Shown here piece by piece: positions 1 to 64,000 of a DNA stretch of 64,000 nucleotides (the stretch's first letter is position 1; the number at the start of each line of letters is the position of its first letter). Made by a program: the position numbers and the translations under genes. The notes beneath the pieces are model-generated. The model did no database searches. It worked only from the letters and a program-made list of their open reading frames with translations, and was not told the origin of the DNA. Source of the stretch: Novosphingobium sp. Fuku2-ISO-50 (lineage in GTDB: Bacteria > Pseudomonadota > Alphaproteobacteria > Sphingomonadales > Sphingomonadaceae); contig NZ_KQ954285.1 in the NCBI RefSeq assembly GCF_001519055.1, positions 124,001 through 188,000 on the forward strand, given 5' to 3'.

Positions 1-28
1 CTTTGCCGTCAAAGCGCATTTTGCCCAT
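1..28 (-). CDS. Start of a gene cut by the window edge, probably an SDR
   Basis: On the minus strand an ATG at 28 opens the reading frame MGKMRFDGK, which runs off the left edge. The pattern of a short polar start followed by F-D-G-K is how many classical SDR dehydrogenases begin, just before the TGxxxGxG cofactor loop. It lies 32 bases downstream of another SDR on the same strand, so it could be the next gene of that operon. Only nine residues are visible, so the family call is a guess from style and context. Confidence 0.4.
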
Positions 29-60
29 TGTGGTTTCCCCATCCGCAAATACCGGACTGC

Positions 61-915
61 TCAGTCGACCGCGATCTGCCGGGCAAGGTCGGGCATGACC
101 GGCGGAGTCTGTTCGGTCAGGAATTTCACGCGTCCGGCGATGATCTGCGCGCTCATTTCGGGCTGACTGTGCACCCAGAAGCGATTTTCGGCGATCTGTT
201 CGAGGAACAGGCGGCACCCTTCATCCAGGTCCATGCCATAATCGCGCATCATTTCGAACATCGCGCGGCGATGGCCCTGCGACTGGCCGGGTTCGTCTGC
301 GCCATGTTCGGCGTTGAAGATGTTGGTGCGGATCATCCCCGGAACGATCGAGGACACGTGGATCGGCAGGTTTTTCAGCTCCATTTCCAGATAGAGGCAT
401 TCGCTGAACGCCTGCACCGCGTGCTTGGTCACGGTATAGGCGGTCTGGCCCGGCATCTGGCCGAACGCGCCGACCGACGACAGGTTGCCGATCCAGGCCT
501 CCTTGCCGCTGGCGATGATACGCGGCACGAACGCACGCACGCCGTGGATCACGCCGTGAAGGTTGATGGCGAGCGTCGCTTCCCAGCGTGCCGTCGGCAC
601 TTCCCAGGTATAGCCGACCGTTTCGATCCCGGCGTTGTTGATCAACAGGCGCACTTCGCCATGGCGCTCGAACACCGTTTCGGCCAACCGGTCGAGCTCT
701 TCGGGGCGCGATACATCGACCGTGATCGCCTCGGCCTTGCCGCCCGCAGCAACGATGGCATCGACCGTTGCCTGTGCCGTGGCCAGGTTCACATCGGCCA
801 CGACCACGGTCATGCCCAGCGCCCCGGCGCGCTGCGCCAGCCCTGCCCCGATACCCGAACCGGCCCCGGTCACCACCGCCACGCCGCCTGCGAAAACGTC
901 CACGTCACGCGCCAT
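61..915 (-). CDS. SDR family NAD(P)-dependent oxidoreductase
   Basis: Classical short-chain dehydrogenase of 284 residues. The cofactor loop TGAGSGIG is at residues 16-23, NNAG at 93-96, and the catalytic Ser-Tyr-Lys set is Ser147, Tyr160 and Lys164 (YTVTK). Such enzymes interconvert alcohols and ketones in the cytoplasm; the substrate cannot be read from the sequence. The ATG at 915 is chosen because it places the cofactor loop at the usual distance from the N terminus; the open frame continues upstream but only over the neighbouring hydrolase. It follows that alpha/beta hydrolase by 14 bases and is probably co-transcribed, giving a hydrolase-dehydrogenase pair. Confidence 0.9.
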   Translation of the reverse strand: MARDVDVFAGGVAVVTGAGSGIGAGLAQRAGALGMTVVVADVNLATAQATVDAIVAAGGKAEAITVDVSRPEELDRLAETVFERHGEVRLLINNAGIETVGYTWEVPTARWEATLAINLHGVIHGVRAFVPRIIASGKEAWIGNLSSVGAFGQMPGQTAYTVTKHAVQAFSECLYLEMELKNLPIHVSSIVPGMIRTNIFNAEHGADEPGQSQGHRRAMFEMMRDYGMDLDEGCRLFLEQIAENRFWVHSQPEMSAQIIAGRVKFLTEQTPPVMPDLARQIAVD

Positions 916-929
916 TCGACTGTTCTCCG

Positions 930-1865
930 TCACTGGGCAAACACTGCCTTGAGAAAGGTACCCGCATCGCCCAGCACCGCCCGCGCGCCGGGCAGGAAAC
1001 CGACCCAGGAAGCAAACCCATGGACCATCCCGGCATAGCGTTGCGTGGTCACTGCCACGCCCGCCGCCGCCAGCTTTGCCGCATAGGCTTCGGCATCGTC
1101 GCGGGTCGGATCGCATTCGGCCGTACCGACGAAATGCGGCGGCAGATCGGCATGGCTGGCGGCACGAAGGGGCGAGGCGCGATAATCGTCACGATCGGCA
1201 GGGTCGGCCAGATACTGTTCCCAGAACCAGGCGACATCGTCGCCGCGCAGGATCGGACCATCGGCGAATTCACGGGCCGAAGGCGTGTCGTCCGAAGGGT
1301 ACGTGCACGAGCCATAGATGTTGACCACGCCGCGCAAAGGCGGACCGCCCCGGTCGCGCGCCATCAAGGCCAGCGCGCAGGCATGGTTGGCGCCGGCGCT
1401 GTCGCCAGCCACCGCGATCCGCGCCGGATCACCGCCCAGCGTGGCGCCATTGGCCGCGATCCACGCAAGCGCGGCATAGGAATCTTCGGGCCCCGCCGGA
1501 AAGCGGTGTTCCGGGGCCAGCCGGTAATCGACCGATACCACCATGGTCTGCCCCCAGGCGCACAGCGCACGGGCGATCATGTCCTGCGTGTCGAGATCAC
1601 CGACGACATAGCCGCCGCCATGCATGTAAACGGTGATCGGGAACGGCCCTGCGCCTTCGGGCCAATAGAGCCTGAGACCGATCGGCCCCAACGGCCCGTC
1701 GATTGCGCGATCCTCGACCCGGGCGACCGCAGCATCGGCGGCGGGCGGAATGGCCACCGAACTGTCGTGCACCGACTGACGCAACAGGTCGAGCGACACG
1801 TTTCGCACCCCAGGCCATTCGGGCATGGCGGCAAGCATGGCGGCAATTTGCGGATCGACGGCCAT
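930..1865 (-). CDS. Alpha/beta hydrolase, hormone-sensitive-lipase (HSL) family
   Basis: Esterase of 311 residues. The oxyanion-hole motif HGGG is at residues 82-85, the nucleophile elbow GDSAG has Ser156, and the Asp of ECDPTRDD and the His of GMVHGF near the C terminus complete the triad. HSL-family enzymes hydrolyse short acyl esters or lactones, so this is a plausible partner for the Baeyer-Villiger enzymes nearby. The ATG at 1865 is preferred over an in-frame ATG at 1889 because GGGAGAG sits just upstream of it. A TTGACT hexamer (1932-1937) and an AGTG-N6-CACT operator (1897-1910) lie upstream, pointing to control by the TetR regulator at 4439. Confidence 0.9.
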   Translation of the reverse strand: MAVDPQIAAMLAAMPEWPGVRNVSLDLLRQSVHDSSVAIPPAADAAVARVEDRAIDGPLGPIGLRLYWPEGAGPFPITVYMHGGGYVVGDLDTQDMIARALCAWGQTMVVSVDYRLAPEHRFPAGPEDSYAALAWIAANGATLGGDPARIAVAGDSAGANHACALALMARDRGGPPLRGVVNIYGSCTYPSDDTPSAREFADGPILRGDDVAWFWEQYLADPADRDDYRASPLRAASHADLPPHFVGTAECDPTRDDAEAYAAKLAAAGVAVTTQRYAGMVHGFASWVGFLPGARAVLGDAGTFLKAVFAQ

Positions 1866-1896
1866 TGTTGCGTCTCTCTCCCGGTCCATTATTATT

Positions 1897-1910
1897 AGTG
1901 TTTACTCACT
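1897..1910. promoter_or_regulatory. Candidate TetR operator (site 1) over the hydrolase promoter
   Basis: The sequence AGTG-TTTACT-CACT is an inverted repeat with four-base arms. Read on the minus strand it is AGTGAGTAAACACT and follows a -35-like TTGACT (1932-1937) and a -10-like TAAAGT. It lies about 32 bases before the alpha/beta hydrolase start. The same motif occurs upstream of the tetR gene and of the long BVMO. The plus-strand luciferase-like gene at 2085 may share this control. Confidence 0.65.
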
Positions 1911-2084
1911 TTAGCGGGCCGCACGAGCCGGAGTCAATCGCCCAAACGTCCATGGCCGACCTCTTCGCACGGACGCTGATCCAGCTCATAACCCAAACGG
2001 GTTATGCATCGGATCCTGCCAGGCGATACCCTGGGTTCAATCACACAGAATGCGCGTCCGGTCAGGGCGCCAGGGGAGAGAGCC

Positions 2085-3248
2085 ATGAAATTCTCGATCA
2101 TCTATGAAGCGCAGATGGTGGACACCAGCCGCGCCAACGAACAGGCGGTGTTCCTGCAGATCGTCGAACAGGCCAAATATGCCGAAACGATGGGTTTCGA
2201 CTGCATCTGGTGCGTCGAACACACCGCGCTGACCCAATATGCCCATATGTCCGCACCCGAAACCGTGCTGGCGTTCATCGCCGGGGCGACCAGCCGCATC
2301 CATGTCGGCCACGGCGTGGTCTGCCTGCCGCCCGCGATGAATCACCCGGTCAAAGTGGCAGAACGCATCGCCACGCTCGATATCCTGTCGCAGGGCCGGT
2401 TGCATTTCGGCGTCGGAAAGGGCGGCACGCAGCAGGAGGCAGGCACATTCGGCTATGACCTCGGCGAATTGCAGCCGATGATCGATGAAGCGATGTACCT
2501 GATCCCCAAGATCATGGTGCAGGACGAAATCGAGCACGACGGGACTTATATCAAGATCCCCAAACGGCCGATCCACCCCAGCCCCTATCAGGATCCGCAT
2601 CCGCCGATGTATATGGCCTGCACGCGCGAAAACACGCTGCTTGCGGCCGGTTCGCGCGGCATCGGCGCGCTGGTTCTGGGGTTTTCAGGGCCAGAGGAAA
2701 TAGCCCGGAAGAATGCGATCTATCGCGAGGCCTGGGCGAACCGCAAGGCCGAGGACCAGGTCGGTTTCCGCCCGACCGAGCATCTGGCCGCGCTGTGTGC
2801 CGCAACCGTGCTCGACGATCGCGAAAAGGCGCGCAAGGTGGGGCTGCGCGGGCAACGTTTCTTCGCCGAATCGATCGGTTATTGGTATCAGGGCGGGCCC
2901 CGGCCGACTGTCGATGACAACCTGAGCGCCGAAGACCATGCCAAAGTGCTCGAAGCCGGCAAACAGGCAACCATCGCCTACTTGTCCGAAGAAGCGATCC
3001 CGGTGGGCGATGAACACCTGTCGAACTATACGATCGCGCAGGATGCCTACGGCACGCCCGACGACTGCATCCGCTATGTCCAGCGGCTGAAGGACGCGGG
3101 CGCCGACGAAATCCTGTTCATGTTCCAGATGGGCGGCATTCCGCACGATGTGATCATGGAAACGATCCGCAACATCGGCGAAAAGGTCATCCCGCATTTC
3201 CGCGCGATCGAGGCGGCAGACTCCGCCGAATGCGAAGCTGCGGAATAA
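2085..3248 (+). CDS. LLM-class flavin-dependent oxidoreductase (luciferase-like)
   Basis: Protein of 387 residues with the luciferase-like TIM-barrel pattern: an early strand MKFSIIYEAQ, the AKYAETMGFDCIWCVEH block, the GHGVVCLPPAMNHPVKVAE block and DILSQGRLHFGVGKGG. Family members use FMNH2 or F420 to oxygenate or reduce substrates, including ketones in two-component Baeyer-Villiger reactions; the present substrate is unknown. The ATG at 2085 is chosen because GGGGAGAG (2073-2080) precedes it; an ATG at 2004 lies upstream in frame but lacks a ribosome site. It is divergent from the hydrolase/SDR pair across a gap containing the TetR-type operator. A flavin reductase that could serve it is encoded at 10912. 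Confidence 0.88.
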   Translation: MKFSIIYEAQMVDTSRANEQAVFLQIVEQAKYAETMGFDCIWCVEHTALTQYAHMSAPETVLAFIAGATSRIHVGHGVVCLPPAMNHPVKVAERIATLDILSQGRLHFGVGKGGTQQEAGTFGYDLGELQPMIDEAMYLIPKIMVQDEIEHDGTYIKIPKRPIHPSPYQDPHPPMYMACTRENTLLAAGSRGIGALVLGFSGPEEIARKNAIYREAWANRKAEDQVGFRPTEHLAALCAATVLDDREKARKVGLRGQRFFAESIGYWYQGGPRPTVDDNLSAEDHAKVLEAGKQATIAYLSEEAIPVGDEHLSNYTIAQDAYGTPDDCIRYVQRLKDAGADEILFMFQMGGIPHDVIMETIRNIGEKVIPHFRAIEAADSAECEAAE

Positions 3249-3303
3249 GGCACGGGCAACAAGTCCTCTGGCCCAATCACACGGCGCCGCCTATGCAAAG
3301 GGC

Positions 3304-4392
3304 ATGGGCGGCGCCATCGATCCTGCATGTTCCGATCTGCTCGCCCGGCTTTATGCCGGCGTGGCGAGCGATCGGCCGTGGCAGGATTTCCTTGAAGCGC
3401 TGGCGCGCTGGATGGATGCCAGCTTTGCCACGATCATCATTTCGGCCCCGGGGCGGCGCCATCCGGCCACGTTCCTGACCCCCGGCGCGGATGTCGCATT
3501 CAACGCCACATACGCCAGCACACTGTTCGCCGAAGATCCGTTCCAGGGCCTGCCCGACGGACAAGTGACCAGCTACGGCGAGTTCATGGCCAACCGCCCC
3601 GATGACGAAGCGGCGCAATACCGCGCGATCATGCATGACACCGGGTTCGATCAGGTGCTGGGCATAGATTTGCGCTTTTCCGGCCGGTTCGAGGCGCGTT
3701 TTCGCATCAGCCGGCATACCAGCCTGCCCGAATTCACCCCTGCCGAACGGATGCGCCTGCAGGACATCGTCGTTCATTTGCGCATCGCGGTCGACTTGTT
3801 CGAGCGGCTGCAATTCGCCGGTGCCGAACACGGTGTGTTTCACAGCGCGGCGCAAGGGCTGGGTCTGGCCGTCGTGGTGCTGGATCGCAGCCGTCGCATC
3901 GTGTCGAGCAATCCGCTCGCCGACCACATCCTTGCCGAAGCGGAAGGGCTGCGGCGGCGCGGCGAAGAACTGGTCTTTGCCCGCAGCGACCATCAGCGCA
4001 CGGTGATCGCACTCCTGGGCGAAAGAGACCCGGCCGCCCCGCTCACCCGGTTTCGCGTCGAACGCCCGATACACGGCGACGTGGTGATCACCGCGCGTCC
4101 ACTCGAATTGACCGCAATTCACGCCGGAACCGGGGCACTGGCGCTGTTTTTCGCGCGGCCCGGCCCGGAAAAGCCGACCGATCCGCAGACCTTGCGCGAT
4201 CTGTTCGGCCTGACCGCTGCCGAGGCGCGGCTGGCCGCAGCGCTGACCCGCGGATCGACGCTGGTCGACGCGGCGCAGACGATCGGCATCGCGCACAACA
4301 CGGCCAAAGTGCAGTTGCGCTCGGTCTTTGCCAAGACCGGGGTACACCGGCAGGCGCAACTGGTCGCGCTGATCGCGTCGCTCGGGGGATAG
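3304..4392 (+). CDS. LuxR-family transcriptional regulator
   Basis: Protein of 362 residues. The last ~60 residues are a LuxR/GerE-type helix-turn-helix (LFGLTAAEARLAAALTRG, then IGIAHNTAKVQLRSVFAKTG). The first ~290 residues are a sensory region of PAS/GAF type without a phosphoacceptor receiver motif, so it probably binds a small molecule rather than being phosphorylated. This architecture is common among orphan LuxR proteins next to sphingomonad catabolic genes. It starts 55 bases after the luciferase-like gene on the same strand and may be cotranscribed. The start at 3304 is tentative because no strong ribosome site is visible. Confidence 0.8.
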   Translation: MGGAIDPACSDLLARLYAGVASDRPWQDFLEALARWMDASFATIIISAPGRRHPATFLTPGADVAFNATYASTLFAEDPFQGLPDGQVTSYGEFMANRPDDEAAQYRAIMHDTGFDQVLGIDLRFSGRFEARFRISRHTSLPEFTPAERMRLQDIVVHLRIAVDLFERLQFAGAEHGVFHSAAQGLGLAVVVLDRSRRIVSSNPLADHILAEAEGLRRRGEELVFARSDHQRTVIALLGERDPAAPLTRFRVERPIHGDVVITARPLELTAIHAGTGALALFFARPGPEKPTDPQTLRDLFGLTAAEARLAAALTRGSTLVDAAQTIGIAHNTAKVQLRSVFAKTGVHRQAQLVALIASLGG

Positions 4393-4403
4393 CCCCTGCG
4401 GGA

Positions 4404-4437
4404 TTGACAGGCTGCATCCGCCAAGTGAGTAAGCATT
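4404..4437 (+). promoter_or_regulatory. tetR promoter with candidate TetR operator (site 2)
   Basis: A perfect -35 hexamer TTGACA lies at 4404-4409. The operator-like AGTG-AGTAAG-CATT (4424-4437) follows, matching the motif at 1897 and 14870 except for one base in the second arm. It ends two bases before the ATG at 4439, so the operator covers the expected -10/+1 region. With normal spacing the transcript would begin at or very near the start codon, implying a leaderless, autoregulated mRNA. Confidence 0.6.
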
Positions 4438-4438
4438 C

Positions 4439-5113
4439 ATGACAAGAAAGCGCATTCCCGGCACCGAACGACGCGCCCAGATCGTGACGGCGGCGCGGCG
4501 CGTCTTTTCCCAACATGGCTATGACGGGGCCAAGACGCTGCAGATAGCGCGCGAGGCCAATGTATCCGAAGCGCTGGTCTATCGCCACTTCCCCTCGAAA
4601 CTGGCGCTCTATCGCGCGGTGCTGCGCCAGGTCTTTGCCGAACAGGACGACCGCTGGCGTGAACAGGGCATTCGCGATGCCGGGACAGCCGGGTTGGTGC
4701 AGGCGATCCACGGGTTTATTGCGGCCTCGGTTGCCGATGCCAGTGATCCGGAACGGCTCGACACCCACCGCATGACGCTGGCCAGCCTTGCCGGCAACGG
4801 GTCCTATGCCAGCCTGATCTACCGCCGATCACAACGGCGCAACGGCAAGGAGATGGAGGCAGCCTATGCCGCCGCCCGTGCCGATGGCGGATTGTCGGGC
4901 GAAGCGCTCAACGTGCCGGCCGCCGCCATGTTTGTCGAACATGTCGGTACGATGATCGCCGCGATCGGCGCATTACCCCCGGCGGCCCAGCCCTATGGCG
5001 TGACCGGAGGCGACCTGGTGCGCCAGGCCACATGGTTCTGCCTGCGCGGGATCGGCATGGGCGATGCCGTGATTCACCGGCATCTCGACCCCCTGCTCAC
5101 GGCAGGGGGCTGA
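4439..5113 (+). CDS. TetR/AcrR-family transcriptional regulator
   Basis: Protein of 224 residues. The N-terminal TetR helix-turn-helix spans about residues 10-56 (RAQIVTAARRVFSQHGYDGA, then IAREANVSEALVYRHFPSK). The C-terminal part is a helical ligand-binding domain of unknown ligand. The ATG at 4439 sits directly on the end of a palindromic operator that recurs at two other promoters in the window, so this is the best candidate for the repressor acting there. It is convergent with the BVMO-type gene ending at 5134. Confidence 0.92.
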   Translation: MTRKRIPGTERRAQIVTAARRVFSQHGYDGAKTLQIAREANVSEALVYRHFPSKLALYRAVLRQVFAEQDDRWREQGIRDAGTAGLVQAIHGFIAASVADASDPERLDTHRMTLASLAGNGSYASLIYRRSQRRNGKEMEAAYAAARADGGLSGEALNVPAAAMFVEHVGTMIAAIGALPPAAQPYGVTGGDLVRQATWFCLRGIGMGDAVIHRHLDPLLTAGG

Positions 5114-5133
5114 GTGTCCGGCCCGAAACCCGG

Positions 5134-6606
5134 TTACGCGGTGACCGCGTATTGCTCCAGTTTCGGCTGGCGCATCGCCTCGTCAAAGGCGTCGTAGGAC
5201 CACGGCCAACTGGCCGGTACGCCTTCGCCATCGAGATACCAGCTTGAACAACCCGACCCGAAGATCGTGGTCCTGGCCGCCGCTATCCGCCGCTCCTCGT
5301 AATCGGCGTGCGCCGCCGCGGTCGGCGCCACCGCGCGCCCTTCGCCCCGGCGCAACAGGTCGATCAGTTGATCGATATAATCCCACTGCCGCTCGGCAAT
5401 GTCGATCAGCGAGAAATTGCCGACCGGCCCGGTGGGTCCGTTGAGCATGAAGAAATTGGGAAATCCGGGCAACGTGACGGCATAATGCGCGGTCGGTCGG
5501 CGCGCCCAGAAGGTATCGAGCGTCGCCCCGTCGCGCCCGGTAACCCCGGCGGGGCGGATGAAGCGATCGGCCTGAAACCCCGTGGCCAGGATCAGCGTGT
5601 CGAGTTCGTGGAACGTGCCGTCGGCCATGCGCACGCCGCCTGGCTCAACGTGCGCGATCCGCCCGGTTTCGACGAAAACGGCCGGGTTCTGCACCGCATC
5701 ATAATAAGACCACGAATAGATCAGCCGCTTGCACGCAGCGCGATAGGTGGGGCGCAGCTTTTCCTTGAGCACCGGATCTTTTATCGAATTTTCGAGGTTC
5801 TGCAGACAGGCTTCCTCGATCATCTTCATCTGCGGCCCGTCGATATCGGTGATCGCGTCGGTAAAGCGGCGCACGTTGCCGATATATTCGTCGCTGAACC
5901 GGATCGCGTCGATCAGCGCGGGATCGGCGCGGAATGCGGCGCGTTCCTCTTCGGTGTAGGCAAACTGCGGCACCGGCATGATCCATTGCGGCGACCGCTG
6001 AAAATGGACCAGATTGGCGACCCGGGTGTTGATCGCGGTAACGATCTGGATACCGGTCGAGCCGCAGCCGATCAGGCCCACTTTGGCATCGTCGATCGGC
6101 GCCGTATCGTCCCAGCGCGCGGTGTGGAACGCGGGCCCGGCAAAGCTGTCCAGACCGGGGATTTCAGGCATGCGCGGATGATGCAACACACCCGATGCGG
6201 CAATCACCACGTCAAACACCTGCCGCTCGCCGCTGGCCAGCGTCAGCGTCCATTCGGCCGCCGCGTCATCCCAGTCGAGCGCGGTGACTTCCGCGCCAAA
6301 GCGGATCGCCGGCCGGATGGCGTACTTGTCGACGACCTTTTCGAAATAGGTCTGGATCTCGCCGCCGGTGGCATAATAGGCCTGCCATTCGGGATAGGGC
6401 TCGAACGAATAGGTATAGGCATGCGCCGGTACGTCGCAGGTCAGCCCCGGATAGCGGTTTTCACGCCAGGTTCCGCCGATGCGTTCGGCCTTTTCAAATA
6501 CGGTAAAGGCTTCGCCCTTTTCGCGGAGCTTGATCGCGGCAAGAATGCCGGCCATGCCTGCCCCGACGATGGCATATCGAAGGGCCGTGCCCTGTTTTGC
6601 GCTCAT
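5134..6606 (-). CDS. Flavin-containing monooxygenase, Baeyer-Villiger type
   Basis: FAD/NADPH monooxygenase of 490 residues. The first dinucleotide loop GAGMAG is at residues 15-20, the ENRYPG FAD motif follows near 49-54, and the BVMO fingerprint FxGxxxHxxxW (FAGPAFHTARW) is at 155-165. A second Rossmann loop GCGSTG lies shortly after it. These enzymes insert oxygen next to a ketone to give an ester or lactone. The ATG at 6606 is chosen because it puts the FAD loop at the usual place and follows a GGAAGAGGA stretch. It lies downstream of, and probably in one transcript with, the SDR at 6693. Confidence 0.9.
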   Translation of the reverse strand: MSAKQGTALRYAIVGAGMAGILAAIKLREKGEAFTVFEKAERIGGTWRENRYPGLTCDVPAHAYTYSFEPYPEWQAYYATGGEIQTYFEKVVDKYAIRPAIRFGAEVTALDWDDAAAEWTLTLASGERQVFDVVIAASGVLHHPRMPEIPGLDSFAGPAFHTARWDDTAPIDDAKVGLIGCGSTGIQIVTAINTRVANLVHFQRSPQWIMPVPQFAYTEEERAAFRADPALIDAIRFSDEYIGNVRRFTDAITDIDGPQMKMIEEACLQNLENSIKDPVLKEKLRPTYRAACKRLIYSWSYYDAVQNPAVFVETGRIAHVEPGGVRMADGTFHELDTLILATGFQADRFIRPAGVTGRDGATLDTFWARRPTAHYAVTLPGFPNFFMLNGPTGPVGNFSLIDIAERQWDYIDQLIDLLRRGEGRAVAPTAAAHADYEERRIAAARTTIFGSGCSSWYLDGEGVPASWPWSYDAFDEAMRQPKLEQYAVTA

Positions 6607-6692
6607 TGCAATCCTCTTCCCATTGGCTTGTCTGTGCACCGCTGTTGCCGGGCCGCATCTGGCCACACATCACCCGATGGGGTTAGATCCCG

Positions 6693-7475
6693 TCAATGCA
6701 GGAGCGCGCCGCCATTGACGTGGAACACCTGGCCATTGATCCAGCGACCGTCCTCGGACAGCAGCATGGCGACCACCCCGGCAATATCCTCGGCCTTGCC
6801 CAGCCGCGTGCTGCGGGTTTGGGCGATGCAGTGATCGATCCATTCGGGCGGCACTTGTCCCCCGGCAATCATTTCGGGTGTCATGACAAAGCCCGGCGCC
6901 ACCGCGTTGGCAGTGATGGCCTGGCGGCCCCAGCGGCTTGCCACATGGCGCATCAATCCATTGAGCCCGCTTTTCGACATGGCATACGAGGGCCGCTCCG
7001 GCTCTCCGGAATCGCAAGCGTCCGAACTCGTATAGACCAGTGCGCCGCCGCGGGCGGCCAGCAGATGCGGCAGGGCCGCACGCGTGCACAGCAAGTGCCC
7101 GCGCAAATTGACCGCGATCGTCCGGTCAAAGACCGCAAGATCCACCTCCAGCGCATTGCTGTCGGCAAAGATGGTGCGCAAATCGGCAGCATTGACGTGC
7201 ACCCCGTCAAGACCGCCGAGCCACGCGATGGCATCGGCAAAGGCCGCCTGGACCGAAGCTTCATCGATGATATCGATGGCCACGGCAAAGGCATCGTGCC
7301 CCAGGGCGGTCATCCGTTCCGCAACCGCCTCGGCAGCAGGCAGGTTGACATCGGCCGCGCAGACCCGTGCCCCCTCCGCACACAGCCGCGCCACTGTGGC
7401 CGCTCCAATTCCTGTCCCGGCACCGATCACCATGATGGCCTTGCCACGCAGTCTGTTGCACATCCCATGCCCCAC
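6693..7475 (-). CDS. SDR family oxidoreductase with a degenerate NNAG motif
   Basis: Short-chain dehydrogenase of 260 residues if started at the GTG at 7475, which has AAGGAA five bases upstream; an ATG at 7463 is the alternative. The cofactor loop GAGTGIG is near residue 18-24 and the active site has Ser-Ser followed by YAMSK. The usual NNAG strand motif reads VNAAD, which is unusual, although the catalytic residues remain. It probably oxidises or reduces an intermediate of the adjacent BVMO. It diverges from the OYE gene at 7617 across 141 bases that contain an imperfect palindrome (CGTAG near 7493, CTACG near 7514). Confidence 0.88.
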   Translation of the reverse strand: MGHGMCNRLRGKAIMVIGAGTGIGAATVARLCAEGARVCAADVNLPAAEAVAERMTALGHDAFAVAIDIIDEASVQAAFADAIAWLGGLDGVHVNAADLRTIFADSNALEVDLAVFDRTIAVNLRGHLLCTRAALPHLLAARGGALVYTSSDACDSGEPERPSYAMSKSGLNGLMRHVASRWGRQAITANAVAPGFVMTPEMIAGGQVPPEWIDHCIAQTRSTRLGKAEDIAGVVAMLLSEDGRWINGQVFHVNGGALLH

Positions 7476-7616
7476 CAGTTTTCCTTGATTATCGTAGCAC
7501 GATCAATCATGCACTACGCAATGGCAAGATATAATGGCGCCATGAGAGGATAAATGCGGTTTTCCGGCAGCAAATTCACAACGCTGCGCGGCCCCGACTG
7601 AAGGACCCGTGAGACG

Positions 7617-9749
7617 ATGACCTCGAATCTCTACCCCCATCTCCTGTCCCCCGGCCGCATTGGCACGCTGGAGTTGAAGAACCGCATTGCGGTCACGGCC
7701 ATGGGGGTCAGCCTGTCGGAAGACGATGGCACCGTGGGCGAACGACTGATCGCCTATCACGAGGAACAGGCAAAGGGCGGGGCCGGCCTGATCATTTCGG
7801 GCGTGGCCGGGGTCGCCTGGCCGGTCGGTGCAGTGGCGCTGGGCCAGACCGCGATCTCTGACGACCGCTTTATCCCCGACTTGCGCCGCCTGACCGACCG
7901 CGTCCATGCGCATGGCGCAAAGATCGCCACGCAATTGCATCATGGCGGCTTTGTCGCGGCCTATTCTCATGGCCGCTGGGGTCATCCGCTGTGGGGGCCG
8001 GCGGTGCCGCCCGCGCCCAAAGGCAATTTCACCGAATATTTCCTGATGGAGGAACTGGCGGGCCTTGCCGGCATGAAAGTGCCTGAACTCAAAATTCTCG
8101 AACAGGCGGACATAGATCTCGTCGTCAGCCAGTTCGCCGCCGGGGCGCGGCGCGCAAAGGAGGCCGGGTTTGACGGGGTGGAGATCCACGGCGGGCATGG
8201 CTACCTGCTGTCCTCGTTCACCTCGCCTTATACCAACAGTCGCACCGACCGCTACGGCGGCAGCCTGGAAAACCGCCTGCGCCTGACGCTGGAAGTGATC
8301 GCGGCAATCCGCGCAGAAGTCGGCCGCGACTATCCGGTGTGGATCAAGCTGGATTCGCGCGAAGTCGGCAAGCCCGGCGGGATCACCATCGAAGACGCGA
8401 AGGCGGCGGCGAAACTGGTCGAAGCCGCCGGTGTCGATGCCATCACCGTCACCGCCTATCACGACACCGGCAATGGCAAGCTGCATTCGGCATCGAACAT
8501 CCCGCATATCGAGGACACCAACCTGCCCGCCACGGCCGAAATCAAGCGGCTGGTTTCGATCCCGGTGATCGGGTCGGGCCGAATCGAAGTCCCCACCGCC
8601 GACACCACGATCGGCCGGGGGGATGCGGATTTCATCGCCATGGGGCGCAAGCTGCTGGCCGATCCGCATCTGCCGGCAAAACTGATGCGCGGCGAACCGG
8701 AAAAGGTGCGCCCTTGCGTCTATTGCTACACCTGCGTCAGCGCGATCTACATGGGCCAGCCTTCGCGTTGCGCGGTCAATGCTTCGTTGGGCCACGAATG
8801 CGACGGCACGCCGCCTTCAGCCGCGACCGACGCTGCGCCGATCGGCGTCGTGGGCGGCGGCCCCGGCGGAATGGAGGCGGCCCGCAGGCTGTCGGCGCTG
8901 GGCTACAAGGTCGTGCTGTTCGAAAAATCGGATCGGCTGGGCGGCACGCTGCGCTTTGCCGGGCTTGCCTATGAACCCAACGAACGCCTGCTCGAATGGT
9001 TGCGGCGCGAGGTTCGCGATGCGGGTGTCGATGTGCGCCTGTCGACCAGGGCCACGCCGGACTTGCTCCGTTCACTTGGTATCGCCTGCGTGGTCGTCGC
9101 GACCGGCGCCATTCGCGGCATGCCGCCGATCCCCGGCAATGATCAGGATCATGTCTATTCCGGCGACGACATGCGCGCGATGATGCTGGGCGAAAGCTCG
9201 GACGAATTGAAGCGCAAGACCGGCCTGTTCACGCGCATCGCCACAAAAGTCGGCGCGGCGACCGGCGCCACAGCCAACCTTGCGCTGGTGCGCAAGGCGA
9301 CGCATGCATGGATGCCGCTGGGTCAATCGATCGCCATTATCGGTGGCGAACTGGTCGGGCTGGAACTTGCCGAATTCCTGACCGAGCGCGGGCGCACGGT
9401 ACAGGTGATCGAAGAAGCGCCCCGCCTTGGCAAAGGGCTGACTCTGGTGCGACGCATGCGTCTGATGGCCGAACTGGCCGAACATGGCGTCGGCCTGTAC
9501 GGCGGGGCGCGCGATGTGGTGATCGACAAGACCAGTGTCGCATTCACCGATGCTTCGGGCGCACGCCTGACCGTGGCCGCCGACAATGTGATCGTGGCGC
9601 GCGGGGCGCAAGGCGATCTGTCGCTGGCCGAGGCATTTGCCGCAGCGGGCTTCACCGTGCATCCCGTCGGCGATGCGCGGGGCGTAGGCTATATCGAAGG
9701 CGCGATCCACAGCGCGACCGAGGCCGTTCGCGCCATCGCCCAACAATGA
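7617..9749 (+). CDS. Old-yellow-enzyme-type NADH:flavin oxidoreductase, two-domain (FadH/TMADH-like)
   Basis: Protein of 710 residues in the 2,4-dienoyl-CoA reductase / trimethylamine dehydrogenase architecture. Residues 1-~360 form an FMN-binding TIM barrel with the catalytic stretch VEIHGGHGYLLSSF. Cys367, Cys370, Cys373 and Cys385 form a CX2CX2CX11C site for a 4Fe-4S cluster. The C-terminal half carries two nucleotide-binding folds (VVGGGPGGMEAARR, and IIGGELVGLELAEF). Such enzymes reduce activated C=C bonds with NAD(P)H through FMN, FeS and FAD. It opens a plus-strand run, and its stop overlaps a possible start (ATGA at 9746) of the following AsnC gene. Confidence 0.93.
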   Translation: MTSNLYPHLLSPGRIGTLELKNRIAVTAMGVSLSEDDGTVGERLIAYHEEQAKGGAGLIISGVAGVAWPVGAVALGQTAISDDRFIPDLRRLTDRVHAHGAKIATQLHHGGFVAAYSHGRWGHPLWGPAVPPAPKGNFTEYFLMEELAGLAGMKVPELKILEQADIDLVVSQFAAGARRAKEAGFDGVEIHGGHGYLLSSFTSPYTNSRTDRYGGSLENRLRLTLEVIAAIRAEVGRDYPVWIKLDSREVGKPGGITIEDAKAAAKLVEAAGVDAITVTAYHDTGNGKLHSASNIPHIEDTNLPATAEIKRLVSIPVIGSGRIEVPTADTTIGRGDADFIAMGRKLLADPHLPAKLMRGEPEKVRPCVYCYTCVSAIYMGQPSRCAVNASLGHECDGTPPSAATDAAPIGVVGGGPGGMEAARRLSALGYKVVLFEKSDRLGGTLRFAGLAYEPNERLLEWLRREVRDAGVDVRLSTRATPDLLRSLGIACVVVATGAIRGMPPIPGNDQDHVYSGDDMRAMMLGESSDELKRKTGLFTRIATKVGAATGATANLALVRKATHAWMPLGQSIAIIGGELVGLELAEFLTERGRTVQVIEEAPRLGKGLTLVRRMRLMAELAEHGVGLYGGARDVVIDKTSVAFTDASGARLTVAADNVIVARGAQGDLSLAEAFAAAGFTVHPVGDARGVGYIEGAIHSATEAVRAIAQQ

Positions 9750-9817
9750 GGTTGACGACACGCGAGTCGATGCGCAAACCGCCCGGGCAGTCCAATGCGG
9801 GAAAAATGCCGGGGCCT

Positions 9818-10291
9818 ATGACGCAATCTTTCAGTTTCGACGCCACCGACCTTAATATTGTCGAGCAATTGCGACTGAACGGCCGCGCAAACAACCAGCA
9901 GATTGCCGAAAAGCTGGGGCTGACCGCAACCACGGTGTCCACCCGGATCAAGCGGATGGAAGACGCCAACCAGCTGCGCGTGGTCGCGGTGTCCGATTTT
10001 TCGGCGCACGGGTTCAACGTCCTTTTGCGTATATCGGTCGAAGTGGATGGGCGCCCCGCTTCGGATGTCGCGCATGAACTGGCCGATCTTCCCGAAGTGT
10101 TTGCCGTGCATATCGTCACCGGGCGCTACGACATCGACATGCTGGTGGCGCTGCACGATTTCGAAGATCTCGCGCATTTCCTGCTTGATCGCCTGTCGGA
10201 AATTCACGGCATCCGTTCGCTGACCCCGGCCATTGTCGTCGACATCTGCAGTTACCAGTTCGACGTGGCACCGATCGAGGCGAAGGAATAA
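9818..10291 (+). CDS. Lrp/AsnC-family regulator, A-type member of pair 1
   Basis: Protein of 157 residues from the ATG at 9818, with an AsnC winged helix (LDATDL at about residues 7-12... QQIAEKLGLTATTVSTRIKR) followed by the RAM ligand/oligomerisation domain (VFAVHIVTGRYDIDMLV). An earlier in-frame ATG at 9746 overlaps the stop of the OYE gene as ATGA and would add 24 residues; neither start has a strong ribosome site. Lrp proteins act as dimers to octamers that sense small molecules. The gene is followed after five bases by a second, different Lrp gene, and the same A-B arrangement recurs at 19105-20126, where this protein's counterpart is the first gene. Confidence 0.88.
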   Translation: MTQSFSFDATDLNIVEQLRLNGRANNQQIAEKLGLTATTVSTRIKRMEDANQLRVVAVSDFSAHGFNVLLRISVEVDGRPASDVAHELADLPEVFAVHIVTGRYDIDMLVALHDFEDLAHFLLDRLSEIHGIRSLTPAIVVDICSYQFDVAPIEAKE

Positions 10292-10296
10292 ACGTC

Positions 10297-10785
10297 ATGG
10301 CTACCCCTTTGATCGACACGCTCGACGAACAGTTGATCGACCTGCTGTCGCGCGATGCGCGCGTGTCCAACCGCAAGATCGCTGCCGAACTTGGCGTGAC
10401 CGAAGGCACCGTGCGCGGCCGCATCAAGCGGCTGCAACAGGACGGCCTGATCGCCTTTACCGCGATCACCGGGTTTGAAATGGGCAAACGCGCGCGGCTC
10501 GCGTTTATCAATGTGCAGGCCGATGTCGACAAAGTGCGCGAAGTGGCACGCGCGATTGCCGATCTGGCGCAAGTCAACGCGGTGCTGATCACCATGGGCC
10601 AGTTCAACATCACCGCGATGTGTCTGGTCGATGAGCTCGACGCGCTGGTCGAGATTGCCTCGGACCGAATCCTGACGATCAGCGGCGTGCACCACGTCGA
10701 AACCTCGATCGCGGTCAAGACGGTCAAGTACAACGCGCGCATGGCAAAAATTACGCCCCCAGAGGAAATCGTCGAAGAAGACTGA
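10297..10785 (+). CDS. Lrp/AsnC-family regulator, B-type member of pair 1
   Basis: Protein of 162 residues. The winged helix has RDARVSNRKIAAELGVTEGT and the RAM domain follows, ending in KTVKYNARMAKITPPEE. It resembles the second gene of the other pair (19614), which shares RDAR, GVTEGTVR and a TVKY/TIKY tail, more than it resembles its own neighbour at 9818. It starts five bases after that neighbour and is certainly co-transcribed. I infer that A and B types may form mixed oligomers. The flavin-reductase operon begins 126 bases downstream, behind an AT-rich promoter-like region. Confidence 0.92.
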   Translation: MATPLIDTLDEQLIDLLSRDARVSNRKIAAELGVTEGTVRGRIKRLQQDGLIAFTAITGFEMGKRARLAFINVQADVDKVREVARAIADLAQVNAVLITMGQFNITAMCLVDELDALVEIASDRILTISGVHHVETSIAVKTVKYNARMAKITPPEEIVEED

Positions 10786-10828
10786 TTACGCAGCGTATGT
10801 ACGTCACGACACACATACTGCCTTTGCA

Positions 10829-10855
10829 TTTGCGTAAAATGGTGGCTATATAAAA
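10829..10855 (+). promoter_or_regulatory. AT-rich upstream region of the flavin-reductase operon with an 11-mer shared with 18245
   Basis: TTTGCGTAAAA (10829-10839) is the exact reverse complement of TTTTACGCAAA at 18245-18255; both copies lie beside an Lrp/AsnC pair. GCTATAT follows at 10845 here and at 18272 there. A TATAAT-like element occurs further on at about 10859-10864. The region could be the promoter/operator of the flavin-reductase operon. The binding protein is only inferred. Confidence 0.4.
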
Positions 10856-10911
10856 GCGCATATAATCTGCGCAGCCATGACCACGCGCCCGCCGGCGCTG
10901 CCCTGACTGCC

Positions 10912-11442
10912 ATGCTGGGGGAGCCAGGCTTGTCATCCGTCGCCACCATCGCGCTTGAAGCGCGGCTCAAACGCGTCTTGCGGTTCATGCCTGCGCCGGT
11001 CGGGATCGTGACCAGTGTGGATCCCGACAGCGGCGCGCCGGTCGGCCTTGCCATGTCGGCGCTGATGCCGGTCAGCCTGGATCCATGCGCGATGGCGATC
11101 TGTGTCAACCGGCAGGGATCGGCGCATGACGCGCTGGTCCGCACCGGGCAGTTCTGCATCAATCTGCTCGGTCCGGATCAGGACGCGCATATCGCCCCCT
11201 TTGCCGATCCCGCCGCGCGCGATCGCCGCTTTGCGCAAGCCGACTGGCGTCGGCGCGCCCGCGACGGGATGTGGTATATCGACGATGCTCCGGCAAACCT
11301 GTTCTGCACCATGCGTGAACGCGTCGGCTATGGCACGCATGATGTGATCATCGGCGAAGTCACCGATCTGTTCACTTCCGACAGCAACGATATTCTGGGC
11401 TGGGCCAATGGCGCGCCTGGCCGCCTGCATCCCCTATCCTGA
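10912..11442 (+). CDS. Flavin reductase domain protein (two-component monooxygenase reductase)
   Basis: Protein of 176 residues with the flavin-reductase-like split-barrel fold: PAPVGIVTSVDPDSGAPVGL, then the conserved MSALMPVSLDP, GQFCINLL and the late GDV-like strand HDVIIGEV. It would deliver reduced FMN or FAD to a separate oxygenase. Candidate partners in the window are the ACAD-fold monooxygenase (16921) and the luciferase-like protein (2085). It starts a plus-strand operon with the NTF2-like, OYE and SDR genes. The start could be the ATG at 10912 or a downstream TTG; the alignment with the family does not decide. Confidence 0.88.
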   Translation: MLGEPGLSSVATIALEARLKRVLRFMPAPVGIVTSVDPDSGAPVGLAMSALMPVSLDPCAMAICVNRQGSAHDALVRTGQFCINLLGPDQDAHIAPFADPAARDRRFAQADWRRRARDGMWYIDDAPANLFCTMRERVGYGTHDVIIGEVTDLFTSDSNDILGWANGAPGRLHPLS

Positions 11443-11454
11443 AAGACTATCACG

Positions 11455-12087
11455 ATGACCGACACGGACGCTTTGCTGGCGCGGATCGACAGGCTTGAAT
11501 CGCTCGATTCCATCCGCCAGTTGCCGGCCAAATATTCGCTCGCGCTCGACATGCGCGACGGCGATGCCTGGGTGAACCTGTTTCCCGAAGACGTGCGCGT
11601 CGGCGGCGGCAAACAGGGCCGCAAGGCGCTGCGCGACTGGTTTGACGAGACCCATTCGATGCAATTCGACGGCACCAGCCACCACATCGGCGGCCATGTG
11701 ATCGATTTCGACGACCCCGACCATGCGCAAGGCGTGGTCTATTCGAAGAACGAGCACGAATGCGGCGCCGAATGGGTCATCATGCAGATGATGTATTTCG
11801 ATCAGTACGAACGCATGGACGGACGCTGGTACTTCCGCCGCCGTCTGCCGCTGTACTGGTATGCCAGCGATCTCAACAAGCCGCCGGTCGGCGATCGCAA
11901 GATGCGCTGGCCCGGCGTGCCGCCCTATCACGGCAGTTTCCACGACCTGTTTCCCAGCTGGAAAACCTATTGGGCGCGCGAAGGCAAACCGCACGACGGC
12001 CCGGTCGAGCCCCCGGCCCCGCTCGAACGCTTCATCGAGACGATGCGGCGCGGCGCGGCGCTGCCCAAACCGCGCGTGCGGAGCTGA
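11455..12087 (+). CDS. Nuclear transport factor 2-like (SnoaL) family protein
   Basis: Protein of 210 residues with an N-terminal helix LLARIDRLESLDSIRQLPAK followed by the cone-shaped NTF2 fold pattern (DMRDGDAWVNLFPEDVRV, HHIGGHVIDFDD, MYFDQYERMDGRWYFRRRLPLYWY). Family members in catabolic clusters are dehydratases, isomerases or hydrolases, or accessory proteins, and use His/Asp/Tyr pairs. The extended C-terminal ~60 residues, rich in Pro and Trp, are longer than a minimal NTF2 domain. It lies 12 bases after the flavin reductase and five before the OYE gene. The reaction cannot be deduced. Confidence 0.85.
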   Translation: MTDTDALLARIDRLESLDSIRQLPAKYSLALDMRDGDAWVNLFPEDVRVGGGKQGRKALRDWFDETHSMQFDGTSHHIGGHVIDFDDPDHAQGVVYSKNEHECGAEWVIMQMMYFDQYERMDGRWYFRRRLPLYWYASDLNKPPVGDRKMRWPGVPPYHGSFHDLFPSWKTYWAREGKPHDGPVEPPAPLERFIETMRRGAALPKPRVRS

Positions 12088-12092
12088 TCGAC

Positions 12093-13163
12093 ATGACAGA
12101 CCTGTTTTCCCCCGTCCGGCTTGGCGACATCGAATTGGCCAACCGCGTGATCATGGCACCGATGACCCGCGATCGCGCCGGGCCCGAGGATGAACCCACC
12201 GACCTGATGGTCGAATATTATCGGCAGCGCGCCTCGGCCGGGCTGATCATCACCGAAGGTACGCAGCCGTCGCCTGCGGGCAAGGGCTATTGGCGCACAC
12301 CCGGCATTCATACGCCGGGACAGATCGCCGGGTGGGCCCGCGTCGCCGAGGCGGTGCATCAGGCGGGCGGGCGCATCGCGATGCAGGTGATGCATGTCGG
12401 CCGGGCCAGTGTGCGCGCCAACAAGGCGCCCGATGCACAAACTGTCGCCCCCAGCGCGATCCCCTGCCCCGACCCGATCCCCGGCCCCGACGGGGTGCCG
12501 GTGCCGACCGAAATGCCGCGTGCGCTGCTGTCCGAGGAAATTCCGCAGGTGATCGCCGAATATGTGACCGCCGCGCGCCATGCACGCGAGGCCGGGATCG
12601 ACGCGGTCGAGCTGCATTGCGCCAGCGGCTATCTGCCGATGCAGTTCCTGTCGTCGAATTCCAACTTGCGCGACGATGCCTGGGGCGGCCCGGTCGAACA
12701 CCGCATCCGTTTCGTCGTCGAAACACTGACCGCGATGGCTGCCGCGATCGGGCCGGGCCGCGTCGGATTTCGCATCTGCCCCGGGGTCACGTTCAACGGC
12801 ATGGCCGATGCCGACCCGGCCGAGACTTATACCGCATTGCTGCGCGCGGTCGATGGCCTGGGTCTTGCCTGGTGCCACCTGATCCATATCCCCAATGCGG
12901 GGTTCGATGCGCTCGACCTCGTGCGCGCCAACTGGTCGGGGCCGGTCATCGAAAACGGCGGACTGACACTCGACAAGGCGCAAAACCTGATCCGCGCGGG
13001 CAAGGCCGATGCGGCCTCGTTCGGCTATGCCTTCATCGCCAATCCCGACCTCGTCGATCGCTTTCGCACAGGCGCCGCGCTGGCCAAGGCCGACCGCGCC
13101 ACCTGCTACACCGGCCATGGCGACGATGCGCGCGGCTATACCGATTATCCCCCGGCACACTGA
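12093..13163 (+). CDS. Old-yellow-enzyme-family NADH:flavin oxidoreductase (NemA/OYE-like)
   Basis: FMN barrel of 356 residues: LFSPVRLGDIELANRVIMAPMTR at the start, the GLIITEGTQPSPAG block, and QFLSSNSNLRDDAWGG after the active site. In most OYEs the substrate pair is HxxN or HxxH; here the stretch is ELHCASGYL, leaving His and Ser, which may change substrate binding or activity. The predicted role is reduction of an alpha,beta-unsaturated ketone or ester. GGAG at 12080-12083 supports the ATG at 12093. It lacks the FeS/FAD half of the OYE at 7617. It is in one operon with the flavin reductase, NTF2-like and SDR genes. Confidence 0.92.
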   Translation: MTDLFSPVRLGDIELANRVIMAPMTRDRAGPEDEPTDLMVEYYRQRASAGLIITEGTQPSPAGKGYWRTPGIHTPGQIAGWARVAEAVHQAGGRIAMQVMHVGRASVRANKAPDAQTVAPSAIPCPDPIPGPDGVPVPTEMPRALLSEEIPQVIAEYVTAARHAREAGIDAVELHCASGYLPMQFLSSNSNLRDDAWGGPVEHRIRFVVETLTAMAAAIGPGRVGFRICPGVTFNGMADADPAETYTALLRAVDGLGLAWCHLIHIPNAGFDALDLVRANWSGPVIENGGLTLDKAQNLIRAGKADAASFGYAFIANPDLVDRFRTGAALAKADRATCYTGHGDDARGYTDYPPAH

Positions 13164-13174
13164 GAGGAAATTCC

Positions 13175-13975
13175 ATGGGGCAGACTTTGCAAGGCAAGCG
13201 CGCGGTAGTCACCGGCGGCGCACAGGGGATCGGCGCGGCCATCGCACGGCGCCTTGCGCGCGAGGGCGCCGTGGTTGCGGTGCTCGATCTCGACGCGGCC
13301 AAGGCTGCCGCCGCGCTCGGTGATCCGCATCCCGGCTTTGCCTGCGATGTCGCCGATACCGCCTCGGTCGATGCCGCCTTTGCCGGAGTGCGCGCTGCGC
13401 TCGGCGGGATCGACATCCTGGTCAACAACGCCGGGATCGGATCGGCGCCGGGCGACGGCATGGCCGAATATTACGCCGGACAGGCCGCCCAGGCGACCGA
13501 TCCTGCCGCCCACGCCGACCAGACGATCCATTGTCTTGATGAAGGCTGGCTGCGGGTCATGTCCATCACGCTCGACGGCGCATTCCGCTGCAGCCGCGCG
13601 GCCGTGCGGATCATGGCCGAACAAGGCACGGGCGGCGCGATCATCAACATCGCCTCGACCGCCGCGGTCGCGGGCAACGGCCCCGTTCCCTATTGCACCG
13701 CAAAGGCGGGAATCATCGGCATGACCCGCGCCATGGCGCGCGAACTGGCCCCGCGCGGCATCCGCGTCAACGCCGTGCATCCCGGCGCGACCGAAACCCC
13801 GATCTATGCCCCCCTGCCGCAAGAGGTAAAAGACGCGGTCGCCGCCGACAGCGTGATGAAGCGCCTTGCCCAACCTGATGAAATCGCCGGCGCCGTCGCT
13901 TTCCTCGCCGGGCCCGACGCCAGCTTTGCCACCGGCAGCACCGTCACGATCAACGGGGGAAGCTGGTTCATCTGA
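13175..13975 (+). CDS. SDR family oxidoreductase
   Basis: Short-chain dehydrogenase of 266 residues. TGGAQGIG is near residues 13-20, NNAG near 88-91 and the active site has a Ser-Thr pair followed by YCTAK. An insertion of about 25 residues after NNAG (GDGMAEYYAGQAAQATDPAA region) is longer than in the minimal fold and probably forms a substrate lid. AGAGGAAA lies at the right distance from the ATG at 13175. It is the last intact gene of the operon that begins with the flavin reductase at 10912. Confidence 0.92.
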   Translation: MGQTLQGKRAVVTGGAQGIGAAIARRLAREGAVVAVLDLDAAKAAAALGDPHPGFACDVADTASVDAAFAGVRAALGGIDILVNNAGIGSAPGDGMAEYYAGQAAQATDPAAHADQTIHCLDEGWLRVMSITLDGAFRCSRAAVRIMAEQGTGGAIINIASTAAVAGNGPVPYCTAKAGIIGMTRAMARELAPRGIRVNAVHPGATETPIYAPLPQEVKDAVAADSVMKRLAQPDEIAGAVAFLAGPDASFATGSTVTINGGSWFI

Positions 13976-14063
13976 CCCCGATCGTGCGTTTGCATGATGT
14001 GGGGCCCGCACATTGCCGTCATGACCATCGCACCCATTCACCCTTGTCCAGAAGGCGGCGTCG

Positions 14064-14381
14064 ATGAGCTTTGCAATACACGAATTGAACGACGGATTCG
14101 GCCGGGAAATATCCGGCCTCGACATCACCGGCACGATTCCACCCGAAACCGCAGCGGCGTTGCGGCAGGTCTGGCTCGACCACACGCTCGACCCGCGGTT
14201 CCAATATATCCACGATTGGCAAAACAACGACATGGTGCTGTGGGACAACCGCCGCACGATGCACATGGCATTCGGCCATCCGGTCGACCAGATCCGCATT
14301 GTTCACCGCACCACGATCAAGGGCACCGTGGCAATGGGGCGGATCATCGACCTTGCCCAAGGTCCGGAGATCGGGGCATGA
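14064..14381 (+). pseudogene. TauD/TfdA-family dioxygenase with its central part deleted
   Basis: The 105-codon frame joins two ends of a TauD/TfdA Fe(II)/2-oxoglutarate dioxygenase. Residues 1-~40 match the family's N terminus (IHELNDGFGREISGLDI). From residue ~41 it jumps to the C terminus (PRFQYIHDWQNNDMVLWDNR, then TMH and the Arg of RIVHR). The middle ~170 residues, including the HxD iron ligands, are missing. The family is usually ~280 residues. The join is in frame, near 14183. A good ribosome site (AAGGCGG) remains. The protein cannot bind iron and so is almost surely inactive. Its stop overlaps the start of the next broken gene as ATGA. Confidence 0.8.
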
Positions 14382-14864
14382 TCCGGTTTGACACGGTCAT
14401 TCGCGGCGGAACCGTGGCTGATGGCACAGGCGCCCCGCCGACGTCGCGATCCGCGCGGGCCGCATAGCCGCCATTGGCCCAAGCCTGGCAGGCTGGTCAC
14501 CCGGGCTTTGTCGACGCACGCATCACGATGGGCAGGTCACCTCGGATAACCGGCTTGCGCCGTCGTCCTTTCACGGGGTGACAACCGCTGTGATCGGCAA
14601 TTGCGGGGTGGGTTTTGCCCCGTGCCGTGCCGATGCGGCATCGCGCGATGCCATGGTGCGGCTGATGGAAGGGGTGGAGGACATTCCCCCCCCGCGCTGA
14701 CCGAAGGGTTGCCGTGGACCTGGGAAACCTTTCCCCAATACATGGATATCGCCGCCGCATGGCGCGGGATCTGCTGTCGGCACGGCGTACAGGTCGCCAG
14801 CGTCATCGGCTCATTCGGCACAGGGCCATGCACCGCGAACCCGCTTGACAGCGTCTGGACATAA
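14378..14864 (+). pseudogene. Frameshifted, truncated D-aminoacylase-type amidohydrolase
   Basis: The frame begins [20 protein letters not shown], as N-acyl-D-amino-acid deacylase-family amidohydrolases do, but soon stops. Family sequence continues in another frame: the metal motif region [17 protein letters not shown] near 14519-14570, then [11 protein letters not shown] and [10 protein letters not shown] run of eight C (14686-14693) then shifts the frame, after which [19 protein letters not shown] continues. The remainder is eroded and ends at 14864; the family's last ~400 residues are absent. An intact relative is encoded at 29763. With the TauD remnant it forms a decayed two-gene unit. 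Confidence 0.8.
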
Positions 14865-14889
14865 TTATAAGTGTTTACTCACTTATAAT
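14845..14889 (+). promoter_or_regulatory. Promoter and candidate TetR operator (site 3) for the long BVMO
   Basis: A perfect -35 hexamer TTGACA lies at 14845-14850. A perfect inverted repeat follows: ATTATAAGTG, six spacer bases TTTACT, then CACTTATAAT (14864-14889). Its core AGTG-TTTACT-CACT is identical to site 1. A -10-like TATAAG lies inside the left arm, so a bound repressor would block the promoter. The BVMO start codon at 14928 is 39 bases beyond the palindrome. The promoter overlaps the end of the broken amidohydrolase. Confidence 0.75.
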
Positions 14890-14927
14890 AAAAACAGCAA
14901 ACGAACGCCATTCTGGAGAGGACCGCC

Positions 14928-16859
14928 ATGCACGCCATTTCAAAGGCTCCTGCACCGAACCTGCCGATCACCGATCACGCCGGATTGCGCCGCGCACTGA
15001 ACGACGCCAACCTGCCGACGCTGCTGATGGTCTACACCACCTTTGTGCAGGATCGCGCCTATCTCGACAGCTTTGCCCCCTATCTGACCGCGCTCTATAC
15101 CGCCGAAATGCCGTCGACCGTACCTGAGCCGATGGCCGTAGACTTGCGCAACCGCCTGTTTGCGCTGCTGACATCGCCCACCCCGCCGCGTGAACCGCCC
15201 CTCGATCCGGAATTCCTGCGCCATATGATGAGCGTCAGTGTCGGCGAAGATGTCGATGCGGGCCTCGTCCCGGTGCTCTATGACCAAATGGGCTTCGAGC
15301 GCGCGGTGCCACGCAAGGACATTCCCGGACGCAAGATGCCGCCTGCCGACTTTGACGTGCTGGTGATCGGCGGCGGGATGAGCGGCATCGCGGCGGGCAT
15401 CAAGCTGGCCGAGGCGGGCTATTCCTTCACGATCATCGAAAAGAACGCGGAGTTGGGCGGCACCTGGTGGGAAAACCGCTATCCGGGCGTGGGCGTCGAC
15501 ACCCCCAGCCATTTCTACAGCTATTCGTTCGAACTCAATCCCGAATGGAGCCATTATCACCCCAAGGGCCAGGAGATTCAGGACTACCTGACCGGGGTCG
15601 CCGACCGCAACGGCATCCGCAGCCACGTCGTGTTCGAAACCCGCGTGACCGGTGCCGTCTGGGATGAAAAGACCGCAAAGTGGCATGTCAGCCTGCGCCA
15701 TCGCGACGGCACCACCAGCGAACGCGCGGTCAGCGCGGTGCTGTTGGCCCATGGCGTGCTCAACCGCTGGTCAATGCCCGGGATCCCGGGACTTGAATCC
15801 TTTGCCGGGCCAAAGATGCACACCGCCGGCTGGGATACTTCGGTCGATCTGAAGGGCAAACGCGTGGCCGTGATCGGCACCGGCGCCAGCGCGGCGCAAC
15901 TCGCACCCGCGATCGCCGATCAGGTCAGCCATCTGACTGTTTTCCAGCGGTCAAAGCACTGGGTCCTGAACAACCCGGACATCAACACCGGCGTCAATGA
16001 CAATGTCCGCTTCGCGTTGCGCGCCATCCCGCATTACAAGGAATGGTTCCGTTTTCGCGTTTACTGGTTCACGGGCGACGGGCTCTATGGCAACGTCAAG
16101 ATGGAGCCCGACTGGCCAAAGCAGGACGTGTCGATTTCGCCGCAAAACGATGCGGTGCGCAATTACGCGCTGCACTATATCCACACCAAGCTGGCCGATC
16201 GCCCCGACCTGATTGAAAAGCTGGTTCCCGACTATCCGATCTATGGCAAGCGCATCGTGCTTGATGCCGATGGCGGCTGGCTCGACACGCTCAGGCGCCC
16301 CAATGTCACGCTGGAAACCCGCACGATCGACCATATCGAACCTGATGCGGTAGTGTTGCGTGACGGAACGCGGGTCGAAGCCGACGTGCTGGCACTGGCG
16401 ACCGGGTTCGACATTGCCAAAGTGGTCGGCGATCTCGACATCGTCGGGCGTGGCGGCTGCCGGATCCAGGACGATTGGGGCGCGGATGACCCGCGTTCCT
16501 ATCTGGGCGTGATGGCGCCGGGCTATCCCAACTTCTTTTTCGTGCTGGGGCCCAACAGCGCGCCCAACCATGCCGCCGGGGTCAATATGGTGATCGAGGC
16601 CCAGATCAACTGGATGATTGAAACGCTCGATCTGATGGTCGCGAAAGGAACGCGGCAAGTCGAACCGACGATCCCCGCCTATCAGGCGTGGAACACCAGG
16701 GTCGAAGAACAGATGAAGCAGATGATCTGGTCGCATCCGCGCGCAAAGAGCTATTATCTCAATTCTGCGGGGCGCAATATCATCTCCTGCCCGTTCCGGC
16801 TCGCCGATTACTGGAAAATGACCCGCCACCCCGATCAGAGCGAACTTCGGTTCGGTTGA
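14928..16859 (+). CDS. Long-form Baeyer-Villiger-type flavin monooxygenase
   Basis: FAD/NADPH monooxygenase of 643 residues. An N-terminal extension of ~140 residues precedes the FAD loop GGGMSG (about 147-152); this extended form is known among BVMOs that act on large or cyclic ketones. ENRYPG follows, then the fingerprint FAGPKMHTAGW near 293-303 and the NADPH loop GTGASAAQ. It inserts oxygen beside a ketone to form a lactone or ester. GGAGAGGA lies in front of the ATG. It stands alone behind a strong palindromic operator. It is distinct from the shorter BVMO at 5134. It is convergent with the monooxygenase ending at 16921. Confidence 0.93.
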   Translation: MHAISKAPAPNLPITDHAGLRRALNDANLPTLLMVYTTFVQDRAYLDSFAPYLTALYTAEMPSTVPEPMAVDLRNRLFALLTSPTPPREPPLDPEFLRHMMSVSVGEDVDAGLVPVLYDQMGFERAVPRKDIPGRKMPPADFDVLVIGGGMSGIAAGIKLAEAGYSFTIIEKNAELGGTWWENRYPGVGVDTPSHFYSYSFELNPEWSHYHPKGQEIQDYLTGVADRNGIRSHVVFETRVTGAVWDEKTAKWHVSLRHRDGTTSERAVSAVLLAHGVLNRWSMPGIPGLESFAGPKMHTAGWDTSVDLKGKRVAVIGTGASAAQLAPAIADQVSHLTVFQRSKHWVLNNPDINTGVNDNVRFALRAIPHYKEWFRFRVYWFTGDGLYGNVKMEPDWPKQDVSISPQNDAVRNYALHYIHTKLADRPDLIEKLVPDYPIYGKRIVLDADGGWLDTLRRPNVTLETRTIDHIEPDAVVLRDGTRVEADVLALATGFDIAKVVGDLDIVGRGGCRIQDDWGADDPRSYLGVMAPGYPNFFFVLGPNSAPNHAAGVNMVIEAQINWMIETLDLMVAKGTRQVEPTIPAYQAWNTRVEEQMKQMIWSHPRAKSYYLNSAGRNIISCPFRLADYWKMTRHPDQSELRFG

Positions 16860-16884
16860 CCGGCCCGCGCGCAGATCGCGCCAA

Positions 16885-16910
16885 CGACCGGATCCGTGAG
16901 GTTCCGGTCG
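16885..16910. terminator. Hairpin between convergent genes
   Basis: CGACCGGA (16885-16892) and TCCGGTCG (16903-16910) form a perfect eight-base stem with a ten-base loop, in the 61-base gap between the convergent BVMO and ACAD-fold monooxygenase genes. There is no U-rich run on either strand, so an intrinsic terminator is not proven; it may be a transcript-stabilising or Rho-assisted end. Confidence 0.4.
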
Positions 16911-16920
16911 CAGCGGCCCA

Positions 16921-18033
16921 TTACAGGAACATGTCCGTGTTTTCCGCCCCCATCAACACCGCGCCATAGTTGCGGGCAAAGCCTGCCGGGTTGTTGGCGA
17001 CATGGGCCCGCGCCATACGCACATCGTGCCACAAGTCCTGGAACGCATTGCCGGTATAGACCGAACGCCCCCCGGCCACGTCCATCAACAGGTCCATCGC
17101 CTCGATGCAACGATCGCCGACAAGGCTTGCCTCATAGCGATAGCGCACGCGGTCGAGGATCGATGGCTTGAAGCCGGCAGCCTCCATTTCCTCGAAATTG
17201 CGGACCATGACCTTGGCGCTCGTTTCTGCCAGCAGCGAAGCGCGCGCGATCCGGTCAAGCACATCGGGATCGCCCGCGCTCTTGGTCATGTCGGTGGTGC
17301 CAAGGCCGACGCGATCGCGAAACAGCGAAAGGGCATGGCGCACCGCACCGATCGCGCTGGTGTTGACCACGCGGATGAACACTTGCGCCCAGGGCAAGTC
17401 GTAATAGCCGGGCGGCTGATGATGCACGCCGAGAAAGCCGTCGATCTGTCGATGGGTACGATAATCGGGCACGAACACCGGCGTGTCGATGACGATGTCA
17501 TTCGACCCCGTCGCCTGCAGGCCCATGGTGTACCACGTATCCTCGATGCGATAGTCCGTCGCCGACACGAGGAAGGTGCGATAGCCTTCTTCCGGGATCA
17601 CCCCGCCCAGCAGCACCCAGTTGCAATGCAGGCTGCCGCTCGACCAGCCCCAGCGGCCCGACAGCATGACCCCGCCTTCGACTGCCTGCGCGCACGCGCC
17701 GACCGGATTGTAGGAACTCGACACCATGGCGTCAGGGCCCGGCGCCCATACTTCGGCCTGCGCACGCGGGTCCATCAGCGCGATCTGGTAATTGTGCACG
17801 GCAATGATGCCCAGCGCCCAGGCCGTGCTCATGTCCGCCTCGGCAATCGCAATCTGGTCGAGAAAGAAGTCCTGCGGCTTACCCTCCAGCCCCCCATGCG
17901 CGACGGGCGTGAAGTGGCGGATCAATCCTTCGGCGATGACGGCATTCACCACATCGTCGGCAATACGCCGGTTTCGCCGTCCTTCGTCGGCCCGCGCAGC
18001 CACCAGTTCCAGCGTGGACGCGGAAATTGCCAT
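16921..18033 (-). CDS. ACAD-fold flavin-dependent monooxygenase (HsaA/HpaB-type oxygenase component)
   Basis: Protein of 370 residues with the acyl-CoA dehydrogenase fold: ADDVVNAVIAEGLIRHFTPVAHGG, DMSTAWALGIIAVHNYQIAL, SGRWGWSSGSLHCNWVLLGG, TWYTMGLQATGSNDI, and the helical C-terminal half. Proteins with SGxWxxxSG and GLxxTGS but without an acyl-CoA dehydrogenase base are group D monooxygenases that use FMNH2 or FADH2 from a separate reductase to hydroxylate aromatic or ketonic substrates. The flavin reductase at 10912 is the obvious candidate partner, though it is in another operon. GGGGAG before the ATG at 18033 fixes the start. It is divergent from the SDR at 18328. Confidence 0.85.
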   Translation of the reverse strand: MAISASTLELVAARADEGRRNRRIADDVVNAVIAEGLIRHFTPVAHGGLEGKPQDFFLDQIAIAEADMSTAWALGIIAVHNYQIALMDPRAQAEVWAPGPDAMVSSSYNPVGACAQAVEGGVMLSGRWGWSSGSLHCNWVLLGGVIPEEGYRTFLVSATDYRIEDTWYTMGLQATGSNDIVIDTPVFVPDYRTHRQIDGFLGVHHQPPGYYDLPWAQVFIRVVNTSAIGAVRHALSLFRDRVGLGTTDMTKSAGDPDVLDRIARASLLAETSAKVMVRNFEEMEAAGFKPSILDRVRYRYEASLVGDRCIEAMDLLMDVAGGRSVYTGNAFQDLWHDVRMARAHVANNPAGFARNYGAVLMGAENTDMFL

Positions 18034-18244
18034 GCACTTTCTCCCCAAACGATTCATGCGTACCATAAGCAGTATCATGCTTCGCATTATTCGATAACAT
18101 ATCGCATATATTATGAAAGACGCGAGTTTTCCATCAGACAAATCACGCATAGCCCCAAGGGACATGTGCGCGTCGGCAATTTTCCCCGGAGCAACCGCAC
18201 CGGGCATGAACCACGCCCACGAATACGGATTTCAATCACTCACT

Positions 18245-18278
18245 TTTTACGCAAAACACTTCCAATAGCCCGCTATAT
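18245..18278 (+). promoter_or_regulatory. Promoter-like region upstream of the SDR-AsnC3-AsnC4 operon with the shared 11-mer
   Basis: TTTTACGCAAA (18245-18255) is the exact reverse complement of the element at 10829-10839 beside the other Lrp pair. GCTATATG begins at 18272, and CTATATG is repeated ten bases later (CTATATG-TGC-CTATATG). The gap 18034-18327 lies between divergent genes and is AT-rich by local standards, so it must hold two promoters. A role in Lrp/AsnC binding is inferred from its placement only. Confidence 0.4.
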
Positions 18279-18327
18279 GTGCCTATATGCGTCGCAACCA
18301 ACCAGCAAGAGAATGAGGATCCTGGCC

Positions 18328-19098
18328 ATGTCACACCAATTCCAAGGGAAAGTGGCGTTCATCACCGGTGGCAGCGACGGCATCGGGCTTGCCACTGCGC
18401 GCTTGCTTGCCCGGCGCGGCGCAATCGTGGCGATCTGCGCGCGGCGGCCCGACCGGCTCGAAGCCGCACGTGCGGCCATCGCGGCCGAGGGCACGGTCGA
18501 AGCGCACCAGCTTGACGTCTCCGACGCCGATGCCTTTGCCGCGCTGGTCGCCGATGTCGCGGCGCGTCACGGACGGCTCGACATGATGGTCAACAACGCG
18601 ATGTCGGTCCATTACGCACCGATCGCCCGCCTGACGCTCGACCACTGGCGCAAGGATTTTGCCGTCAATGCCGATGCGGTGTTCGTCGGCACCAAGGCCG
18701 CGATGGCCGTGATGGCCACGCAAGGCTCGGGCGCGATCGTCAACATCTCTTCGACATGCGGCATCCGCGCCGCGCCGATGATGGCCAGCTATTCCGCATC
18801 AAAGGCCGCCCTGATCCAGTTTACCGCCGTTGCCGCGATGGAAGGCGCGCGCCAGGGCATCCGGGTCAATGCGATCGTCCCCGGCCAGGTGCAAACCCCG
18901 GCCACCGTGGAATACAACACGCATGCGCCCGAAGCCGCCGCGCGTACCACCGATGCCATACCGATGGGCCGCGGCGGGCAACCCGATGAACTGGCAGAGG
19001 CGATCGCTTTCCTGCTGTCCGACGCAGCCAGCTATATCACCGGGGTCGCACTGCCGGTCGACGGCGGCAAGGCGGCGCAACTTTACATGCCGGGTTGA
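18328..19098 (+). CDS. SDR family oxidoreductase
   Basis: Short-chain dehydrogenase of 256 residues. TGGSDGIG is near residues 13-20, the NNA motif reads VNNAMSV (Gly replaced by Met), and the active site has Ser-Ser-Thr and YSASK near 156-160. The C terminus has the usual ITGVALPVDGG. The ATG at 18328 has AGGA eight bases upstream; an in-frame ATG at 18313 is a weaker choice. It starts an operon with two Lrp/AsnC regulators; the next gene begins six bases after its stop in the same frame. Confidence 0.92.
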   Translation: MSHQFQGKVAFITGGSDGIGLATARLLARRGAIVAICARRPDRLEAARAAIAAEGTVEAHQLDVSDADAFAALVADVAARHGRLDMMVNNAMSVHYAPIARLTLDHWRKDFAVNADAVFVGTKAAMAVMATQGSGAIVNISSTCGIRAAPMMASYSASKAALIQFTAVAAMEGARQGIRVNAIVPGQVQTPATVEYNTHAPEAAARTTDAIPMGRGGQPDELAEAIAFLLSDAASYITGVALPVDGGKAAQLYMPG

Positions 19099-19104
19099 TC
19101 CGCT

Positions 19105-19617
19105 TTGGCCGGCGATTCCCGCCCCGCTCGCCGCGCACGTGGTGGCGCGCTTGATGCGATCGACCGTCGCATCATTATCGCGCTTCGCCGCGACGGACGC
19201 GCCCAGAGCACCGCGATCGGCGAGGATCTGGGCCTGTCGGGAAATCTTGTGGCCAACCGCATCCGGGCGATGGATGCGGCGGGCACGATGCGCGTGGTCG
19301 CGGTGGCCGATTACCGCGTCCACGGCTATCGCATGCTGGCGCGAATCCGCCTTCAGGTAAACGGTCGCTCACCGCACGACGTCGCGCGGGAACTGGCCAT
19401 GCGCGACGACGTGCTGTCGGTGCACCTGACGTCGGGTCGCTATCCGGTCAGTTGTCTCTATGCCTTTGCCAGCGCGCGCGACATGATCGAGGCGGCGCGC
19501 GACGTTTCTGCCGGGATTGCCGGGGTGGAAGACGTCGATGTCGAATTGCTCAACACCGTCTATCGCTATCGCCCCGCCATCGGCCCGATCGCCGGCCATG
19601 GGAGAGAAGAGGCATGA
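19105..19617 (+). CDS. Lrp/AsnC-family regulator, A-type member of pair 2
   Basis: Protein of 170 residues, apparently started at a TTG six bases after the SDR stop; no ATG or GTG is available in frame before the winged helix, and the upstream frame is closed by the SDR stop codon. The helix-turn-helix is AIDRRIIIALRRDGRAQSTA followed by IGEDLGLSGNLVANRIRAMD. The RAM domain includes VLSVHLTSGRYPVSCLYAF. It matches the first gene of the other pair (9818) in layout and in the MRVVAVADY/LRVVAVSDF segment. Translation is probably coupled to the SDR. Its stop overlaps the next start as ATGA. Confidence 0.85.
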   Translation: MAGDSRPARRARGGALDAIDRRIIIALRRDGRAQSTAIGEDLGLSGNLVANRIRAMDAAGTMRVVAVADYRVHGYRMLARIRLQVNGRSPHDVARELAMRDDVLSVHLTSGRYPVSCLYAFASARDMIEAARDVSAGIAGVEDVDVELLNTVYRYRPAIGPIAGHGREEA

Positions 19618-20126
19618 GCGTCGAATCCCCCCCCACCGACCTACTCGACCGCCAGATTGCCACCCTGCTCGCACGCGATGCACGCACCAGCTTTCGCCAG
19701 ATCGCAGGCGAAGTCGGCGTGACCGAAGGCACCGTGCGCGCGCGCGTCAAGCGATTGCAAACAGCCGGTCTGCTGCGGCTGCAACCGATCATCGACATCG
19801 CCAGCAGCGATGACGATACCCCCGCCTCGCCCGGCAGGCACATGGCGTTTATCACCATGCGCTGCCGTGCCGGATGGCTTGACCGTGTGCGCGACGCCCT
19901 GCTCGCCATGCCCCGGGTCGACGCGCTCTACGATGCCAATGCCGCGCACCGGCTCGTCGCGATCTGCCTGGTCGACAGTCTGGCCGAAGTCGCGGCCATG
20001 ACCAATGCGGTGCTCGCGCTCGAAGGCATTCGCGACGCGGAAAGCGAACTTGTCCTGCAAACGATCAAGTACGACGCGACAATCGGCCCGATCGCCACGG
20101 TCGAGGACATCGCAAAACTGACCTGA
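19614..20126 (+). CDS. Lrp/AsnC-family regulator, B-type member of pair 2
   Basis: Protein of 170 residues with an AsnC winged helix (DARTSFRQIAGEVGVTEGTV) and a RAM domain ending in LQTIKYDATIGPIATVEDIA. It shares RDAR, GVTEGTVR and the KY tail with the B-type gene at 10297. A small acidic insertion (SSDDDTPASPG) lies between the two domains. It overlaps the A-type gene by four bases (ATGA) with GAGAAGAGG as the ribosome site, so the two are made together. The convergent amidase gene ends four bases beyond it. Confidence 0.9.
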   Translation: MSVESPPTDLLDRQIATLLARDARTSFRQIAGEVGVTEGTVRARVKRLQTAGLLRLQPIIDIASSDDDTPASPGRHMAFITMRCRAGWLDRVRDALLAMPRVDALYDANAAHRLVAICLVDSLAEVAAMTNAVLALEGIRDAESELVLQTIKYDATIGPIATVEDIAKLT

Positions 20127-20129
20127 GGC

Positions 20130-21656
20130 TTATACCGGCTTGCGCCCGGCCCAGGGCGCCGCGCGTTCGATCTGCCCGGCCAGGCGGAACAACAGCGCTT
20201 CCTCGCCATAGCGGCCCATCGCCATGACCCCGATCGGCAATCCGTCGCGGCTCATCCCCAGCGGCAGCGACATCCCCGGCTGGCCGGTCATGTTGGCCAG
20301 TTGGGTAAACGGCGACCAGGTGCTTACGCGGCGACCCCATTCCTCGAACCCGACCCCGGGGCTGAGATTGATTTCGCCCAACAGCAGCGGCGGCGCGGCC
20401 AGAGTCGGCGACAGGATCACATCATGACGGTCCATGAATTGGCCGACGGTTACGGCGGCGGCCTGCAAGGTGTTGTTGGCGCGCGCAAAGTCCATGCCGC
20501 TGCACTTTTCGCCAAAGGCGATCATCGCCAGCGTGATCGATTCGAGCGTATCGGGCCCGACGACGAGCCCGGTGGCGCGCGCCCGATCGGTCACGTCCGC
20601 CGCCACCGACGAGCCCATGAGCACGAAACTGGCCCAGCCGATCGCCGCCGCATCAAGCTTCGGCGCGGCTTCCTCGACATGATGACCAAGACTTTCAAGC
20701 AGCCTGGCCGTGGCTTCGAGCGTTGCCAGCACTTCGGGATCAACCGGCGATCCCGAATTCGGCCGGGTCATCAGTGCGACACGCAATTTGCCCGGATCGC
20801 GCCCGACCTGACTGAGGAATGTCCCGTCGGGCGTCGGCGCGCCATAGCGCGAGCCCGGTTCCACGCCCTGCGTCGCATCGAGGATCGCAGCGGAATCGCG
20901 CACAGAACGGGTCACCGCGTGATGCACGGACAGTCCGCCCCAGCCTTCGGTCCGCGCCGGCCCCATCGGCACCCTGCCCCGGCTCGGTTTCAGCCCGAAC
21001 AGCCCGCAACACGATGCGGGGATGCGGATCGACCCGCCGCCATCGGTCGCATGGGCAGCCGGCAACACGCCGGCCGCGACCGCCGTCGCCGCGCCCCCCG
21101 ACGATCCGCCGGTGGTATGCGCCGGGTTCCAAGGGTTGCGGGTGGCGCCGGTCACCTTGTTTTCGGTCGTGCCGGTCAGACCGAATTCGGGGGTCGTCGT
21201 CTTGCCGAAAATGACAAAGCCCGCGCGCTCCACCCTGCGCACCAGTTCCGACGTCTCGGTCGCCCGATAATCGGCGTAAAACCGGCTGCCATTGCCGGTA
21301 CGTTCGCCGGCGATATGGGTGTTGAGATCCTTCAACAGCCACGGCACCCCGGAAAACGGCCCTTCGGGCAGCCCGGCAGCAACCGCCGCATGCGCCCGGT
21401 CGTACAACCGCTGCGCCATGAAGCTGAAACGCGGGTTCATCGCCTCGGCGCGGGCAATCGCCGCGTCGAGCAGTTCGGCGGCACTGACTTCGCGCCGCCG
21501 AATGCGTTCCGCCAGGCCAAGCGCATCATCGCTTGCCAGCAAATCTCCGATCATTCCCGCGCTCCCGGACTTTGTCGTTTTTGCCATGATCCCTCGCGGC
21601 ACGGCAGCCGTCATCGTGGCCGCCGCACCCGCCAGCACTGTGCGTCTTGAAATCAT
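20130..21656 (-). CDS. Amidase-signature family enzyme with Tat signal peptide
   Basis: Protein of 508 residues. The N terminus ISRRTVLAGAAATMTAA is a twin-arginine export signal, so the enzyme is probably periplasmic. The amidase signature is complete: Lys109 (LLKDLN), the GGSSGG loop with the cis-Ser near 185-186, and the nucleophile Ser209 in DGGGSIRIPAS. Family members hydrolyse amides and sometimes esters. Its ATG overlaps the stop of the Rieske gene upstream as ATGA, so it is the last gene of the CoA-ligase/amidohydrolase/Rieske operon. An exported enzyme could act on the substrate before uptake. Confidence 0.93.
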   Translation of the reverse strand: MISRRTVLAGAAATMTAAVPRGIMAKTTKSGSAGMIGDLLASDDALGLAERIRRREVSAAELLDAAIARAEAMNPRFSFMAQRLYDRAHAAVAAGLPEGPFSGVPWLLKDLNTHIAGERTGNGSRFYADYRATETSELVRRVERAGFVIFGKTTTPEFGLTGTTENKVTGATRNPWNPAHTTGGSSGGAATAVAAGVLPAAHATDGGGSIRIPASCCGLFGLKPSRGRVPMGPARTEGWGGLSVHHAVTRSVRDSAAILDATQGVEPGSRYGAPTPDGTFLSQVGRDPGKLRVALMTRPNSGSPVDPEVLATLEATARLLESLGHHVEEAAPKLDAAAIGWASFVLMGSSVAADVTDRARATGLVVGPDTLESITLAMIAFGEKCSGMDFARANNTLQAAAVTVGQFMDRHDVILSPTLAAPPLLLGEINLSPGVGFEEWGRRVSTWSPFTQLANMTGQPGMSLPLGMSRDGLPIGVMAMGRYGEEALLFRLAGQIERAAPWAGRKPV

Positions 21657-22720
21657 GCGTAGTACCGCGCGTAGAATTTGCGGAATTGCGGAATCGGGCC
21701 GTCGCCATCGCAGATGATCGGGTTGGTTTCGTATTTTTGCCGATCCCAGATCACCTTGTCCTGGTCGAACTGCTTGCAGATATCGCGCACGATGGCGCGG
21801 GCGACCCCGGCGCGTTCGCCCTCGGCCTGTGCACGCGGTTGGGCAAAGCAGAACCGCACGTGGACGTGGTCCAGCTCCACCGGTGTCAGACAGGCGACCA
21901 GCAGCGTTTCCGAAATCCCGGTAAAGCGCGTCCAGCTTTGCCCCGGGCCCATCGTGTCATAGCTGATGCAGCCATCGACTTCGCCCCAGGGCGTGCCCAT
22001 CTTCGCCTTCACATCGGCGCCGCGGCCCCAGTCACCCCAGCGCAGATCGCCCAGCGGCACATTGGCCGTGCCGTGGATATAACGGAAATGCGCCACATCG
22101 ACGCCATTTTCGGCCATATTCTGGATCGAGCCCCAGACATTCCATTCATAGATGTCGAATTCGGTCCAATCGGGGTCGGAACATTCGGGCAAGTGCGCCA
22201 CGTCAAACAGCGGGGCGACATCTTCGGGGTGATACCAGGCCCAGATCCAGCGGTTGGCCTCGGTCACGTGCCAGGTCCGGATGCACTTGCGCTTTACTTG
22301 CGGCGGGATGGTGCGGGCATAGGGGATTTCGGCCACCACGCCTTCGGCACCGTCATAGCGCCAGGCGTGAAACGGGCATTCGAGCAAGTTGCCATGCACT
22401 TTGCCGCCATGCCCCATATGCGCGCCCAGATGCTTGCAATAGGCATCGAGCATCCGCACTTCGCCGTCTTCGCCGCGCCAGATCGCCAGATCCTTGCCGA
22501 AATAGCGCAGCGGCTTGACTTCGCCCGGCGCCAGTTCGGACGAGAGCAGCAACGGATACCAGCCAAACGGAAAGCCGATGTCGAGCCCGCGCTCCTCGAC
22601 CGAGGCGAGCCCCTTGACTTCGGCCAGGCGCCATTCCTTGAGCGCATCACCCTTCAGTTTCTCGAGAATCTGCCACACTGCCACCGGTGGCGTGCGGGCG
22701 TCGGTTGCTGCCTCGGTCAT
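21653..22720 (-). CDS. Rieske non-heme iron oxygenase, alpha subunit (KshA-like)
   Basis: Protein of 355 residues. The Rieske 2Fe-2S ligands are Cys95-x-His97 and Cys115-x2-His118. The mononuclear iron site is Asp208, with His211 and His216, preceded by the bridging-region Asn205. The C terminus has ICDGDGPIPQFRKFY, a pattern of KshA-type (3-ketosteroid 9-alpha-hydroxylase) and related oxygenases. It needs a separate reductase, and none is visible in the window. AAGGGAT lies before the ATG. It follows the amidohydrolase gene by 17 bases and overlaps the amidase by four. Hydroxylation of a polycyclic or alicyclic substrate is the family-based guess. Confidence 0.92.
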   Translation of the reverse strand: MTEAATDARTPPVAVWQILEKLKGDALKEWRLAEVKGLASVEERGLDIGFPFGWYPLLLSSELAPGEVKPLRYFGKDLAIWRGEDGEVRMLDAYCKHLGAHMGHGGKVHGNLLECPFHAWRYDGAEGVVAEIPYARTIPPQVKRKCIRTWHVTEANRWIWAWYHPEDVAPLFDVAHLPECSDPDWTEFDIYEWNVWGSIQNMAENGVDVAHFRYIHGTANVPLGDLRWGDWGRGADVKAKMGTPWGEVDGCISYDTMGPGQSWTRFTGISETLLVACLTPVELDHVHVRFCFAQPRAQAEGERAGVARAIVRDICKQFDQDKVIWDRQKYETNPIICDGDGPIPQFRKFYARYYA

Positions 22721-22737
22721 CGTCAGATCCCTTTCAT

Positions 22738-23613
22738 TTATGGAAGATTGAATACCTTGCGCGCGTTTTCGCGCAGGAATTTCGGCCAGACATCATCCTT
22801 GAACGGAACACTGGGCATATCGCCCATGATCCGGTCGAGGCTCAGGCCCATCGGAAAATATCCGGCATAAATGATTTTGTCGGCTCCGCGCGTATTCGCG
22901 TAGTCGATGATCGCCTTCGGGTAGTGCTTTGGTGCGAACGCGCTGGTCGAATAATAGAGGTTCGGCCATTTCAGCATGAGCTTCACGGCAAGGTCTTGCC
23001 ATGGCTCGGCGCCATGGCGCATGACAACTTTCAGTTCAGGAAAAAACCAGCAAACTTCGTCGAGATGTTCGACTTTTTGCGTTTCCATCGGGATACGCGG
23101 CCCCGGAATCCCGACATTGAGCAGGATCGGCAGACCCAGTTCGCAGGCGGTCGCGTAAAGCGGGAACATGTACTTGTGGTTGATCGCGACTTGCGGAAGC
23201 GTGCCCGCAGGAAACACGCTGATCGCCGAAAGGCCGACTTCGGCATGGATCCGCTTGATCCGGCGCACTTCGTCCATGCCGCCGTTGGGGTCGCACGGCA
23301 GGTCGAAGAAGAACCTGTCGCCATACATTTCCCTGGCGCGGCGCGAGGTGGCATTGTCGTTCCACCCGACCAGCGCGCGTTCGATACCGTGCTTGTCCAT
23401 CTGTTCGACGGTCCAGCGGATGTAATCATCCTGCTGACCGGTCTGCGGGATGTCCTTGAACATATATTGCGCGGGCATCGCAAACTGCTGCAGCGTCTGC
23501 TGATCCTTGATCAGCGGACGGAACGGGGCGAACCAGTCGGAACGGTCCTCCGTATCGGGGATCCCCAGCATGCAGTCGATGATCTTGATGTCGGTGGGCA
23601 TGCCCATGGTCAT
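22738..23613 (-). CDS. Amidohydrolase-2-family protein with altered metal site
   Basis: Protein of 291 residues with the ACMSD-like amidohydrolase core: VFPAGTLPQVAINHKYMFPL, LPILLNVGIPGPRIP, VVMRHGAEPWQD, NLYYSTSAFAPKHYPKAII. The N-terminal metal motif DxHxH is replaced by DCMLGIP, and the late GSDxP motif by AGYFP. The usual zinc site is therefore incomplete, and the reaction may differ from ordinary hydrolysis or decarboxylation. The ATG at 23613 overlaps the CoA-ligase stop (ATGA); an ATG at 23607, better spaced from GGGGGAG, is also possible. It sits between the CoA ligase and the Rieske oxygenase in one operon. Confidence 0.88.
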   Translation of the reverse strand: MTMGMPTDIKIIDCMLGIPDTEDRSDWFAPFRPLIKDQQTLQQFAMPAQYMFKDIPQTGQQDDYIRWTVEQMDKHGIERALVGWNDNATSRRAREMYGDRFFFDLPCDPNGGMDEVRRIKRIHAEVGLSAISVFPAGTLPQVAINHKYMFPLYATACELGLPILLNVGIPGPRIPMETQKVEHLDEVCWFFPELKVVMRHGAEPWQDLAVKLMLKWPNLYYSTSAFAPKHYPKAIIDYANTRGADKIIYAGYFPMGLSLDRIMGDMPSVPFKDDVWPKFLRENARKVFNLP

Positions 23614-25328
23614 TTCTCCCCCTTGAGGTTCGGCCACGTTTGACGCAGCGCCTTCTTGTCCACTTTGCCCAGCACGTTGCGGGGCAGTGGCTCATGCATG
23701 ATCGCGATCTCGGTCGGCGCCTTGTACCGCGCAAGGCCGCTCGCCACGGCCTCGATCAGGGTGTGGGCGTCGAGCCCATCCCCCTTGACGCCATCCCCCT
23801 TGACGACCGCCACGAGGCGCTCGCCAAGCCGATCGTCGGGCAAGCCGAACGCGGCGCATTCCAGCACGCCGGGCTGTTCGCCCAGCACGCGTTCGACTTC
23901 GGCGCAAAAGATGTTCTCCCCGCCCGAAATGACCATGTCCTTCACCCGGTCGACGATGAAGATGTAATGTTCATCATCGACAAAGCCGACATCGCCCGTG
24001 CGCAGCCAGCCATCGGCAGTGAACGCCGCAGCGGTCGCCTCGGGCCGGTTCCAGTACCCCTGCATCACGAACGGCCCGCGCACCTGGATCTCGCCCGTAT
24101 CGCCGGGGCCAAGCACCGTGCCATCGGGCGCGACGATGCGCACATCGGCAAGCGGCAGAACGCGCCCCGCCGAGGCCCGCTTGCGCAGGAAATCGGCGCC
24201 CACCGCCTGCGCCAGCGCACCGGCGCATTCGGTCATGCCATAGCCGGTGCCCATCATCGCCTGCGGGCATGCCGCGCGGATCGCATCGAGCAGATTCACG
24301 GGCAGCGCCTGTCCTCCGCTGGCGACATTGCGCAGCGAGGCCAGCCCGCCCCCTGCGCCCGCCCCGCCCCCTGCCCCGCCCGCTTCGACGGCACGCAGCA
24401 GATCCCACAGCATGGTGGGCACGCCGGACAGCACTGTCACCCCTTCGTCGGCGATGAGCCGCAACGCGTCGGCCGGGTTCCAGCGACGCAGGATGATCGT
24501 TTTCGTGCCGGCGATCAACGGCGAGAGGAAGCCCGAGCCAAGCCCCGAAATATGAAACAACGGATAAACCAGCAGTGTCGCCTGCTGCGGCATGTGCGCC
24601 AGAATCGTCTCGACCGGCAACCCTTGCGCCTGGGCAATCCCGTGGAGCACCATCATGCCCGACAGTTGCACCGTCATCAGCCCGGTAACGAGGTTGCGAT
24701 GGGTCAGCACGACGCCGCGCGGCCGCCCGGTGGTGCCCGAGGTAAACAGGATCGCTGCCGGATCGTCGGGCGATGCCGTATGGGCGATCAAGCCCGACGC
24801 AGCCCCCTCGCCCGGCTCGGGCGCGGCATCGGGCTGGGTAAGGTCGATCATCGGTCCGGCATACCCGCCGACCTTCAAGGCGTCGAAGGCACGGGTGTCG
24901 GCCAGAACCAGCGAGGGAGTCACTTCCTCGATCATGGCGATCAGTTCGACGGGCGAGCCCCGACTGTTGAACAGCGCCGCGACCCCGCCTGTGCGCAGCA
25001 CCGCCAGAAAGCCGATCATCCATTCGGCACGGTTGTGCATGCAGATGGCAATGCGCTGCCCACGCCGATCGCCAAGCTGCGCGGCAAGGCGGTCGCGGGC
25101 AGCAAAGATTTCGGCAAAGCTGGTGCGACGCTCGCTGCCGTCATCGCGCCAGTCGACGATCGCGGTGCGGTCGCCATGCCGGCGCGCGCTCTCGATCATC
25201 AGATTGAGATCCGGCGGCGCATGGCGAAAGGCGCGAGCGCCCTCCTGCTCCACTATCTCGAACCCCATGCCGGGCCCGGTCAGTTCGGCGAGAAGGGGAT
25301 CGCTTTGGGCAGATGACGGCACGGTCAT
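23610..25328 (-). CDS. AMP-dependent acyl-CoA synthetase/ligase
   Basis: Adenylate-forming enzyme of 572 residues. The P-loop ILFTSGTTGRPRGV, the GYGMTE motif, GWLRTGDVGFVDD, the hinge DRVKDMVISGGENI and the catalytic Lys of LGKVDKKALR are all present. It should activate a carboxylic acid to its CoA thioester at the cost of ATP. A glycine/alanine loop (AGGAGGGAGAGGG) and a tandem VKGDG repeat are local low-complexity inserts. The ATG at 25328 is chosen; an ATG at 25334 is two codons upstream. It is the first gene of the minus-strand operon that continues with amidohydrolase, Rieske oxygenase and amidase. Confidence 0.93.
   Translation of the reverse strand: MTVPSSAQSDPLLAELTGPGMGFEIVEQEGARAFRHAPPDLNLMIESARRHGDRTAIVDWRDDGSERRTSFAEIFAARDRLAAQLGDRRGQRIAICMHNRAEWMIGFLAVLRTGGVAALFNSRGSPVELIAMIEEVTPSLVLADTRAFDALKVGGYAGPMIDLTQPDAAPEPGEGAASGLIAHTASPDDPAAILFTSGTTGRPRGVVLTHRNLVTGLMTVQLSGMMVLHGIAQAQGLPVETILAHMPQQATLLVYPLFHISGLGSGFLSPLIAGTKTIILRRWNPADALRLIADEGVTVLSGVPTMLWDLLRAVEAGGAGGGAGAGGGLASLRNVASGGQALPVNLLDAIRAACPQAMMGTGYGMTECAGALAQAVGADFLRKRASAGRVLPLADVRIVAPDGTVLGPGDTGEIQVRGPFVMQGYWNRPEATAAAFTADGWLRTGDVGFVDDEHYIFIVDRVKDMVISGGENIFCAEVERVLGEQPGVLECAAFGLPDDRLGERLVAVVKGDGVKGDGLDAHTLIEAVASGLARYKAPTEIAIMHEPLPRNVLGKVDKKALRQTWPNLKGEK
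23776..23805. repeat. Tandem 15-bp duplication inside the acyl-CoA ligase gene
   Basis: Two adjacent identical copies of a 15-base unit (CCATCCCCCTTGACG on the plus strand) at 23776-23790 and 23791-23805. They encode VKGDG twice in the C-terminal subdomain. The length is a multiple of three, so the frame is preserved. It looks like a recent replication-slippage product in a surface loop. Confidence 0.85.
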
Positions 25329-25815
25329 GGGCATGACCTGCGGCAATATGCCGAAAACGCGTGGGATCGCGTGTCTGCGGCGGGCATGGGCTCTCCTCTC
25401 GTATCGCAGCGGCCTTGTAGCATCGGCATTTTAAACCCGACGATTCGACGCACTTGCAGCTCATGAAACACTATAAAGTGGCTTTTGCGAATTTCAAGGC
25501 GCTTTAATCTGCGCACAATCATGCTGCCGGCGGCATTTCGGCCACAAACACCAGGGGCACAGATTCGAGGCCGTGATTTGAGGCGGGTTGGCGCCAAAGA
25601 TAAAGGGTCTACGCCAAAAGGGCCGTTCCCCGCCGTATCCGGGGACCACAGGCAGGCTGAGCTCCACAGGCGCTCACCGCTTGCGACGGCACATCCCGCG
25701 CCTTTGCGCCATCCGCAAAATATTACGCATTGTCTTTGTATTTCTAGATTTTGATCTCGATATGCGTCATATATCGCGCTAGCATTCGCGATAAAGAAAA
25801 GCAGATGGAGCGAGG
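25329..25815. other. Intergenic region between divergent CoA-ligase and AtuA operons
   Basis: This 487-base gap must hold two divergent promoters. No open frame in it resembles a protein, and the frames that exist have no ribosome sites. AT-rich stretches lie at about 25466-25510 and 25715-25800; the second contains ATATGCGTCATATATCGCG just before the AtuA gene. No perfect copy of the TetR-type palindrome or of the TTTTACGCAAA element is present. I see no terminator or RNA gene here. Confidence 0.6.
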
Positions 25816-27639
25816 ATGACCCAGCGAGGAACACGCGGCCCGGTCTTTATTGGCGGGGCCAGCGGCGCACTGAACGACAGCGAGATTGCCGTCCCGGGGC
25901 TGCTGCGCGCCGAACGGCTGGATTACCTCGTGTTCGACTACCTTGGCGAAGGGGCGATGGGCCTGTTTGCCTATCTCAAACGGATGAATCCGCAATCGGG
26001 GTTTCTGCCCGATTTCGTCGATCTGCACATCGGCCCCTATCTGTCGCAGATCAAGGCGCGCGGGATCAGGGTGGTCGCCAATGCTGGCGGCCTCAATCCC
26101 GAAGGTCTCGCCGCGCTGATCCGTGAACGCGGCAAGGCGCAAGGGATCGATCTGAAAGTCGCCACCGTCACCGGCGATGACCTGATCGACCGCGCAGACG
26201 AGCTCGGCGCAAGTGGCCTGACCGACATGTACGATGGCCGCCCCTTTCCGAAGAGCGGCATTTCCAGCCTGCACGTCTATCTCGGCGCCTTTCCGATCGC
26301 GGCCGCGCTGGATGCGGGCGCCGATGTCGTGATCACCGGGCGGGTGGTCGACAGCGCGCTGATTCTTGGTCCGCTGATCCACGAATTCGGCTGGTCCGCC
26401 GCCGATCACGACCTGCTGGCGGGCGGCACAGTGGCCGGCCACTTGCTCGAATGCGGGGCACAAGTCACCGGCGGCACCTTCACCGACTGGCGCAGCGTAC
26501 CCGACTGGGCCGGAATCGGCTTTCCCATCGGCGAATGCCATGCCGACGGCAGCGTCGTGATCACCAAGCCGCCGCGGACGGGCGGGCTGGTCTCGGTCGC
26601 TACCGTGGCCGAACAACTGCTTTACGAAGTCGGCGATCCGCAGGCCTATATCGTGCCCGACGTGGTCTGCGATTTCGCCGCGATCCGCCTGGAACAGGTC
26701 GGGGCGGACCGCGTGAAAGTGTCGGGCGCACGCGGCCATCCGGCGCCGACGATGCTCAAGCTGTGTGCCACGGTCGACGCCGGCTGGCGCTCGATCGCGC
26801 TGATCCCGGTGATCGGCATCGATGCCGTGGCCAAGGCCGAGCGGCAGGCCGCCGCGCTGATCGAACGGTGTACCCGAATCATTGGCGAACGCGGCCTTGG
26901 CGACTGGACCCGCACGCATGTCGAAGTGATCGGCACCGAGGCGGGCTATGGCCCCCGCGCGCAAGCGCTGACCCCGCGCGAAGTGCTGCTCAAGATCATT
27001 GTCGATCACCCGGTGATGGCCGCTGCGGCGCTGTTCGGCCGCGAACAGACCACCGCGATCATGAACATGGCGCCCGGAACCTCGATCGCGCCGATCATCG
27101 CCGCGCCGCGCGCACAACCGCTGACCGACATGGTGTTCGCGCTGATTGCACGCGACGGCATTGTTCCGCGTGTCACGCTTGATGGCGTGCCGGTGCCCTT
27201 TGCCGATCCGGTTGTGCCCGGCTTCGACCCTGCCGCGATCGTGCGCCCGGCAGTGCCCGGCGATCTCGATCCGGGCCCCGATACCTGCACCGTCCCGCTG
27301 ATCCGGCTGGCCTTTGCGCGCAGCGGCGACAAAGGGCGGCTGTTCAATGTCGCCGCCATTGCCCGCCGGCCCGAATATCTGCCGTGGATCCGCGCTGCGC
27401 TGACCCCGCAGGCCGTCGCCGACTGGTATCGCCACTGTTTTGCCGATCCCGCGGGGGCTAAGGTCGACCGCTTCGAGGTGCCCGGTTGCCACGCGCTCAA
27501 TCTGGTCGTCCACGAAGCGCAAGGCGGCGGCATCAATCTGTCGCCCCGGCTCGACCCGGCGGCCAAGGGCATGGGCCAGCACCTGCTGGAAATGCCTGTT
27601 CGCATTCCCGCCGCGCTCGCGGCCAGTCTTGAGGGATAA
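25816..27639 (+). CDS. AtuA-like (DUF1446) acyclic terpene utilisation family protein
   Basis: Protein of 607 residues with the AtuA/DUF1446 layout: FIGGASGALNDSEIA at the start, DYLVFDYLGEGAMGL, NAGGLNPEGLAALI, ITGRVVDSALILGPL, the YIVPDVVCDF block, and a C-terminal LAFARSGDKGRLFNV segment from the AtuA tail domain. In Pseudomonas AtuA is needed for citronellol/geraniol catabolism, but its reaction is not established; the family also occurs in other CoA-linked pathways. GGAGCGAGG precedes the ATG. It forms an operon with the Coq4-like gene five bases downstream and diverges from the CoA-ligase operon. Confidence 0.9.
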   Translation: MTQRGTRGPVFIGGASGALNDSEIAVPGLLRAERLDYLVFDYLGEGAMGLFAYLKRMNPQSGFLPDFVDLHIGPYLSQIKARGIRVVANAGGLNPEGLAALIRERGKAQGIDLKVATVTGDDLIDRADELGASGLTDMYDGRPFPKSGISSLHVYLGAFPIAAALDAGADVVITGRVVDSALILGPLIHEFGWSAADHDLLAGGTVAGHLLECGAQVTGGTFTDWRSVPDWAGIGFPIGECHADGSVVITKPPRTGGLVSVATVAEQLLYEVGDPQAYIVPDVVCDFAAIRLEQVGADRVKVSGARGHPAPTMLKLCATVDAGWRSIALIPVIGIDAVAKAERQAAALIERCTRIIGERGLGDWTRTHVEVIGTEAGYGPRAQALTPREVLLKIIVDHPVMAAAALFGREQTTAIMNMAPGTSIAPIIAAPRAQPLTDMVFALIARDGIVPRVTLDGVPVPFADPVVPGFDPAAIVRPAVPGDLDPGPDTCTVPLIRLAFARSGDKGRLFNVAAIARRPEYLPWIRAALTPQAVADWYRHCFADPAGAKVDRFEVPGCHALNLVVHEAQGGGINLSPRLDPAAKGMGQHLLEMPVRIPAALAASLEG

Positions 27640-27644
27640 AGGCC

Positions 27645-28463
27645 ATGACCGAGACGACCCCCTATCTTGCGCGTGGCGGCCAGAAGATCACCACCGAGAG
27701 CACCACGCTGATCAGTTCGTCGGATTATCTCAACGAACCGCGCCTGCGCGACTGGCTGGCGACGGCATTCCTGCGCAAAAGCGGGAAAGATTCGCCGACG
27801 ACGCACGACGCCTACAAACTCTACACCATTCTCCGGGATGTGTTCGACGTTGACCGGATCGAGGCGCTGTTCACCGCAGAACGCAAGCGCCGGCCCGAAC
27901 TGGATGCGTGGTTCGACGCGGGCTTTTCCTCCAGCTTCAGCGTCGAAGACCTGCTGGCCAACCCCGAAGGATCTCTCGGACACATCTTTGGCCGCTATAT
28001 CCGCGACAATGGATTCGAGATCGATATCGTCCCGCGATTTGTCCCGCGCAACCAGTTCGAATATTTCTCGCTCCGCAGCGGGCAAACGCATGATCTCGAA
28101 CATATCCTGCTGGGGGGCGGGTTCGACATTCTGGGTGAACTGGTTCCCTATTGGGCGCGGCTGAGCAATTTGCCGCGTTTTCTCGATCCGGAACTGGTCG
28201 GTTTGATCAATGCAGGGCAAGTGCTGGGCGCACTGCGACTCGTTTGCCGCACCGGGCTGCATTATCATTCCGCGTTTCCCGCCGCGATGCAGGCCATGCG
28301 CTGCGGCATGACTGTGGGCGAACAATCCGGCCCCTATTGGATGCGGCGGTTCGAGGATGTGTTTCACCTGCCGCTGGGCGAAGCGCGCGCAGCGCTTGGC
28401 ATTGTCGGCGCAGTCGATCTCGACACCAGCGCGGCCTCGCTCACCTGGCCGGAATACCGATGA
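27645..28463 (+). CDS. Coq4-family protein
   Basis: Protein of 272 residues carrying the full Coq4 metal motif HDxxHx11E: His149-Asp150, His153 and Glu165 in the stretch HDLEHILLGGGFDILGE. Coq4 acts in ubiquinone biosynthesis and recent work assigns it oxidative decarboxylation at ring carbon C1, with a metal in this motif. Here it is placed in a catabolic operon directly after an AtuA-like gene and not near other ubi genes, so it may have been recruited for a degradative reaction on a ring or prenyl-like compound. That is an inference from context. It is convergent with the Rieske gene at 28534. Confidence 0.9.
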   Translation: MTETTPYLARGGQKITTESTTLISSSDYLNEPRLRDWLATAFLRKSGKDSPTTHDAYKLYTILRDVFDVDRIEALFTAERKRRPELDAWFDAGFSSSFSVEDLLANPEGSLGHIFGRYIRDNGFEIDIVPRFVPRNQFEYFSLRSGQTHDLEHILLGGGFDILGELVPYWARLSNLPRFLDPELVGLINAGQVLGALRLVCRTGLHYHSAFPAAMQAMRCGMTVGEQSGPYWMRRFEDVFHLPLGEARAALGIVGAVDLDTSAASLTWPEYR

Positions 28464-28533
28464 TCACCGGGTATCTTGAAATCCGGGCCCCTGAAAGCCG
28501 GAGACGATTTGATTCGCCCCCGGTCCGGATGGT

Positions 28534-29505
28534 TCACGCCGGCAGGAATTCACCGGCATATTCGCGATAGCGCATGATCGGGCCGTCACCGGCGCAGATC
28601 AGCGGTCGCTTGAGGTGCTTCTTGAAATTGAGCACTTCAAAATCCTGGTCAATCTCGTCCAGCACGCGCTGGACAAAGGCGCCGCCGATCATGTCGTTCA
28701 TCTCTTTCGACCCGGTGTCGCTGATGTACATCCGCACGTGCAACTGGAACCGTTCCTTGTCGATCGGCGTGGCCGAGACATTCTGGATAAAGCCGAACCC
28801 TTCACCCAGCACGACATGGCTGACAAAGCTGATCCCGGAAAAGTTGAACTGCATGTGGCCGATCGGGAACATCTGTTCTGCCGACGGCGCGTAATCGACC
28901 TGCATGCCCCAGGCGGTGCGGGTCACCGCGTCAATCTGCGGCAGGCCGACCGATTTGTGCAATTGTTCGATATGCGCGGTGTCAAACAGGTTTTCGAACA
29001 AGTCGCGGAACGGGGCGCGGCCTTCCTTGCGCTTTTCGGCATAGGGGATCCAGGTGCGATCGGCAAACGTGTCGCGCAAGTCGGATGGGTCATAGTCGGG
29101 GGCGCCGCCTGACGGATCCCACCACATCATCACTGTGCCGGCGAATTCGCGCGTGGGATACGTGGTCAGCGCGGCCTGCGGCGGGATCACTTTGGTATAG
29201 GGGATCGCGGTGCACTTGCCACTTTTGGCGGAAAAGCGCCATTTGTGGAACGGGCAGACGATCTCGCCCTTTTCAATGCGCCCGTCAAAGCTGGCGAAAT
29301 GCGCGCCAAGATGCGGGCAATAGGCATCGGCGACACGAAATGCCCCGTCCTCGTCGCGATAGGCGATCAACTGTTCGCCGAAAAAGGCGAGCGGAACCAG
29401 AGCGTCGGGCGGCACATCGGCGATTTCGGCGACAACGTACCAACCGCGGGCAAAGCCCGGAGTGTCGTCACGGGTTGCCATCGGAATGGGGGACAGTTCG
29501 GTCAT
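28534..29505 (-). CDS. Rieske non-heme iron oxygenase, alpha subunit (KshA-like), second copy
   Basis: Protein of 323 residues. The 2Fe-2S ligands are Cys63-x-His65 and Cys84-x2-His87. The iron-site residues are Asn172, Asp175, His178 and His183. It ends with ICAGDGPIMRYREY, like the Rieske protein at 21653, so the two are paralogues of the same KshA-like class though clearly diverged. GGGAGAA before the ATG at 29505 supports the start. No ferredoxin or reductase gene is adjacent. It diverges from the amidohydrolase at 29763 across a 257-base gap that probably carries both promoters. Confidence 0.92.
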   Translation of the reverse strand: MTELSPIPMATRDDTPGFARGWYVVAEIADVPPDALVPLAFFGEQLIAYRDEDGAFRVADAYCPHLGAHFASFDGRIEKGEIVCPFHKWRFSAKSGKCTAIPYTKVIPPQAALTTYPTREFAGTVMMWWDPSGGAPDYDPSDLRDTFADRTWIPYAEKRKEGRAPFRDLFENLFDTAHIEQLHKSVGLPQIDAVTRTAWGMQVDYAPSAEQMFPIGHMQFNFSGISFVSHVVLGEGFGFIQNVSATPIDKERFQLHVRMYISDTGSKEMNDMIGGAFVQRVLDEIDQDFEVLNFKKHLKRPLICAGDGPIMRYREYAGEFLPA

Positions 29506-29762
29506 CGCGATTCTCCCGTATTGTGGTTCTGGTCGGGGCTTTGCACCGTGCCAGTCGTTTGTGATCCTAACGCGTTTGCCATGACCCGGCGCAGGATCGG
29601 ACGGGCTATCGCTGGAGCGGGATCACCAGGTTGGCCGTTTCGGATCATCTGAATATCCGTTTGGTCGATGACGGGGGTCTGCGTCCGATCCATGGCGCGG
29701 TAGAATGCGCGTGCAGGATCGCGGGCCACCCTGACAGGCCCGAGACCTGGGGAGAGATCACC

Positions 29763-31505
29763 ATGCAGGACAAGTACCTCATCAAGAACGGGACCGTTGT
29801 CGATGGCACGGGCGCGCCGGCCTACAGGTGCGACGTGCGCGTGCGTGGCAACCGGATAGCGGCCATCGCCCCCAACATGGAGCCCGAACGGCGAGAGCGG
29901 GTGATCGATGCCACCGGCTGTTATGTCGCCCCGGGCTTTATCGAGACGCATAATCATTATGACGCACCGATGTGGTGGATGCCCACGCTCGATCCGATGC
30001 CGGGCTATGGCGTGACCACCTCGATCAACGGAAATTGCGGTTTTGCCGCTGCGCCGGTCCATGACGATCCGGCGGTCCGCCAGGAAATGGTCGATATCTT
30101 CTCGTTTTTTGAAGACATCCCGGAAAAGCCTTTCCGCGACCTGCTGCCATGGGATTGGAAGACCTGGAGCGAATACAGGGCCTCGCTCGAACGCAATGTG
30201 AAGATCCCGGTCAACTATGCCGCCTATGTCGGGCATATCGCCATCCGCCTTGCCGTGATGGGGCTCGAAGCCTGGGACCGCGCCGCAACACCGGCCGAAA
30301 TCGCAAGGATGTGCGCCCTGCTTGAAGACGCCTTGGCCGCCGGTGCGCTTGGCATGTCGAGCAACCTGCTCGACCATGACAAGAACGACCGCCCGATCCC
30401 CACCCGCAAGGCCGACGATGCCGAATTCGACGCGCTGTTCGCGGTGATCGCGCGGCATCCCGGCACCAGCGTGCAGGTCATCGTCGATTTCTTCATGCGG
30501 CTGGATGGCCTGCCCAATTCCGAACGGATGAGCGCGCTGGCCAAAAAGCACGGCATCCGCATGCAGATCGCCGGCGGAGTGCCGACCCTGGCGTTTCAGG
30601 CGTTCGCAATCGAAGGCGCCGAGGCATTGCACGCGCGCAACAAGGCCGAAGGCAACGATGTCTGGCCGGGGTTCCATGTCATTTCGCCGACCACCATTGT
30701 CAGCTTCAATTCCTCGTTGCTGTTTGCGCAATCGAACAACTATGTGTGGAGCGAGCTGATCCAGGCCAGGGGCGAAGCGGCAAAGTTCGCCATGCTCGAA
30801 GATCCCGAATGGCGCGCAAGGGCGCGCGAATCCTGGGACAAGACCTTTGAAATCTCGCCCGTGCGCAATGCCTGCGACATCCATTTCCTCGACAGCGCCA
30901 CCGGCGTCGGCCCGGTAACCGGCACCTTGCAGGACTATATGGATATCCACGGCCAGACCCATCCTTCGGATGGCCTGGCCGACTGGCTGCTCGATAACGG
31001 CACCGACTCGACAATCAAGATCAGCGATTTTGCCAACAACGAATCCGCACTCGACAAGCTTCTGACCGATCCCCAGGCAATCGGTAACTTGTGCGATTCA
31101 GGCGCGCACGGACAAATGTTCTGCGGCGTGGGCGACAATGTCCTGTTCCTGACCCGCTATGTCCGAGAACGCAAACAACTGACCATCGAACAGGGGATCG
31201 AATACCTGACCGGACGCATCGCCGGGCATTTCAACCTTGACGATCGGGGCGTGTTGCAAGTCGGGCGCAAGGCCGACATCGTGGTGTTCGACCTCGATGA
31301 AATCGAACGTCGGCCAGAGGAAAAGGCCTGGGACGTGCCCGACGGTGAAGGCGGGCGCACCTATCGCTATACCCGTCAGCCTGCACCGATGCGCCTGACC
31401 ATGGTCAATGGCGTGCCGACGTTCGACCGCGGCGCCTTTACCGGGGCGTTTCCGGGTGAATATGTCGGGCCCGACGCGCCGACGCTGGCCGAGGCGGCGG
31501 AATGA
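29763..31505 (+). CDS. N-acyl-D-amino-acid deacylase-type amidohydrolase
   Basis: Amidohydrolase of 580 residues. It begins KYLIKNGTVVDGTGAPAYRC, has the metal motif ETHNHYD near residue 61-67, then NGNCGFAAAP, and the late GxHxQ-like segment CDSGAHGQMFC, with the C-terminal GRKADIVVFDLDE strand. The D-aminoacylase family hydrolyses N-acyl or cyclic amide/ester bonds; in catabolic clusters many members are uncharacterised. GGGGAGAG precedes the ATG at 29763, so the longer upstream frame is rejected. It is an intact relative of the broken gene at 14378. It closes the catabolic region. Confidence 0.9.
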   Translation: MQDKYLIKNGTVVDGTGAPAYRCDVRVRGNRIAAIAPNMEPERRERVIDATGCYVAPGFIETHNHYDAPMWWMPTLDPMPGYGVTTSINGNCGFAAAPVHDDPAVRQEMVDIFSFFEDIPEKPFRDLLPWDWKTWSEYRASLERNVKIPVNYAAYVGHIAIRLAVMGLEAWDRAATPAEIARMCALLEDALAAGALGMSSNLLDHDKNDRPIPTRKADDAEFDALFAVIARHPGTSVQVIVDFFMRLDGLPNSERMSALAKKHGIRMQIAGGVPTLAFQAFAIEGAEALHARNKAEGNDVWPGFHVISPTTIVSFNSSLLFAQSNNYVWSELIQARGEAAKFAMLEDPEWRARARESWDKTFEISPVRNACDIHFLDSATGVGPVTGTLQDYMDIHGQTHPSDGLADWLLDNGTDSTIKISDFANNESALDKLLTDPQAIGNLCDSGAHGQMFCGVGDNVLFLTRYVRERKQLTIEQGIEYLTGRIAGHFNLDDRGVLQVGRKADIVVFDLDEIERRPEEKAWDVPDGEGGRTYRYTRQPAPMRLTMVNGVPTFDRGAFTGAFPGEYVGPDAPTLAEAAE

Positions 31506-31818
31506 TGCCGACCAGCCCCGCGCACCATACCGCACGGGGCCGGCTGGTCACGGCAATCGCCATGCTTTGACTGGGCCTGGTGTCACAGCCGGCGCGGGCG
31601 GGCGATCCCGGCGCCGAGATCAGTGGGCCATGGCTGACCGACGGGGGGATTCGATCGCCCGTATCGAATCTTGCGGCACCGGTTGGTGCGGGCGCATTGC
31701 CCGGATATTGCTGCCAAATCCGGGCGGACCCGGCACTGGCCATTGGTTCGATGAATCCCAAAAAATGGCCGGCCAGTTGCCTGGCCGGCCTTTGAAAGTT
31801 TTGGGAGAGGATGCCTGA
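31502..31818 (+). pseudogene. Decayed DUF2147-type exported protein
   Basis: The ATG at 31502 overlaps the amidohydrolase stop. The frame reads like a signal peptide (RGRLVTAIAML, then LGLVSQPARAGDPGAE) interrupted by an in-frame TGA at 31568-31570. ISGPWLTDGG follows, and at a run of six G (31643-31648) the family match moves to another frame: SIARIESCGTGWCGRIARIL. GPWLTxxG plus IxxCGxxxCGRI is the DUF2147 signature. The C-terminal half is lost in the terminator that follows. I judge it a dead remnant; the assignment rests on these short motifs. Confidence 0.5.
31767..31790. terminator. Bidirectional intrinsic terminator
   Basis: GGCCGGCCAG, loop TTGC, CTGGCCGGCC forms a perfect ten-base GC-rich stem. 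On the minus strand it is followed by ATTTTTTGGG, a good U-tract, and so ends the transcript of the obgE/proB-side gene finishing at 31838. On the plus strand TTTGAAAGTTTT follows, a weaker tract that may end the amidohydrolase transcript. It separates the catabolic region from the housekeeping block. Confidence 0.85.
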
Positions 31819-31837
31819 ACGGCATGCCCCTGGGGCG

Positions 31838-32767
31838 TTACTTGAGCCAGCCCATATCCTTGTACCAACCCGCCGTAGCGTGCAGCCCGACGGTGGTTTC
31901 GATCAGCGGGCGCCATCGTTCGACCGGCGGCTGCATCGCGGCATTGGCGGTCCAGTCGGGGTGGCACATATAGCCCACCCGATCGAGCGTCAGCTTGGCG
32001 CGATCCTTGCGCACTGCGCGATCGGCCCGCGCCACCCATTCGAGCACACGGCGCGGCAGCGACAGCGTGAAAGGCCGCTTGCCCACCGCCACGCCAACGG
32101 CGCGCGCCATCTCGACATGGCTCCAGCCGCCCGCATGACCATCGTCGGGTTCAAACGTCAGCCCGGTGACATCCTCGTCGCCAGGGATCAGCGCGAGCAG
32201 GAGCGCGGCCAGATCGCCGACGTGAATCAACGACATGCGCCCCGCTGGCGGCAAGGGAACGATCCCCTTGCGCGCGAGGCGGAACACTTCGAACATTTCG
32301 GTGTCGCGCGGGCCATAGACCGCAGGCGGCCGCACGATCGTCCAATCGAGGCTGGAGGCGGCAACGATGCGCTCGCCCTTGCGCTTTGACGCGCCGTAAA
32401 TCGACAACTGCGGCTCGCGCGCCGACAACGACGAGACATGGACAAACCGATTGACCCCGGCGGCCAGCGCAGCATTGACCACATTCAGCGTGCCGCGCAC
32501 ATTGCCCGCCTCGAACCCTTGCGCGTCGGGGCTGTTGACCACTCCGGCGATGTGAATCACGGCACTGGCGCGAGTGACCAGCCGCCGGAGCGCGCGTTCG
32601 TCGCCCAGATCGCCCTGGACCCATTCGACCCCGGCGCGCGCCTCCTGCGGCCGCCGCGCCAGCGCGCGCACATCGAGCCCGACCTTTGCCGCCGCATCGA
32701 GCACCGCGCTGCCGACGAACCCGGTCGCCCCCGTAATCGCAATCAGTTCCGAAGCGCGCGAAGCCAT
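31838..32767 (-). CDS. NAD-dependent epimerase/dehydratase-family protein (extended SDR)
   Basis: Protein of 309 residues. The N-terminal cofactor loop is TGATGFVG near residues 11-18, followed by a Rossmann core (VQGDLGD, HIAGVV, FVHVSSLSA) and the active-site YGASKRKGE. It resembles the complex-I-subunit/NDUFA9-like or NAD(P)H-binding extended SDRs; the substrate is unknown. Its ATG overlaps the proB stop by one base (TGATG), so it is translated with proB. A strong terminator lies 48 bases after the stop. No link to proline synthesis is evident beyond co-transcription. Confidence 0.88.
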   Translation of the reverse strand: MASRASELIAITGATGFVGSAVLDAAAKVGLDVRALARRPQEARAGVEWVQGDLGDERALRRLVTRASAVIHIAGVVNSPDAQGFEAGNVRGTLNVVNAALAAGVNRFVHVSSLSAREPQLSIYGASKRKGERIVAASSLDWTIVRPPAVYGPRDTEMFEVFRLARKGIVPLPPAGRMSLIHVGDLAALLLALIPGDEDVTGLTFEPDDGHAGGWSHVEMARAVGVAVGKRPFTLSLPRRVLEWVARADRAVRKDRAKLTLDRVGYMCHPDWTANAAMQPPVERWRPLIETTVGLHATAGWYKDMGWLK

Positions 32768-33900
32768 CAGACGAGGACCAGTTGATCGCGGTGAATCAGC
32801 GCCGATCGCGGCGCATAGCCGAGAATTTCGGCATGATCGCGGGTGTTGCGCCCGGCCAGTGCGGTGCATTCGGCGGCATCGTATTCCGACAGCCCCCGCG
32901 CCAGCACATCGCCCGTCGGGCCGAGCACCGCGATGGCATCGCCGCGCACGAACTGTCCTTCGACCCGGGTAACCCCGGCGGCGAGCAGGCTGGCGCCCTG
33001 CCCCAGCGCGACCGCTGCGCCCGCATCGACATGGACGCTGCCGCGCATGCGCATCTTGCCGCCCAGCCAGGCCTTGCGTGCGGCCTTGCGCGGCCGGGCG
33101 AGAAACAGGGTGCCGCGCCCGGCACCGAGCGCGGCGCCGATCGGCGTTTGCGGGCGACCGTCGATAATCGCCAGCGCCATCCCCGCGAGCCCGGCAATGT
33201 CCGCCGCCTGCAATTTCGATGTCATCCCGCCCGAGCCGAGCCCCGACGACGATCCGCCGGTCGCCATCGCCCGGATCTCGGACGTAATGCGGCGCACCAC
33301 GGGGATGCGCGTCGCCCCGGCTTCGCGCGGATCGCGATCATATAGGCCGTCGATGTCCGACAACAGCAAGACTGCGCTCGCCGCCGCCGCTTGCCCGACA
33401 CGCGCGGCCAGGCGGTCGTTGTCGCCAAAACGGATTTCCTGCGTGGCGACCGTGTCGTTTTCGTTGATCACCGGCACCGCGCCGCGCGCGAGCAAAGTGC
33501 CCAGCGTCGCCGTAACATTGAGCCAGCGCCGCCGGTCTTCGAGATCATCGAGCGTCAGCAGGACTTGCGCGGCAGTCGCGCCGTGTTGACCAAGCAGTTC
33601 GGCCCAGATTCCCGCCAGCGCGATCTGCCCGACGGCCGCCGCCGCCTGCGCATCGGCCAGGCTGCCGCGCCCGCCTTTGGCAAGGCCCAGCCGCCGCGCA
33701 CCCAGCGCGATCGCACCCGAGGAAACCACGATCACTTCTTGCCCGCGCGCCCGCGCCGCAGCGAGTTCGGCGACCAGCGCGTGAAGCCAGGCGCGCCGCG
33801 GCTCACCATCCGCCCCGACCAGCAGCGACGAGCCGACTTTGACGACAAGACGGGGCGCAAGCGCGGGATCGGCGAGGTGATCGAGCTGGGAAATGGTCAT
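32767..33900 (-). CDS. proB: Glutamate 5-kinase
   Basis: Enzyme of 377 residues for the first step of proline synthesis: ATP-dependent phosphorylation of glutamate. The amino-acid kinase domain has VVKVGSSLL near residue 19-27, VVSSGAIALGARRLGL, INENDTVA and GTGGMTSKLQAA-type segment GLGSGGMTSKLQAAD. The C-terminal ~90 residues form the PUA domain (GSVHVDAGAAVALGQGASLL, VEGQFVRGDAI), as in full-length ProB. It is upstream of the epimerase-like gene and 128 bases downstream of obgE; an obgE-proB arrangement is common in alphaproteobacteria. proC is encoded at 37410 on the same strand. Confidence 0.96.
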   Translation of the reverse strand: MTISQLDHLADPALAPRLVVKVGSSLLVGADGEPRRAWLHALVAELAAARARGQEVIVVSSGAIALGARRLGLAKGGRGSLADAQAAAAVGQIALAGIWAELLGQHGATAAQVLLTLDDLEDRRRWLNVTATLGTLLARGAVPVINENDTVATQEIRFGDNDRLAARVGQAAAASAVLLLSDIDGLYDRDPREAGATRIPVVRRITSEIRAMATGGSSSGLGSGGMTSKLQAADIAGLAGMALAIIDGRPQTPIGAALGAGRGTLFLARPRKAARKAWLGGKMRMRGSVHVDAGAAVALGQGASLLAAGVTRVEGQFVRGDAIAVLGPTGDVLARGLSEYDAAECTALAGRNTRDHAEILGYAPRSALIHRDQLVLV

Positions 33901-33996
33901 GATCGCGCCCGCTTAGGCTAAACTGCGGGTCAGGTGAAGCGTCTTGCCCGCATCCTTGGCTCGGTCCGTCGCGGAAAAGTCCTGCCGCAGCAAGGT

Positions 33997-34038
33997 GACG
34001 TCAACAGGGGGACGTCAATAAGGCGACGTCAATAAGGC
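33997..34038. repeat. Three tandem 14-bp repeats across the 3' end of obgE
   Basis: Three adjacent 14-base units: GACGTCAACAGGGG (33997-34010), then GACGTCAATAAGGC twice (34011-34024 and 34025-34038). The last two are identical. The obgE stop codon (34029-34031) and its last codons lie inside the third unit, so the duplication copied the end of the gene. The second copy contains a further TGA beyond the true stop. Confidence 0.85.
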
Positions 34039-35084
34039 GACCAGGGCACGCGCGCGTCTTCATCCTCGACTTCGCCGGCGGGGCGTTCGGTCGCGGTCGC
34101 GGCGGGCAAGTGTTCGAGCACCGCATCGAGCAGCGCATCCATGCCCTTGCCGGTCGCGCCCGAAATCGGGAACACGCGATCGGCTCCGGCGGCGATCAGC
34201 TCGCTCGCAAAGGCGCGCACCAATTCGCCATCGACCGTGTCGATCTTGTTGAGCGCGATCAAGCGCGGTTTTTCATCGAGCCCGGCGCCATAGGCGGCCA
34301 GTTCGTCGGCGACGACGCGCATCGCCTCTGCCGGATCGGTGCCATTGATGTCGACAAGGTGGATCAGCACGCGACAGCGTTCGATATGCCCCAGAAACCG
34401 GTCGCCGATCCCGGCGCCTTCGGCGGCCCCGGCAATCAGCCCGGGAATGTCGGCCAGCACGAATTCGCGATTGCGATGGCGCACCACGCCCAGCTGCGGC
34501 CGGGTGGTGGTAAAGGCATAAGCGCCGACTTTGGCCTTGGCATTGCTGATCTGGTTGATGAACGTCGACTTGCCCGCGTTGGGCAGACCGACAAGACCCG
34601 CATCGGCCAGCAGTTTCAGCCGCAGCCAGACCCACAATTCCTCGCCCGGCCAGCCCGGCCCGCACTGACGCGGGGCCCGGTTGGTCGATGATTTGAAGCT
34701 GGCATTGCCGCGACCGCCGTCGCCGCCGCGCAGCAGCACGACGCGCGCGCCCGGCTCGATCAGATCGAGCAACACGGTTTCGCGATCATCATCGAGCACT
34801 TGCGTTCCGACCGGGACCTTGATCACCAGATCTTCGCCGCCCGCACCAAAACGGTTCTTGCCCGCGCCGCCCGAGCCGCGCTGCGCCTTGAAATGCTGGG
34901 TATAGCGAAAATCGATCAGCGTGTTGAGCCCGGCCACCGCCTCGAACACGATGTCGCCGCCCTTGCCGCCATTGCCGCCGTCGGGACCGCCGTATTCGAC
35001 GTATTTCTCACGACGAAAGCTGACCGCGCCGGGGCCGCCGGCGCCCGAGCGGATGAATATCTTGGCCTGGTCGAGAAAATGCAT
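34029..35084 (-). CDS. obgE: GTPase Obg/CgtA
   Basis: Protein of 351 residues. The glycine-rich Obg fold occupies residues 1-~158 ([33 protein letters not shown]). The GTPase domain follows with G1 [10 protein letters not shown]3 DIPG and G4 NKID, then a short acidic tail. Obg is an essential GTPase acting in large-ribosomal-subunit assembly and stress response. The ATG at 35084 gives the canonical MHFLDQAK start; the longer frame upstream is non-coding. The C terminus is encoded within a tandem 14-base repeat. It precedes proB on the same strand. Confidence 0.97.
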
Positions 35085-35271
35085 CGCTTGAAAAGTCCGG
35101 CAATCGGGCGCGAAAATATCCGCTTCGCAAAAACGGCAAGAGGCCCGCCTCTGGCGCAAGCGACCGGCGGCGGGAGACCGCAACCGGGCATCAGGCGCTA
35201 GACGCAGGCTTGTTCATCATCGCGGGACCTGCCGGGCGATCCGGGGCCATGCGCTGTGTCCTGTCGAACCC

Positions 35272-35347
<76 letters not shown>

Positions 35348-35490
35348 GTTCCAGTGTTCATACCGATCCGGCGCCGATGGCCCGTTGTCCGGGTCACCCT
35401 TGCCTGTCGGGAGGCGCGCACTTAGCGCACGACCTGCCCGTTTGCCAAGCCCCGGACACGAAAAAATTTACCTGGCCGGTTTTTATACGG

Positions 35491-36246
35491 TCAGGGCGTC
35501 GCGGAACGACCGGCCTGGCTCAATTGATCGAAAACCGGCGGCGCAGGCGCTTGTCCGGCCAGCGGTTCAACGCGAACGCGTCCGACGCGACCGTATTTTT
35601 CATCCCATGCGGCAAGCGCATTGCGGTATTTGTCATAGCGTTCGTAAAAGTCGTCGAAGACCTTTTCGATCAACGGCACTTTGGCGGCGGCAAACGCATC
35701 GAGCGCTTCGGGCGGAATCTGGGCGCCCTCCTGCATGATCAGATCGACCACATCGCAGAACTCGGCCTTGGTCGGCGGCAGCGCGTAATGGTTGTACAGC
35801 GTGGTCAGGTAATCGTCGCGCAGCGTTTCGCCGCCACGCCCATATTTCGCCCGAAATTCGTGATCCATGTGGTCATAGACCGCCTTCAACACTTTCGCAT
35901 TGCGGATCAGGAAATCGCGATAGTGGGGCACGATTTCGGCATTGCGCGGATCCTGGCAGTCAAGCGCGGCAACCGTATAGGCCGAGCGCAAGTTCCACAT
36001 GATCTGATTGGTCGAAACCTTGCGATTGACCGATTCCCGCTGCCCCTCGGCATCGACTTGCGGCGTGATCAGCCCTGGCGCAGCGCCATCGGGCGGGATC
36101 GGGCGCGGCGGAATTTCGGCCACGGGGGGGGGAGGAGGCGGCGGCGGCGGAGGAGGCGGCGTCTGGGCGCAGGCGGCGAGCGCCATCGCCAGAGCAGCCC
36201 CGGTAACCATGCGCCAGCGGCGCGCGCGGGCCTCAAAGGGCCTCAT
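35491..36246 (-). CDS. Proline-rich putative lipoprotein of unknown function
   Basis: Protein of 251 residues. The N terminus RRWRMVTGAALAMALAAC ends in a lipobox with Cys26, so it is probably a lipid-anchored periplasmic or outer-membrane protein. Directly after it comes a run of twelve prolines, encoded by a GGN-rich tract, then a helical domain (NQIMWNLRSAYTVAALDCQD, DHMDHEFRAKYGRGGETLRD, YERYDKYRNALAAWDEKYGR). I do not recognise the domain. The ATG at 36246 is chosen because it starts the signal peptide; an ATG 12 bases upstream is possible. A GC-rich hairpin lies upstream of it at 36425. Confidence 0.75.
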   Translation of the reverse strand: MRPFEARARRWRMVTGAALAMALAACAQTPPPPPPPPPPPPVAEIPPRPIPPDGAAPGLITPQVDAEGQRESVNRKVSTNQIMWNLRSAYTVAALDCQDPRNAEIVPHYRDFLIRNAKVLKAVYDHMDHEFRAKYGRGGETLRDDYLTTLYNHYALPPTKAEFCDVVDLIMQEGAQIPPEALDAFAAAKVPLIEKVFDDFYERYDKYRNALAAWDEKYGRVGRVRVEPLAGQAPAPPVFDQLSQAGRSATP

Positions 36247-36424
36247 GCCGCAAACCATGGAGCGGCCCTTGCGCCCCGACGACAATCGATCCCTATCATT
36301 CACGGCCATTTGCACCTTTCGGCCCGCACCCTTCGGCGCTGCCCTTTCCACCGGAGAACGAGCCCCGGTTACAACTGCCTTCGCCAGATCGTTAACACAT
36401 ACGGCGTCCGCGCAAAAAGAGAAA

Positions 36425-36456
36425 CACCCGGCAGGATGCAAAAATCCCGCCGGGTG
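36425..36456 (-). terminator. Intrinsic terminator after the Bax-inhibitor-1 gene
   Basis: CACCCGGC (36425-36432) pairs with GCCGGGTG (36449-36456), and inside it GGAT pairs with ATCC, giving a long stem with one mismatch and a short A-rich loop. On the minus strand the hairpin is followed by TTTCTCTTTTT. It lies 42 bases beyond the stop of the gene at 36498 and should end that transcript. Confidence 0.8.
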
Positions 36457-36497
36457 TGAATTTCAAATCACGCCGAAAAAGCCGGCAACCGGATCGA

Positions 36498-37241
36498 TCA
36501 GCGACGATCGCCCATGAAGCGCAGCAGCATCATGAACATGTTGATGAAGTCGAGGTAAAGCTGCAGCGCGCCCAGCACGACGGCCTTGCCGGCCATCGTC
36601 GTCCCCGCGACATAGCTGTACTGATCCTTCAGCCGCTGCGTGTCATAGGCCGTCAGCCCGGCAAAGATCAACACGCCAAGGAAGCTGATACCCCAGGAAA
36701 GGCCCGGCGAGCGCAGGAACATATTGACGAGCGACGCGATCAGAATGCCGAACAGGCCCATGATCAGGAACGTGCCCATGCCCGACAGGCTCTTTTGCGT
36801 GGTATAGCCAAACAGGCTGAGCCCCGCGAACGCACCGGCGGTAGCAAAGAACGTCACCGCGATCGACGGGCCGGTATAGACGAGGAAAATCGCCGAGAGC
36901 GACAGCCCCATCGCCACGCTGAACGCCCAGAACAACCCCTGCATCGCAGACGTCGACAGACGGTTCACGCCAAAGCTCATCACCATGGTGAATGCAAGCG
37001 GCGACAGCGCGATCAGCCAGCGCAGCGGGCTCATCAACACCGCTTCCGCCATGCCCGAGGCGGCAAAGCCCAGCGCCACCACACCCGACAGCAACACGCC
37101 CGAGGCCATGTAATTGTAGATCGAAAGCATGTGCCGACGCAGCCCGGCATCGTAGACAGTGCTACGGTCCCAAGCGCCGGTAAGGCTCGGGGACGCGCCG
37201 AAGCCCGTCGACGAGGGCTGAGGGTCGTTCCAGTTTGCCAT
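36498..37241 (-). CDS. Bax inhibitor-1/YccA-family membrane protein
   Basis: Integral membrane protein of 247 residues with about seven hydrophobic segments. The family features are present: LRRHMLSIYNYMASGVLLSG at the first segment, FAGLSLFGYTTQKSLSGMG in the middle, and GLTAYDTQRLKDQYSY and LGALQLYLDFINMFMMLLR near the C terminus, with the Asp pair thought to act in pH-dependent ion leak. Bacterial homologues are linked to FtsH regulation and calcium leak. The ATG at 37241 follows GGAG and starts at a polar N terminus; the longer frame is not supported. It is a single-gene unit ended by the hairpin at 36425. Confidence 0.93.
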   Translation of the reverse strand: MANWNDPQPSSTGFGASPSLTGAWDRSTVYDAGLRRHMLSIYNYMASGVLLSGVVALGFAASGMAEAVLMSPLRWLIALSPLAFTMVMSFGVNRLSTSAMQGLFWAFSVAMGLSLSAIFLVYTGPSIAVTFFATAGAFAGLSLFGYTTQKSLSGMGTFLIMGLFGILIASLVNMFLRSPGLSWGISFLGVLIFAGLTAYDTQRLKDQYSYVAGTTMAGKAVVLGALQLYLDFINMFMMLLRFMGDRR

Positions 37242-37409
37242 GTGCTTCAAGTCTCCATGTGTCGGGCCCTGCAGCGGACCCACAAGCGCAATATCGCCCC
37301 GGTTGCCCGCGCTTTCAAGCGAAACCGGCGAATATTGTCATGCCATACGATCCCTTGCGGATCGCTGAACGCCCAAGCGCGATGGCCTGTTCCGATTGCC
37401 TGTCCGGAT

Positions 37410-38225
37410 TCAGGCTTGCAACCGGCGGATTGCCTCTGCGGTCATCTCGGCGCTGCGATCGCGCGCGCCGCGCAAGGTGTCCTCGATCAGCCGCGCGAGC
37501 CGTGCATCGGCATCGAGCACATCGAGCCCGACCTGGGTCACGCCGCCCGGACTGGCGACGCGGCGCGCCAGTTCCGCCGGGCTGTGCGGCGATGCAGCCG
37601 CGAGCTGGCTTGCGCCTTCGACCATGGCCAGCGCCAGTCGATCGGCCTGTTCGCGCGGAAGCCCGAGCGCCGCAGCCCCGCTCGCCAGCGCGTCGATGAA
37701 GCGATAGACAAATGCCGGTCCCGATCCCGCCAGCGCCGTCACCAGATCCATGTCCGCTTCATCGGCCAGCCATTCCGCCTGACCCAGCGGCGCCATCAGC
37801 GCGTCGGTCCGGTCGCGCGCGGCACCTGCGGCATCGCCAAACAGCGCGATCGGCGATTTCCCCAGCGCAGCGGCCAGATTGGGCATGACGCGCACGATCG
37901 CCCCGGCTTGCGGAAACGTCGCGCGCAAAGTGGCAAGGTCAACCCCGGCGAGGATCGACAGGATCAGCGTGCCCGGCCCCGCCAACGGCGCGACAGCCGG
38001 TGCGGCAGTGGCCAGCTGCTGCGGCTTGAAGCCCAGCAGGACGACATCGGCGCATGCTTCGTCCGGCGCCGCGTCGAGCAGACGCACACCCTCCGGCGCC
38101 GCAGCGAGGAAGGGATCGATCACCGTAAAGGCAGCCGGATCAAGCCCGCCCGCCAGCCATCCGGCCAGCATCGCCCCACCCATGTTGCCGCAGCCGAACT
38201 GAAAAAAGCGCAAAGCGGGCCTCAT
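37410..38225 (-). CDS. proC: Pyrroline-5-carboxylate reductase
   Basis: Enzyme of 271 residues for the last step of proline synthesis, reducing pyrroline-5-carboxylate with NADPH. The Rossmann loop FGCGNMGGAML lies at residues ~9-19, GFKPQQLATAAPAV follows, then LAGSGPAFVYRFIDALASGA and the SPGGVTQVGLDVL signature near the C terminus. The length fits ProC. The ATG at 38225 has no clear ribosome site; the upstream YbjN gene ends 19 bases before it, so translation may be coupled. Confidence 0.95.
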   Translation of the reverse strand: MRPALRFFQFGCGNMGGAMLAGWLAGGLDPAAFTVIDPFLAAAPEGVRLLDAAPDEACADVVLLGFKPQQLATAAPAVAPLAGPGTLILSILAGVDLATLRATFPQAGAIVRVMPNLAAALGKSPIALFGDAAGAARDRTDALMAPLGQAEWLADEADMDLVTALAGSGPAFVYRFIDALASGAAALGLPREQADRLALAMVEGASQLAAASPHSPAELARRVASPGGVTQVGLDVLDADARLARLIEDTLRGARDRSAEMTAEAIRRLQA

Positions 38226-38244
38226 CAAAAAAGGGAAAAAGGGA

Positions 38245-38751
38245 TCAGGCTTCGCCGACCGCGTCGACCAGCGCGCTGGCCAGCGCATCGGCCGGGCTCT
38301 TGTCGCCCCACAGGATAAACTGGAACGCGGGATAGAACCGGTCGCATTCATCGACCGCCGCCTCGATCGCCGCCTGCGCCTGGCTCAGGCTGAGCAGGCC
38401 TTCATCGCCCAGCATCAGCCCGTGGCGATAGAGCAGCACGCCGCCGTTCGACCACATGTCGAAATGACCGACCCAGACTTGCTCGTTGATCAGCGCCATG
38501 ACCTCGTAGACCGCCGCACGCTTGTCATCGGCAACGCGGATGTCGGGCAGGCACAGCATCTGCAGCACGTGGTCTTCTTCGCGCCAGATGCAGCGGATCT
38601 GAAAATTGGCCCAGGAGCCCTGGATTTCGCCATGGATCTCGTCATCGGACACGAATTCGAAGGGCCAGCCCCGCGCTTCGAACAGCGAGGCAAGCATGTC
38701 GACAGGCGCGGCATCCTCGCGTTCGGCATTATCGTGGGCAGTCCGCATCAT
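38245..38751 (-). CDS. YbjN domain-containing protein
   Basis: Protein of 168 residues with the YbjN/type-III-chaperone-like fold: MLASLFEARGWPFEFVSDDEI, FQIRCIWREEDHVLQMLCLP, AVYEVMALINEQVWVGHFDM and a C-terminal helix with AIEAAVDECDRFYPAFQFI. The molecular role in alphaproteobacteria is not established. GGAG five bases before the double ATG at 38751/38748 fixes the start. It is co-oriented with, and directly upstream of, proC, an arrangement common in this group. Confidence 0.9.
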   Translation of the reverse strand: MMRTAHDNAEREDAAPVDMLASLFEARGWPFEFVSDDEIHGEIQGSWANFQIRCIWREEDHVLQMLCLPDIRVADDKRAAVYEVMALINEQVWVGHFDMWSNGGVLLYRHGLMLGDEGLLSLSQAQAAIEAAVDECDRFYPAFQFILWGDKSPADALASALVDAVGEA

Positions 38752-39015
38752 CGGCACTCCAGTACATCGGTCCGGTCATGGCAGGCAAGGCCCTTGAGAG
38801 CCGCCCATCGCACGTCAACCAACCCCGCTGTCGCTTGCCCCGATCCATCGCCAAGGCATCGGCAATCGGCAATGACAGGCCTCACACCCCTTGCGCAAAA
38901 CTCGACAAGACTGTGTAAAACCTGTGGACATGGGGGTTAAGTTGGCATGTCAGCCCCCTCCAGACCACCCCCTATAGGGGAAGTCGGTCGCCTTTTTGAC
39001 AGGCGCGCAGCTTTC

Positions 39016-41577
39016 CTAGGGAAGCGACAGGCCGTCGACGGCTTGCCCGGCCGGGCTGGTCCATTCAAAACCCGACACGCCGTCCTTGCGCAATTCGGCG
39101 ATATAATCCTGCGCATCGGCATCGCTGTCGAATGGGCCGGTGAGCAGACGGAAATTGCTGCGCCAGGGCGTCAGATAGGGCTTGTGCCCCTTCAGCGCAT
39201 GCGCCTTGCGCACCAGAGAGCGCCATTCGCCGGGCATCTTGTCGCGATCGCCGCCGGTCAACACCTGGACCCAGATGCGGCTGGCATAATGCGCCTTGCG
39301 CCCGCCCTTTTCGCTGGCCCTGTCCCCTGCTTTGTCGTTAGCCTTGTCCTTGGCCGTGACCTTTTCGCCGCCTTTGCCTTTGCCCTTGCCTTTGGCGGCG
39401 CGGCTATCCTCGGTGTCGCTGTCGCGCGAGACGCCTGCGGGCCCGTCAGGCCGGTCGCCACGCGCAACGGCAGCGCAAGTCTCGCTGTCATCGGCGGCGT
39501 GCTTTCTGCCCTTTGCACCATGGGCCGCGCGTGCGCTGTCGACTTTCGCTGCGGACTTGCCCTTGCGCCCCTTGGTTGCGGCGACGGGCTTGCACGGCGC
39601 CGGCGCGCTGTCGGCCTCTTCGTCCTTCGCCGCCTTGCCTTTCGCGCCAGCCCTCTCTTTCGAAGCAGAGCCTTTCGAGGCAGCGCCCTTCGCAAGCTTG
39701 CCTTTCGCAGGCACATCCTCGGTATTGCCGGTATCTTCGGCAGGCTTGTCCTTGCCCGCCTTGATCCGGCCCTTGCTGTCCTTGGCCGACCGGGCGGATG
39801 CGGCTTCGTCTTTGGCGGCCTTTTCCCGTCCGTTCTTGTTGGAGCCTGCCTTGTCAGAGGCCGTCTTGCCCTTGCCGACGGGCTCTTTACCCTTGACCGC
39901 TGCCGCTTTGACGGCCGCATCTTCGTGCCCCGTCCTGTCGAAGACGGGCTTGTCGGAAGCCGGTCCGGCCTGGGGCGGAGCGGCGGCAGCCACCGGGATC
40001 GGCTGAACCACCGGATGCTGCGTCATCACCGGTTCCTCGACCGGTGCGGGGCTGGCCACGGCCGATGCGGGCAGCGGAACCGCGACAATGCCCGGGGCCG
40101 CCGCTTCGGAAGCAACCGGCGCCGAAGCGGTTTGCGCAGCGGGCGCCCCGACTGTGGGCAACGATGAAGCGACCGTTGGCTGGACCGGCGGCGCGGCAGC
40201 GACGGGCACGACAGGCGGCGGCGCACTGACCGTTGCGACCCGCACCGGCGGCGCAGGCGCACGGCGCGGAGGCGGCGGCATGTCGAGGCGAGAAAGCACC
40301 GTAGGCTGAGGCACGCTCGGCGCAGCAGTTGCAGTCGGCACTTTGGTCTCGGCGCTTGCAGACGCCGGGGCGCTGCCGGTCACTCGCGCGAGATCGAAAC
40401 CGGGCTGTGCCGCAGTCGAGGTGCGGCTCGCGACGGGGGCAACCGGCGGCGACGCCTTGGCGGCAGGCACAGGTCCGCGCGCAGCAGTGGCCTGTGCCGC
40501 GAGCACAGGCGGCGGCGGGGGCGGCAGCGCGATGTCGGCGTCCGGGGCCGGTGTCGCCGCAGCGGCTTGGGGCGAGGCACTTTGGCCGCGACGGTGGCGT
40601 GCCCGCGCCGCTTTGGCATCGGCGGCCGATGGCGCGGCCTGCGCCAGAGCGGGCGCGACGGACGGCGCGAGCGGAACGCGGGGATGCGCGGCGGCATAAG
40701 CCGCAATGCGCGGATCGTCGCGCCCGATGTCGGCGGCTCTCGGAAAACGGCCAAGGCTGGCAACGGCAGCCTTTTGCGCCGGGGTCAGCCGCACCATGAA
40801 ACGCAGATAGGGCGCAATCGCCTCGGCCAGATCGGGCGGCATTGTCGCATGCGCCACGCTGACCGCTTCTTCGGCGCGACCGGCAATCGCGAGCACAAAG
40901 ATATGGGCACGCCACGCCGCGCGGTCCTGACGTTGCAGCAAGGGCAAAAGCGCAAGATCCGCCGCGCGCCGGTCGCCGCCGATCGCCAGGCTCAAGGCTT
41001 CGCGCCGGGTCGCCTCGTCATGCAGGGCCGGATCGGAACTCCGCGCGAGCACGAGGCGATATTGCGCGATCGCTGCCGCATTGTCGCCGACAAGATCGAA
41101 AGCGAGGCCCCGATCGAGCGCAAAGGCAACCGGGTCGGACCCGGTCTTTTCCGCTTCGGCATACCAGCGCAACGCTTCGACCGGATCGCCGAGATGAAGC
41201 CGGGCGCCGGCAATCGCCGCCTTGACGGTCGCATTGGCGGGCGAAACCTGATCGGCGCGCGTAAAAAAGCCCAGCGCCGCTTCGTTATCGCCCAGCGCGA
41301 GCGCGGCGTTGCCCGCTTCAACCAGCGCATCGGCATTGCGCGGATCCTTGGCCAACCGACCCAGCGCGGCATTGAGCGCCCGGCCCGCGCTCGGCGCGGT
41401 CGGCTCCACCACCGGATGCGAAACGCTGGCCGGGGGTTGCTGGTCATCTTGCGGCGCGGCGGCGAGAGCCGGCGGCGCAACCAAAAGCGCCGCCCCCACC
41501 AAAAGCGAGACAACCCGGTCGCGCAAGCGCGCCGGGGCCATCGCGGCGGAAGACATCAAAGAGGCAAACCGAATCAT
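39016..41577 (-). CDS. Large TPR and SPOR domain protein downstream of ftsZ
   Basis: Protein of 853 residues. A signal peptide (VVSLLVGAALLVAPPALAAA) occupies the first ~45 residues. TPR-like repeats follow to ~270 (ALVEAGNAALALGDNEAALG, AEKTGSDPVAFALDRGLAFD). Residues ~290-560 are Pro/Ala-rich and ~560-770 are Lys/Ala/Asp/Gly-rich and surely disordered. The last ~80 residues are a SPOR domain (IWVQVLTGGDRDKM, FRLLTGPFDSDADAQDYIAE), which binds denuded peptidoglycan at the division site. It starts 111 bases after ftsZ, so it is a candidate periplasmic division factor. The ATG at 41577 begins the signal peptide. Confidence 0.85.
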   Translation of the reverse strand: MIRFASLMSSAAMAPARLRDRVVSLLVGAALLVAPPALAAAPQDDQQPPASVSHPVVEPTAPSAGRALNAALGRLAKDPRNADALVEAGNAALALGDNEAALGFFTRADQVSPANATVKAAIAGARLHLGDPVEALRWYAEAEKTGSDPVAFALDRGLAFDLVGDNAAAIAQYRLVLARSSDPALHDEATRREALSLAIGGDRRAADLALLPLLQRQDRAAWRAHIFVLAIAGRAEEAVSVAHATMPPDLAEAIAPYLRFMVRLTPAQKAAVASLGRFPRAADIGRDDPRIAAYAAAHPRVPLAPSVAPALAQAAPSAADAKAARARHRRGQSASPQAAAATPAPDADIALPPPPPPVLAAQATAARGPVPAAKASPPVAPVASRTSTAAQPGFDLARVTGSAPASASAETKVPTATAAPSVPQPTVLSRLDMPPPPRRAPAPPVRVATVSAPPPVVPVAAAPPVQPTVASSLPTVGAPAAQTASAPVASEAAAPGIVAVPLPASAVASPAPVEEPVMTQHPVVQPIPVAAAAPPQAGPASDKPVFDRTGHEDAAVKAAAVKGKEPVGKGKTASDKAGSNKNGREKAAKDEAASARSAKDSKGRIKAGKDKPAEDTGNTEDVPAKGKLAKGAASKGSASKERAGAKGKAAKDEEADSAPAPCKPVAATKGRKGKSAAKVDSARAAHGAKGRKHAADDSETCAAVARGDRPDGPAGVSRDSDTEDSRAAKGKGKGKGGEKVTAKDKANDKAGDRASEKGGRKAHYASRIWVQVLTGGDRDKMPGEWRSLVRKAHALKGHKPYLTPWRSNFRLLTGPFDSDADAQDYIAELRKDGVSGFEWTSPAGQAVDGLSLP

Positions 41578-41688
41578 TGTCAGCGCCTCTAACGCAAAAG
41601 GACCGGGTCGGCGACGCGATGCGACGGATCCTGCCGCCAACCCGATGAACCGCAAATCGCGCTTACCGTCCGCGCTTACTGCCCGCCG

Positions 41689-43182
41689 CTACTGATTGTT
41701 CTGACGGCCAAGGAAACGCGGAATATTCAGCGCTTTGCCATCCTCTTCGGCTTCACCCTCCTCGCCCTGGCGATTGCCGCGCGACAAGTTGGCCATGCGC
41801 TCGAACAGCGTCGAGCCACCGGCGGCCGGTCGTGCCGGAGCAGGCGGTTCGCCGAAATCGGACGACGCAGCGGCGCGACCGAAACGCGGCAGGCCCGTTG
41901 CAGGCTGCGCGGGCGCTTCGATGGCCGGTTCTTCGCTGAGGTCGAGCGTCAGGTCGAACGGTTCATCCTCGGGCGCGGCAGGCGGGGCGGCCTGCCATGC
42001 CAGCGGTTCGGGCGCAGCGGTCGGCGACGGAGCCGATTGCGGCGCCACGGGCTCGGCGAGCGGCGGCTGGACGGGCGCCGACGCGGCAGGCGCTGCAACC
42101 GGGGGCTGTGCACCAACCGGCGGGCGCGGCGCGATGCCTTGCGTTGCGCCGGGGAACGCCGGACCGCGCGAGCTGCCCAGCGAAGCCGGGCGCGCCGCGA
42201 TCTCGGCCTGTTCAGAGGTCTGCTCAATCCCGGTGGCAACGACCGAGACGCGGATCTTGCCATCCAGATCGGGATTGAACGCCGAGCCCCAGATGATGTT
42301 GGCGTTGGGATCGACCAGTTCGCGGATGTGATTGGCCGCTTCGTCGACTTCGAGCAGCTTCATGTCGTCGCCGCCGATGATCGAGATGATCACGCCCTTG
42401 GCACCCTGCATCGACACGCCGTCGAGCAGCGGATTGGCAATCGCGCGTTCCGCCGCTTCGAGCGCACGGTTGGGGCCATCGCCCTCGCCGGTGCCCATCA
42501 TCGCCTTGCCCATTTCGCCCATCACCGAGCGCACGTCGGCAAAGTCGAGATTGATCAGGCCCGGCATGACCATCAGGTCGGTGATCGAGCGCACGCCCTG
42601 CTGCAGGACTTCGTCGGCCAGCCCGAACGCTTCCTTGAAGGTCGTTTCCGCCTTGGCCACCAGAAACAGATTCTGGTTGGGAATGACGATCAGCGTATCG
42701 ACGTGCTTTTGCAGCTCTTCGATGCCGGCTTCGGCAGAGCGCATGCGGCGCGCGCCTTCGAACAGGAAAGGCTTGGTCACCACGCCCACGGTCAGCACGC
42801 CCTTGCGGCGCGCCGCCTCGGCGATCACCGGCGCGGCGCCGGTGCCGGTGCCGCCGCCCATCCCGGCGGCGATGAACACCATGTGCACCCCGTCGAGCGC
42901 GCGTTCGAGCTCGACCAGCGTTTCTTCGGCAGCGGCGCGACCGACTTCGGGACGGGCGCCCGCGCCCAGCCCTTGCGTGATCGCAGGCCCGAGCTGGATG
43001 CGCGTATCCGCGATCGAATTGTTGAGCGCCTGCGCATCGGTGTTGACGACGACGAAATCGACGCCTTCGATTCCGGCGCGGATCATGTTGGCGATGGCAT
43101 TGCCGCCCGCGCCGCCAACCCCGATCACCGTGATCCGGGGCCGCAGTTCATCGATCGACGGCGGTCCGATGTTGATGCTCAT
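41689..43182 (-). CDS. ftsZ: Cell division protein FtsZ
   Basis: Tubulin-like GTPase of 497 residues that forms the division ring. The GTP signature GGGTGTG is at residues 109-115, preceded by VGGAGGNAI and followed by NxDFADV-type segment [11 protein letters not shown]. After the ~320-residue core comes a long Pro/Ala-rich linker and the conserved C-terminal peptide IPRFLGRQ (487-494) that binds FtsA. The ATG at 43182 gives the normal N terminus. It is separated from ftsA by 223 bases containing a GATTC/GAATC inverted repeat, so it probably has its own promoter as well as readthrough from the dcw cluster. Confidence 0.98.
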
Positions 43183-43275
43183 GTCGGTCTCCCGGTACGG
43201 TCCGGGGCAAGGCCCCGAAAAAAGGAATGTCCAGAAAGCTGGATGCTCAAAGTAACCCTTGCTTTGGCACACAAC

Positions 43276-43288
43276 GATTCGACGAATC
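43276..43288. promoter_or_regulatory. Paired GANTC sites in the ftsA-ftsZ gap
   Basis: GATTC-GAC-GAATC is a perfect 13-base inverted repeat made of two GANTC sites, the target of the cell-cycle methyltransferase CcrM in alphaproteobacteria. It lies 94 bases upstream of the ftsZ start. In Caulobacter ftsZ transcription depends on methylated GANTC sites in its promoter. Whether these sites act here is inferred. Confidence 0.5.
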
Positions 43289-43405
43289 AAAGTCAATCAC
43301 GGCTTTTCCACAGATTGCAGCGCGTAATCGGCGCCAAGCCGTGCCGTTTTCGCGGTCTGCCTCCGCCCGGCGCCGAAAGTAAGGGAAAAATCGGCAAGAC
43401 ACGGC

Positions 43406-44689
43406 TCAAAAATACTCGCGCAGCGCGCGCCAGATTCGCGTGATCAGCGCCAGCCCGCGATAATCGCCTTCGGGTTTCCACTTCGGCCCGATCGCGCGAA
43501 TGTCGACCGGCTCGGCCGCAGCATAGAGCAACAGGCCGACCAGAGTCGAGGAACTGGGCGTCGCATTGCCTGGCGGCAGGCCGAGCATCGTCGGCGGCGA
43601 TCCGATCCGCACCGGGCGGCCCAGCGCCCCTTGCGCAAAATCGGCCAGCCCCGGCATTTGCGCGCCGCCGCCGGTCAACACCACCTGTTGCCCGCGCTGC
43701 CCGGTAAAGCCCATCGCCTTCAGCGCCTTGGACACTTCCTCGGTAAAATAGCCCAGTTGCAGCGTGATCACCGAAATCAGCTCGGCGCGCGGAATGCGGT
43801 TCTTGTCATCGGCGTGGCGCGCGACCGGCCCGGCCCCGTCGGGATCGCCGGGCGCGTTGACCGGGATCATCTCGCGATGGTCGGCGGGGCTGGCGATGGC
43901 CGAACCCGACATGCATTTGAGCCGTTCGGCCTGATAGCGGCGAATGCCGAAGGCCGAGGCGACCGCATCGGTAATGTCGCCCGATCCGAACGGAATCACC
44001 TGCATCCCGAGCAGCATCCCCGCCGCATAGACCGAAACCGTCGTCACTTCGGCGCCGAATTCGACCAATGCCACGCCGATCTCGCGCTCTTCGGGCGTCA
44101 GGCAGGCGTGCCCGGTGGCAACCGGCGACCCGACCACCGCCTCGACTCGCAAGTGCGCCTGTTCGACTGTTTCCTTGAGATTGCGGATCGGCGCGCCGTC
44201 GGCCAGCATGACGTGAATATCGACCGCCAGCCGTTCGGCATGAAGCCCCTTGGGATTGGGCACCCCATGCGCGCCGTCGAGCGTATAATGGGCCGGCTGG
44301 GCATGAAGCACTTGCCGTCCTTCGGGCTGGATCACTTCGCGCCCCGCGATCAGCAGGTGCTCGATGTCATCCTGCTCGATGCGTCGTCCGCCGATTTCGA
44401 CTTCGACCCGCGCCGTGGTGCTGGCGAGCCCCGCCCCGGAACAGCCGATCCACACCGATTGCACGCTGGCATTGGCCATCTTTTCGGCGCGTTCGATCGC
44501 ATCGCGCACGCAATGCGTCGCGGCGACCATGTCGATGACATAGCCGCGCTTGATCCCCGCGCTGGCGCGGTGGCCCGAGCCGAGCACGACCAGATCGCCC
44601 GTTTCGGCGAGCCCGGCGATCATCGCTGACGTGCGAAACGAGCCGATATTGACGGCGGCAAATACTTTGGTGATGCGCGGAATGGCCAT
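43406..44689 (-). CDS. ftsA: Cell division protein FtsA
   Basis: Actin-like ATPase of 427 residues that tethers FtsZ to the membrane. Recognisable segments are VFAAVNIGSFRTSAMIA (phosphate 1), GIKRGYVIDMVAA, the 1C domain with GREVIQPEGRQVLHAQPAHYTLDG, VALVEFGAEVTTVSVYAAG (phosphate 2) and VVLTGGGAQMPGLADFA (adenosine). The C-terminal amphipathic helix is ITRIWRALREYF. The start ATG at 44689 is 24 bases after the ftsQ stop. Confidence 0.97.
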   Translation of the reverse strand: MAIPRITKVFAAVNIGSFRTSAMIAGLAETGDLVVLGSGHRASAGIKRGYVIDMVAATHCVRDAIERAEKMANASVQSVWIGCSGAGLASTTARVEVEIGGRRIEQDDIEHLLIAGREVIQPEGRQVLHAQPAHYTLDGAHGVPNPKGLHAERLAVDIHVMLADGAPIRNLKETVEQAHLRVEAVVGSPVATGHACLTPEEREIGVALVEFGAEVTTVSVYAAGMLLGMQVIPFGSGDITDAVASAFGIRRYQAERLKCMSGSAIASPADHREMIPVNAPGDPDGAGPVARHADDKNRIPRAELISVITLQLGYFTEEVSKALKAMGFTGQRGQQVVLTGGGAQMPGLADFAQGALGRPVRIGSPPTMLGLPPGNATPSSSTLVGLLLYAAAEPVDIRAIGPKWKPEGDYRGLALITRIWRALREYF

Positions 44690-44713
44690 CGTTTGGGGTT
44701 CACACTCTCCGCA

Positions 44714-45745
44714 TCAGTCGTGCGCCGTGGCGCCGGAATGCGCCAGGGCATGCGTCGCGCTTTCGGCATGATTGGCGGCATGATTGGCAGATTTTGCCGG
44801 GCCATCGGCACCGGCGGCCTTTGTTGCGCGCGCCACGGCGGCCGCTTTGGCTTCGGCGGCGATGTCATCGGCATGGCCGGGAATGCGCAGATAGACCCGT
44901 TCGGGCACGCGCATGTCGAATGCGGCGACTTTACCGCCGATCAGCCGGTCGACCCCATCCATCCGCGCAAACGACAAGAGCGCAGCGGCACCTTCGTCAT
45001 CGCCTTCGGGCAGCGCGAGCACTTGTCCGGTCTTGAATGTCAGATTCCAGCGACGATTGCCGACCCATTCCGCCTCGGCCACCTGAGTCTTGAGCGCGGG
45101 CGCGGCTTCGAGCAGCTTGTCATACGCCGCAACCTGATTTTCGACGCCCTTGCCCGCCAGCACCAGCATGCCCTTGGCCCGCGACGGAGGCACCGTCTCA
45201 AGCGCGTGGCCGGTATCGTCGATCAGCACGAAACGGCCAGCATCGCGCAAAACCGCGCGGGGGCTGCGCTCGACCACATCGACCACCAGCGTATCGGGCA
45301 ATTGCCGCGAAACCCGCGCATCCTTGACCCACGGCAGAGTCAACAGATCGGCACGCAAAGCGGCCAGATCGAGCCGCGACATGACCTGATCGCGCTGACC
45401 CAGCACTTTTTCGTAAATGACGAGCTCGTTCATGCGGTTGACCCCGCGCACTTCGACCCGCTTGACCTTGAACCCGGCCTGTCCGGCCAGCCCGGCGATG
45501 TCCTGTTCGATCATCGAGGGCACACCGGCGGCCACCGCGCCGATCGCCGCGACGCCCAGCACACCGCCGACGATCCCCGCGATCATCAGTTTGTGCAGCG
45601 TCTCGTCCGAAAACGGCAGCCAGCGCACCGCCTGCCCGACGATATTGCCGGTCTGCTTGCGCGCGGTGGCGACGCGGGTCTTGGCGCTGCGCGTCGCTGC
45701 CGCGCGCCGCACGCCTTTGCCGCCGCGCCGGATCGTCTGGGCCAT
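44714..45745 (-). CDS. ftsQ: Cell division protein FtsQ
   Basis: Bitopic protein of 343 residues. A basic cytoplasmic N terminus (~65 residues, Arg/Lys/Ala-rich) precedes one membrane segment (LMIAGIVGGVLGVAAIGAVAA). The POTRA domain follows (FKVKRVEVRGVNRMNELVIY), then the FtsQ beta domain (DARVSRQLPDTLVVDVVERS). The C-terminal ~45 residues are Ala/His-rich (ANHAANHAESATHALAHSG) and unusual. It connects early and late divisome proteins. It begins one base after the ddl stop. Confidence 0.95.
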   Translation of the reverse strand: MAQTIRRGGKGVRRAAATRSAKTRVATARKQTGNIVGQAVRWLPFSDETLHKLMIAGIVGGVLGVAAIGAVAAGVPSMIEQDIAGLAGQAGFKVKRVEVRGVNRMNELVIYEKVLGQRDQVMSRLDLAALRADLLTLPWVKDARVSRQLPDTLVVDVVERSPRAVLRDAGRFVLIDDTGHALETVPPSRAKGMLVLAGKGVENQVAAYDKLLEAAPALKTQVAEAEWVGNRRWNLTFKTGQVLALPEGDDEGAAALLSFARMDGVDRLIGGKVAAFDMRVPERVYLRIPGHADDIAAEAKAAAVARATKAAGADGPAKSANHAANHAESATHALAHSGATAHD

Positions 45746-45746
45746 C

Positions 45747-46688
45747 TCAGCGGATCCCTTTTCGTTCGAGAGCTTCGGCAATGATCGTCTCGACGAGATC
45801 GCCGTAGTCCATGCCGAGCGCGCGCGCCTGTTCGGGCACGAGGCTCAACGGCGTCATCCCCGGCTGGGTGTTCACTTCGAGCAGGAACAGCCCGTCGATC
45901 CCGCGTTCGTCGTCCCAGCGGAAATCGCTGCGGCTGGTGCCGCGACAGCCGAGCAGGCGATGCGCGCGCAGCGCAATGTCCTTGCACGCTTCGGCCACGT
46001 CTTCGGGAATGTCCGCCGGGCAGATGTGATCGGTCATGCCGTCGGTATATTTGGCATCGAAGTCATAAAAGCCCGATTTGGGCCGCAGCTCGGTGACCAT
46101 GAGCGCGCGATCGCCCAGGACCGCGGTGGTCAGCTCGCGCCCGCGAATGAACGGTTCGGCCAGCAAGTGATCGAATTGCTGCCACGGGCCGACGGCATCG
46201 CGCGCGACGGGATTGCCGTAATTGCCCTCGGCCGTAACGATCGCAACGCCGACCGAAGAGCCTTCGTTGACCGGCTTCAGCACATAAGGACGCGGCAGCG
46301 GATCGTGTTCGAAAATCTCGGCAGTATGCACCACGCGCCCGCCGGGCATGGGAATGCCGTGGGGCACAAGCGCCTGCTTGGTCAGTTCCTTGTCGATGGC
46401 GATGACCGAGGCGGCGAGCCCCGAATGGGTATAAGTCAGCCCCATCAGGTCCATCATGCCCTGCACCGTGCCGTCTTCGCCGGGCGTGCCGTGCAGCGCG
46501 TTGAACACCACATCGGGCGCGGTTTGCGCCAGCGCTTGCGCGACATCGCGCCCCATGTCGATCCGCGTGACGCGATGGCCGCGCGCTTCGAGCGCGCGGG
46601 CGACGCCTTCGCCGCTCATCAGCGAAACCGGCCGCTCGCTCGACCAGCCGCCCATCAGGACGGCGACATGAAGTTTGGGCAGGCTCAC
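45747..46688 (-). CDS. ddl: D-alanine--D-alanine ligase
   Basis: ATP-grasp enzyme of 313 residues that makes the D-Ala-D-Ala dipeptide for peptidoglycan. The N-terminal VAVLMGGWSSERPVSLMSG, the central FNALHGTPGEDGTVQGMMDL, ATP-binding YVLKPVNEGSSVGV and the C-terminal LLEVNTQPGMTPLSL are all present. Translation appears to begin at a GTG (46688) that overlaps the murB stop as GTGA. It lies between murB and ftsQ, as usual in alphaproteobacteria. Confidence 0.97.
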   Translation of the reverse strand: MSLPKLHVAVLMGGWSSERPVSLMSGEGVARALEARGHRVTRIDMGRDVAQALAQTAPDVVFNALHGTPGEDGTVQGMMDLMGLTYTHSGLAASVIAIDKELTKQALVPHGIPMPGGRVVHTAEIFEHDPLPRPYVLKPVNEGSSVGVAIVTAEGNYGNPVARDAVGPWQQFDHLLAEPFIRGRELTTAVLGDRALMVTELRPKSGFYDFDAKYTDGMTDHICPADIPEDVAEACKDIALRAHRLLGCRGTSRSDFRWDDERGIDGLFLLEVNTQPGMTPLSLVPEQARALGMDYGDLVETIIAEALERKGIR

Positions 46689-47581
46689 GCGTCACCATCC
46701 TTGGCGGGGGAACCCACCCGCTTGATTTCCCATTCCAGATCGACGCCGGTCGCGGCGCGCACTTTGTCGCGCACCAGTTCGCCCAGCGCCTCGATCTCGG
46801 CGCTCGTGGCATCCCCGGTGTTGATAAGGAAGTTCGTATGTTTGTCGCTGACTTGCGCGCCGCCCAGCGTCAAGCCCCGACACCCGGCGCGATCGACCAG
46901 TTCCCACGCCTTGTGCCCATCGGGATTCTTGAAGGTCGAGCCGCCGGTCTTCGTGCGCAGCGGTTGCGAAGCCTCGCGCGCGGCGGCAATGCGGTCCATT
47001 TCCGCCTGAATCGTCGCCGGATCGCCGGGAGCCCCACGAAACCGCGCGGCCACCACCACCGCGCCCTCGGCCAGGTCCGAATGGCGATAGCTGTAGCCAA
47101 GCTCGGCCGCCGACAGCGTCGCCCGCGCGCCCGACCGCATCACCACGTCGCAATCGACCAGCACATCCTTGACCTCGCGGCCATAGGCGCCGCCGTTCAT
47201 CCGCACGAAGCCGCCGACCGTGCCCGGAATCGAGCGCAGGAATTCCAGCCCGGCAATGCCTTTGTCGCGCGCGGTCGAAGACACCAGCACGCCCGAGGCG
47301 CCGCCGCCGCAGTCCAGCGTGACCGCGTCGATCGCGCGCACCCCGGCAAAGCTCTTGCCCAGCCGCACCACGACCCCCGGCACGCCGCCATCGCGCACGA
47401 TCAGGTTTGACCCGAGCCCCAGCGCCATGACCGGCACATCGGGCGCAAGCGACGCGAGAAAGGCGCCCAGATCGTCGGCATCGGCTGGCTCGAACAGCCA
47501 TTGCGCGACACCGCCGGCCTTGAACCAGACCAGTGGAGCCAGCGGCGCCTGTGCCGTCAGCCGGCCACGCGGGGTGATCAT
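46685..47581 (-). CDS. murB: UDP-N-acetylenolpyruvoylglucosamine reductase
   Basis: FAD enzyme of 298 residues that reduces UDP-GlcNAc-enolpyruvate to UDP-MurNAc with NADPH. Family segments are [52 protein letters not shown], the TGGSTFKNP loop with the Ser acid, and [17 protein letters not shown]. The start ATG at 47581 overlaps the murC stop (ATGA), and its own stop overlaps the GTG of ddl. Confidence 0.97.
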
Positions 47582-49002
47582 GCCGCCCCCTGTTCGCGCC
47601 GGACCGCATCGGCCAGACCGGCGGCCCACCGCGTGATGTCGCCCGCGCCGAGGCACACCACCATGTCATCGGCGCGCACAATGGCGGCGAGTTCGCGGGC
47701 CAGCGCGTCGGCCCCGGCGATGCAATGCGCGCTGCGGTGGCCGCGCGCCTTGATCCCTTCGACCAGGACTTCGGCATTTACGCCTTCGATCGGGGCTTCG
47801 CCTGCCGCATAGACCGGGGCTGCGAACACCACGTCGGCGTCGTTGAAGGCGCCCTGGAAATCCTCCATGTGATCGCGCAGCCGGGTATACCGGTGCGGCT
47901 GAACCACGGCGATCACGCGCCCGCGCGCGCCTTCGCGGGCGGCTGCGAGCACCGCGCGGATTTCGACCGGGTGATGGCCATAGTCGTCGATCACCGTGGC
48001 CACGCCGCCATCGAGCGCGATCTCGCCGACTTTGGTAAAGCGCCGCTTGACCCCGCCGAATTTGGCAAAGCCGCCGCGAATGACCTCGTCGGGCACGCCC
48101 ATTTCGCGCGCCACGGCAATCGCGGCGAGCGCGTTCTGGACATTGTGGCGCCCGGGCATGGGCAAATGAATGTCTTCGATGCGGTGAAACGTACCGTCGC
48201 GACGGCGCAGCACGACGGTAAAGCGGTTGCCGCCGGGGACCGGGGTGACCGCTTCGCCGCGCACGTCGGCCTGCGCCGAAAAACCATACGTGATCACGCG
48301 GCGGTCGCGCACCATCGGGATGATCGCCTGGACCACCGGATGATCGATGCACAGCATCGCCGCGCCATAGAACGGCACGTTTTCGATGAATTCGACAAAC
48401 GCCGCCTTCACCCGGTCAAAGCTGCCATAGTGATCGAGATGTTCGGGATCGATATTGGTGACGACCGCGATCGTGCCGTCGAGCCGCAGGAACGAGCCAT
48501 CGCTTTCATCGGCTTCGACCACCATCCAGTCGCTGTCGCCCAATCGCGCGTTCGAGCCATAGGAATTGATGATCCCGCCGTTGATCACGGTCGGATCGAC
48601 CCCGCCCGCATCGAGCAGGCAGGCAACCATCGAGGTCGTCGTGGTCTTGCCATGCGTGCCCGCCACGGCAACGGTATTTTTCAGCCGCATCAGCTCGGCC
48701 AGCATTTCGGCGCGGCGCACCACCGGGATGCGCGCTTCGAGCGCGGCCAGCACTTCGGGATTGTCGCGCCGTACCGCCGTCGAGGTGACGACCACTGCCG
48801 CGCCTGCGACATTGGCGGCGTTGTGCCCGATCATCACCGTGATCCCGCGCGCGCGCAGGCCTTCGACGACATAGCTTTCGGCAATGTCCGAGCCCTGCAC
48901 CGAATAGCCCATGTTGTGCATGACTTCGGCAATGCCCGACATGCCGATGCCGCCGATCCCGACGAAATGGATCGTGCCGATGTCGATGCCGACGCCCTTC
49001 AT
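47578..49002 (-). CDS. murC: UDP-N-acetylmuramate--L-alanine ligase
   Basis: Mur ligase of 474 residues adding L-Ala to UDP-MurNAc. The N-terminal Rossmann segment is [18 protein letters not shown], the ATP loop [11 protein letters not shown], followed by [10 protein letters not shown] and [13 protein letters not shown], and the C-terminal domain with [13 protein letters not shown]. The ATG at 49002 overlaps the murG stop as ATGA. The much longer open frame upstream is a read through murG in another frame and is not real. Confidence 0.97.
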
Positions 49003-50186
49003 CGTGCATCCTCCCGCGCGGACCCGGCGGTTGCTGGGGCAAAACCGGCATGCGCAGGTGCGCTTTTCATTCGAATGACATCCATGATCGGCGCGCGGCC
49101 AAAGCTTTCGACAAGATCGGCCAGATCGCCCGCAGCATCGGGAAAGCCGCAGTTCCACGCAGCATGGGCCGCATTGGCAAGCGATTCGGGATTGAGCGCG
49201 ATCGCCTGGACCTGCTTGGCCAGTTCCTTTGGCGTAAAGCCCGATTGGCGAATCGCCCGCGCCCCGCCCGCCTTGACCAGATCGCGCGCATTGGCCGCCT
49301 GATGATCGTCGGTGGCGATCGGCAGCGGCACGAGAATGCCGGGACGGCCGACCGCAGTCAGCTCGGCAATCGTCGAAGCGCCCGAGCGACCGATGAACAG
49401 ATGCGTTTCGGCCAGACGGTTTTCCATATCCTCGAAATACGTGCCCAGTTCCGCCGGAATCTGATGCGCGGCATAGCGCGCGCGCACTGCCTCGATGTCT
49501 TCGGGCCGACACTGCTGCGTCACTTGCAGGCGATGGCACAGCGCGGGCGGCAACATCGCCAGACCATCGGGCACGACCTCTGCAAGGATCGAGGCGCCCT
49601 GGCTGCCGCCGGTGACCAGCACGCGCAGCAAGCCGTCTTCATCGAGCGGTGGAAACGGCTCCTTGCGCAGCGAAAGCACTTCGGCGCGCACCGGATTGCC
49701 GACGAGATGCACTTTGCCCGACCATTTCGCATCGAGCCGGTCGACATCGCGATAGGCCGTGGCAATCGCGTTGACCCGGCGTGCGAGCAGGCGATTGACC
49801 CGGCCCAGCACGGCATTCTGTTCGTGAATCACTGTCGGGATCTGCGCGCTTTGCGCCGCGAGCAGCGCGGGCAGCGCCGGATAGCCGCCAAATCCGACCA
49901 CGCACGATGGCTGAAAGCTTTCAAACAGGCGCAGCGCCATCGCCCGCCCCTGCCAGATCGCGCGCAGCCCCTTGATCGTGGTCAGCGGGTTTTTGCCCAG
50001 CCGCCCGGCGGGCAGGACATGCGCGGGCAGGAAATCGGGCTTGCCCGGAATGCGCGCGCCGCGATCGTCGGTGACCAGCGCGACATGGTGACCGCGCCGT
50101 TCCAGCTCTGTGGCAAGCGCAAAGGCGGGAATCAGATGGCCGCCGGTCCCCCCGGCAGCGAGCACGAAATGGCGCGAGACAGTCAT
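48999..50186 (-). CDS. murG: UDP-GlcNAc:undecaprenyl-PP-MurNAc-pentapeptide transferase
   Basis: GT-B glycosyltransferase of 395 residues that makes lipid II at the inner face of the membrane. Motifs are [67 protein letters not shown] and [20 protein letters not shown]. The C terminus is about 30 residues longer than usual ([15 protein letters not shown]). Its ATG overlaps the ftsW stop by four bases. Confidence 0.97.
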
Positions 50187-51418
50187 GGCGCAAGGCGTTC
50201 CTTTGGATCGAACGTTTCGCGCGACAGATAGGGGTTGCGGCGGGTAATGGCGAGCAGGAAGCCCACGCCGAGCAACAAGGCGATCGTCGAAGACCCGCCA
50301 TAGCTGATCAGCGGCAGCGTCATCCCCTTGGACGGAAACAGTTGCAGGTTGACAAGAATGTTGATGAACGCCTGCCCGGCCAGCTGCGCGGTCAGCCCGG
50401 CAGCGGCCAGCACGGTAAACAAGTCGTCCTCATCGAGCAGGCGCAGCAGCACGCGCATCACGATCGCGCAATAGAGCATGACCACCACGGCGCACGCGAT
50501 GAGCCCGAATTCTTCGCCGATCACCGAAAAGATATAGTCGGTATGCGCCTCGGGCAGCGCCATCTTGCGCGTGCCGAGCCACAGCCCGGTTCCGGCCCAG
50601 CCGCCATTGAGCAGCGTGCGCATGGCCAGATCGACCTGATCGAATTCGCTGCCGCCCGACAGGAAGGCGTCGATACGGTGCGTCGCGTTGGGGTAGAACA
50701 GATAGGCCAGCAAGAGCACCAGAGGCCCCCCGCCGAAGACGACAAGAATCTTGCGGCTCGACAGGCCCGAAAGGCACACCAGCACGAACCACACGCCGAG
50801 ATAGAGCACGGCCGAACCGAAATCGGGCTGCGCCATCAGCAGGCCGAACACCACGACGATCAGCGCCACGGAAATCCCCATGACCGGGATTTTCGGATCG
50901 CGCGCGCGCCACGACAAGACCCATGCCAGCGCAATGGCAAAACCGGGCTTCAGAAATTCGGACGGTTGCAGGCTGATTCCGACATTGAGCCAGCGCCGCG
51001 CCCCTTTGACTTCGGTCCCGACCAGCGGCACGAGCACCAGACCGACGATCATCGCCGCCGCCAGAATGATTGCCAGCCGCCGCGCGGTTTCCTTGGGCAG
51101 GAGCGAGGCGAGGAACATCGTCAACAGCCCGACCCCCAACCAGCGCAAGTGCAGCCAGAAAAAATGCAGATCGCTCAGCGATTTTTGCGGCGTCGACAGC
51201 CGATGCGAACTGGCGGGCGAGGCGGCGGCAACCGCGATCGCGCCGATCACCACCAGCGCCATGACCAGCCCGAGCAGGACCCGATCGATTTCGCGCCACC
51301 AGATCACCAGCTCGCTGCGCCGGCTGCGGCGATAGCGATTGGCGCGACCGATCACGCGCACCCCGCCATCGCGGGTCTGCACGGGAACGGCGCGCGTGGT
51401 GGTCGAGGCACCGGCCAT
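50183..51418 (-). CDS. ftsW: Lipid II polymerase FtsW (SEDS family)
   Basis: Membrane protein of 411 residues with about ten segments. SEDS features are MAQPDFGSAVLYLGVWFVL, the periplasmic loop DAFLSGGSEFDQVDLAM, GEEFGLIACAVVVMLY and KGMTLPLISYGGSSTIALL. FtsW polymerises septal glycan with FtsI. An Arg-rich cytoplasmic N terminus of ~35 residues precedes the first segment. The ATG overlaps the murD stop by one base (TGATG). Confidence 0.97.
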   Translation of the reverse strand: MAGASTTTRAVPVQTRDGGVRVIGRANRYRRSRRSELVIWWREIDRVLLGLVMALVVIGAIAVAAASPASSHRLSTPQKSLSDLHFFWLHLRWLGVGLLTMFLASLLPKETARRLAIILAAAMIVGLVLVPLVGTEVKGARRWLNVGISLQPSEFLKPGFAIALAWVLSWRARDPKIPVMGISVALIVVVFGLLMAQPDFGSAVLYLGVWFVLVCLSGLSSRKILVVFGGGPLVLLLAYLFYPNATHRIDAFLSGGSEFDQVDLAMRTLLNGGWAGTGLWLGTRKMALPEAHTDYIFSVIGEEFGLIACAVVVMLYCAIVMRVLLRLLDEDDLFTVLAAAGLTAQLAGQAFINILVNLQLFPSKGMTLPLISYGGSSTIALLLGVGFLLAITRRNPYLSRETFDPKERLAP

Positions 51419-52752
51419 CAGGAACTGCCCCCTACTTCGGGACAGGCCGCATCGCGGTCGGCGATCAACGTCATGACAATCTGGCGAAAGGCATCGCCGC
51501 GCGCTTCGAAATCGCGGAACTGGTCAAAGCTGGCGCAAGCAGGCGACAGCATGATCACATCGCCCGGCTGCGCCGCCGCCATCGCCTGACGCACGGCATC
51601 ACACAGCATTTCGCTGCGTGTAACGGGCATCAGCGGCTCAAGGATTTCGGCAAAGCGCGGCCCCGCCTCGCCGATGGTATAGGCCGCGACGACATGGCTG
51701 AATCCACCGGCGCATTCGTCGAGATTGTCGGCTTTGGGCAATCCGCCGCAAATCCAGTGAATACGCGGATAAGCGGCCAGCGCAGGCGCGGTCGAGGCGG
51801 GATTGGTCGCCTTGCTGTCGTTGACGAACAAGACGCCGTTCGCCTCCGCCACGCGCTCCATGCGATGCGGCAGGCCGACAAAGCTGGCCAGCGCCGGACG
51901 CCACACCGCTTCGTCAATCCCCAGCACTTGCGCCACGGCGACGGCAATCGCCGCATTTTCAAGATTGTGCGGCCCTTGCAACGAGGGCCAGTCGGCCTGA
52001 CCCGACAGCTCTGCCGGATCGGGGATATGCACATGCGCCGAGCCGCGCTCTGCCGCGACACGCGTGGCGATGGCCAGCGTATCGGGATCGCTGCGCCCGA
52101 AAATCGCGTCCTGCCCCTCGCCCTGCATGGCAAACAACCGCGCCTTGGACGCGGCATACCCGGCAAAGCCGTCATAGCGGTCGAGATGATCGGGGCTGAG
52201 ATTGATCAGCACCGCGACATCGCAGGCGAGCGAATGCGTGAGGTCGATCTGATAGCTCGACAATTCGAGCACATAGACCCCGCCCGCCGCCAGCGCCTCT
52301 TCGCCGAGCACCGGCAGGCCGATATTGCCCCCCATCCGCGTCGGCATCCCGGCGGCGCGGCACAAGTGATGGACCAGCGCGGTGGTCGTCGATTTGCCGT
52401 TGGTTCCGGTAATGCCGACCACACGATGCGCCGGCAGATCGGGGCGGATTTGCGCAAACAATTCGATGTCGCCGATCACCCGCACAGCAAAGCGCGCGGC
52501 GTGCGCGGCGATCGGATGGCGGTTGAGCGGCACGCCGGGCGACACCACGACACCTGCAAACCCGGTCAGGTCGATCGTCAAAGGATCGGCCAGTGTCGCG
52601 CGCCCGGCAACATGCGCGCGGGCTTCTTCACGGCTGTCCCACGCGGTCACTTCGGCGCCGCCGGCCAGCAGGCTTTCGACGCTGGCCAGCCCCGAACGGG
52701 CAAGACCCAGCACCGCAAAGCGTTGGCCGGCAAAGCGCGAAGAAGTGATCAT
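51418..52752 (-). CDS. murD: UDP-N-acetylmuramoylalanine--D-glutamate ligase
   Basis: Mur ligase of 444 residues adding D-Glu. The N-terminal domain has RFAVLGLARSGLASVESL, the ATP loop is VGITGTNGKSTTTAL, then LELSSYQIDLTHSLACDV and NLSPDHLDRYDGF, and the C terminus has VLLSPACASFDQFRDFEARG-type sequence (IMLSPACASFDQFRDFEARG). It begins seven bases after mraY stops and overlaps ftsW by one base. Confidence 0.97.
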   Translation of the reverse strand: MITSSRFAGQRFAVLGLARSGLASVESLLAGGAEVTAWDSREEARAHVAGRATLADPLTIDLTGFAGVVVSPGVPLNRHPIAAHAARFAVRVIGDIELFAQIRPDLPAHRVVGITGTNGKSTTTALVHHLCRAAGMPTRMGGNIGLPVLGEEALAAGGVYVLELSSYQIDLTHSLACDVAVLINLSPDHLDRYDGFAGYAASKARLFAMQGEGQDAIFGRSDPDTLAIATRVAAERGSAHVHIPDPAELSGQADWPSLQGPHNLENAAIAVAVAQVLGIDEAVWRPALASFVGLPHRMERVAEANGVLFVNDSKATNPASTAPALAAYPRIHWICGGLPKADNLDECAGGFSHVVAAYTIGEAGPRFAEILEPLMPVTRSEMLCDAVRQAMAAAQPGDVIMLSPACASFDQFRDFEARGDAFRQIVMTLIADRDAACPEVGGSS

Positions 52753-52759
52753 GCGGCCG

Positions 52760-53824
52760 TCACCTTACCTTGAGCGTGGCCAGGCCGAGCAGCGCCAGCA
52801 CGATCGAGACGATCCAGAAACGGATCACCACAGTCGATTCCTGCCAGCCGAGCTGTTCGAAATGATGGTGAATCGGCGCCATGCGGAACACCCGCCGCCC
52901 GGTCCGCTTGTAAACGAAGACCTGAACGATGACCGAAACCGCCTCCATCACAAACAGCCCGCCGACAATCGCCAGCACGATCTCGTGATGCACCGAAACC
53001 GCGATCACGCCCAGCGTGCCGCCGAGCGCAAGGCTGCCGGTATCGCCCATGAACACCGCCGCCGGCGGCGCGTTGAACCACAGGAATGCCAGCCCCGCGC
53101 CCATCACCGCCGCGCAAAAGATCGCCAGTTCGCCCGCCTTGGGAACATGCGGAATGCCGAGATAATGCGCATAGTCGGCGCGCCCGGCGAGATAGGCGAT
53201 GATCGCGAAAGTGCCCGCCGCGATGATCACCGGCATGATCGCCAGCCCGTCGAGCCCGTCGGTCAGATTGACCGCATTGCCCGCGCCGACAATGACGAAT
53301 GCGGCAAACAGGTAATAGAACGGCCCCATCGGGATATAAAGATTGCTGAACACCGGGACATAGAGATTGGTCTGGGTGGTCACCAGCGCAACCGCGATCC
53401 CGGCAATGATGAATTCGCCCAGCAGACGCGCCTTGGCCGGCACGCCTTTGTGCGCATACTTGGTCACTTTGTCATAATCGTCGAGAAAGCCGATCAGGCC
53501 AAAGCCCAGCGTCACCACCAGACAGGCCCAGACATAACGACTATTGAGATCCATCCACAGCAACAGCGCCACCGACAGCGCGATCACGATCATCAGCCCG
53601 CCCATCGTCGGCGTGCCGCGCTTGGCAAGGTGAGTCTGCGGCCCGTCGGCGCGGATCGGCTGCCCCTTGCCCTGGCGCATGCGCAACATGTCGATGAAGC
53701 GCGGACCGATGAACAGGCCGATCGTCAGCGCAGTCAGCAGCGCCGCGCCCGAACGGAACGACTGATAGCGAATGAGGTTGGTCAGCCCTTCGAAATGAAG
53801 CCACTGCGCGATAATATACAACAT
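52760..53824 (-). CDS. mraY: Phospho-N-acetylmuramoyl-pentapeptide transferase
   Basis: Polytopic enzyme of 354 residues with about ten membrane segments that makes lipid I from UDP-MurNAc-pentapeptide and undecaprenyl phosphate. Signatures are [11 protein letters not shown], the catalytic [23 protein letters not shown] and the HHHFEQLGW loop. It starts directly after the murF stop (TGA followed at once by ATG), so the two are translated together. Confidence 0.98.
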
Positions 53825-55351
53825 TCAAACGTCCCCGGTCGCCAGCCGACCATCAGATGTGTTCGCCCCGCGCTGCGTCAGCGCCTTGACCAGCACGCCG
53901 AGCCCGACCGAATTGGACCCCTTGATCAGGATCGCATCGCCGCCTTGCGGCGCCCAATCGGGCGAAGCCACGATTTCGGCAGCCGCAGCGGCGCCGGGCA
54001 CGTGGACGAACTCGATCCCGGCGGCAAGCGATGATCGCTCGATTTTCCCCAGCGCATCGGCCAATGCTGCCATTTCCGCGCCGACCAGCAAAACGCGCGC
54101 CACGCCCGCCGCGACCAGCGGCTCGGCCAGCGCGGCATGATAGCGCTCGCCCGCCTCGCCCAGTTCTTTCATCGCGCCCAGCACGGCAAGCCGACGCCGC
54201 GCCGGAGTGGCCCCCAATTGCGCGATCGTCGCGCGCATCGAGGCGGGATTGGCATTATAGCTTTCATCGATCAGCAGCGCGCTGCCCGATCCGTCGCCGT
54301 CTTCGGCAAAAATCCGGTGGCGCGCGCCGCGCCCGGCAAGATCGGGCAATTCGGCCAGCGCCAGCCCCGCCGCGCCCAGATCGCCGCCCACCGCCGCAAC
54401 CGCCGCCATGACGGCCAGCGAATTGACCGCCCAATGCGCGCCGGGTTGCGAAACGGTATAGCACAGCTTGCGCGCCATACCGGTGCTCGCGGCAAATTCG
54501 GTCGTGACCAGCGTGCCCCCGCCCGCCGTTGGAAGCGCGTCGATCAGCCGGACATCGGCATCGGCGCCGGTCCCGAAGCGAACCACCCGCGCGGCATGGC
54601 GCCCGGCCGCTGCGGCCAGAACTTCGACATGCGGGCTGTCTGCCGGAATGATCGCGGTGCCGCCCGGCTCAAGCCCTTCGAAGATTTCCGCCTTGGCCTC
54701 GGCAATCGCCGCTTCGCCCGAAAAATGGCCGATATGTGCAGGCGCGATCGTCGTCACCACTGCGACATGCGGGCGCACCAGCCGGGTCAGCGCGGCCAGT
54801 TCGCCCGCATGGTTCATGCCCATTTCGAAAATGCCGAACCGCGTGCGCGCGGGCATCCGCACGAGACTGAGCGGCACGCCGACATGGTTGTTGTAGCTTT
54901 TGACCGAGCGATGCGCCTGCCCCCGGCTCGACCGGTCGAGCGCGGCATAGAGCGCTTCCTTGACCCCGGTCTTGCCCGCCGACCCGGTCACCCCGATCAC
55001 CCGCGCTTCGGCATCGATCCGCGCCCGCGCCGTGCGACCCAGCGCATCGAGCGCGAGCGTGGTATCGCCGACAAGGACATGGGGATGCGCCACCGCGCGA
55101 TCGACCAGCGCGCCCGCCGCCCCTTTCGCGAAAGCACCGTCGACAAAGCGATGGCCGTCGGCGGCCTCGCCCAAAAGCGCGATGAACAAGTCGCCGTCCA
55201 TGACTTCGCGGCTGTCGGTCGCGGCGCCCGATACGGCGAAATCGCCGCCTGCGACGCTGCCCCCGGTCGCTTCGGCAATCTCCGAGGCGGTCCACAAGGC
55301 CGTTCCGTGCCTGTCGGACGCTTCGATCGGCCAGTCGAGAATGGCGCTCAT
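53825..55351 (-). CDS. murF: UDP-MurNAc-tripeptide--D-alanyl-D-alanine ligase
   Basis: Mur ligase of 508 residues adding the D-Ala-D-Ala dipeptide made by Ddl. The N-terminal domain has GAATDSREVMDGDLFIALLG, the ATP loop is VTGSAGKTGVKEAL, followed by EMGMNHAGELAALTRLVRP and the C-terminal LIDESYNANPASMRA. The ATP loop has Ala where many MurF proteins have Asn, as in other members of the family. It overlaps murE by four bases and abuts mraY. It is slightly longer than E. coli MurF. Confidence 0.96.
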   Translation of the reverse strand: MSAILDWPIEASDRHGTALWTASEIAEATGGSVAGGDFAVSGAATDSREVMDGDLFIALLGEAADGHRFVDGAFAKGAAGALVDRAVAHPHVLVGDTTLALDALGRTARARIDAEARVIGVTGSAGKTGVKEALYAALDRSSRGQAHRSVKSYNNHVGVPLSLVRMPARTRFGIFEMGMNHAGELAALTRLVRPHVAVVTTIAPAHIGHFSGEAAIAEAKAEIFEGLEPGGTAIIPADSPHVEVLAAAAGRHAARVVRFGTGADADVRLIDALPTAGGGTLVTTEFAASTGMARKLCYTVSQPGAHWAVNSLAVMAAVAAVGGDLGAAGLALAELPDLAGRGARHRIFAEDGDGSGSALLIDESYNANPASMRATIAQLGATPARRRLAVLGAMKELGEAGERYHAALAEPLVAAGVARVLLVGAEMAALADALGKIERSSLAAGIEFVHVPGAAAAAEIVASPDWAPQGGDAILIKGSNSVGLGVLVKALTQRGANTSDGRLATGDV

Positions 55352-56802
55352 CCTGTAGACTCCCGCGCTACGGCGACATCATCGAACGGCAGGATGCGCA
55401 TGGCCTCGCCCCGTCCGATGATCTGCCCCTGTTCGTGTCCCTTGCCCGCGATCAGCACGATGTCGCCGGCCCGTGCCTCGGCAATCGCCGCCGCAATCGC
55501 CGCCCGCCGGTCGCCAATGTCGCGCGCGCGCCCTGCGCATCCGGCCAGAATCTCGCCACGAATCGCCGCCGGGTCTTCGCCGCGCGGATTGTCGTCGGTA
55601 ACGATAGCGACATCCGCTCCGGCAACCGCCGCCGCGCCCATCGGCGCGCGCTTGCCCGGATCGCGATCGCCGCCCGCGCCGAATACCAGGATCAGCCGCC
55701 CTTTCACATGCGGGCGCAGCGCCTCGCAAGCCGCCGTCAGCGCGTCGGGGGTATGCGCGTAATCGACATAGACCGGCGCTCCGGCCGCGCTGATCGCGGC
55801 GCGTTCGAGCCGTCCGCGCACCGGCTGCAACCGCGTCAACGCCTCGAACGTGCGCTCCGCATCGCCGCCGGTCGCCAGCACGAGCCCCGCCGAGACGAGC
55901 GCATTGGCCGCCTGATAGGCCCCGATCAACGGCAGCGTCAGCGTGCGCTGCCGCCCTTCGTAAACGAGGTCGAGCGTTTGCCCGAGCAGCGTCGGCGTGC
56001 GCGCGGTCAGCCGGATCGTCTCGCCCGCCGCCCCCACGGTCACCAGGCGCAGGCCGCGCGCGCGCGCATGGCCGATCGCCCGCGCCGACCATTCGTCATC
56101 GGCCCAGACCACCGCCGCGCCGTCATCGGCGACGACCTCGTCGAACAGGCGCATCTTGGCCGCGAAATAGGCTTCGAACGTGGTGTGATAATCAAGGTGA
56201 TCGCGCGACAGATTGGTAAAGGCCCCCGCTGCGACCGTCAGCCCTTCGTTGCGATACTGATCCAGCCCGTGGCTTGACGCCTCATAGGCCAGATGGCTGA
56301 TCCCCTCGCGCGCCAGCCCCGAAACATTGGCAAGGAAAGTGACGATGTCCGGCGTGGTCAGCCCGGTCGAGATGCTTTCGTCCGCCGTGGTCACGCCCAG
56401 CGTACCGATCGAGGCGGCGCGATGCCCGGCCATGCGCCAGATCTGGCGCGTCATTTCGACGGTCGAAGTCTTGCCGTTGGTCCCGGTCACCGCGACGATC
56501 GTTGCGGGCACGGGGGTAAAGAACCGCGCCGCGATCGCCGCGAACGTCCGGCGCGGTTCGTCCGACGCGATATGCACCGCGCCTTCGACTTTTGCACCCG
56601 GCCGCGCCACCACAGCAATCGCACCGGCGGCAATCGCGGCCGGGATAAAATCCTCGCCATTGACGCGCGTACCGGGAAAGGCGCCGAACACCGTGCCCGG
56701 CGCGACTTTGCGATGATCGATGGCAAAGCCGGTCACATTGGCGCCCGGATCCACCGCGTTTCCCTCGATACCGGCTTCGGCAAGCAATCCTGCGAGCTTC
56801 AT
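55348..56802 (-). CDS. murE: UDP-MurNAc-L-alanyl-D-glutamate--2,6-diaminopimelate ligase
   Basis: Mur ligase of 484 residues. The ATP loop TGTNGKTS is at residues 106-113, with EASSHGLDQYR and NLSRDHLDYHTTFE following. The motif DNPR (TDDNPRGEDP) near the C terminus marks specificity for meso-diaminopimelate, so the wall is of the usual Gram-negative type. The ATG at 56802 overlaps the ftsI stop as ATGA; the longer upstream frame is rejected. Confidence 0.97.
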   Translation of the reverse strand: MKLAGLLAEAGIEGNAVDPGANVTGFAIDHRKVAPGTVFGAFPGTRVNGEDFIPAAIAAGAIAVVARPGAKVEGAVHIASDEPRRTFAAIAARFFTPVPATIVAVTGTNGKTSTVEMTRQIWRMAGHRAASIGTLGVTTADESISTGLTTPDIVTFLANVSGLAREGISHLAYEASSHGLDQYRNEGLTVAAGAFTNLSRDHLDYHTTFEAYFAAKMRLFDEVVADDGAAVVWADDEWSARAIGHARARGLRLVTVGAAGETIRLTARTPTLLGQTLDLVYEGRQRTLTLPLIGAYQAANALVSAGLVLATGGDAERTFEALTRLQPVRGRLERAAISAAGAPVYVDYAHTPDALTAACEALRPHVKGRLILVFGAGGDRDPGKRAPMGAAAVAGADVAIVTDDNPRGEDPAAIRGEILAGCAGRARDIGDRRAAIAAAIAEARAGDIVLIAGKGHEQGQIIGRGEAMRILPFDDVAVARESTG

Positions 56803-58583
56803 TCCCCATCTCCGTTGGCCACCAGCGGCGTCAGGTCGGACACGTCGACATCGCGCCTGCCATCGGGCACCACGCCGAGCAAGGGGCCGGTACGCGCGAT
56901 GACGCGGCTGACGACCGGCGCGGTGTTCCACGCAGCGGTGCGCTGGCCCGACGTCAACTGCGTCGCCTGCGGCTCATCGAGCATGGCGATGACGACATAG
57001 CGCGGTCGGTCCATCGGAAAAGCGGCGGCGAATGTGGCGATGATCGCGGTCTTGTTGCGATAGCCCGATCCGTGGCTGCCCGCCTTTTCCGCCGAGCCGG
57101 TCTTGCCGCCGACGCGAAAGCCCGACGCGTCGGCCTTTTTGCCGGTTCCGTCGACCACGATCAGGCGCAGGAGCTGCCGGATGCGCGCACTGGTCGATGC
57201 CTGAAACACGCGGCGCCCTTCCGGTGCATGCGCCGGATCGACTTTGAACAGCGTCGTCGGACGCCAGATTCCGCCATTGACCAGCGCGGCATAGCCCGCC
57301 GCAAGGTGCAGCGGCGTGACCGCGATCCCGTGGCCATAGCTGACCGTCATCGTGCGCAGGCGCGGCCATTCGCCCTTGGGCCAGATCGGGAAACCCTTGG
57401 CCGGCAATTCGATCGTCGGGCGCGCATTCATGCCCAGCGCGATCATCGTATCGCGCAGGCGCTGCCCGCCCAGCTTGTCGGCGACTTGCGCGGTTACGAT
57501 GTTCGACGAATGGATCAGCGCCTCGGGCACATTGAGCGAGGCGCCGAATGCGTGGCTGTCGTGAATGGTGAAGCCGTCGATCTTGAGCGGGGTTGCCGGA
57601 TAGCGCACGGCCATGTCGGTGACCACGCCGGCATCGATCGCCGAAGCGATGGTAAACGGCTTGAACGTCGAACCCAGTTCATAGACCTGGTTCGAAGCGC
57701 GATTGAACACCAGCGCATTGCGCGCCAGATCGCCCCGGTTGGGATCGAAACTGGGCAGCGAGGCGAGCGCGATGACTTCGCCGGTATCGACGTCGAGGAT
57801 GATCCCCGCGGCACCTTTGGCATGGGTTTCAAGCATGCCGCGCGACAGCTCGTCTTCCATCGCGCCTTGCGCCCGGGCATCGATCGACAGCGCCACCGGC
57901 TCGGCCCGGTGCGCCGGATCGATCAGCCGCGCATCGAGCACTTCTTCCATGCCCAGCTTGCCATGGCCTTCTTCATCGACATAGCCGAGGACGTGGGCGG
58001 CAAGCGAGCCCTGCGGATAGAACCGCTGCGTCTCACGCGGGAATTCGAGCGCGGGCTCGCCCAGCGCAAAGATCTTGTTGGCTTCTTCGGGCAGGACGCG
58101 GCGGCGCAGATAGGTCGGCTTGCCCGCCTTGAGCTTGGCAAACAGGTCGGCATAATCCTCGTCGGGAAAGATCTGCACGAGCGCGCGGGCGACTTCCTCG
58201 GGCGTCTTGACCAGCGGCTGGCCCTTGGGGCCCAGCGCCTTGGGATTGAACCACAACGAATAGGCGGGAAACGCGCGCGCCAACGGCACGCCGTTGCGAT
58301 CGGTGATTTCGGCGCGCGGCGGCACCAGCGCATCGGCGGCGGCGCCATGGTCCGGCGTCTGCGACACAAAGCCCAATTGCCCGATGCGCACGAACGCGGT
58401 CAGTGTGAAAAAGACAAAGCCGACCACGACCCACATCAGACGCTTTCGCGCGGTCTGCAACGAGCGCTGACGCAAATTGGCAAGATAAAGGCGGCCGGTC
58501 GCGGTGGCTCCGGAAATGGCACTGGGCCCGATCGCGCTCGGCCTGCTGGCGTTGGGGGCTCCCGGAGGGCTGGTGGCGTTCAC
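56799..58583 (-). CDS. ftsI: Septal peptidoglycan transpeptidase (PBP3)
   Basis: Bitopic class B penicillin-binding protein of 594 residues. A ~50-residue cytoplasmic segment precedes the membrane anchor (LMWVVVGFVFFTLTAFVRI). The transpeptidase motifs are Ser305-x-x-Lys in GSTFK, SSN, and KTGSA. It cross-links septal peptidoglycan with FtsW. Translation begins at a GTG (58583) overlapping the ftsL stop as GTGA, and it overlaps murE at its end. Confidence 0.97.
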   Translation of the reverse strand: MNATSPPGAPNASRPSAIGPSAISGATATGRLYLANLRQRSLQTARKRLMWVVVGFVFFTLTAFVRIGQLGFVSQTPDHGAAADALVPPRAEITDRNGVPLARAFPAYSLWFNPKALGPKGQPLVKTPEEVARALVQIFPDEDYADLFAKLKAGKPTYLRRRVLPEEANKIFALGEPALEFPRETQRFYPQGSLAAHVLGYVDEEGHGKLGMEEVLDARLIDPAHRAEPVALSIDARAQGAMEDELSRGMLETHAKGAAGIILDVDTGEVIALASLPSFDPNRGDLARNALVFNRASNQVYELGSTFKPFTIASAIDAGVVTDMAVRYPATPLKIDGFTIHDSHAFGASLNVPEALIHSSNIVTAQVADKLGGQRLRDTMIALGMNARPTIELPAKGFPIWPKGEWPRLRTMTVSYGHGIAVTPLHLAAGYAALVNGGIWRPTTLFKVDPAHAPEGRRVFQASTSARIRQLLRLIVVDGTGKKADASGFRVGGKTGSAEKAGSHGSGYRNKTAIIATFAAAFPMDRPRYVVIAMLDEPQATQLTSGQRTAAWNTAPVVSRVIARTGPLLGVVPDGRRDVDVSDLTPLVANGDGE

Positions 58584-59434
58584 TTGACCGTCTTTGCATC
58601 CTTCAAGGCAAGCTTGATCAGCGGCGTGCCGTTCCCTGCATGGCGATGCCCAACAGCACTGGTCCGGTCGGCACTGGCAAAACGATCCTTTGGCCGCACC
58701 GCACGCCCGGCAAAAGCCCGCGACGGCGACTTTTCCACCGGTGCCCGCGCGCTCTTGACCTTTTGCCCGGCTGCTTTCTTCGCGGCAAGCGCCTTGGCGT
58801 CCCTGGCCTTGCTGCCTTTGTCCTTGGCTGCGAGGCCCTTCGCGGCGACTTTGTGCGCGGGCGTTTTCGCGCTGTCGCGGGCCGCGTGATGCACCGTGGC
58901 AAGGCGATCGCCCAGCCCGGCAAGGCCGGACGCCGCCGCAACCTTGTGGGCGGGCCGCGGCGCATCGCTGTCATCGTGCGCAACCGGGGCGGTTACCGCC
59001 ACATGATCGACCGCATCGCTCGCCTCGCTGACCGGGCGACCGGTCAGGGGCGAAACCATGGCCGGAAACGCCGCTGCCGCGACCACCGCGTCATCCGCGC
59101 TGGCCACGCGGATCGGCGCGGGCGCCCCCGCTTCGACCGGCTTGGCATAAGAGGCAAGCTCGCGCTCGTTGTCGAGATATTGCGTGGCCACCGGCGCGAC
59201 ATAGCCGAATTCGACATCGTTCCAGTTTTTCAGCTGCTGCTGATTGGCGCGGGTTTCGAATTCGGTTTCGAGGTACATCGTCTCTTGCTTGAGCGCGACG
59301 ATCTTCGCGTCGGACTGGTGTACCTGGCTGCGCAGCGCGTTGACGCGGAACGCCAGCACCATGACCAGCGCAACGCAGACCACCAGCGTGGCCATCCAGC
59401 CAATCGAGCGCAGGCGTCGGGCGGTGACCATCAT
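58580..59434 (-). CDS. ftsL: FtsL-like division protein with long low-complexity C-terminal tail
   Basis: Protein of 284 residues in the ftsL position between rsmH and ftsI. Residues 1-~75 look like FtsL: a short cytoplasmic part, a membrane segment ([20 protein letters not shown]) and a coiled coil ([20 protein letters not shown]). FtsL proteins are usually ~100-120 residues. Here ~180 further residues are Ala/Lys-rich and disordered ([20 protein letters not shown]), lying in the periplasm by topology. The style resembles the tail of the SPOR protein at 39016. The ATG at 59434 overlaps the rsmH stop (ATGA). Confidence 0.85.
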
Positions 59435-60399
59435 GCCGCAAGATCCCTCGGATTGCGCGCGGGGGCATCGCTGCGGATGGCCCAGCGCAAAGTGGCGGAA
59501 CGCGCGCGCGGGTTGCGCGCCAGCTCTTCCTCGCCCGGCCGGATTGCCGGAGAGGGCTTGCCGAAAACCGGCGCAGCCTTGTGCGCCTGTTCGGGCAAGT
59601 GGCGCGATCCGCCGGGCACCATGCCCGACGCTTCGCGCAGGAACTGTTTGACCATGCGGTCTTCGAGGCTGTGAAAGGTCACCACCGCGAGCCGCCCGCC
59701 CGGGGCAAGCACGGCCTCGGCAGCGGACAGCGCGGCGGCCAGTTCATCGAGCTCGCCATTGATATGGATGCGCACGGCCTGAAAACTGCGCGTCGCCGGA
59801 TCCTTGGGCGCACCGGGGCGCCAGCCGAGCGCGCGACGCACGACTTCGGCAAACTGGCGCGTCGTGCTCAGCGGGCGCGCGGCAATCACCGCGCGGGCGA
59901 TCCGCCGCGACTGGCGCTCTTCGCCATAGCGGTAAAGCACGTCGGCAATGTCCGCTTCGTCGGCGGTGTTGAGGAAATCCGCCGCGCTCTCGCCCTCGCG
60001 GCCCATGCGCATGTCGAGCGGGCCGTCGGTGGAAAAGGCAAAACCGCGCTCGGCCTGGTCCAGCTGCATCGAGCTGACGCCAATATCGAGCACCACGCCG
60101 TCGACCGAGGTCACCCCGGCCTCGCGCAGCGCTTCGGCCAGTTCGGAAAAGCGGCGGTGATGCAGGATCAGCGCGGCATCGGGCCCGGCGGCTTCGGGCA
60201 GAGCGCTGCCGGCGGCAATCGCGTCGGGATCGCGATCGAAACCGTGAACCCGCGCGCCCGCCGCCATCAAGGCGCGCGAATAGCCGCCCGCGCCAAATGT
60301 GCCGTCGGCGATGACCATGCCCGGCGCCGGAGCCAGCGCGGCGAGCACTTCGTCGAGCAGGACGGGAATATGCGGGGCATTCATGTGCGGACCAGTCAT
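59431..60399 (-). CDS. rsmH: 16S rRNA (cytosine(1402)-N(4))-methyltransferase
   Basis: SAM-dependent methyltransferase (MraW) of 322 residues that methylates C1402 in the ribosomal P site. Motifs are [13 protein letters not shown] at the start, the SAM loop [45 protein letters not shown] and [15 protein letters not shown]. The ATG at 60399 overlaps the mraZ stop as ATGA; an ATG at 60384 is the alternative. Confidence 0.96.
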
Positions 60400-60908
60400 T
60401 TGCGCGCCCTCCGCCCCGGACCGCGCGCGGCCGTTTCGGCCATCAACGCGCGGCACGTCGCCTTGGCGCTGTCCCAGCCGGACCCCATGGCAAACAGCAC
60501 GTCGGGCGCCCAGATGGTGAAATGGCCGCCGCCGCCATGAAAATAGAGCGCCTCGCCCACTTGCGCCTGTTCGGCGAGATGGTCGGGCAGAATGAAGCGG
60601 CCCGAGTCGTCGAACTTCGTGCGCAAAAAGCCGTAAAGCTGCGCGGCGCGCTCGTCGGCATCGAACGGTTCGCCGCGTTCAAGCGCAATGCGTTCTTCAT
60701 GCAGGATCTGCCCGGCAAAGGATTCGGCACGGGACAGGCCAAAACCGACGAGGCAGGGCAGCTTGTGATGTTTGTCGAGGCACAGTGTCGGGGTATTGCC
60801 CGAGGCGGCAAGGACAGCGGCGCGGAAGTCGGCGGGCAAGACAAAGCGGCTCTTGTCGCCACGCGGCGAAAAGCCCTGTCCCCAGTAATTTGACGGCGAA
60901 CCCGTCAC
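60396..60908 (-). CDS. mraZ: Transcriptional regulator MraZ
   Basis: Protein of 170 residues from a GTG at 60908, or 179 from a TTG at 60935. Two AbrB-like MraZ repeats are visible: [20 protein letters not shown] in the first half and [20 protein letters not shown] in the second. MraZ represses the dcw operon it heads by binding TGGG-type repeats upstream. The GTG is preferred because it follows a GGGGG stretch at seven bases and gives an N terminus like sphingomonad MraZ (YWGQGF near the start). Repeats matching its known sites lie upstream. Confidence 0.9.
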
Positions 60909-61060
60909 CCACTGCCCCCATTTCGCGCGGGCCAACCGGGGCCGCGCAGCAAAAAAATAAACTCACAAGGCAAAAATCCTCCGCCCCGCCGCGCGCATGG
61001 CGCGGCGGTTCATCCCCCAGGGATGCGGCAAGGATTTCGTCCCGATGGCACAGTCTTATC

Positions 61061-61110
61061 GTGGGATAATGCGGGCTACAACGGGAAATTACGGGACTAA
61101 GCGGAATCCC
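61061..61110. promoter_or_regulatory. Five 10-bp-phased GGG repeats (candidate MraZ operator array)
   Basis: On the plus strand GTGGGATAAT, GCGGGCTACA, ACGGGAAATT, ACGGGACTAA and GCGGAATCCC stand head to tail, with the G run at an exact ten-base period. E. coli MraZ binds TGGGN repeats spaced five apart, the same period. The central pair reads CGGGAAATTACGGGA, nearly identical to the two elements further upstream. Here the G-rich strand is opposite to mraZ coding. GANTC sites at 61104 and 61114 overlap its end. Confidence 0.65.
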
Positions 61111-61249
61111 GTTGATTCTACGTGATCTGTTGCGTGCTATCGCCCCGCACAAACAGAGTTCCGCAACACTGCGCTAACCATGCAAATACCGCAAAAGCAT
61201 GGGAATCCCTGAATCTGTCGAAATGGTGGAGACGCTGGTGCAGCGATTG

Positions 61250-61264
61250 TCCCGCATTTTCCCG
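61250..61264 (-). promoter_or_regulatory. Candidate MraZ box 2
   Basis: Read on the mraZ coding strand this is CGGGAAAATGCGGGA: two GGGA units at ten-base spacing. It differs from box 3 at one base and from the pair inside the 61061 array at two. It lies about 340 bases upstream of the mraZ start. Confidence 0.6.
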
Positions 61265-61373
61265 CAAACTGCGCAAACAGGACCCCGCGCAACCGCGACT
61301 CGGCGAAAAGGATCGGAATTCCGCAGAAGTCGGCGCCTCCAACCGAGACCGGGCGCGCGTCAGCGATGCCCCG

Positions 61374-61388
61374 TCCCGTATTTTCCCG
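61374..61388 (-). promoter_or_regulatory. Candidate MraZ box 3
   Basis: Read on the mraZ coding strand this is CGGGAAAATACGGGA, one base different from box 2. It lies 62 bases beyond the stop of the small membrane-protein gene at 61450. The gap 60909-61449 holds no convincing open frame; besides the boxes it contains four GANTC sites (61104, 61114, 61203, 61211) and TTATC-GTGG-GATAA (61056-61069). Confidence 0.55.
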
Positions 61389-61449
61389 TCCCTTGCGCGA
61401 ATGCGCGCAGTCAGCGCGGGGTCAGTGAGGCAGGGTCAGGAGTTTGGGG

Positions 61450-61857
61450 TCAGTGCGCGGATTCGGGCTTGGCAGGCTTGTGCGCGGGGGCATTGCCGCC
61501 CACGGGAACTTCCGGAGCGACGCCCAGATCGACCAGCGGATCGTTGGCGGGCGACGCGCTGGCCGCGCCGTTCGGCGCTGCGGCCACGGCGCTGCGGTCG
61601 GCGGTCTTGACCCGCTGCATGATCACGCTGGCAAGACTGACCAGCAAGAGCATCGTCGCCAGCCCGAATATCCCGACTTGCAGCCGATGCACCGCCTGCG
61701 CGCGCAATTCGCGCGAGCCCGGAAAACCGGGCATCGGACCATTTTGCAGAGCGCCTGACACACCATCGGCGGCGGAATCACCCACCGCGCCGACAAAGCC
61801 GGAAGAACGAGTGCGCATGCGCTTCAATCGTTCGGATGTCTTGCCGAGCAAGGCCAT
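61450..61857 (-). CDS. Small single-pass membrane protein of unknown function
   Basis: Protein of 135 residues. A basic N-terminal half (TSERLKRMRTRSSGFVG, RELRAQAVHRLQ) leads to one membrane segment (VGIFGLATMLLLVSLASVIM) and a Pro/Ala-rich C-terminal tail that would be periplasmic (ending in AHKPAKPESAH). I do not recognise a domain. It lies between the cysteine-synthase gene (15 bases upstream) and the dcw regulatory gap, on the same strand as both. The tail style resembles those of FtsQ and FtsL in this genome. Confidence 0.7.
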   Translation of the reverse strand: MALLGKTSERLKRMRTRSSGFVGAVGDSAADGVSGALQNGPMPGFPGSRELRAQAVHRLQVGIFGLATMLLLVSLASVIMQRVKTADRSAVAAAPNGAASASPANDPLVDLGVAPEVPVGGNAPAHKPAKPESAH

Positions 61858-61872
61858 GCCGATGGTTTTAGC

Positions 61873-62871
61873 CTAAGCGGAGAGCCAGGGGAAGACCGGC
61901 AGGCCCTTTGCTTCGAGCCAGGCCGGATTGTAGAGGCTCGACAAATAGCGAAACCCGGTGTCGCACAGGATCGTCACCACCCGGCTGCCCGGCCCGAGCG
62001 CCTTGGCCAGGGCGACTGCGCCTGCGACATTGATCCCGCTCGACAGGCCAAGGCACAACCCTTCCTCGGCGAGCAGGCGTCGCACCCAGTAGAGCCCCTC
62101 TTCATCGGACATGCGGAATTGCGTGTCGATCGGCGCGCCTTCGAGATTGGCAGTGATCCGCCCCTGCCCGATCCCTTCGGCGACCGAGCTGCCTTCGGCC
62201 TTGAGCTCGCCATGGGCATAATAGTTGTAAAGCGCGGCGCCATGCGGATCGGTCAGCGCGACGGTGACGCTTTCGTCAAACGCCTTGAGCCCCAGCCCGG
62301 TGCCTGCCAGCGTGCCGCCGGTGCCCGCCGCGCAAGTGAAGCCGTCGATCCGCCCCTCCATCTGCTCCCAGATTTCGGGCGCGGTGCTTTCGATATGGGC
62401 GCGGCGATTGGCGATATTGTCGAACTGGTTGGCCCAGATCGCGCCTTCGGTTTCCTCGGCAATGCGGCGGCTGGTATGGACAAAATGGCCCGGATTGGAA
62501 AACGGCGCGGCGGCCACCAGCACCAGTTCGGCGCGCAGCGCACGCAGCGTGTCCATCTTTTCGCGCGACTGCGTCTCGGGCATGACGATCACGGTGCGAT
62601 AGCCGAGCGCATTGGCCACCAGCGCCAACCCGATCCCGGTATTGCCCGCCGTCCCTTCGACGATCGTTCCGCCCGGCGCAAGGCTCCCGCGTTGTTCGGC
62701 ATCGCGCACGATCCACAAGGCGGCGCGGTCCTTGACCGAAGCGCCGGGGTTGGCAAATTCGCACTTGCCGTAGATCTCTGCCCCGGCCGCCTCGCTCGGC
62801 CCTTTGAGCAGGACCAGCGGCGTGTTGCCGATAAGCGAAAGCGTGTCGTGGAGCGCGGGCGTCAGGGTCAT
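61873..62871 (-). CDS. Cysteine synthase family PLP enzyme
   Basis: Fold-type II PLP enzyme of 332 residues. SLIGNTPLVLL begins the domain, the PLP lysine is in PGASVKDRAA, the phosphate/substrate loop is GTAGNTGIGLA, and the PLP phosphate loop is GTGGTLAGTG. It most resembles cysteine synthase A (O-acetylserine sulfhydrylase), replacing acetate on O-acetylserine by sulfide. In the usual ETSGNTGIGLA loop the Ser is Ala here (EGTAGNTG), as in many CysK-like proteins. The ATG at 62871 is chosen; one at 62901 is possible. A new unit seems to begin here. Confidence 0.9.
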   Translation of the reverse strand: MTLTPALHDTLSLIGNTPLVLLKGPSEAAGAEIYGKCEFANPGASVKDRAALWIVRDAEQRGSLAPGGTIVEGTAGNTGIGLALVANALGYRTVIVMPETQSREKMDTLRALRAELVLVAAAPFSNPGHFVHTSRRIAEETEGAIWANQFDNIANRRAHIESTAPEIWEQMEGRIDGFTCAAGTGGTLAGTGLGLKAFDESVTVALTDPHGAALYNYYAHGELKAEGSSVAEGIGQGRITANLEGAPIDTQFRMSDEEGLYWVRRLLAEEGLCLGLSSGINVAGAVALAKALGPGSRVVTILCDTGFRYLSSLYNPAWLEAKGLPVFPWLSA

Positions 62872-62947
62872 AGCCGAACAGGTAGAAAAGACCTGCGGCA
62901 TCGGCAACGTAAAATGCACTCTGGCCGCAATAGCCCCGCTATTCGCG

Positions 62948-63634
62948 TCACTCTCTGGCAGCGCGGATCGCGGCCCCTGCGGCAAACGGCGCGACAGCCA
63001 CCGCGACAAGGCTCGCCGCCGCCAGCAGAGCCAGCCCGTCTTCGCCGCCCGGTTGCAAAGACCCCGCGCCAAAGATCAGCAGCGGCACCGCCAGCGGAAT
63101 CAGCAGCAGGCCGCCCAGTGCCGCCCCGGCGCGCAGACCCGCCGTCAGCGCCGCGATCGTCACCCCGATTGCCGCCAGCCCGGGCGTCCCGGCCAGCAAT
63201 CCCAGCTCGAGCCGCACCAATTGCGTGCCTTCGAGCGACAAGAGCCCCGCCGCAATCGGCGTCGCCAGCATCAACGGCACACCAAAACACAGCCAGTGCG
63301 CCACGATCCGCACCAGCATGACCGCTTCTTCGGACAGCCCGCGCAAGGCCCACTGGTCAAAAAAGCCGGTCTCGACATCGGGCTCGACCAGCCGATCCAA
63401 AGGCAGGATCGCCGCGAGCAGGGCCGCGACCCAGATCACCCCCGCCCCGGTCCGCGCCAGCAGCCGCACATCGGGCCCCACCGCAAAAGGATACAGCATC
63501 GCCACCGACAGAAAGAACAGCAGCGGCAAAGTCGCCCCGCCGCGCCCGCGCGCACCACCGAGCAAAAGCCCGCAATCGCGCCGAAAAATCAGCCAAAGCT
63601 GGCGCCCGGTAACGCTCATGGCAGTACGGCTCAT
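62948..63634 (-). CDS. ccmB: Heme exporter protein CcmB
   Basis: Membrane protein of 228 residues with six hydrophobic segments (LPLLFFLSVAMLYPFAVG, VIWVAALLAAILPLDRL, WLCFGVPLMLATPIAAGLL and others). The short N-terminal cytoplasmic part QLWLIFRRDCGLLL and the DxETGFFDQW loop fit CcmB, the permease of the cytochrome c maturation ABC transporter. The ATG at 63634 overlaps the ccmA stop (ATGA); a second ATG at 63619 is in frame. Confidence 0.92.
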   Translation of the reverse strand: MSRTAMSVTGRQLWLIFRRDCGLLLGGARGRGGATLPLLFFLSVAMLYPFAVGPDVRLLARTGAGVIWVAALLAAILPLDRLVEPDVETGFFDQWALRGLSEEAVMLVRIVAHWLCFGVPLMLATPIAAGLLSLEGTQLVRLELGLLAGTPGLAAIGVTIAALTAGLRAGAALGGLLLIPLAVPLLIFGAGSLQPGGEDGLALLAAASLVAVAVAPFAAGAAIRAARE

Positions 63635-64000
63635 GGCAGATGATCCAGCAGCGGCAGCACGACCAGCCCTTTGAGATCGAGCGGCTGATGCGAAGCGATC
63701 ACCGCGATCCCGCCGCTTGCACGATGCGCCTCGATCGCGGCCTGCGCGACGCCGGCCCAATACGCGTCGAGCCCGTTGAGCGGCTCATCGAGCAGCCAGA
63801 TGCCCGTGCCGCTCGCCGACAGACACGCCAGCGCCGCGCGCTTGCGCTGCCCGGTCGAAAGATAGCGCACCGGCACGTCGTGCAGGTCTTCCAGCCCGAA
63901 ATCCGAGCTTTGCGCCCCGGCTCCGTCAAGCCGACGCCAGAAATCGAGCGCCGCGCCCAGCGGGCGGTGCGCATCGAGCGGCAGACGTTCGTCGGACAGG
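63631..64000 (-). CDS. ccmA: Heme exporter ATP-binding protein CcmA (C-terminal part)
   Basis: The C-terminal ~122 codons of an ABC ATPase that continues past the right edge. The ABC signature reads YLSTGQRKR (Thr in place of the first Gly), the Walker B is WLLDEPLNGLD and the switch His is in ASHQPL. The Walker A motif lies outside the window. CcmA drives the CcmABC complex that releases holo-CcmE during cytochrome c maturation. It overlaps ccmB by four bases. Confidence 0.9.
   Translation of the reverse strand, partial: LSDERLPLDAHRPLGAALDFWRRLDGAGAQSSDFGLEDLHDVPVRYLSTGQRKRAALACLSASGTGIWLLDEPLNGLDAYWAGVAQAAIEAHRASGGIAVIASHQPLDLKGLVVLPLLDHLP

Follow-up and report, generated by a model that had tools for sequence, protein, structure and literature searches.

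The atu cluster (acyclic terpene utilisation) includes geranyl-CoA carboxylase genes in addition to the gene for AtuA. ThnQS, an AtuA-like lyase of anaerobic naphthalene degradation, was described in the accessible part of PMC12016498 to open a cyclohexane ring at the carbon bearing a tertiary hydroxyl group, with reference to unpublished results of its authors; PMC4682846 belongs to the same literature on AtuA-type proteins. The mechanism of COQ4 is debated: the accessible text of PMC7615680 describes a Zn-dependent aromatic decarboxylase in vitro, of which double mutants in the HDxxHx11E motif gave no product, and that of PMC11495197 describes human COQ4 as an oxidative decarboxylase in cells. 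In the open-access literature no paper was found that links Coq4 to AtuA or to catabolism, or that treats AtuA together with citramalate lyase.

The window analysed here is a stretch of 64,000 nucleotides of Novosphingobium sp. Fuku2-ISO-50, from a genome of 4.42 Mb (G000, 100% complete). It encodes an AtuA-family protein of 607 aa (25816..27639, plus strand) and a Coq4-family protein of 272 aa (27645..28463, plus strand), and by the ORF positions the stop of the former lies 5 bases before the start of the latter, as the initial annotation had described. Convergent with the Coq4 gene is a gene for a Rieske oxygenase with a KshA_C domain (28534..29505, minus strand; PF00355, PF19298). Divergent from AtuA runs the minus-strand series of genes, from 25346 to 20130, that had been called a CoA ligase/Rieske operon: a CoA ligase of the AMP-binding type (23610..25346, start not fixed; PF00501, 250.7 bits), an Amidohydro_2 protein (22738..23637; PF04909, 66.2 bits), a second Rieske oxygenase with KshA_C (21653..22720; PF00355, PF19298) and an amidase (20130..21656; PF01425, 298.7 bits).

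These genes belong to an island at ∼0–31.5 kb of the window, which by Pfam also contains SDRs and an acyl-CoA dehydrogenase. Four further members are encoded on the plus strand, namely a luciferase-like flavin monooxygenase (2004..3248; PF00296, 157.7 bits), an old-yellow-enzyme type NADH:flavin oxidoreductase (7617..9749; PF00724, 221 bits), a SnoaL-like protein (11455..12087; PF13577, 72.4 bits) and a flavin-binding monooxygenase-like protein, possibly of the Baeyer-Villiger type (14928..16859; PF00743, 55.5 bits). An alkene reductase was assigned by similarity. The second amidohydrolase of the island is an Amidohydro_3 protein (29631..31505 on the plus strand, an ORF taken from its first start, the true start not being fixed; PF07969, 101.5 bits) with 58% identity to a 'D-aminoacylase' that adjoins Coq4 in the reference set; it is of the kind directly paired with other Coq4 copies. 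To the right of the island housekeeping genes were found (proB, obgE, mur genes, ftsZ/A/Q, and a proC-like gene with a Pfam score just below the cut-off). In a scan of 50 window ORFs, a set that included spurious frames, Coq4 itself was the only match to a ubi/coq family, in agreement with the earlier statement that no ubi genes lie nearby.

The Coq4-family protein matched PF05019 with 33.4 bits (cut-off 22.9). The HDxxHx11E motif, noted earlier as fully conserved, was found to be intact as HDLEH-x11-E at residues 149–165 (His149, Asp150, His153, Glu165), and these residues were invariant in an 18-row alignment. All 109 branch members in the tree set described below had an intact motif, as did 92 of 94 distinct Coq4-like ORFs compiled earlier; the glutamate of the motif was missing in one copy (L035), from a short locus that did not belong to the tree set. 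The AlphaFold model of the protein (pLDDT 93.2) resembled two cyanobacterial Coq4-family structures, 6e12_B (Z 19.8, 2.7 Å over 211 residues) and 3msq_A (Z 18.3), and apart from these two the best match among 605 chains compared had a Z of 3.5. The protein thus shares with COQ4/PF05019 a Pfam match over the cut-off, the metal motif and the helical fold, and on the strength of motif and model we infer it to be an all-helical, metal-binding enzyme. It differs from COQ4/PF05019 in belonging to a branch of its own, which has an additional conserved stretch at the N-terminus, in reaching at least 10 copies per genome (in one genome), and in its position within catabolic islands with AtuA or Amidohydro_3 alongside.

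The closest solved structure, 6e12, was determined with oleic acid according to its entry title, and a binding or scaffold role would therefore also fit. The Coq4-like protein might be a non-catalytic carrier of hydrophobic ligands, or a scaffold, that hands a lipophilic intermediate to AtuA or the amidohydrolase and has a structural metal site; the accessible part of PMC11495197, in which Coq4 is discussed in the role of organising the CoQ complex, points in the same direction. In 67 diverse rows, which included two of the contig-2 type introduced below, however, only R35, H149, D150, H153, E165 and R248 were invariant, so that four of just six such columns are motif residues, and the COQ4 motif double mutants cited above from PMC7615680 gave no product. 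We consider a carrier or scaffold unlikely.

The AtuA protein matched PF07287 over its full length (447 bits, cut-off 22.8) and the AtuA_ferredoxin domain PF23544 at residues 493–595 (95.8 bits, cut-off 27), and it is single-copy in its own genome. In its AlphaFold model (pLDDT 88.6), residues 6–457 superimposed on chain A of citramalate lyase (9evf_A; Z 31.7, 3.7 Å over 422 residues). The small chain 9evf_B was also matched to the model by Foldseek (E 0.002, 3.2 Å, 110 columns, prob 1.00, TMt 0.70), the aligned region of the model not being given; judged by the length of the match and the location of PF23544, the chain-B-like part is probably the C-terminal domain. Because the core has the predicted fold of chain A and chain B was matched as well, the protein probably unites in one chain a C–C lyase that otherwise consists of two subunits. 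Its sequence similarity to 9erq and 9evf was weak (profile E 0.0004, 16% identity), and the fold is therefore the main evidence. In comparison with the citramalate lyase CmlA/CmlB (9erq, 9evf), the predicted core fold and the stretches GRxxD and LYExSDP are common to both, and the small chain gave the Foldseek match described above, whereas the window AtuA is a single chain of low identity. On these models AtuA is likely a citramalate-lyase-like C–C lyase, probably with both subunits in one chain.

With AtuA of acyclic terpene utilisation the window protein shares the full-length PF07287 match and PF23544, but it has a Coq4 neighbour, and no geranyl-CoA carboxylase genes were detected among the 50 window ORFs scanned. 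The likeness to ThnQS, drawn from description and not from sequence, lies in the presence of an AtuA-like lyase within a ring-degradation operon; the naphthalene route differs in being anaerobic, and Coq4 was not mentioned in the accessible part of PMC12016498.

Four Coq4 genes were found in the genome. Three are of the window type and lie within 67 kb on contig 1, at 85.8 kb, 102.2 kb and 151.6 kb, the last being the window gene. The fourth, on contig 2, scored 50 bits on PF05019 compared with 33 for the window gene and lies near genes for a HAD hydrolase, an IPP transferase and a thiamine-diphosphate enzyme. The possibility that the window gene is the only Coq4 of the genome, which together with a loss of ubiquinone synthesis on its removal would have refuted the initial annotation, was accordingly rejected. 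Each of the two other contig-1 copies is coupled to Amidohydro_3: in one (L052) the amidohydrolase lies 5 bases upstream, and in the other (L004) the Coq4 stop and the amidohydrolase start share 1 base. In the following, other-type or canonical-type Coq4 denotes proteins of the contig-2 type together with the shorter ones of the class, a label under which none is a proven ubiquinone maker.

The window protein was matched in 44 of 197 relatives, its own genome included, leaving 153 without a match. A match of at least 170 bits to the branch profile was obtained in 18 of the 199 Sphingomonadaceae genomes sampled, with at least 10 copies in one genome (G764) and 8 or more in four others (G709, G639, G662, G591); these numbers are lower bounds, as the best 12 candidates per genome at most were scored in the family and the best 6 at most in the class and phylum. 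Among 385 genomes of the class sample, strong matches outside the family occurred only in G442 and G522, with at least 6 copies each. These two genomes represent one genus of another family. The phylum sample, 398 genomes without that genus, gave strong matches only in the window genome and in one other genome of the family. Weaker matches, to other-type Coq4, were present in many more genomes.

COQ7 is encoded on another contig of the window genome. UbiD gave no match in 34 of 37 genomes sampled from the genus, the window genome being one of the 34. Zymomonas is another member of the family. It was described in the accessible part of PMC10626278 to be without ubiD and ubiN, and the window gene might thus be an extra Coq4 of ubiquinone biosynthesis, for example one replacing the missing UbiD. 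But 11 of the 37 genus genomes had neither a UbiD nor a PF05019 match, and 9 of these 11 have a completeness of 99% or more, so that Coq4 seems not to be the ubiquinone decarboxylase used throughout the genus. The higher-scoring Coq4 on contig 2, the absence of a match to the window protein in most relatives, and the position of the gene in a catabolic island with AtuA speak against this explanation as well, and it appears highly improbable. From its patchy distribution and catabolic context, the best reading is that the window Coq4 acts outside ubiquinone synthesis. The family names Coq4 and AtuA are correct; for the functions attached to them, ubiquinone biosynthesis and acyclic terpene use, no support was obtained here.

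Among the matches listed, AtuA adjoined Coq4 in 12 of 12 intact copies with 67–100% identity to the window protein (own included). A 13th copy of at least 67% identity, split over two frames (G018), was left out of this count. The gene beyond the pair varied among these copies (TonB receptor, Rieske, NTF2-like). In N. aromaticivorans DSM 12444 the AtuA and Coq4 genes have the locus tags SARO_RS19010 and SARO_RS19015. In the opposite direction, the 199 family genomes gave 41 AtuA matches, of which 9, all below 100 bits, were dropped, leaving 32 full-length AtuA genes in 26 genomes. Of these, 15 lay within 1 kb of a strong branch Coq4, compared with 0.13 expected for random placement in 4 Mb, and the adjacency is therefore recurrent far beyond chance. 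All but one of the 15 family genomes holding both genes had an adjacent pair, the exception being G591. Of the 17 AtuA genes without an adjacent branch Coq4, 11 were from genomes that lack a branch Coq4 and 6 shared their genome with one; three of these 6 were in G591, which has many Coq4 copies, and one (G694:C12) adjoined a short Coq4 fragment. Conversely, a copy within the AtuA-paired clade with 78% identity to the window protein (L178:4950-5813) had no AtuA beside it. By genome, the co-occurrence of the two genes gave a Fisher p of 4 × 10–13, a value in which the relatedness of the genomes overstates independence.

The phylogenetic analysis covered 120 rows, 109 branch members and 11 other-type bacterial rows, without proven eukaryotic COQ4. 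The loci were not sampled at random; they had come up in the genus search or scored best in the searches of family and class, and some are near-copies. The 11 other-type rows fell on one side of a branch against the 109 with an SH-aLRT of 91, obtained by a quick method with several long branches flagged. The direct neighbour of the 109 branch members was AtuA in 30 cases, a D-aminoacylase-like Amidohydro_3 in 45 and neither in 34, as judged with a simple gene caller (GC at codon position 3). Two of these labels were set by hand: L004 was first scored as 'other' and was relabelled Amidohydro_3, and L184 was added, with the label AtuA taken from the positions of the AtuA matches, because a mis-extended frame had hidden its AtuA. 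Before these corrections the 109 rows, which then included the contig-2 Coq4 (L003), were scored as 29 AtuA, 44 Amidohydro_3, 3 Coq4 and 33 other. AtuA as the sole partner was rejected on these counts. The initial annotation, which had named AtuA as the partner of Coq4, holds in that the pairing is recurrent, but it was too narrow, as the two sister copies in the same genome are paired with Amidohydro_3. A third recurrent neighbour was a Gfo/Idh/MocA oxidoreductase (5 loci); the remaining neighbours scanned were mixed, for example Rieske oxygenase, GMC oxidoreductase, zinc alcohol dehydrogenase and alpha/beta hydrolase, and some were unrelated DNA-metabolism genes. As a negative control, the flanks (up to ∼1.5 kb) of 30 other-type Coq4 genes of the contig-2 kind contained neither AtuA nor Amidohydro_3.

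On the tree, the AtuA labels required at least 8 changes, compared with 26.8 in shuffles (0 of 500 as low), and the Amidohydro_3 labels required 12 compared with 36.4; these low counts arise partly because near-copies cluster whatever their label. AtuA-paired copies occurred in several separated places of the tree, and the starred branches alone forced at least 6 AtuA changes. Among 29 AtuA neighbours, 25 were upstream on the same strand, 1 was downstream on the same strand and 3 were on the opposite strand. The arrangement thus varies, suggesting that the link outlives rearrangement.

AtuA, Amidohydro_3 and Coq4 could have become adjacent merely by shared history in crowded islands, without any joint function. 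Such genes are indeed dense in islands, AtuA and Coq4 coexist apart in G591, and nearly a third of the copies have neither partner. Nevertheless, the distance from stop to start in the partner pairs is often ∼5 bases or a slight overlap, with values of up to 283 in some; the pairing recurs on several branches of the tree, and its frequency within 1 kb far exceeds random placement. We regard a purely historical association as quite improbable. That Coq4 stays constant while its partner changes is what a carrier would permit too. The best reading of these data is that the bond-cleaving partners of the catabolic Coq4 are exchangeable, AtuA being one of at least two types.

Because of the other Coq4 copies, the catabolic island and the AtuA link, the recruitment of the Coq4 fold to catabolism that the initial annotation had proposed is retained as the best reading; the decarboxylase/hydroxylase activity and the ring or isoprenoid substrate that it named are putative. 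We propose that AtuA and Coq4 form a catabolic unit in which a metalloenzyme, probably removing a carboxylate, works in series with a lyase, and not in ubiquinone synthesis; a rough probability of 0.55 is given to this proposal. As its fold and family suggest, the AtuA protein would cleave a beta-hydroxy acid or the corresponding CoA thioester. The Coq4 protein would take the carboxylate off an intermediate that is hydrophobic and probably cyclic, possibly by an oxidative reaction, in a step presumably just before or after that of the lyase; alternatively, it may replace a neighbouring carboxylate. The decarboxylation is carried over by analogy from a distant relative, to which the Pfam score of only 33 bits attests. 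In the sister modules, a metal-dependent amidohydrolase would make the cut in place of AtuA. As to the substrate, the flavin and Rieske oxygenases of the island lead us to guess at a ring compound or terpenoid, and a carotenoid-cleavage gene elsewhere on pNL2 at a cyclic isoprenoid or norisoprenoid.

More tentatively, the Coq4 fold may represent a large catabolic family, a metal module that removes a carboxylate from hydrophobic cyclic intermediates or puts a hydroxyl in its place, with partners swapped from copy to copy and ten or more modules in one bacterium serving different substrates; we think this broader possibility somewhat doubtful. The partners under such a scheme would be AtuA of the citramalate-lyase type for C–C cleavage or Amidohydro_3 for C–N cleavage.

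The sequence comparisons point to a finding wider than the initial annotation, namely a catabolic Coq4 branch with exchangeable partners. If true, it would explain genes on sphingomonad megaplasmids whose present label reads 'Coq4 family protein, ubiquinone biosynthetic process', and it would supply a candidate step for a pathway of catabolism of which no description was found. A multi-copy branch outside quinone synthesis, which is probably dispensable, would also allow tests of the debated COQ4 chemistry without the CoQ complex. Relatives of Coq4 have multiplied, in some bacteria of soil and water, within gene clusters that look suited to degradation, where the AtuA neighbour is the likely cutter of carbon bonds. 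Animals need a relative of Coq4 for coenzyme Q, and the pairing with AtuA suggests a second, degradative use of the same fold.

The ubiquinone-pathway decarboxylase UbiD was absent from 34 of the 37 sampled genomes of the same genus, the window's own genome among them, and in 11 of the 37 neither UbiD nor a match to the Pfam Coq4 family (PF05019) was found.

Several gene arrangements were observed around the Coq4 branch that includes the window protein. An Amidohydro_3 gene was located no more than a few kb from the AtuA-Coq4 pair both in the window (29631-31505) and on plasmid pNL2 (L049:23479-26206), and on pNL2 this gene, together with a Coq4 gene of its own, formed a second pair. At four loci, on Sphingobium plasmids and in two further genomes, Coq4 and Amidohydro_3 formed a gene trio with a TauD-type dioxygenase (L050:14116-17564, L074:11115-14567, L173:3969-7573 and L177:3261-6757). 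A Gfo/Idh/MocA oxidoreductase was the third neighbour type seen repeatedly, and was encoded immediately upstream of the branch Coq4 gene at five loci (L075, L211, L212, L214 and L215). Tandem pairs of branch Coq4 genes were observed at L029, L030, L031 and L232.

In one sampled genome of the family, a short Coq4 fragment adjoined a full-length AtuA gene (G694:C12:66645-68691), which may be a decayed copy of the AtuA-Coq4 pair. In a single Coq4-like copy (L035:1441-2283), the HDIEH part of the HDxxHx11E metal motif was kept and the glutamate was missing at the expected spacing. This copy, without the motif glutamate, represents a natural test case for the Coq4 metal site.
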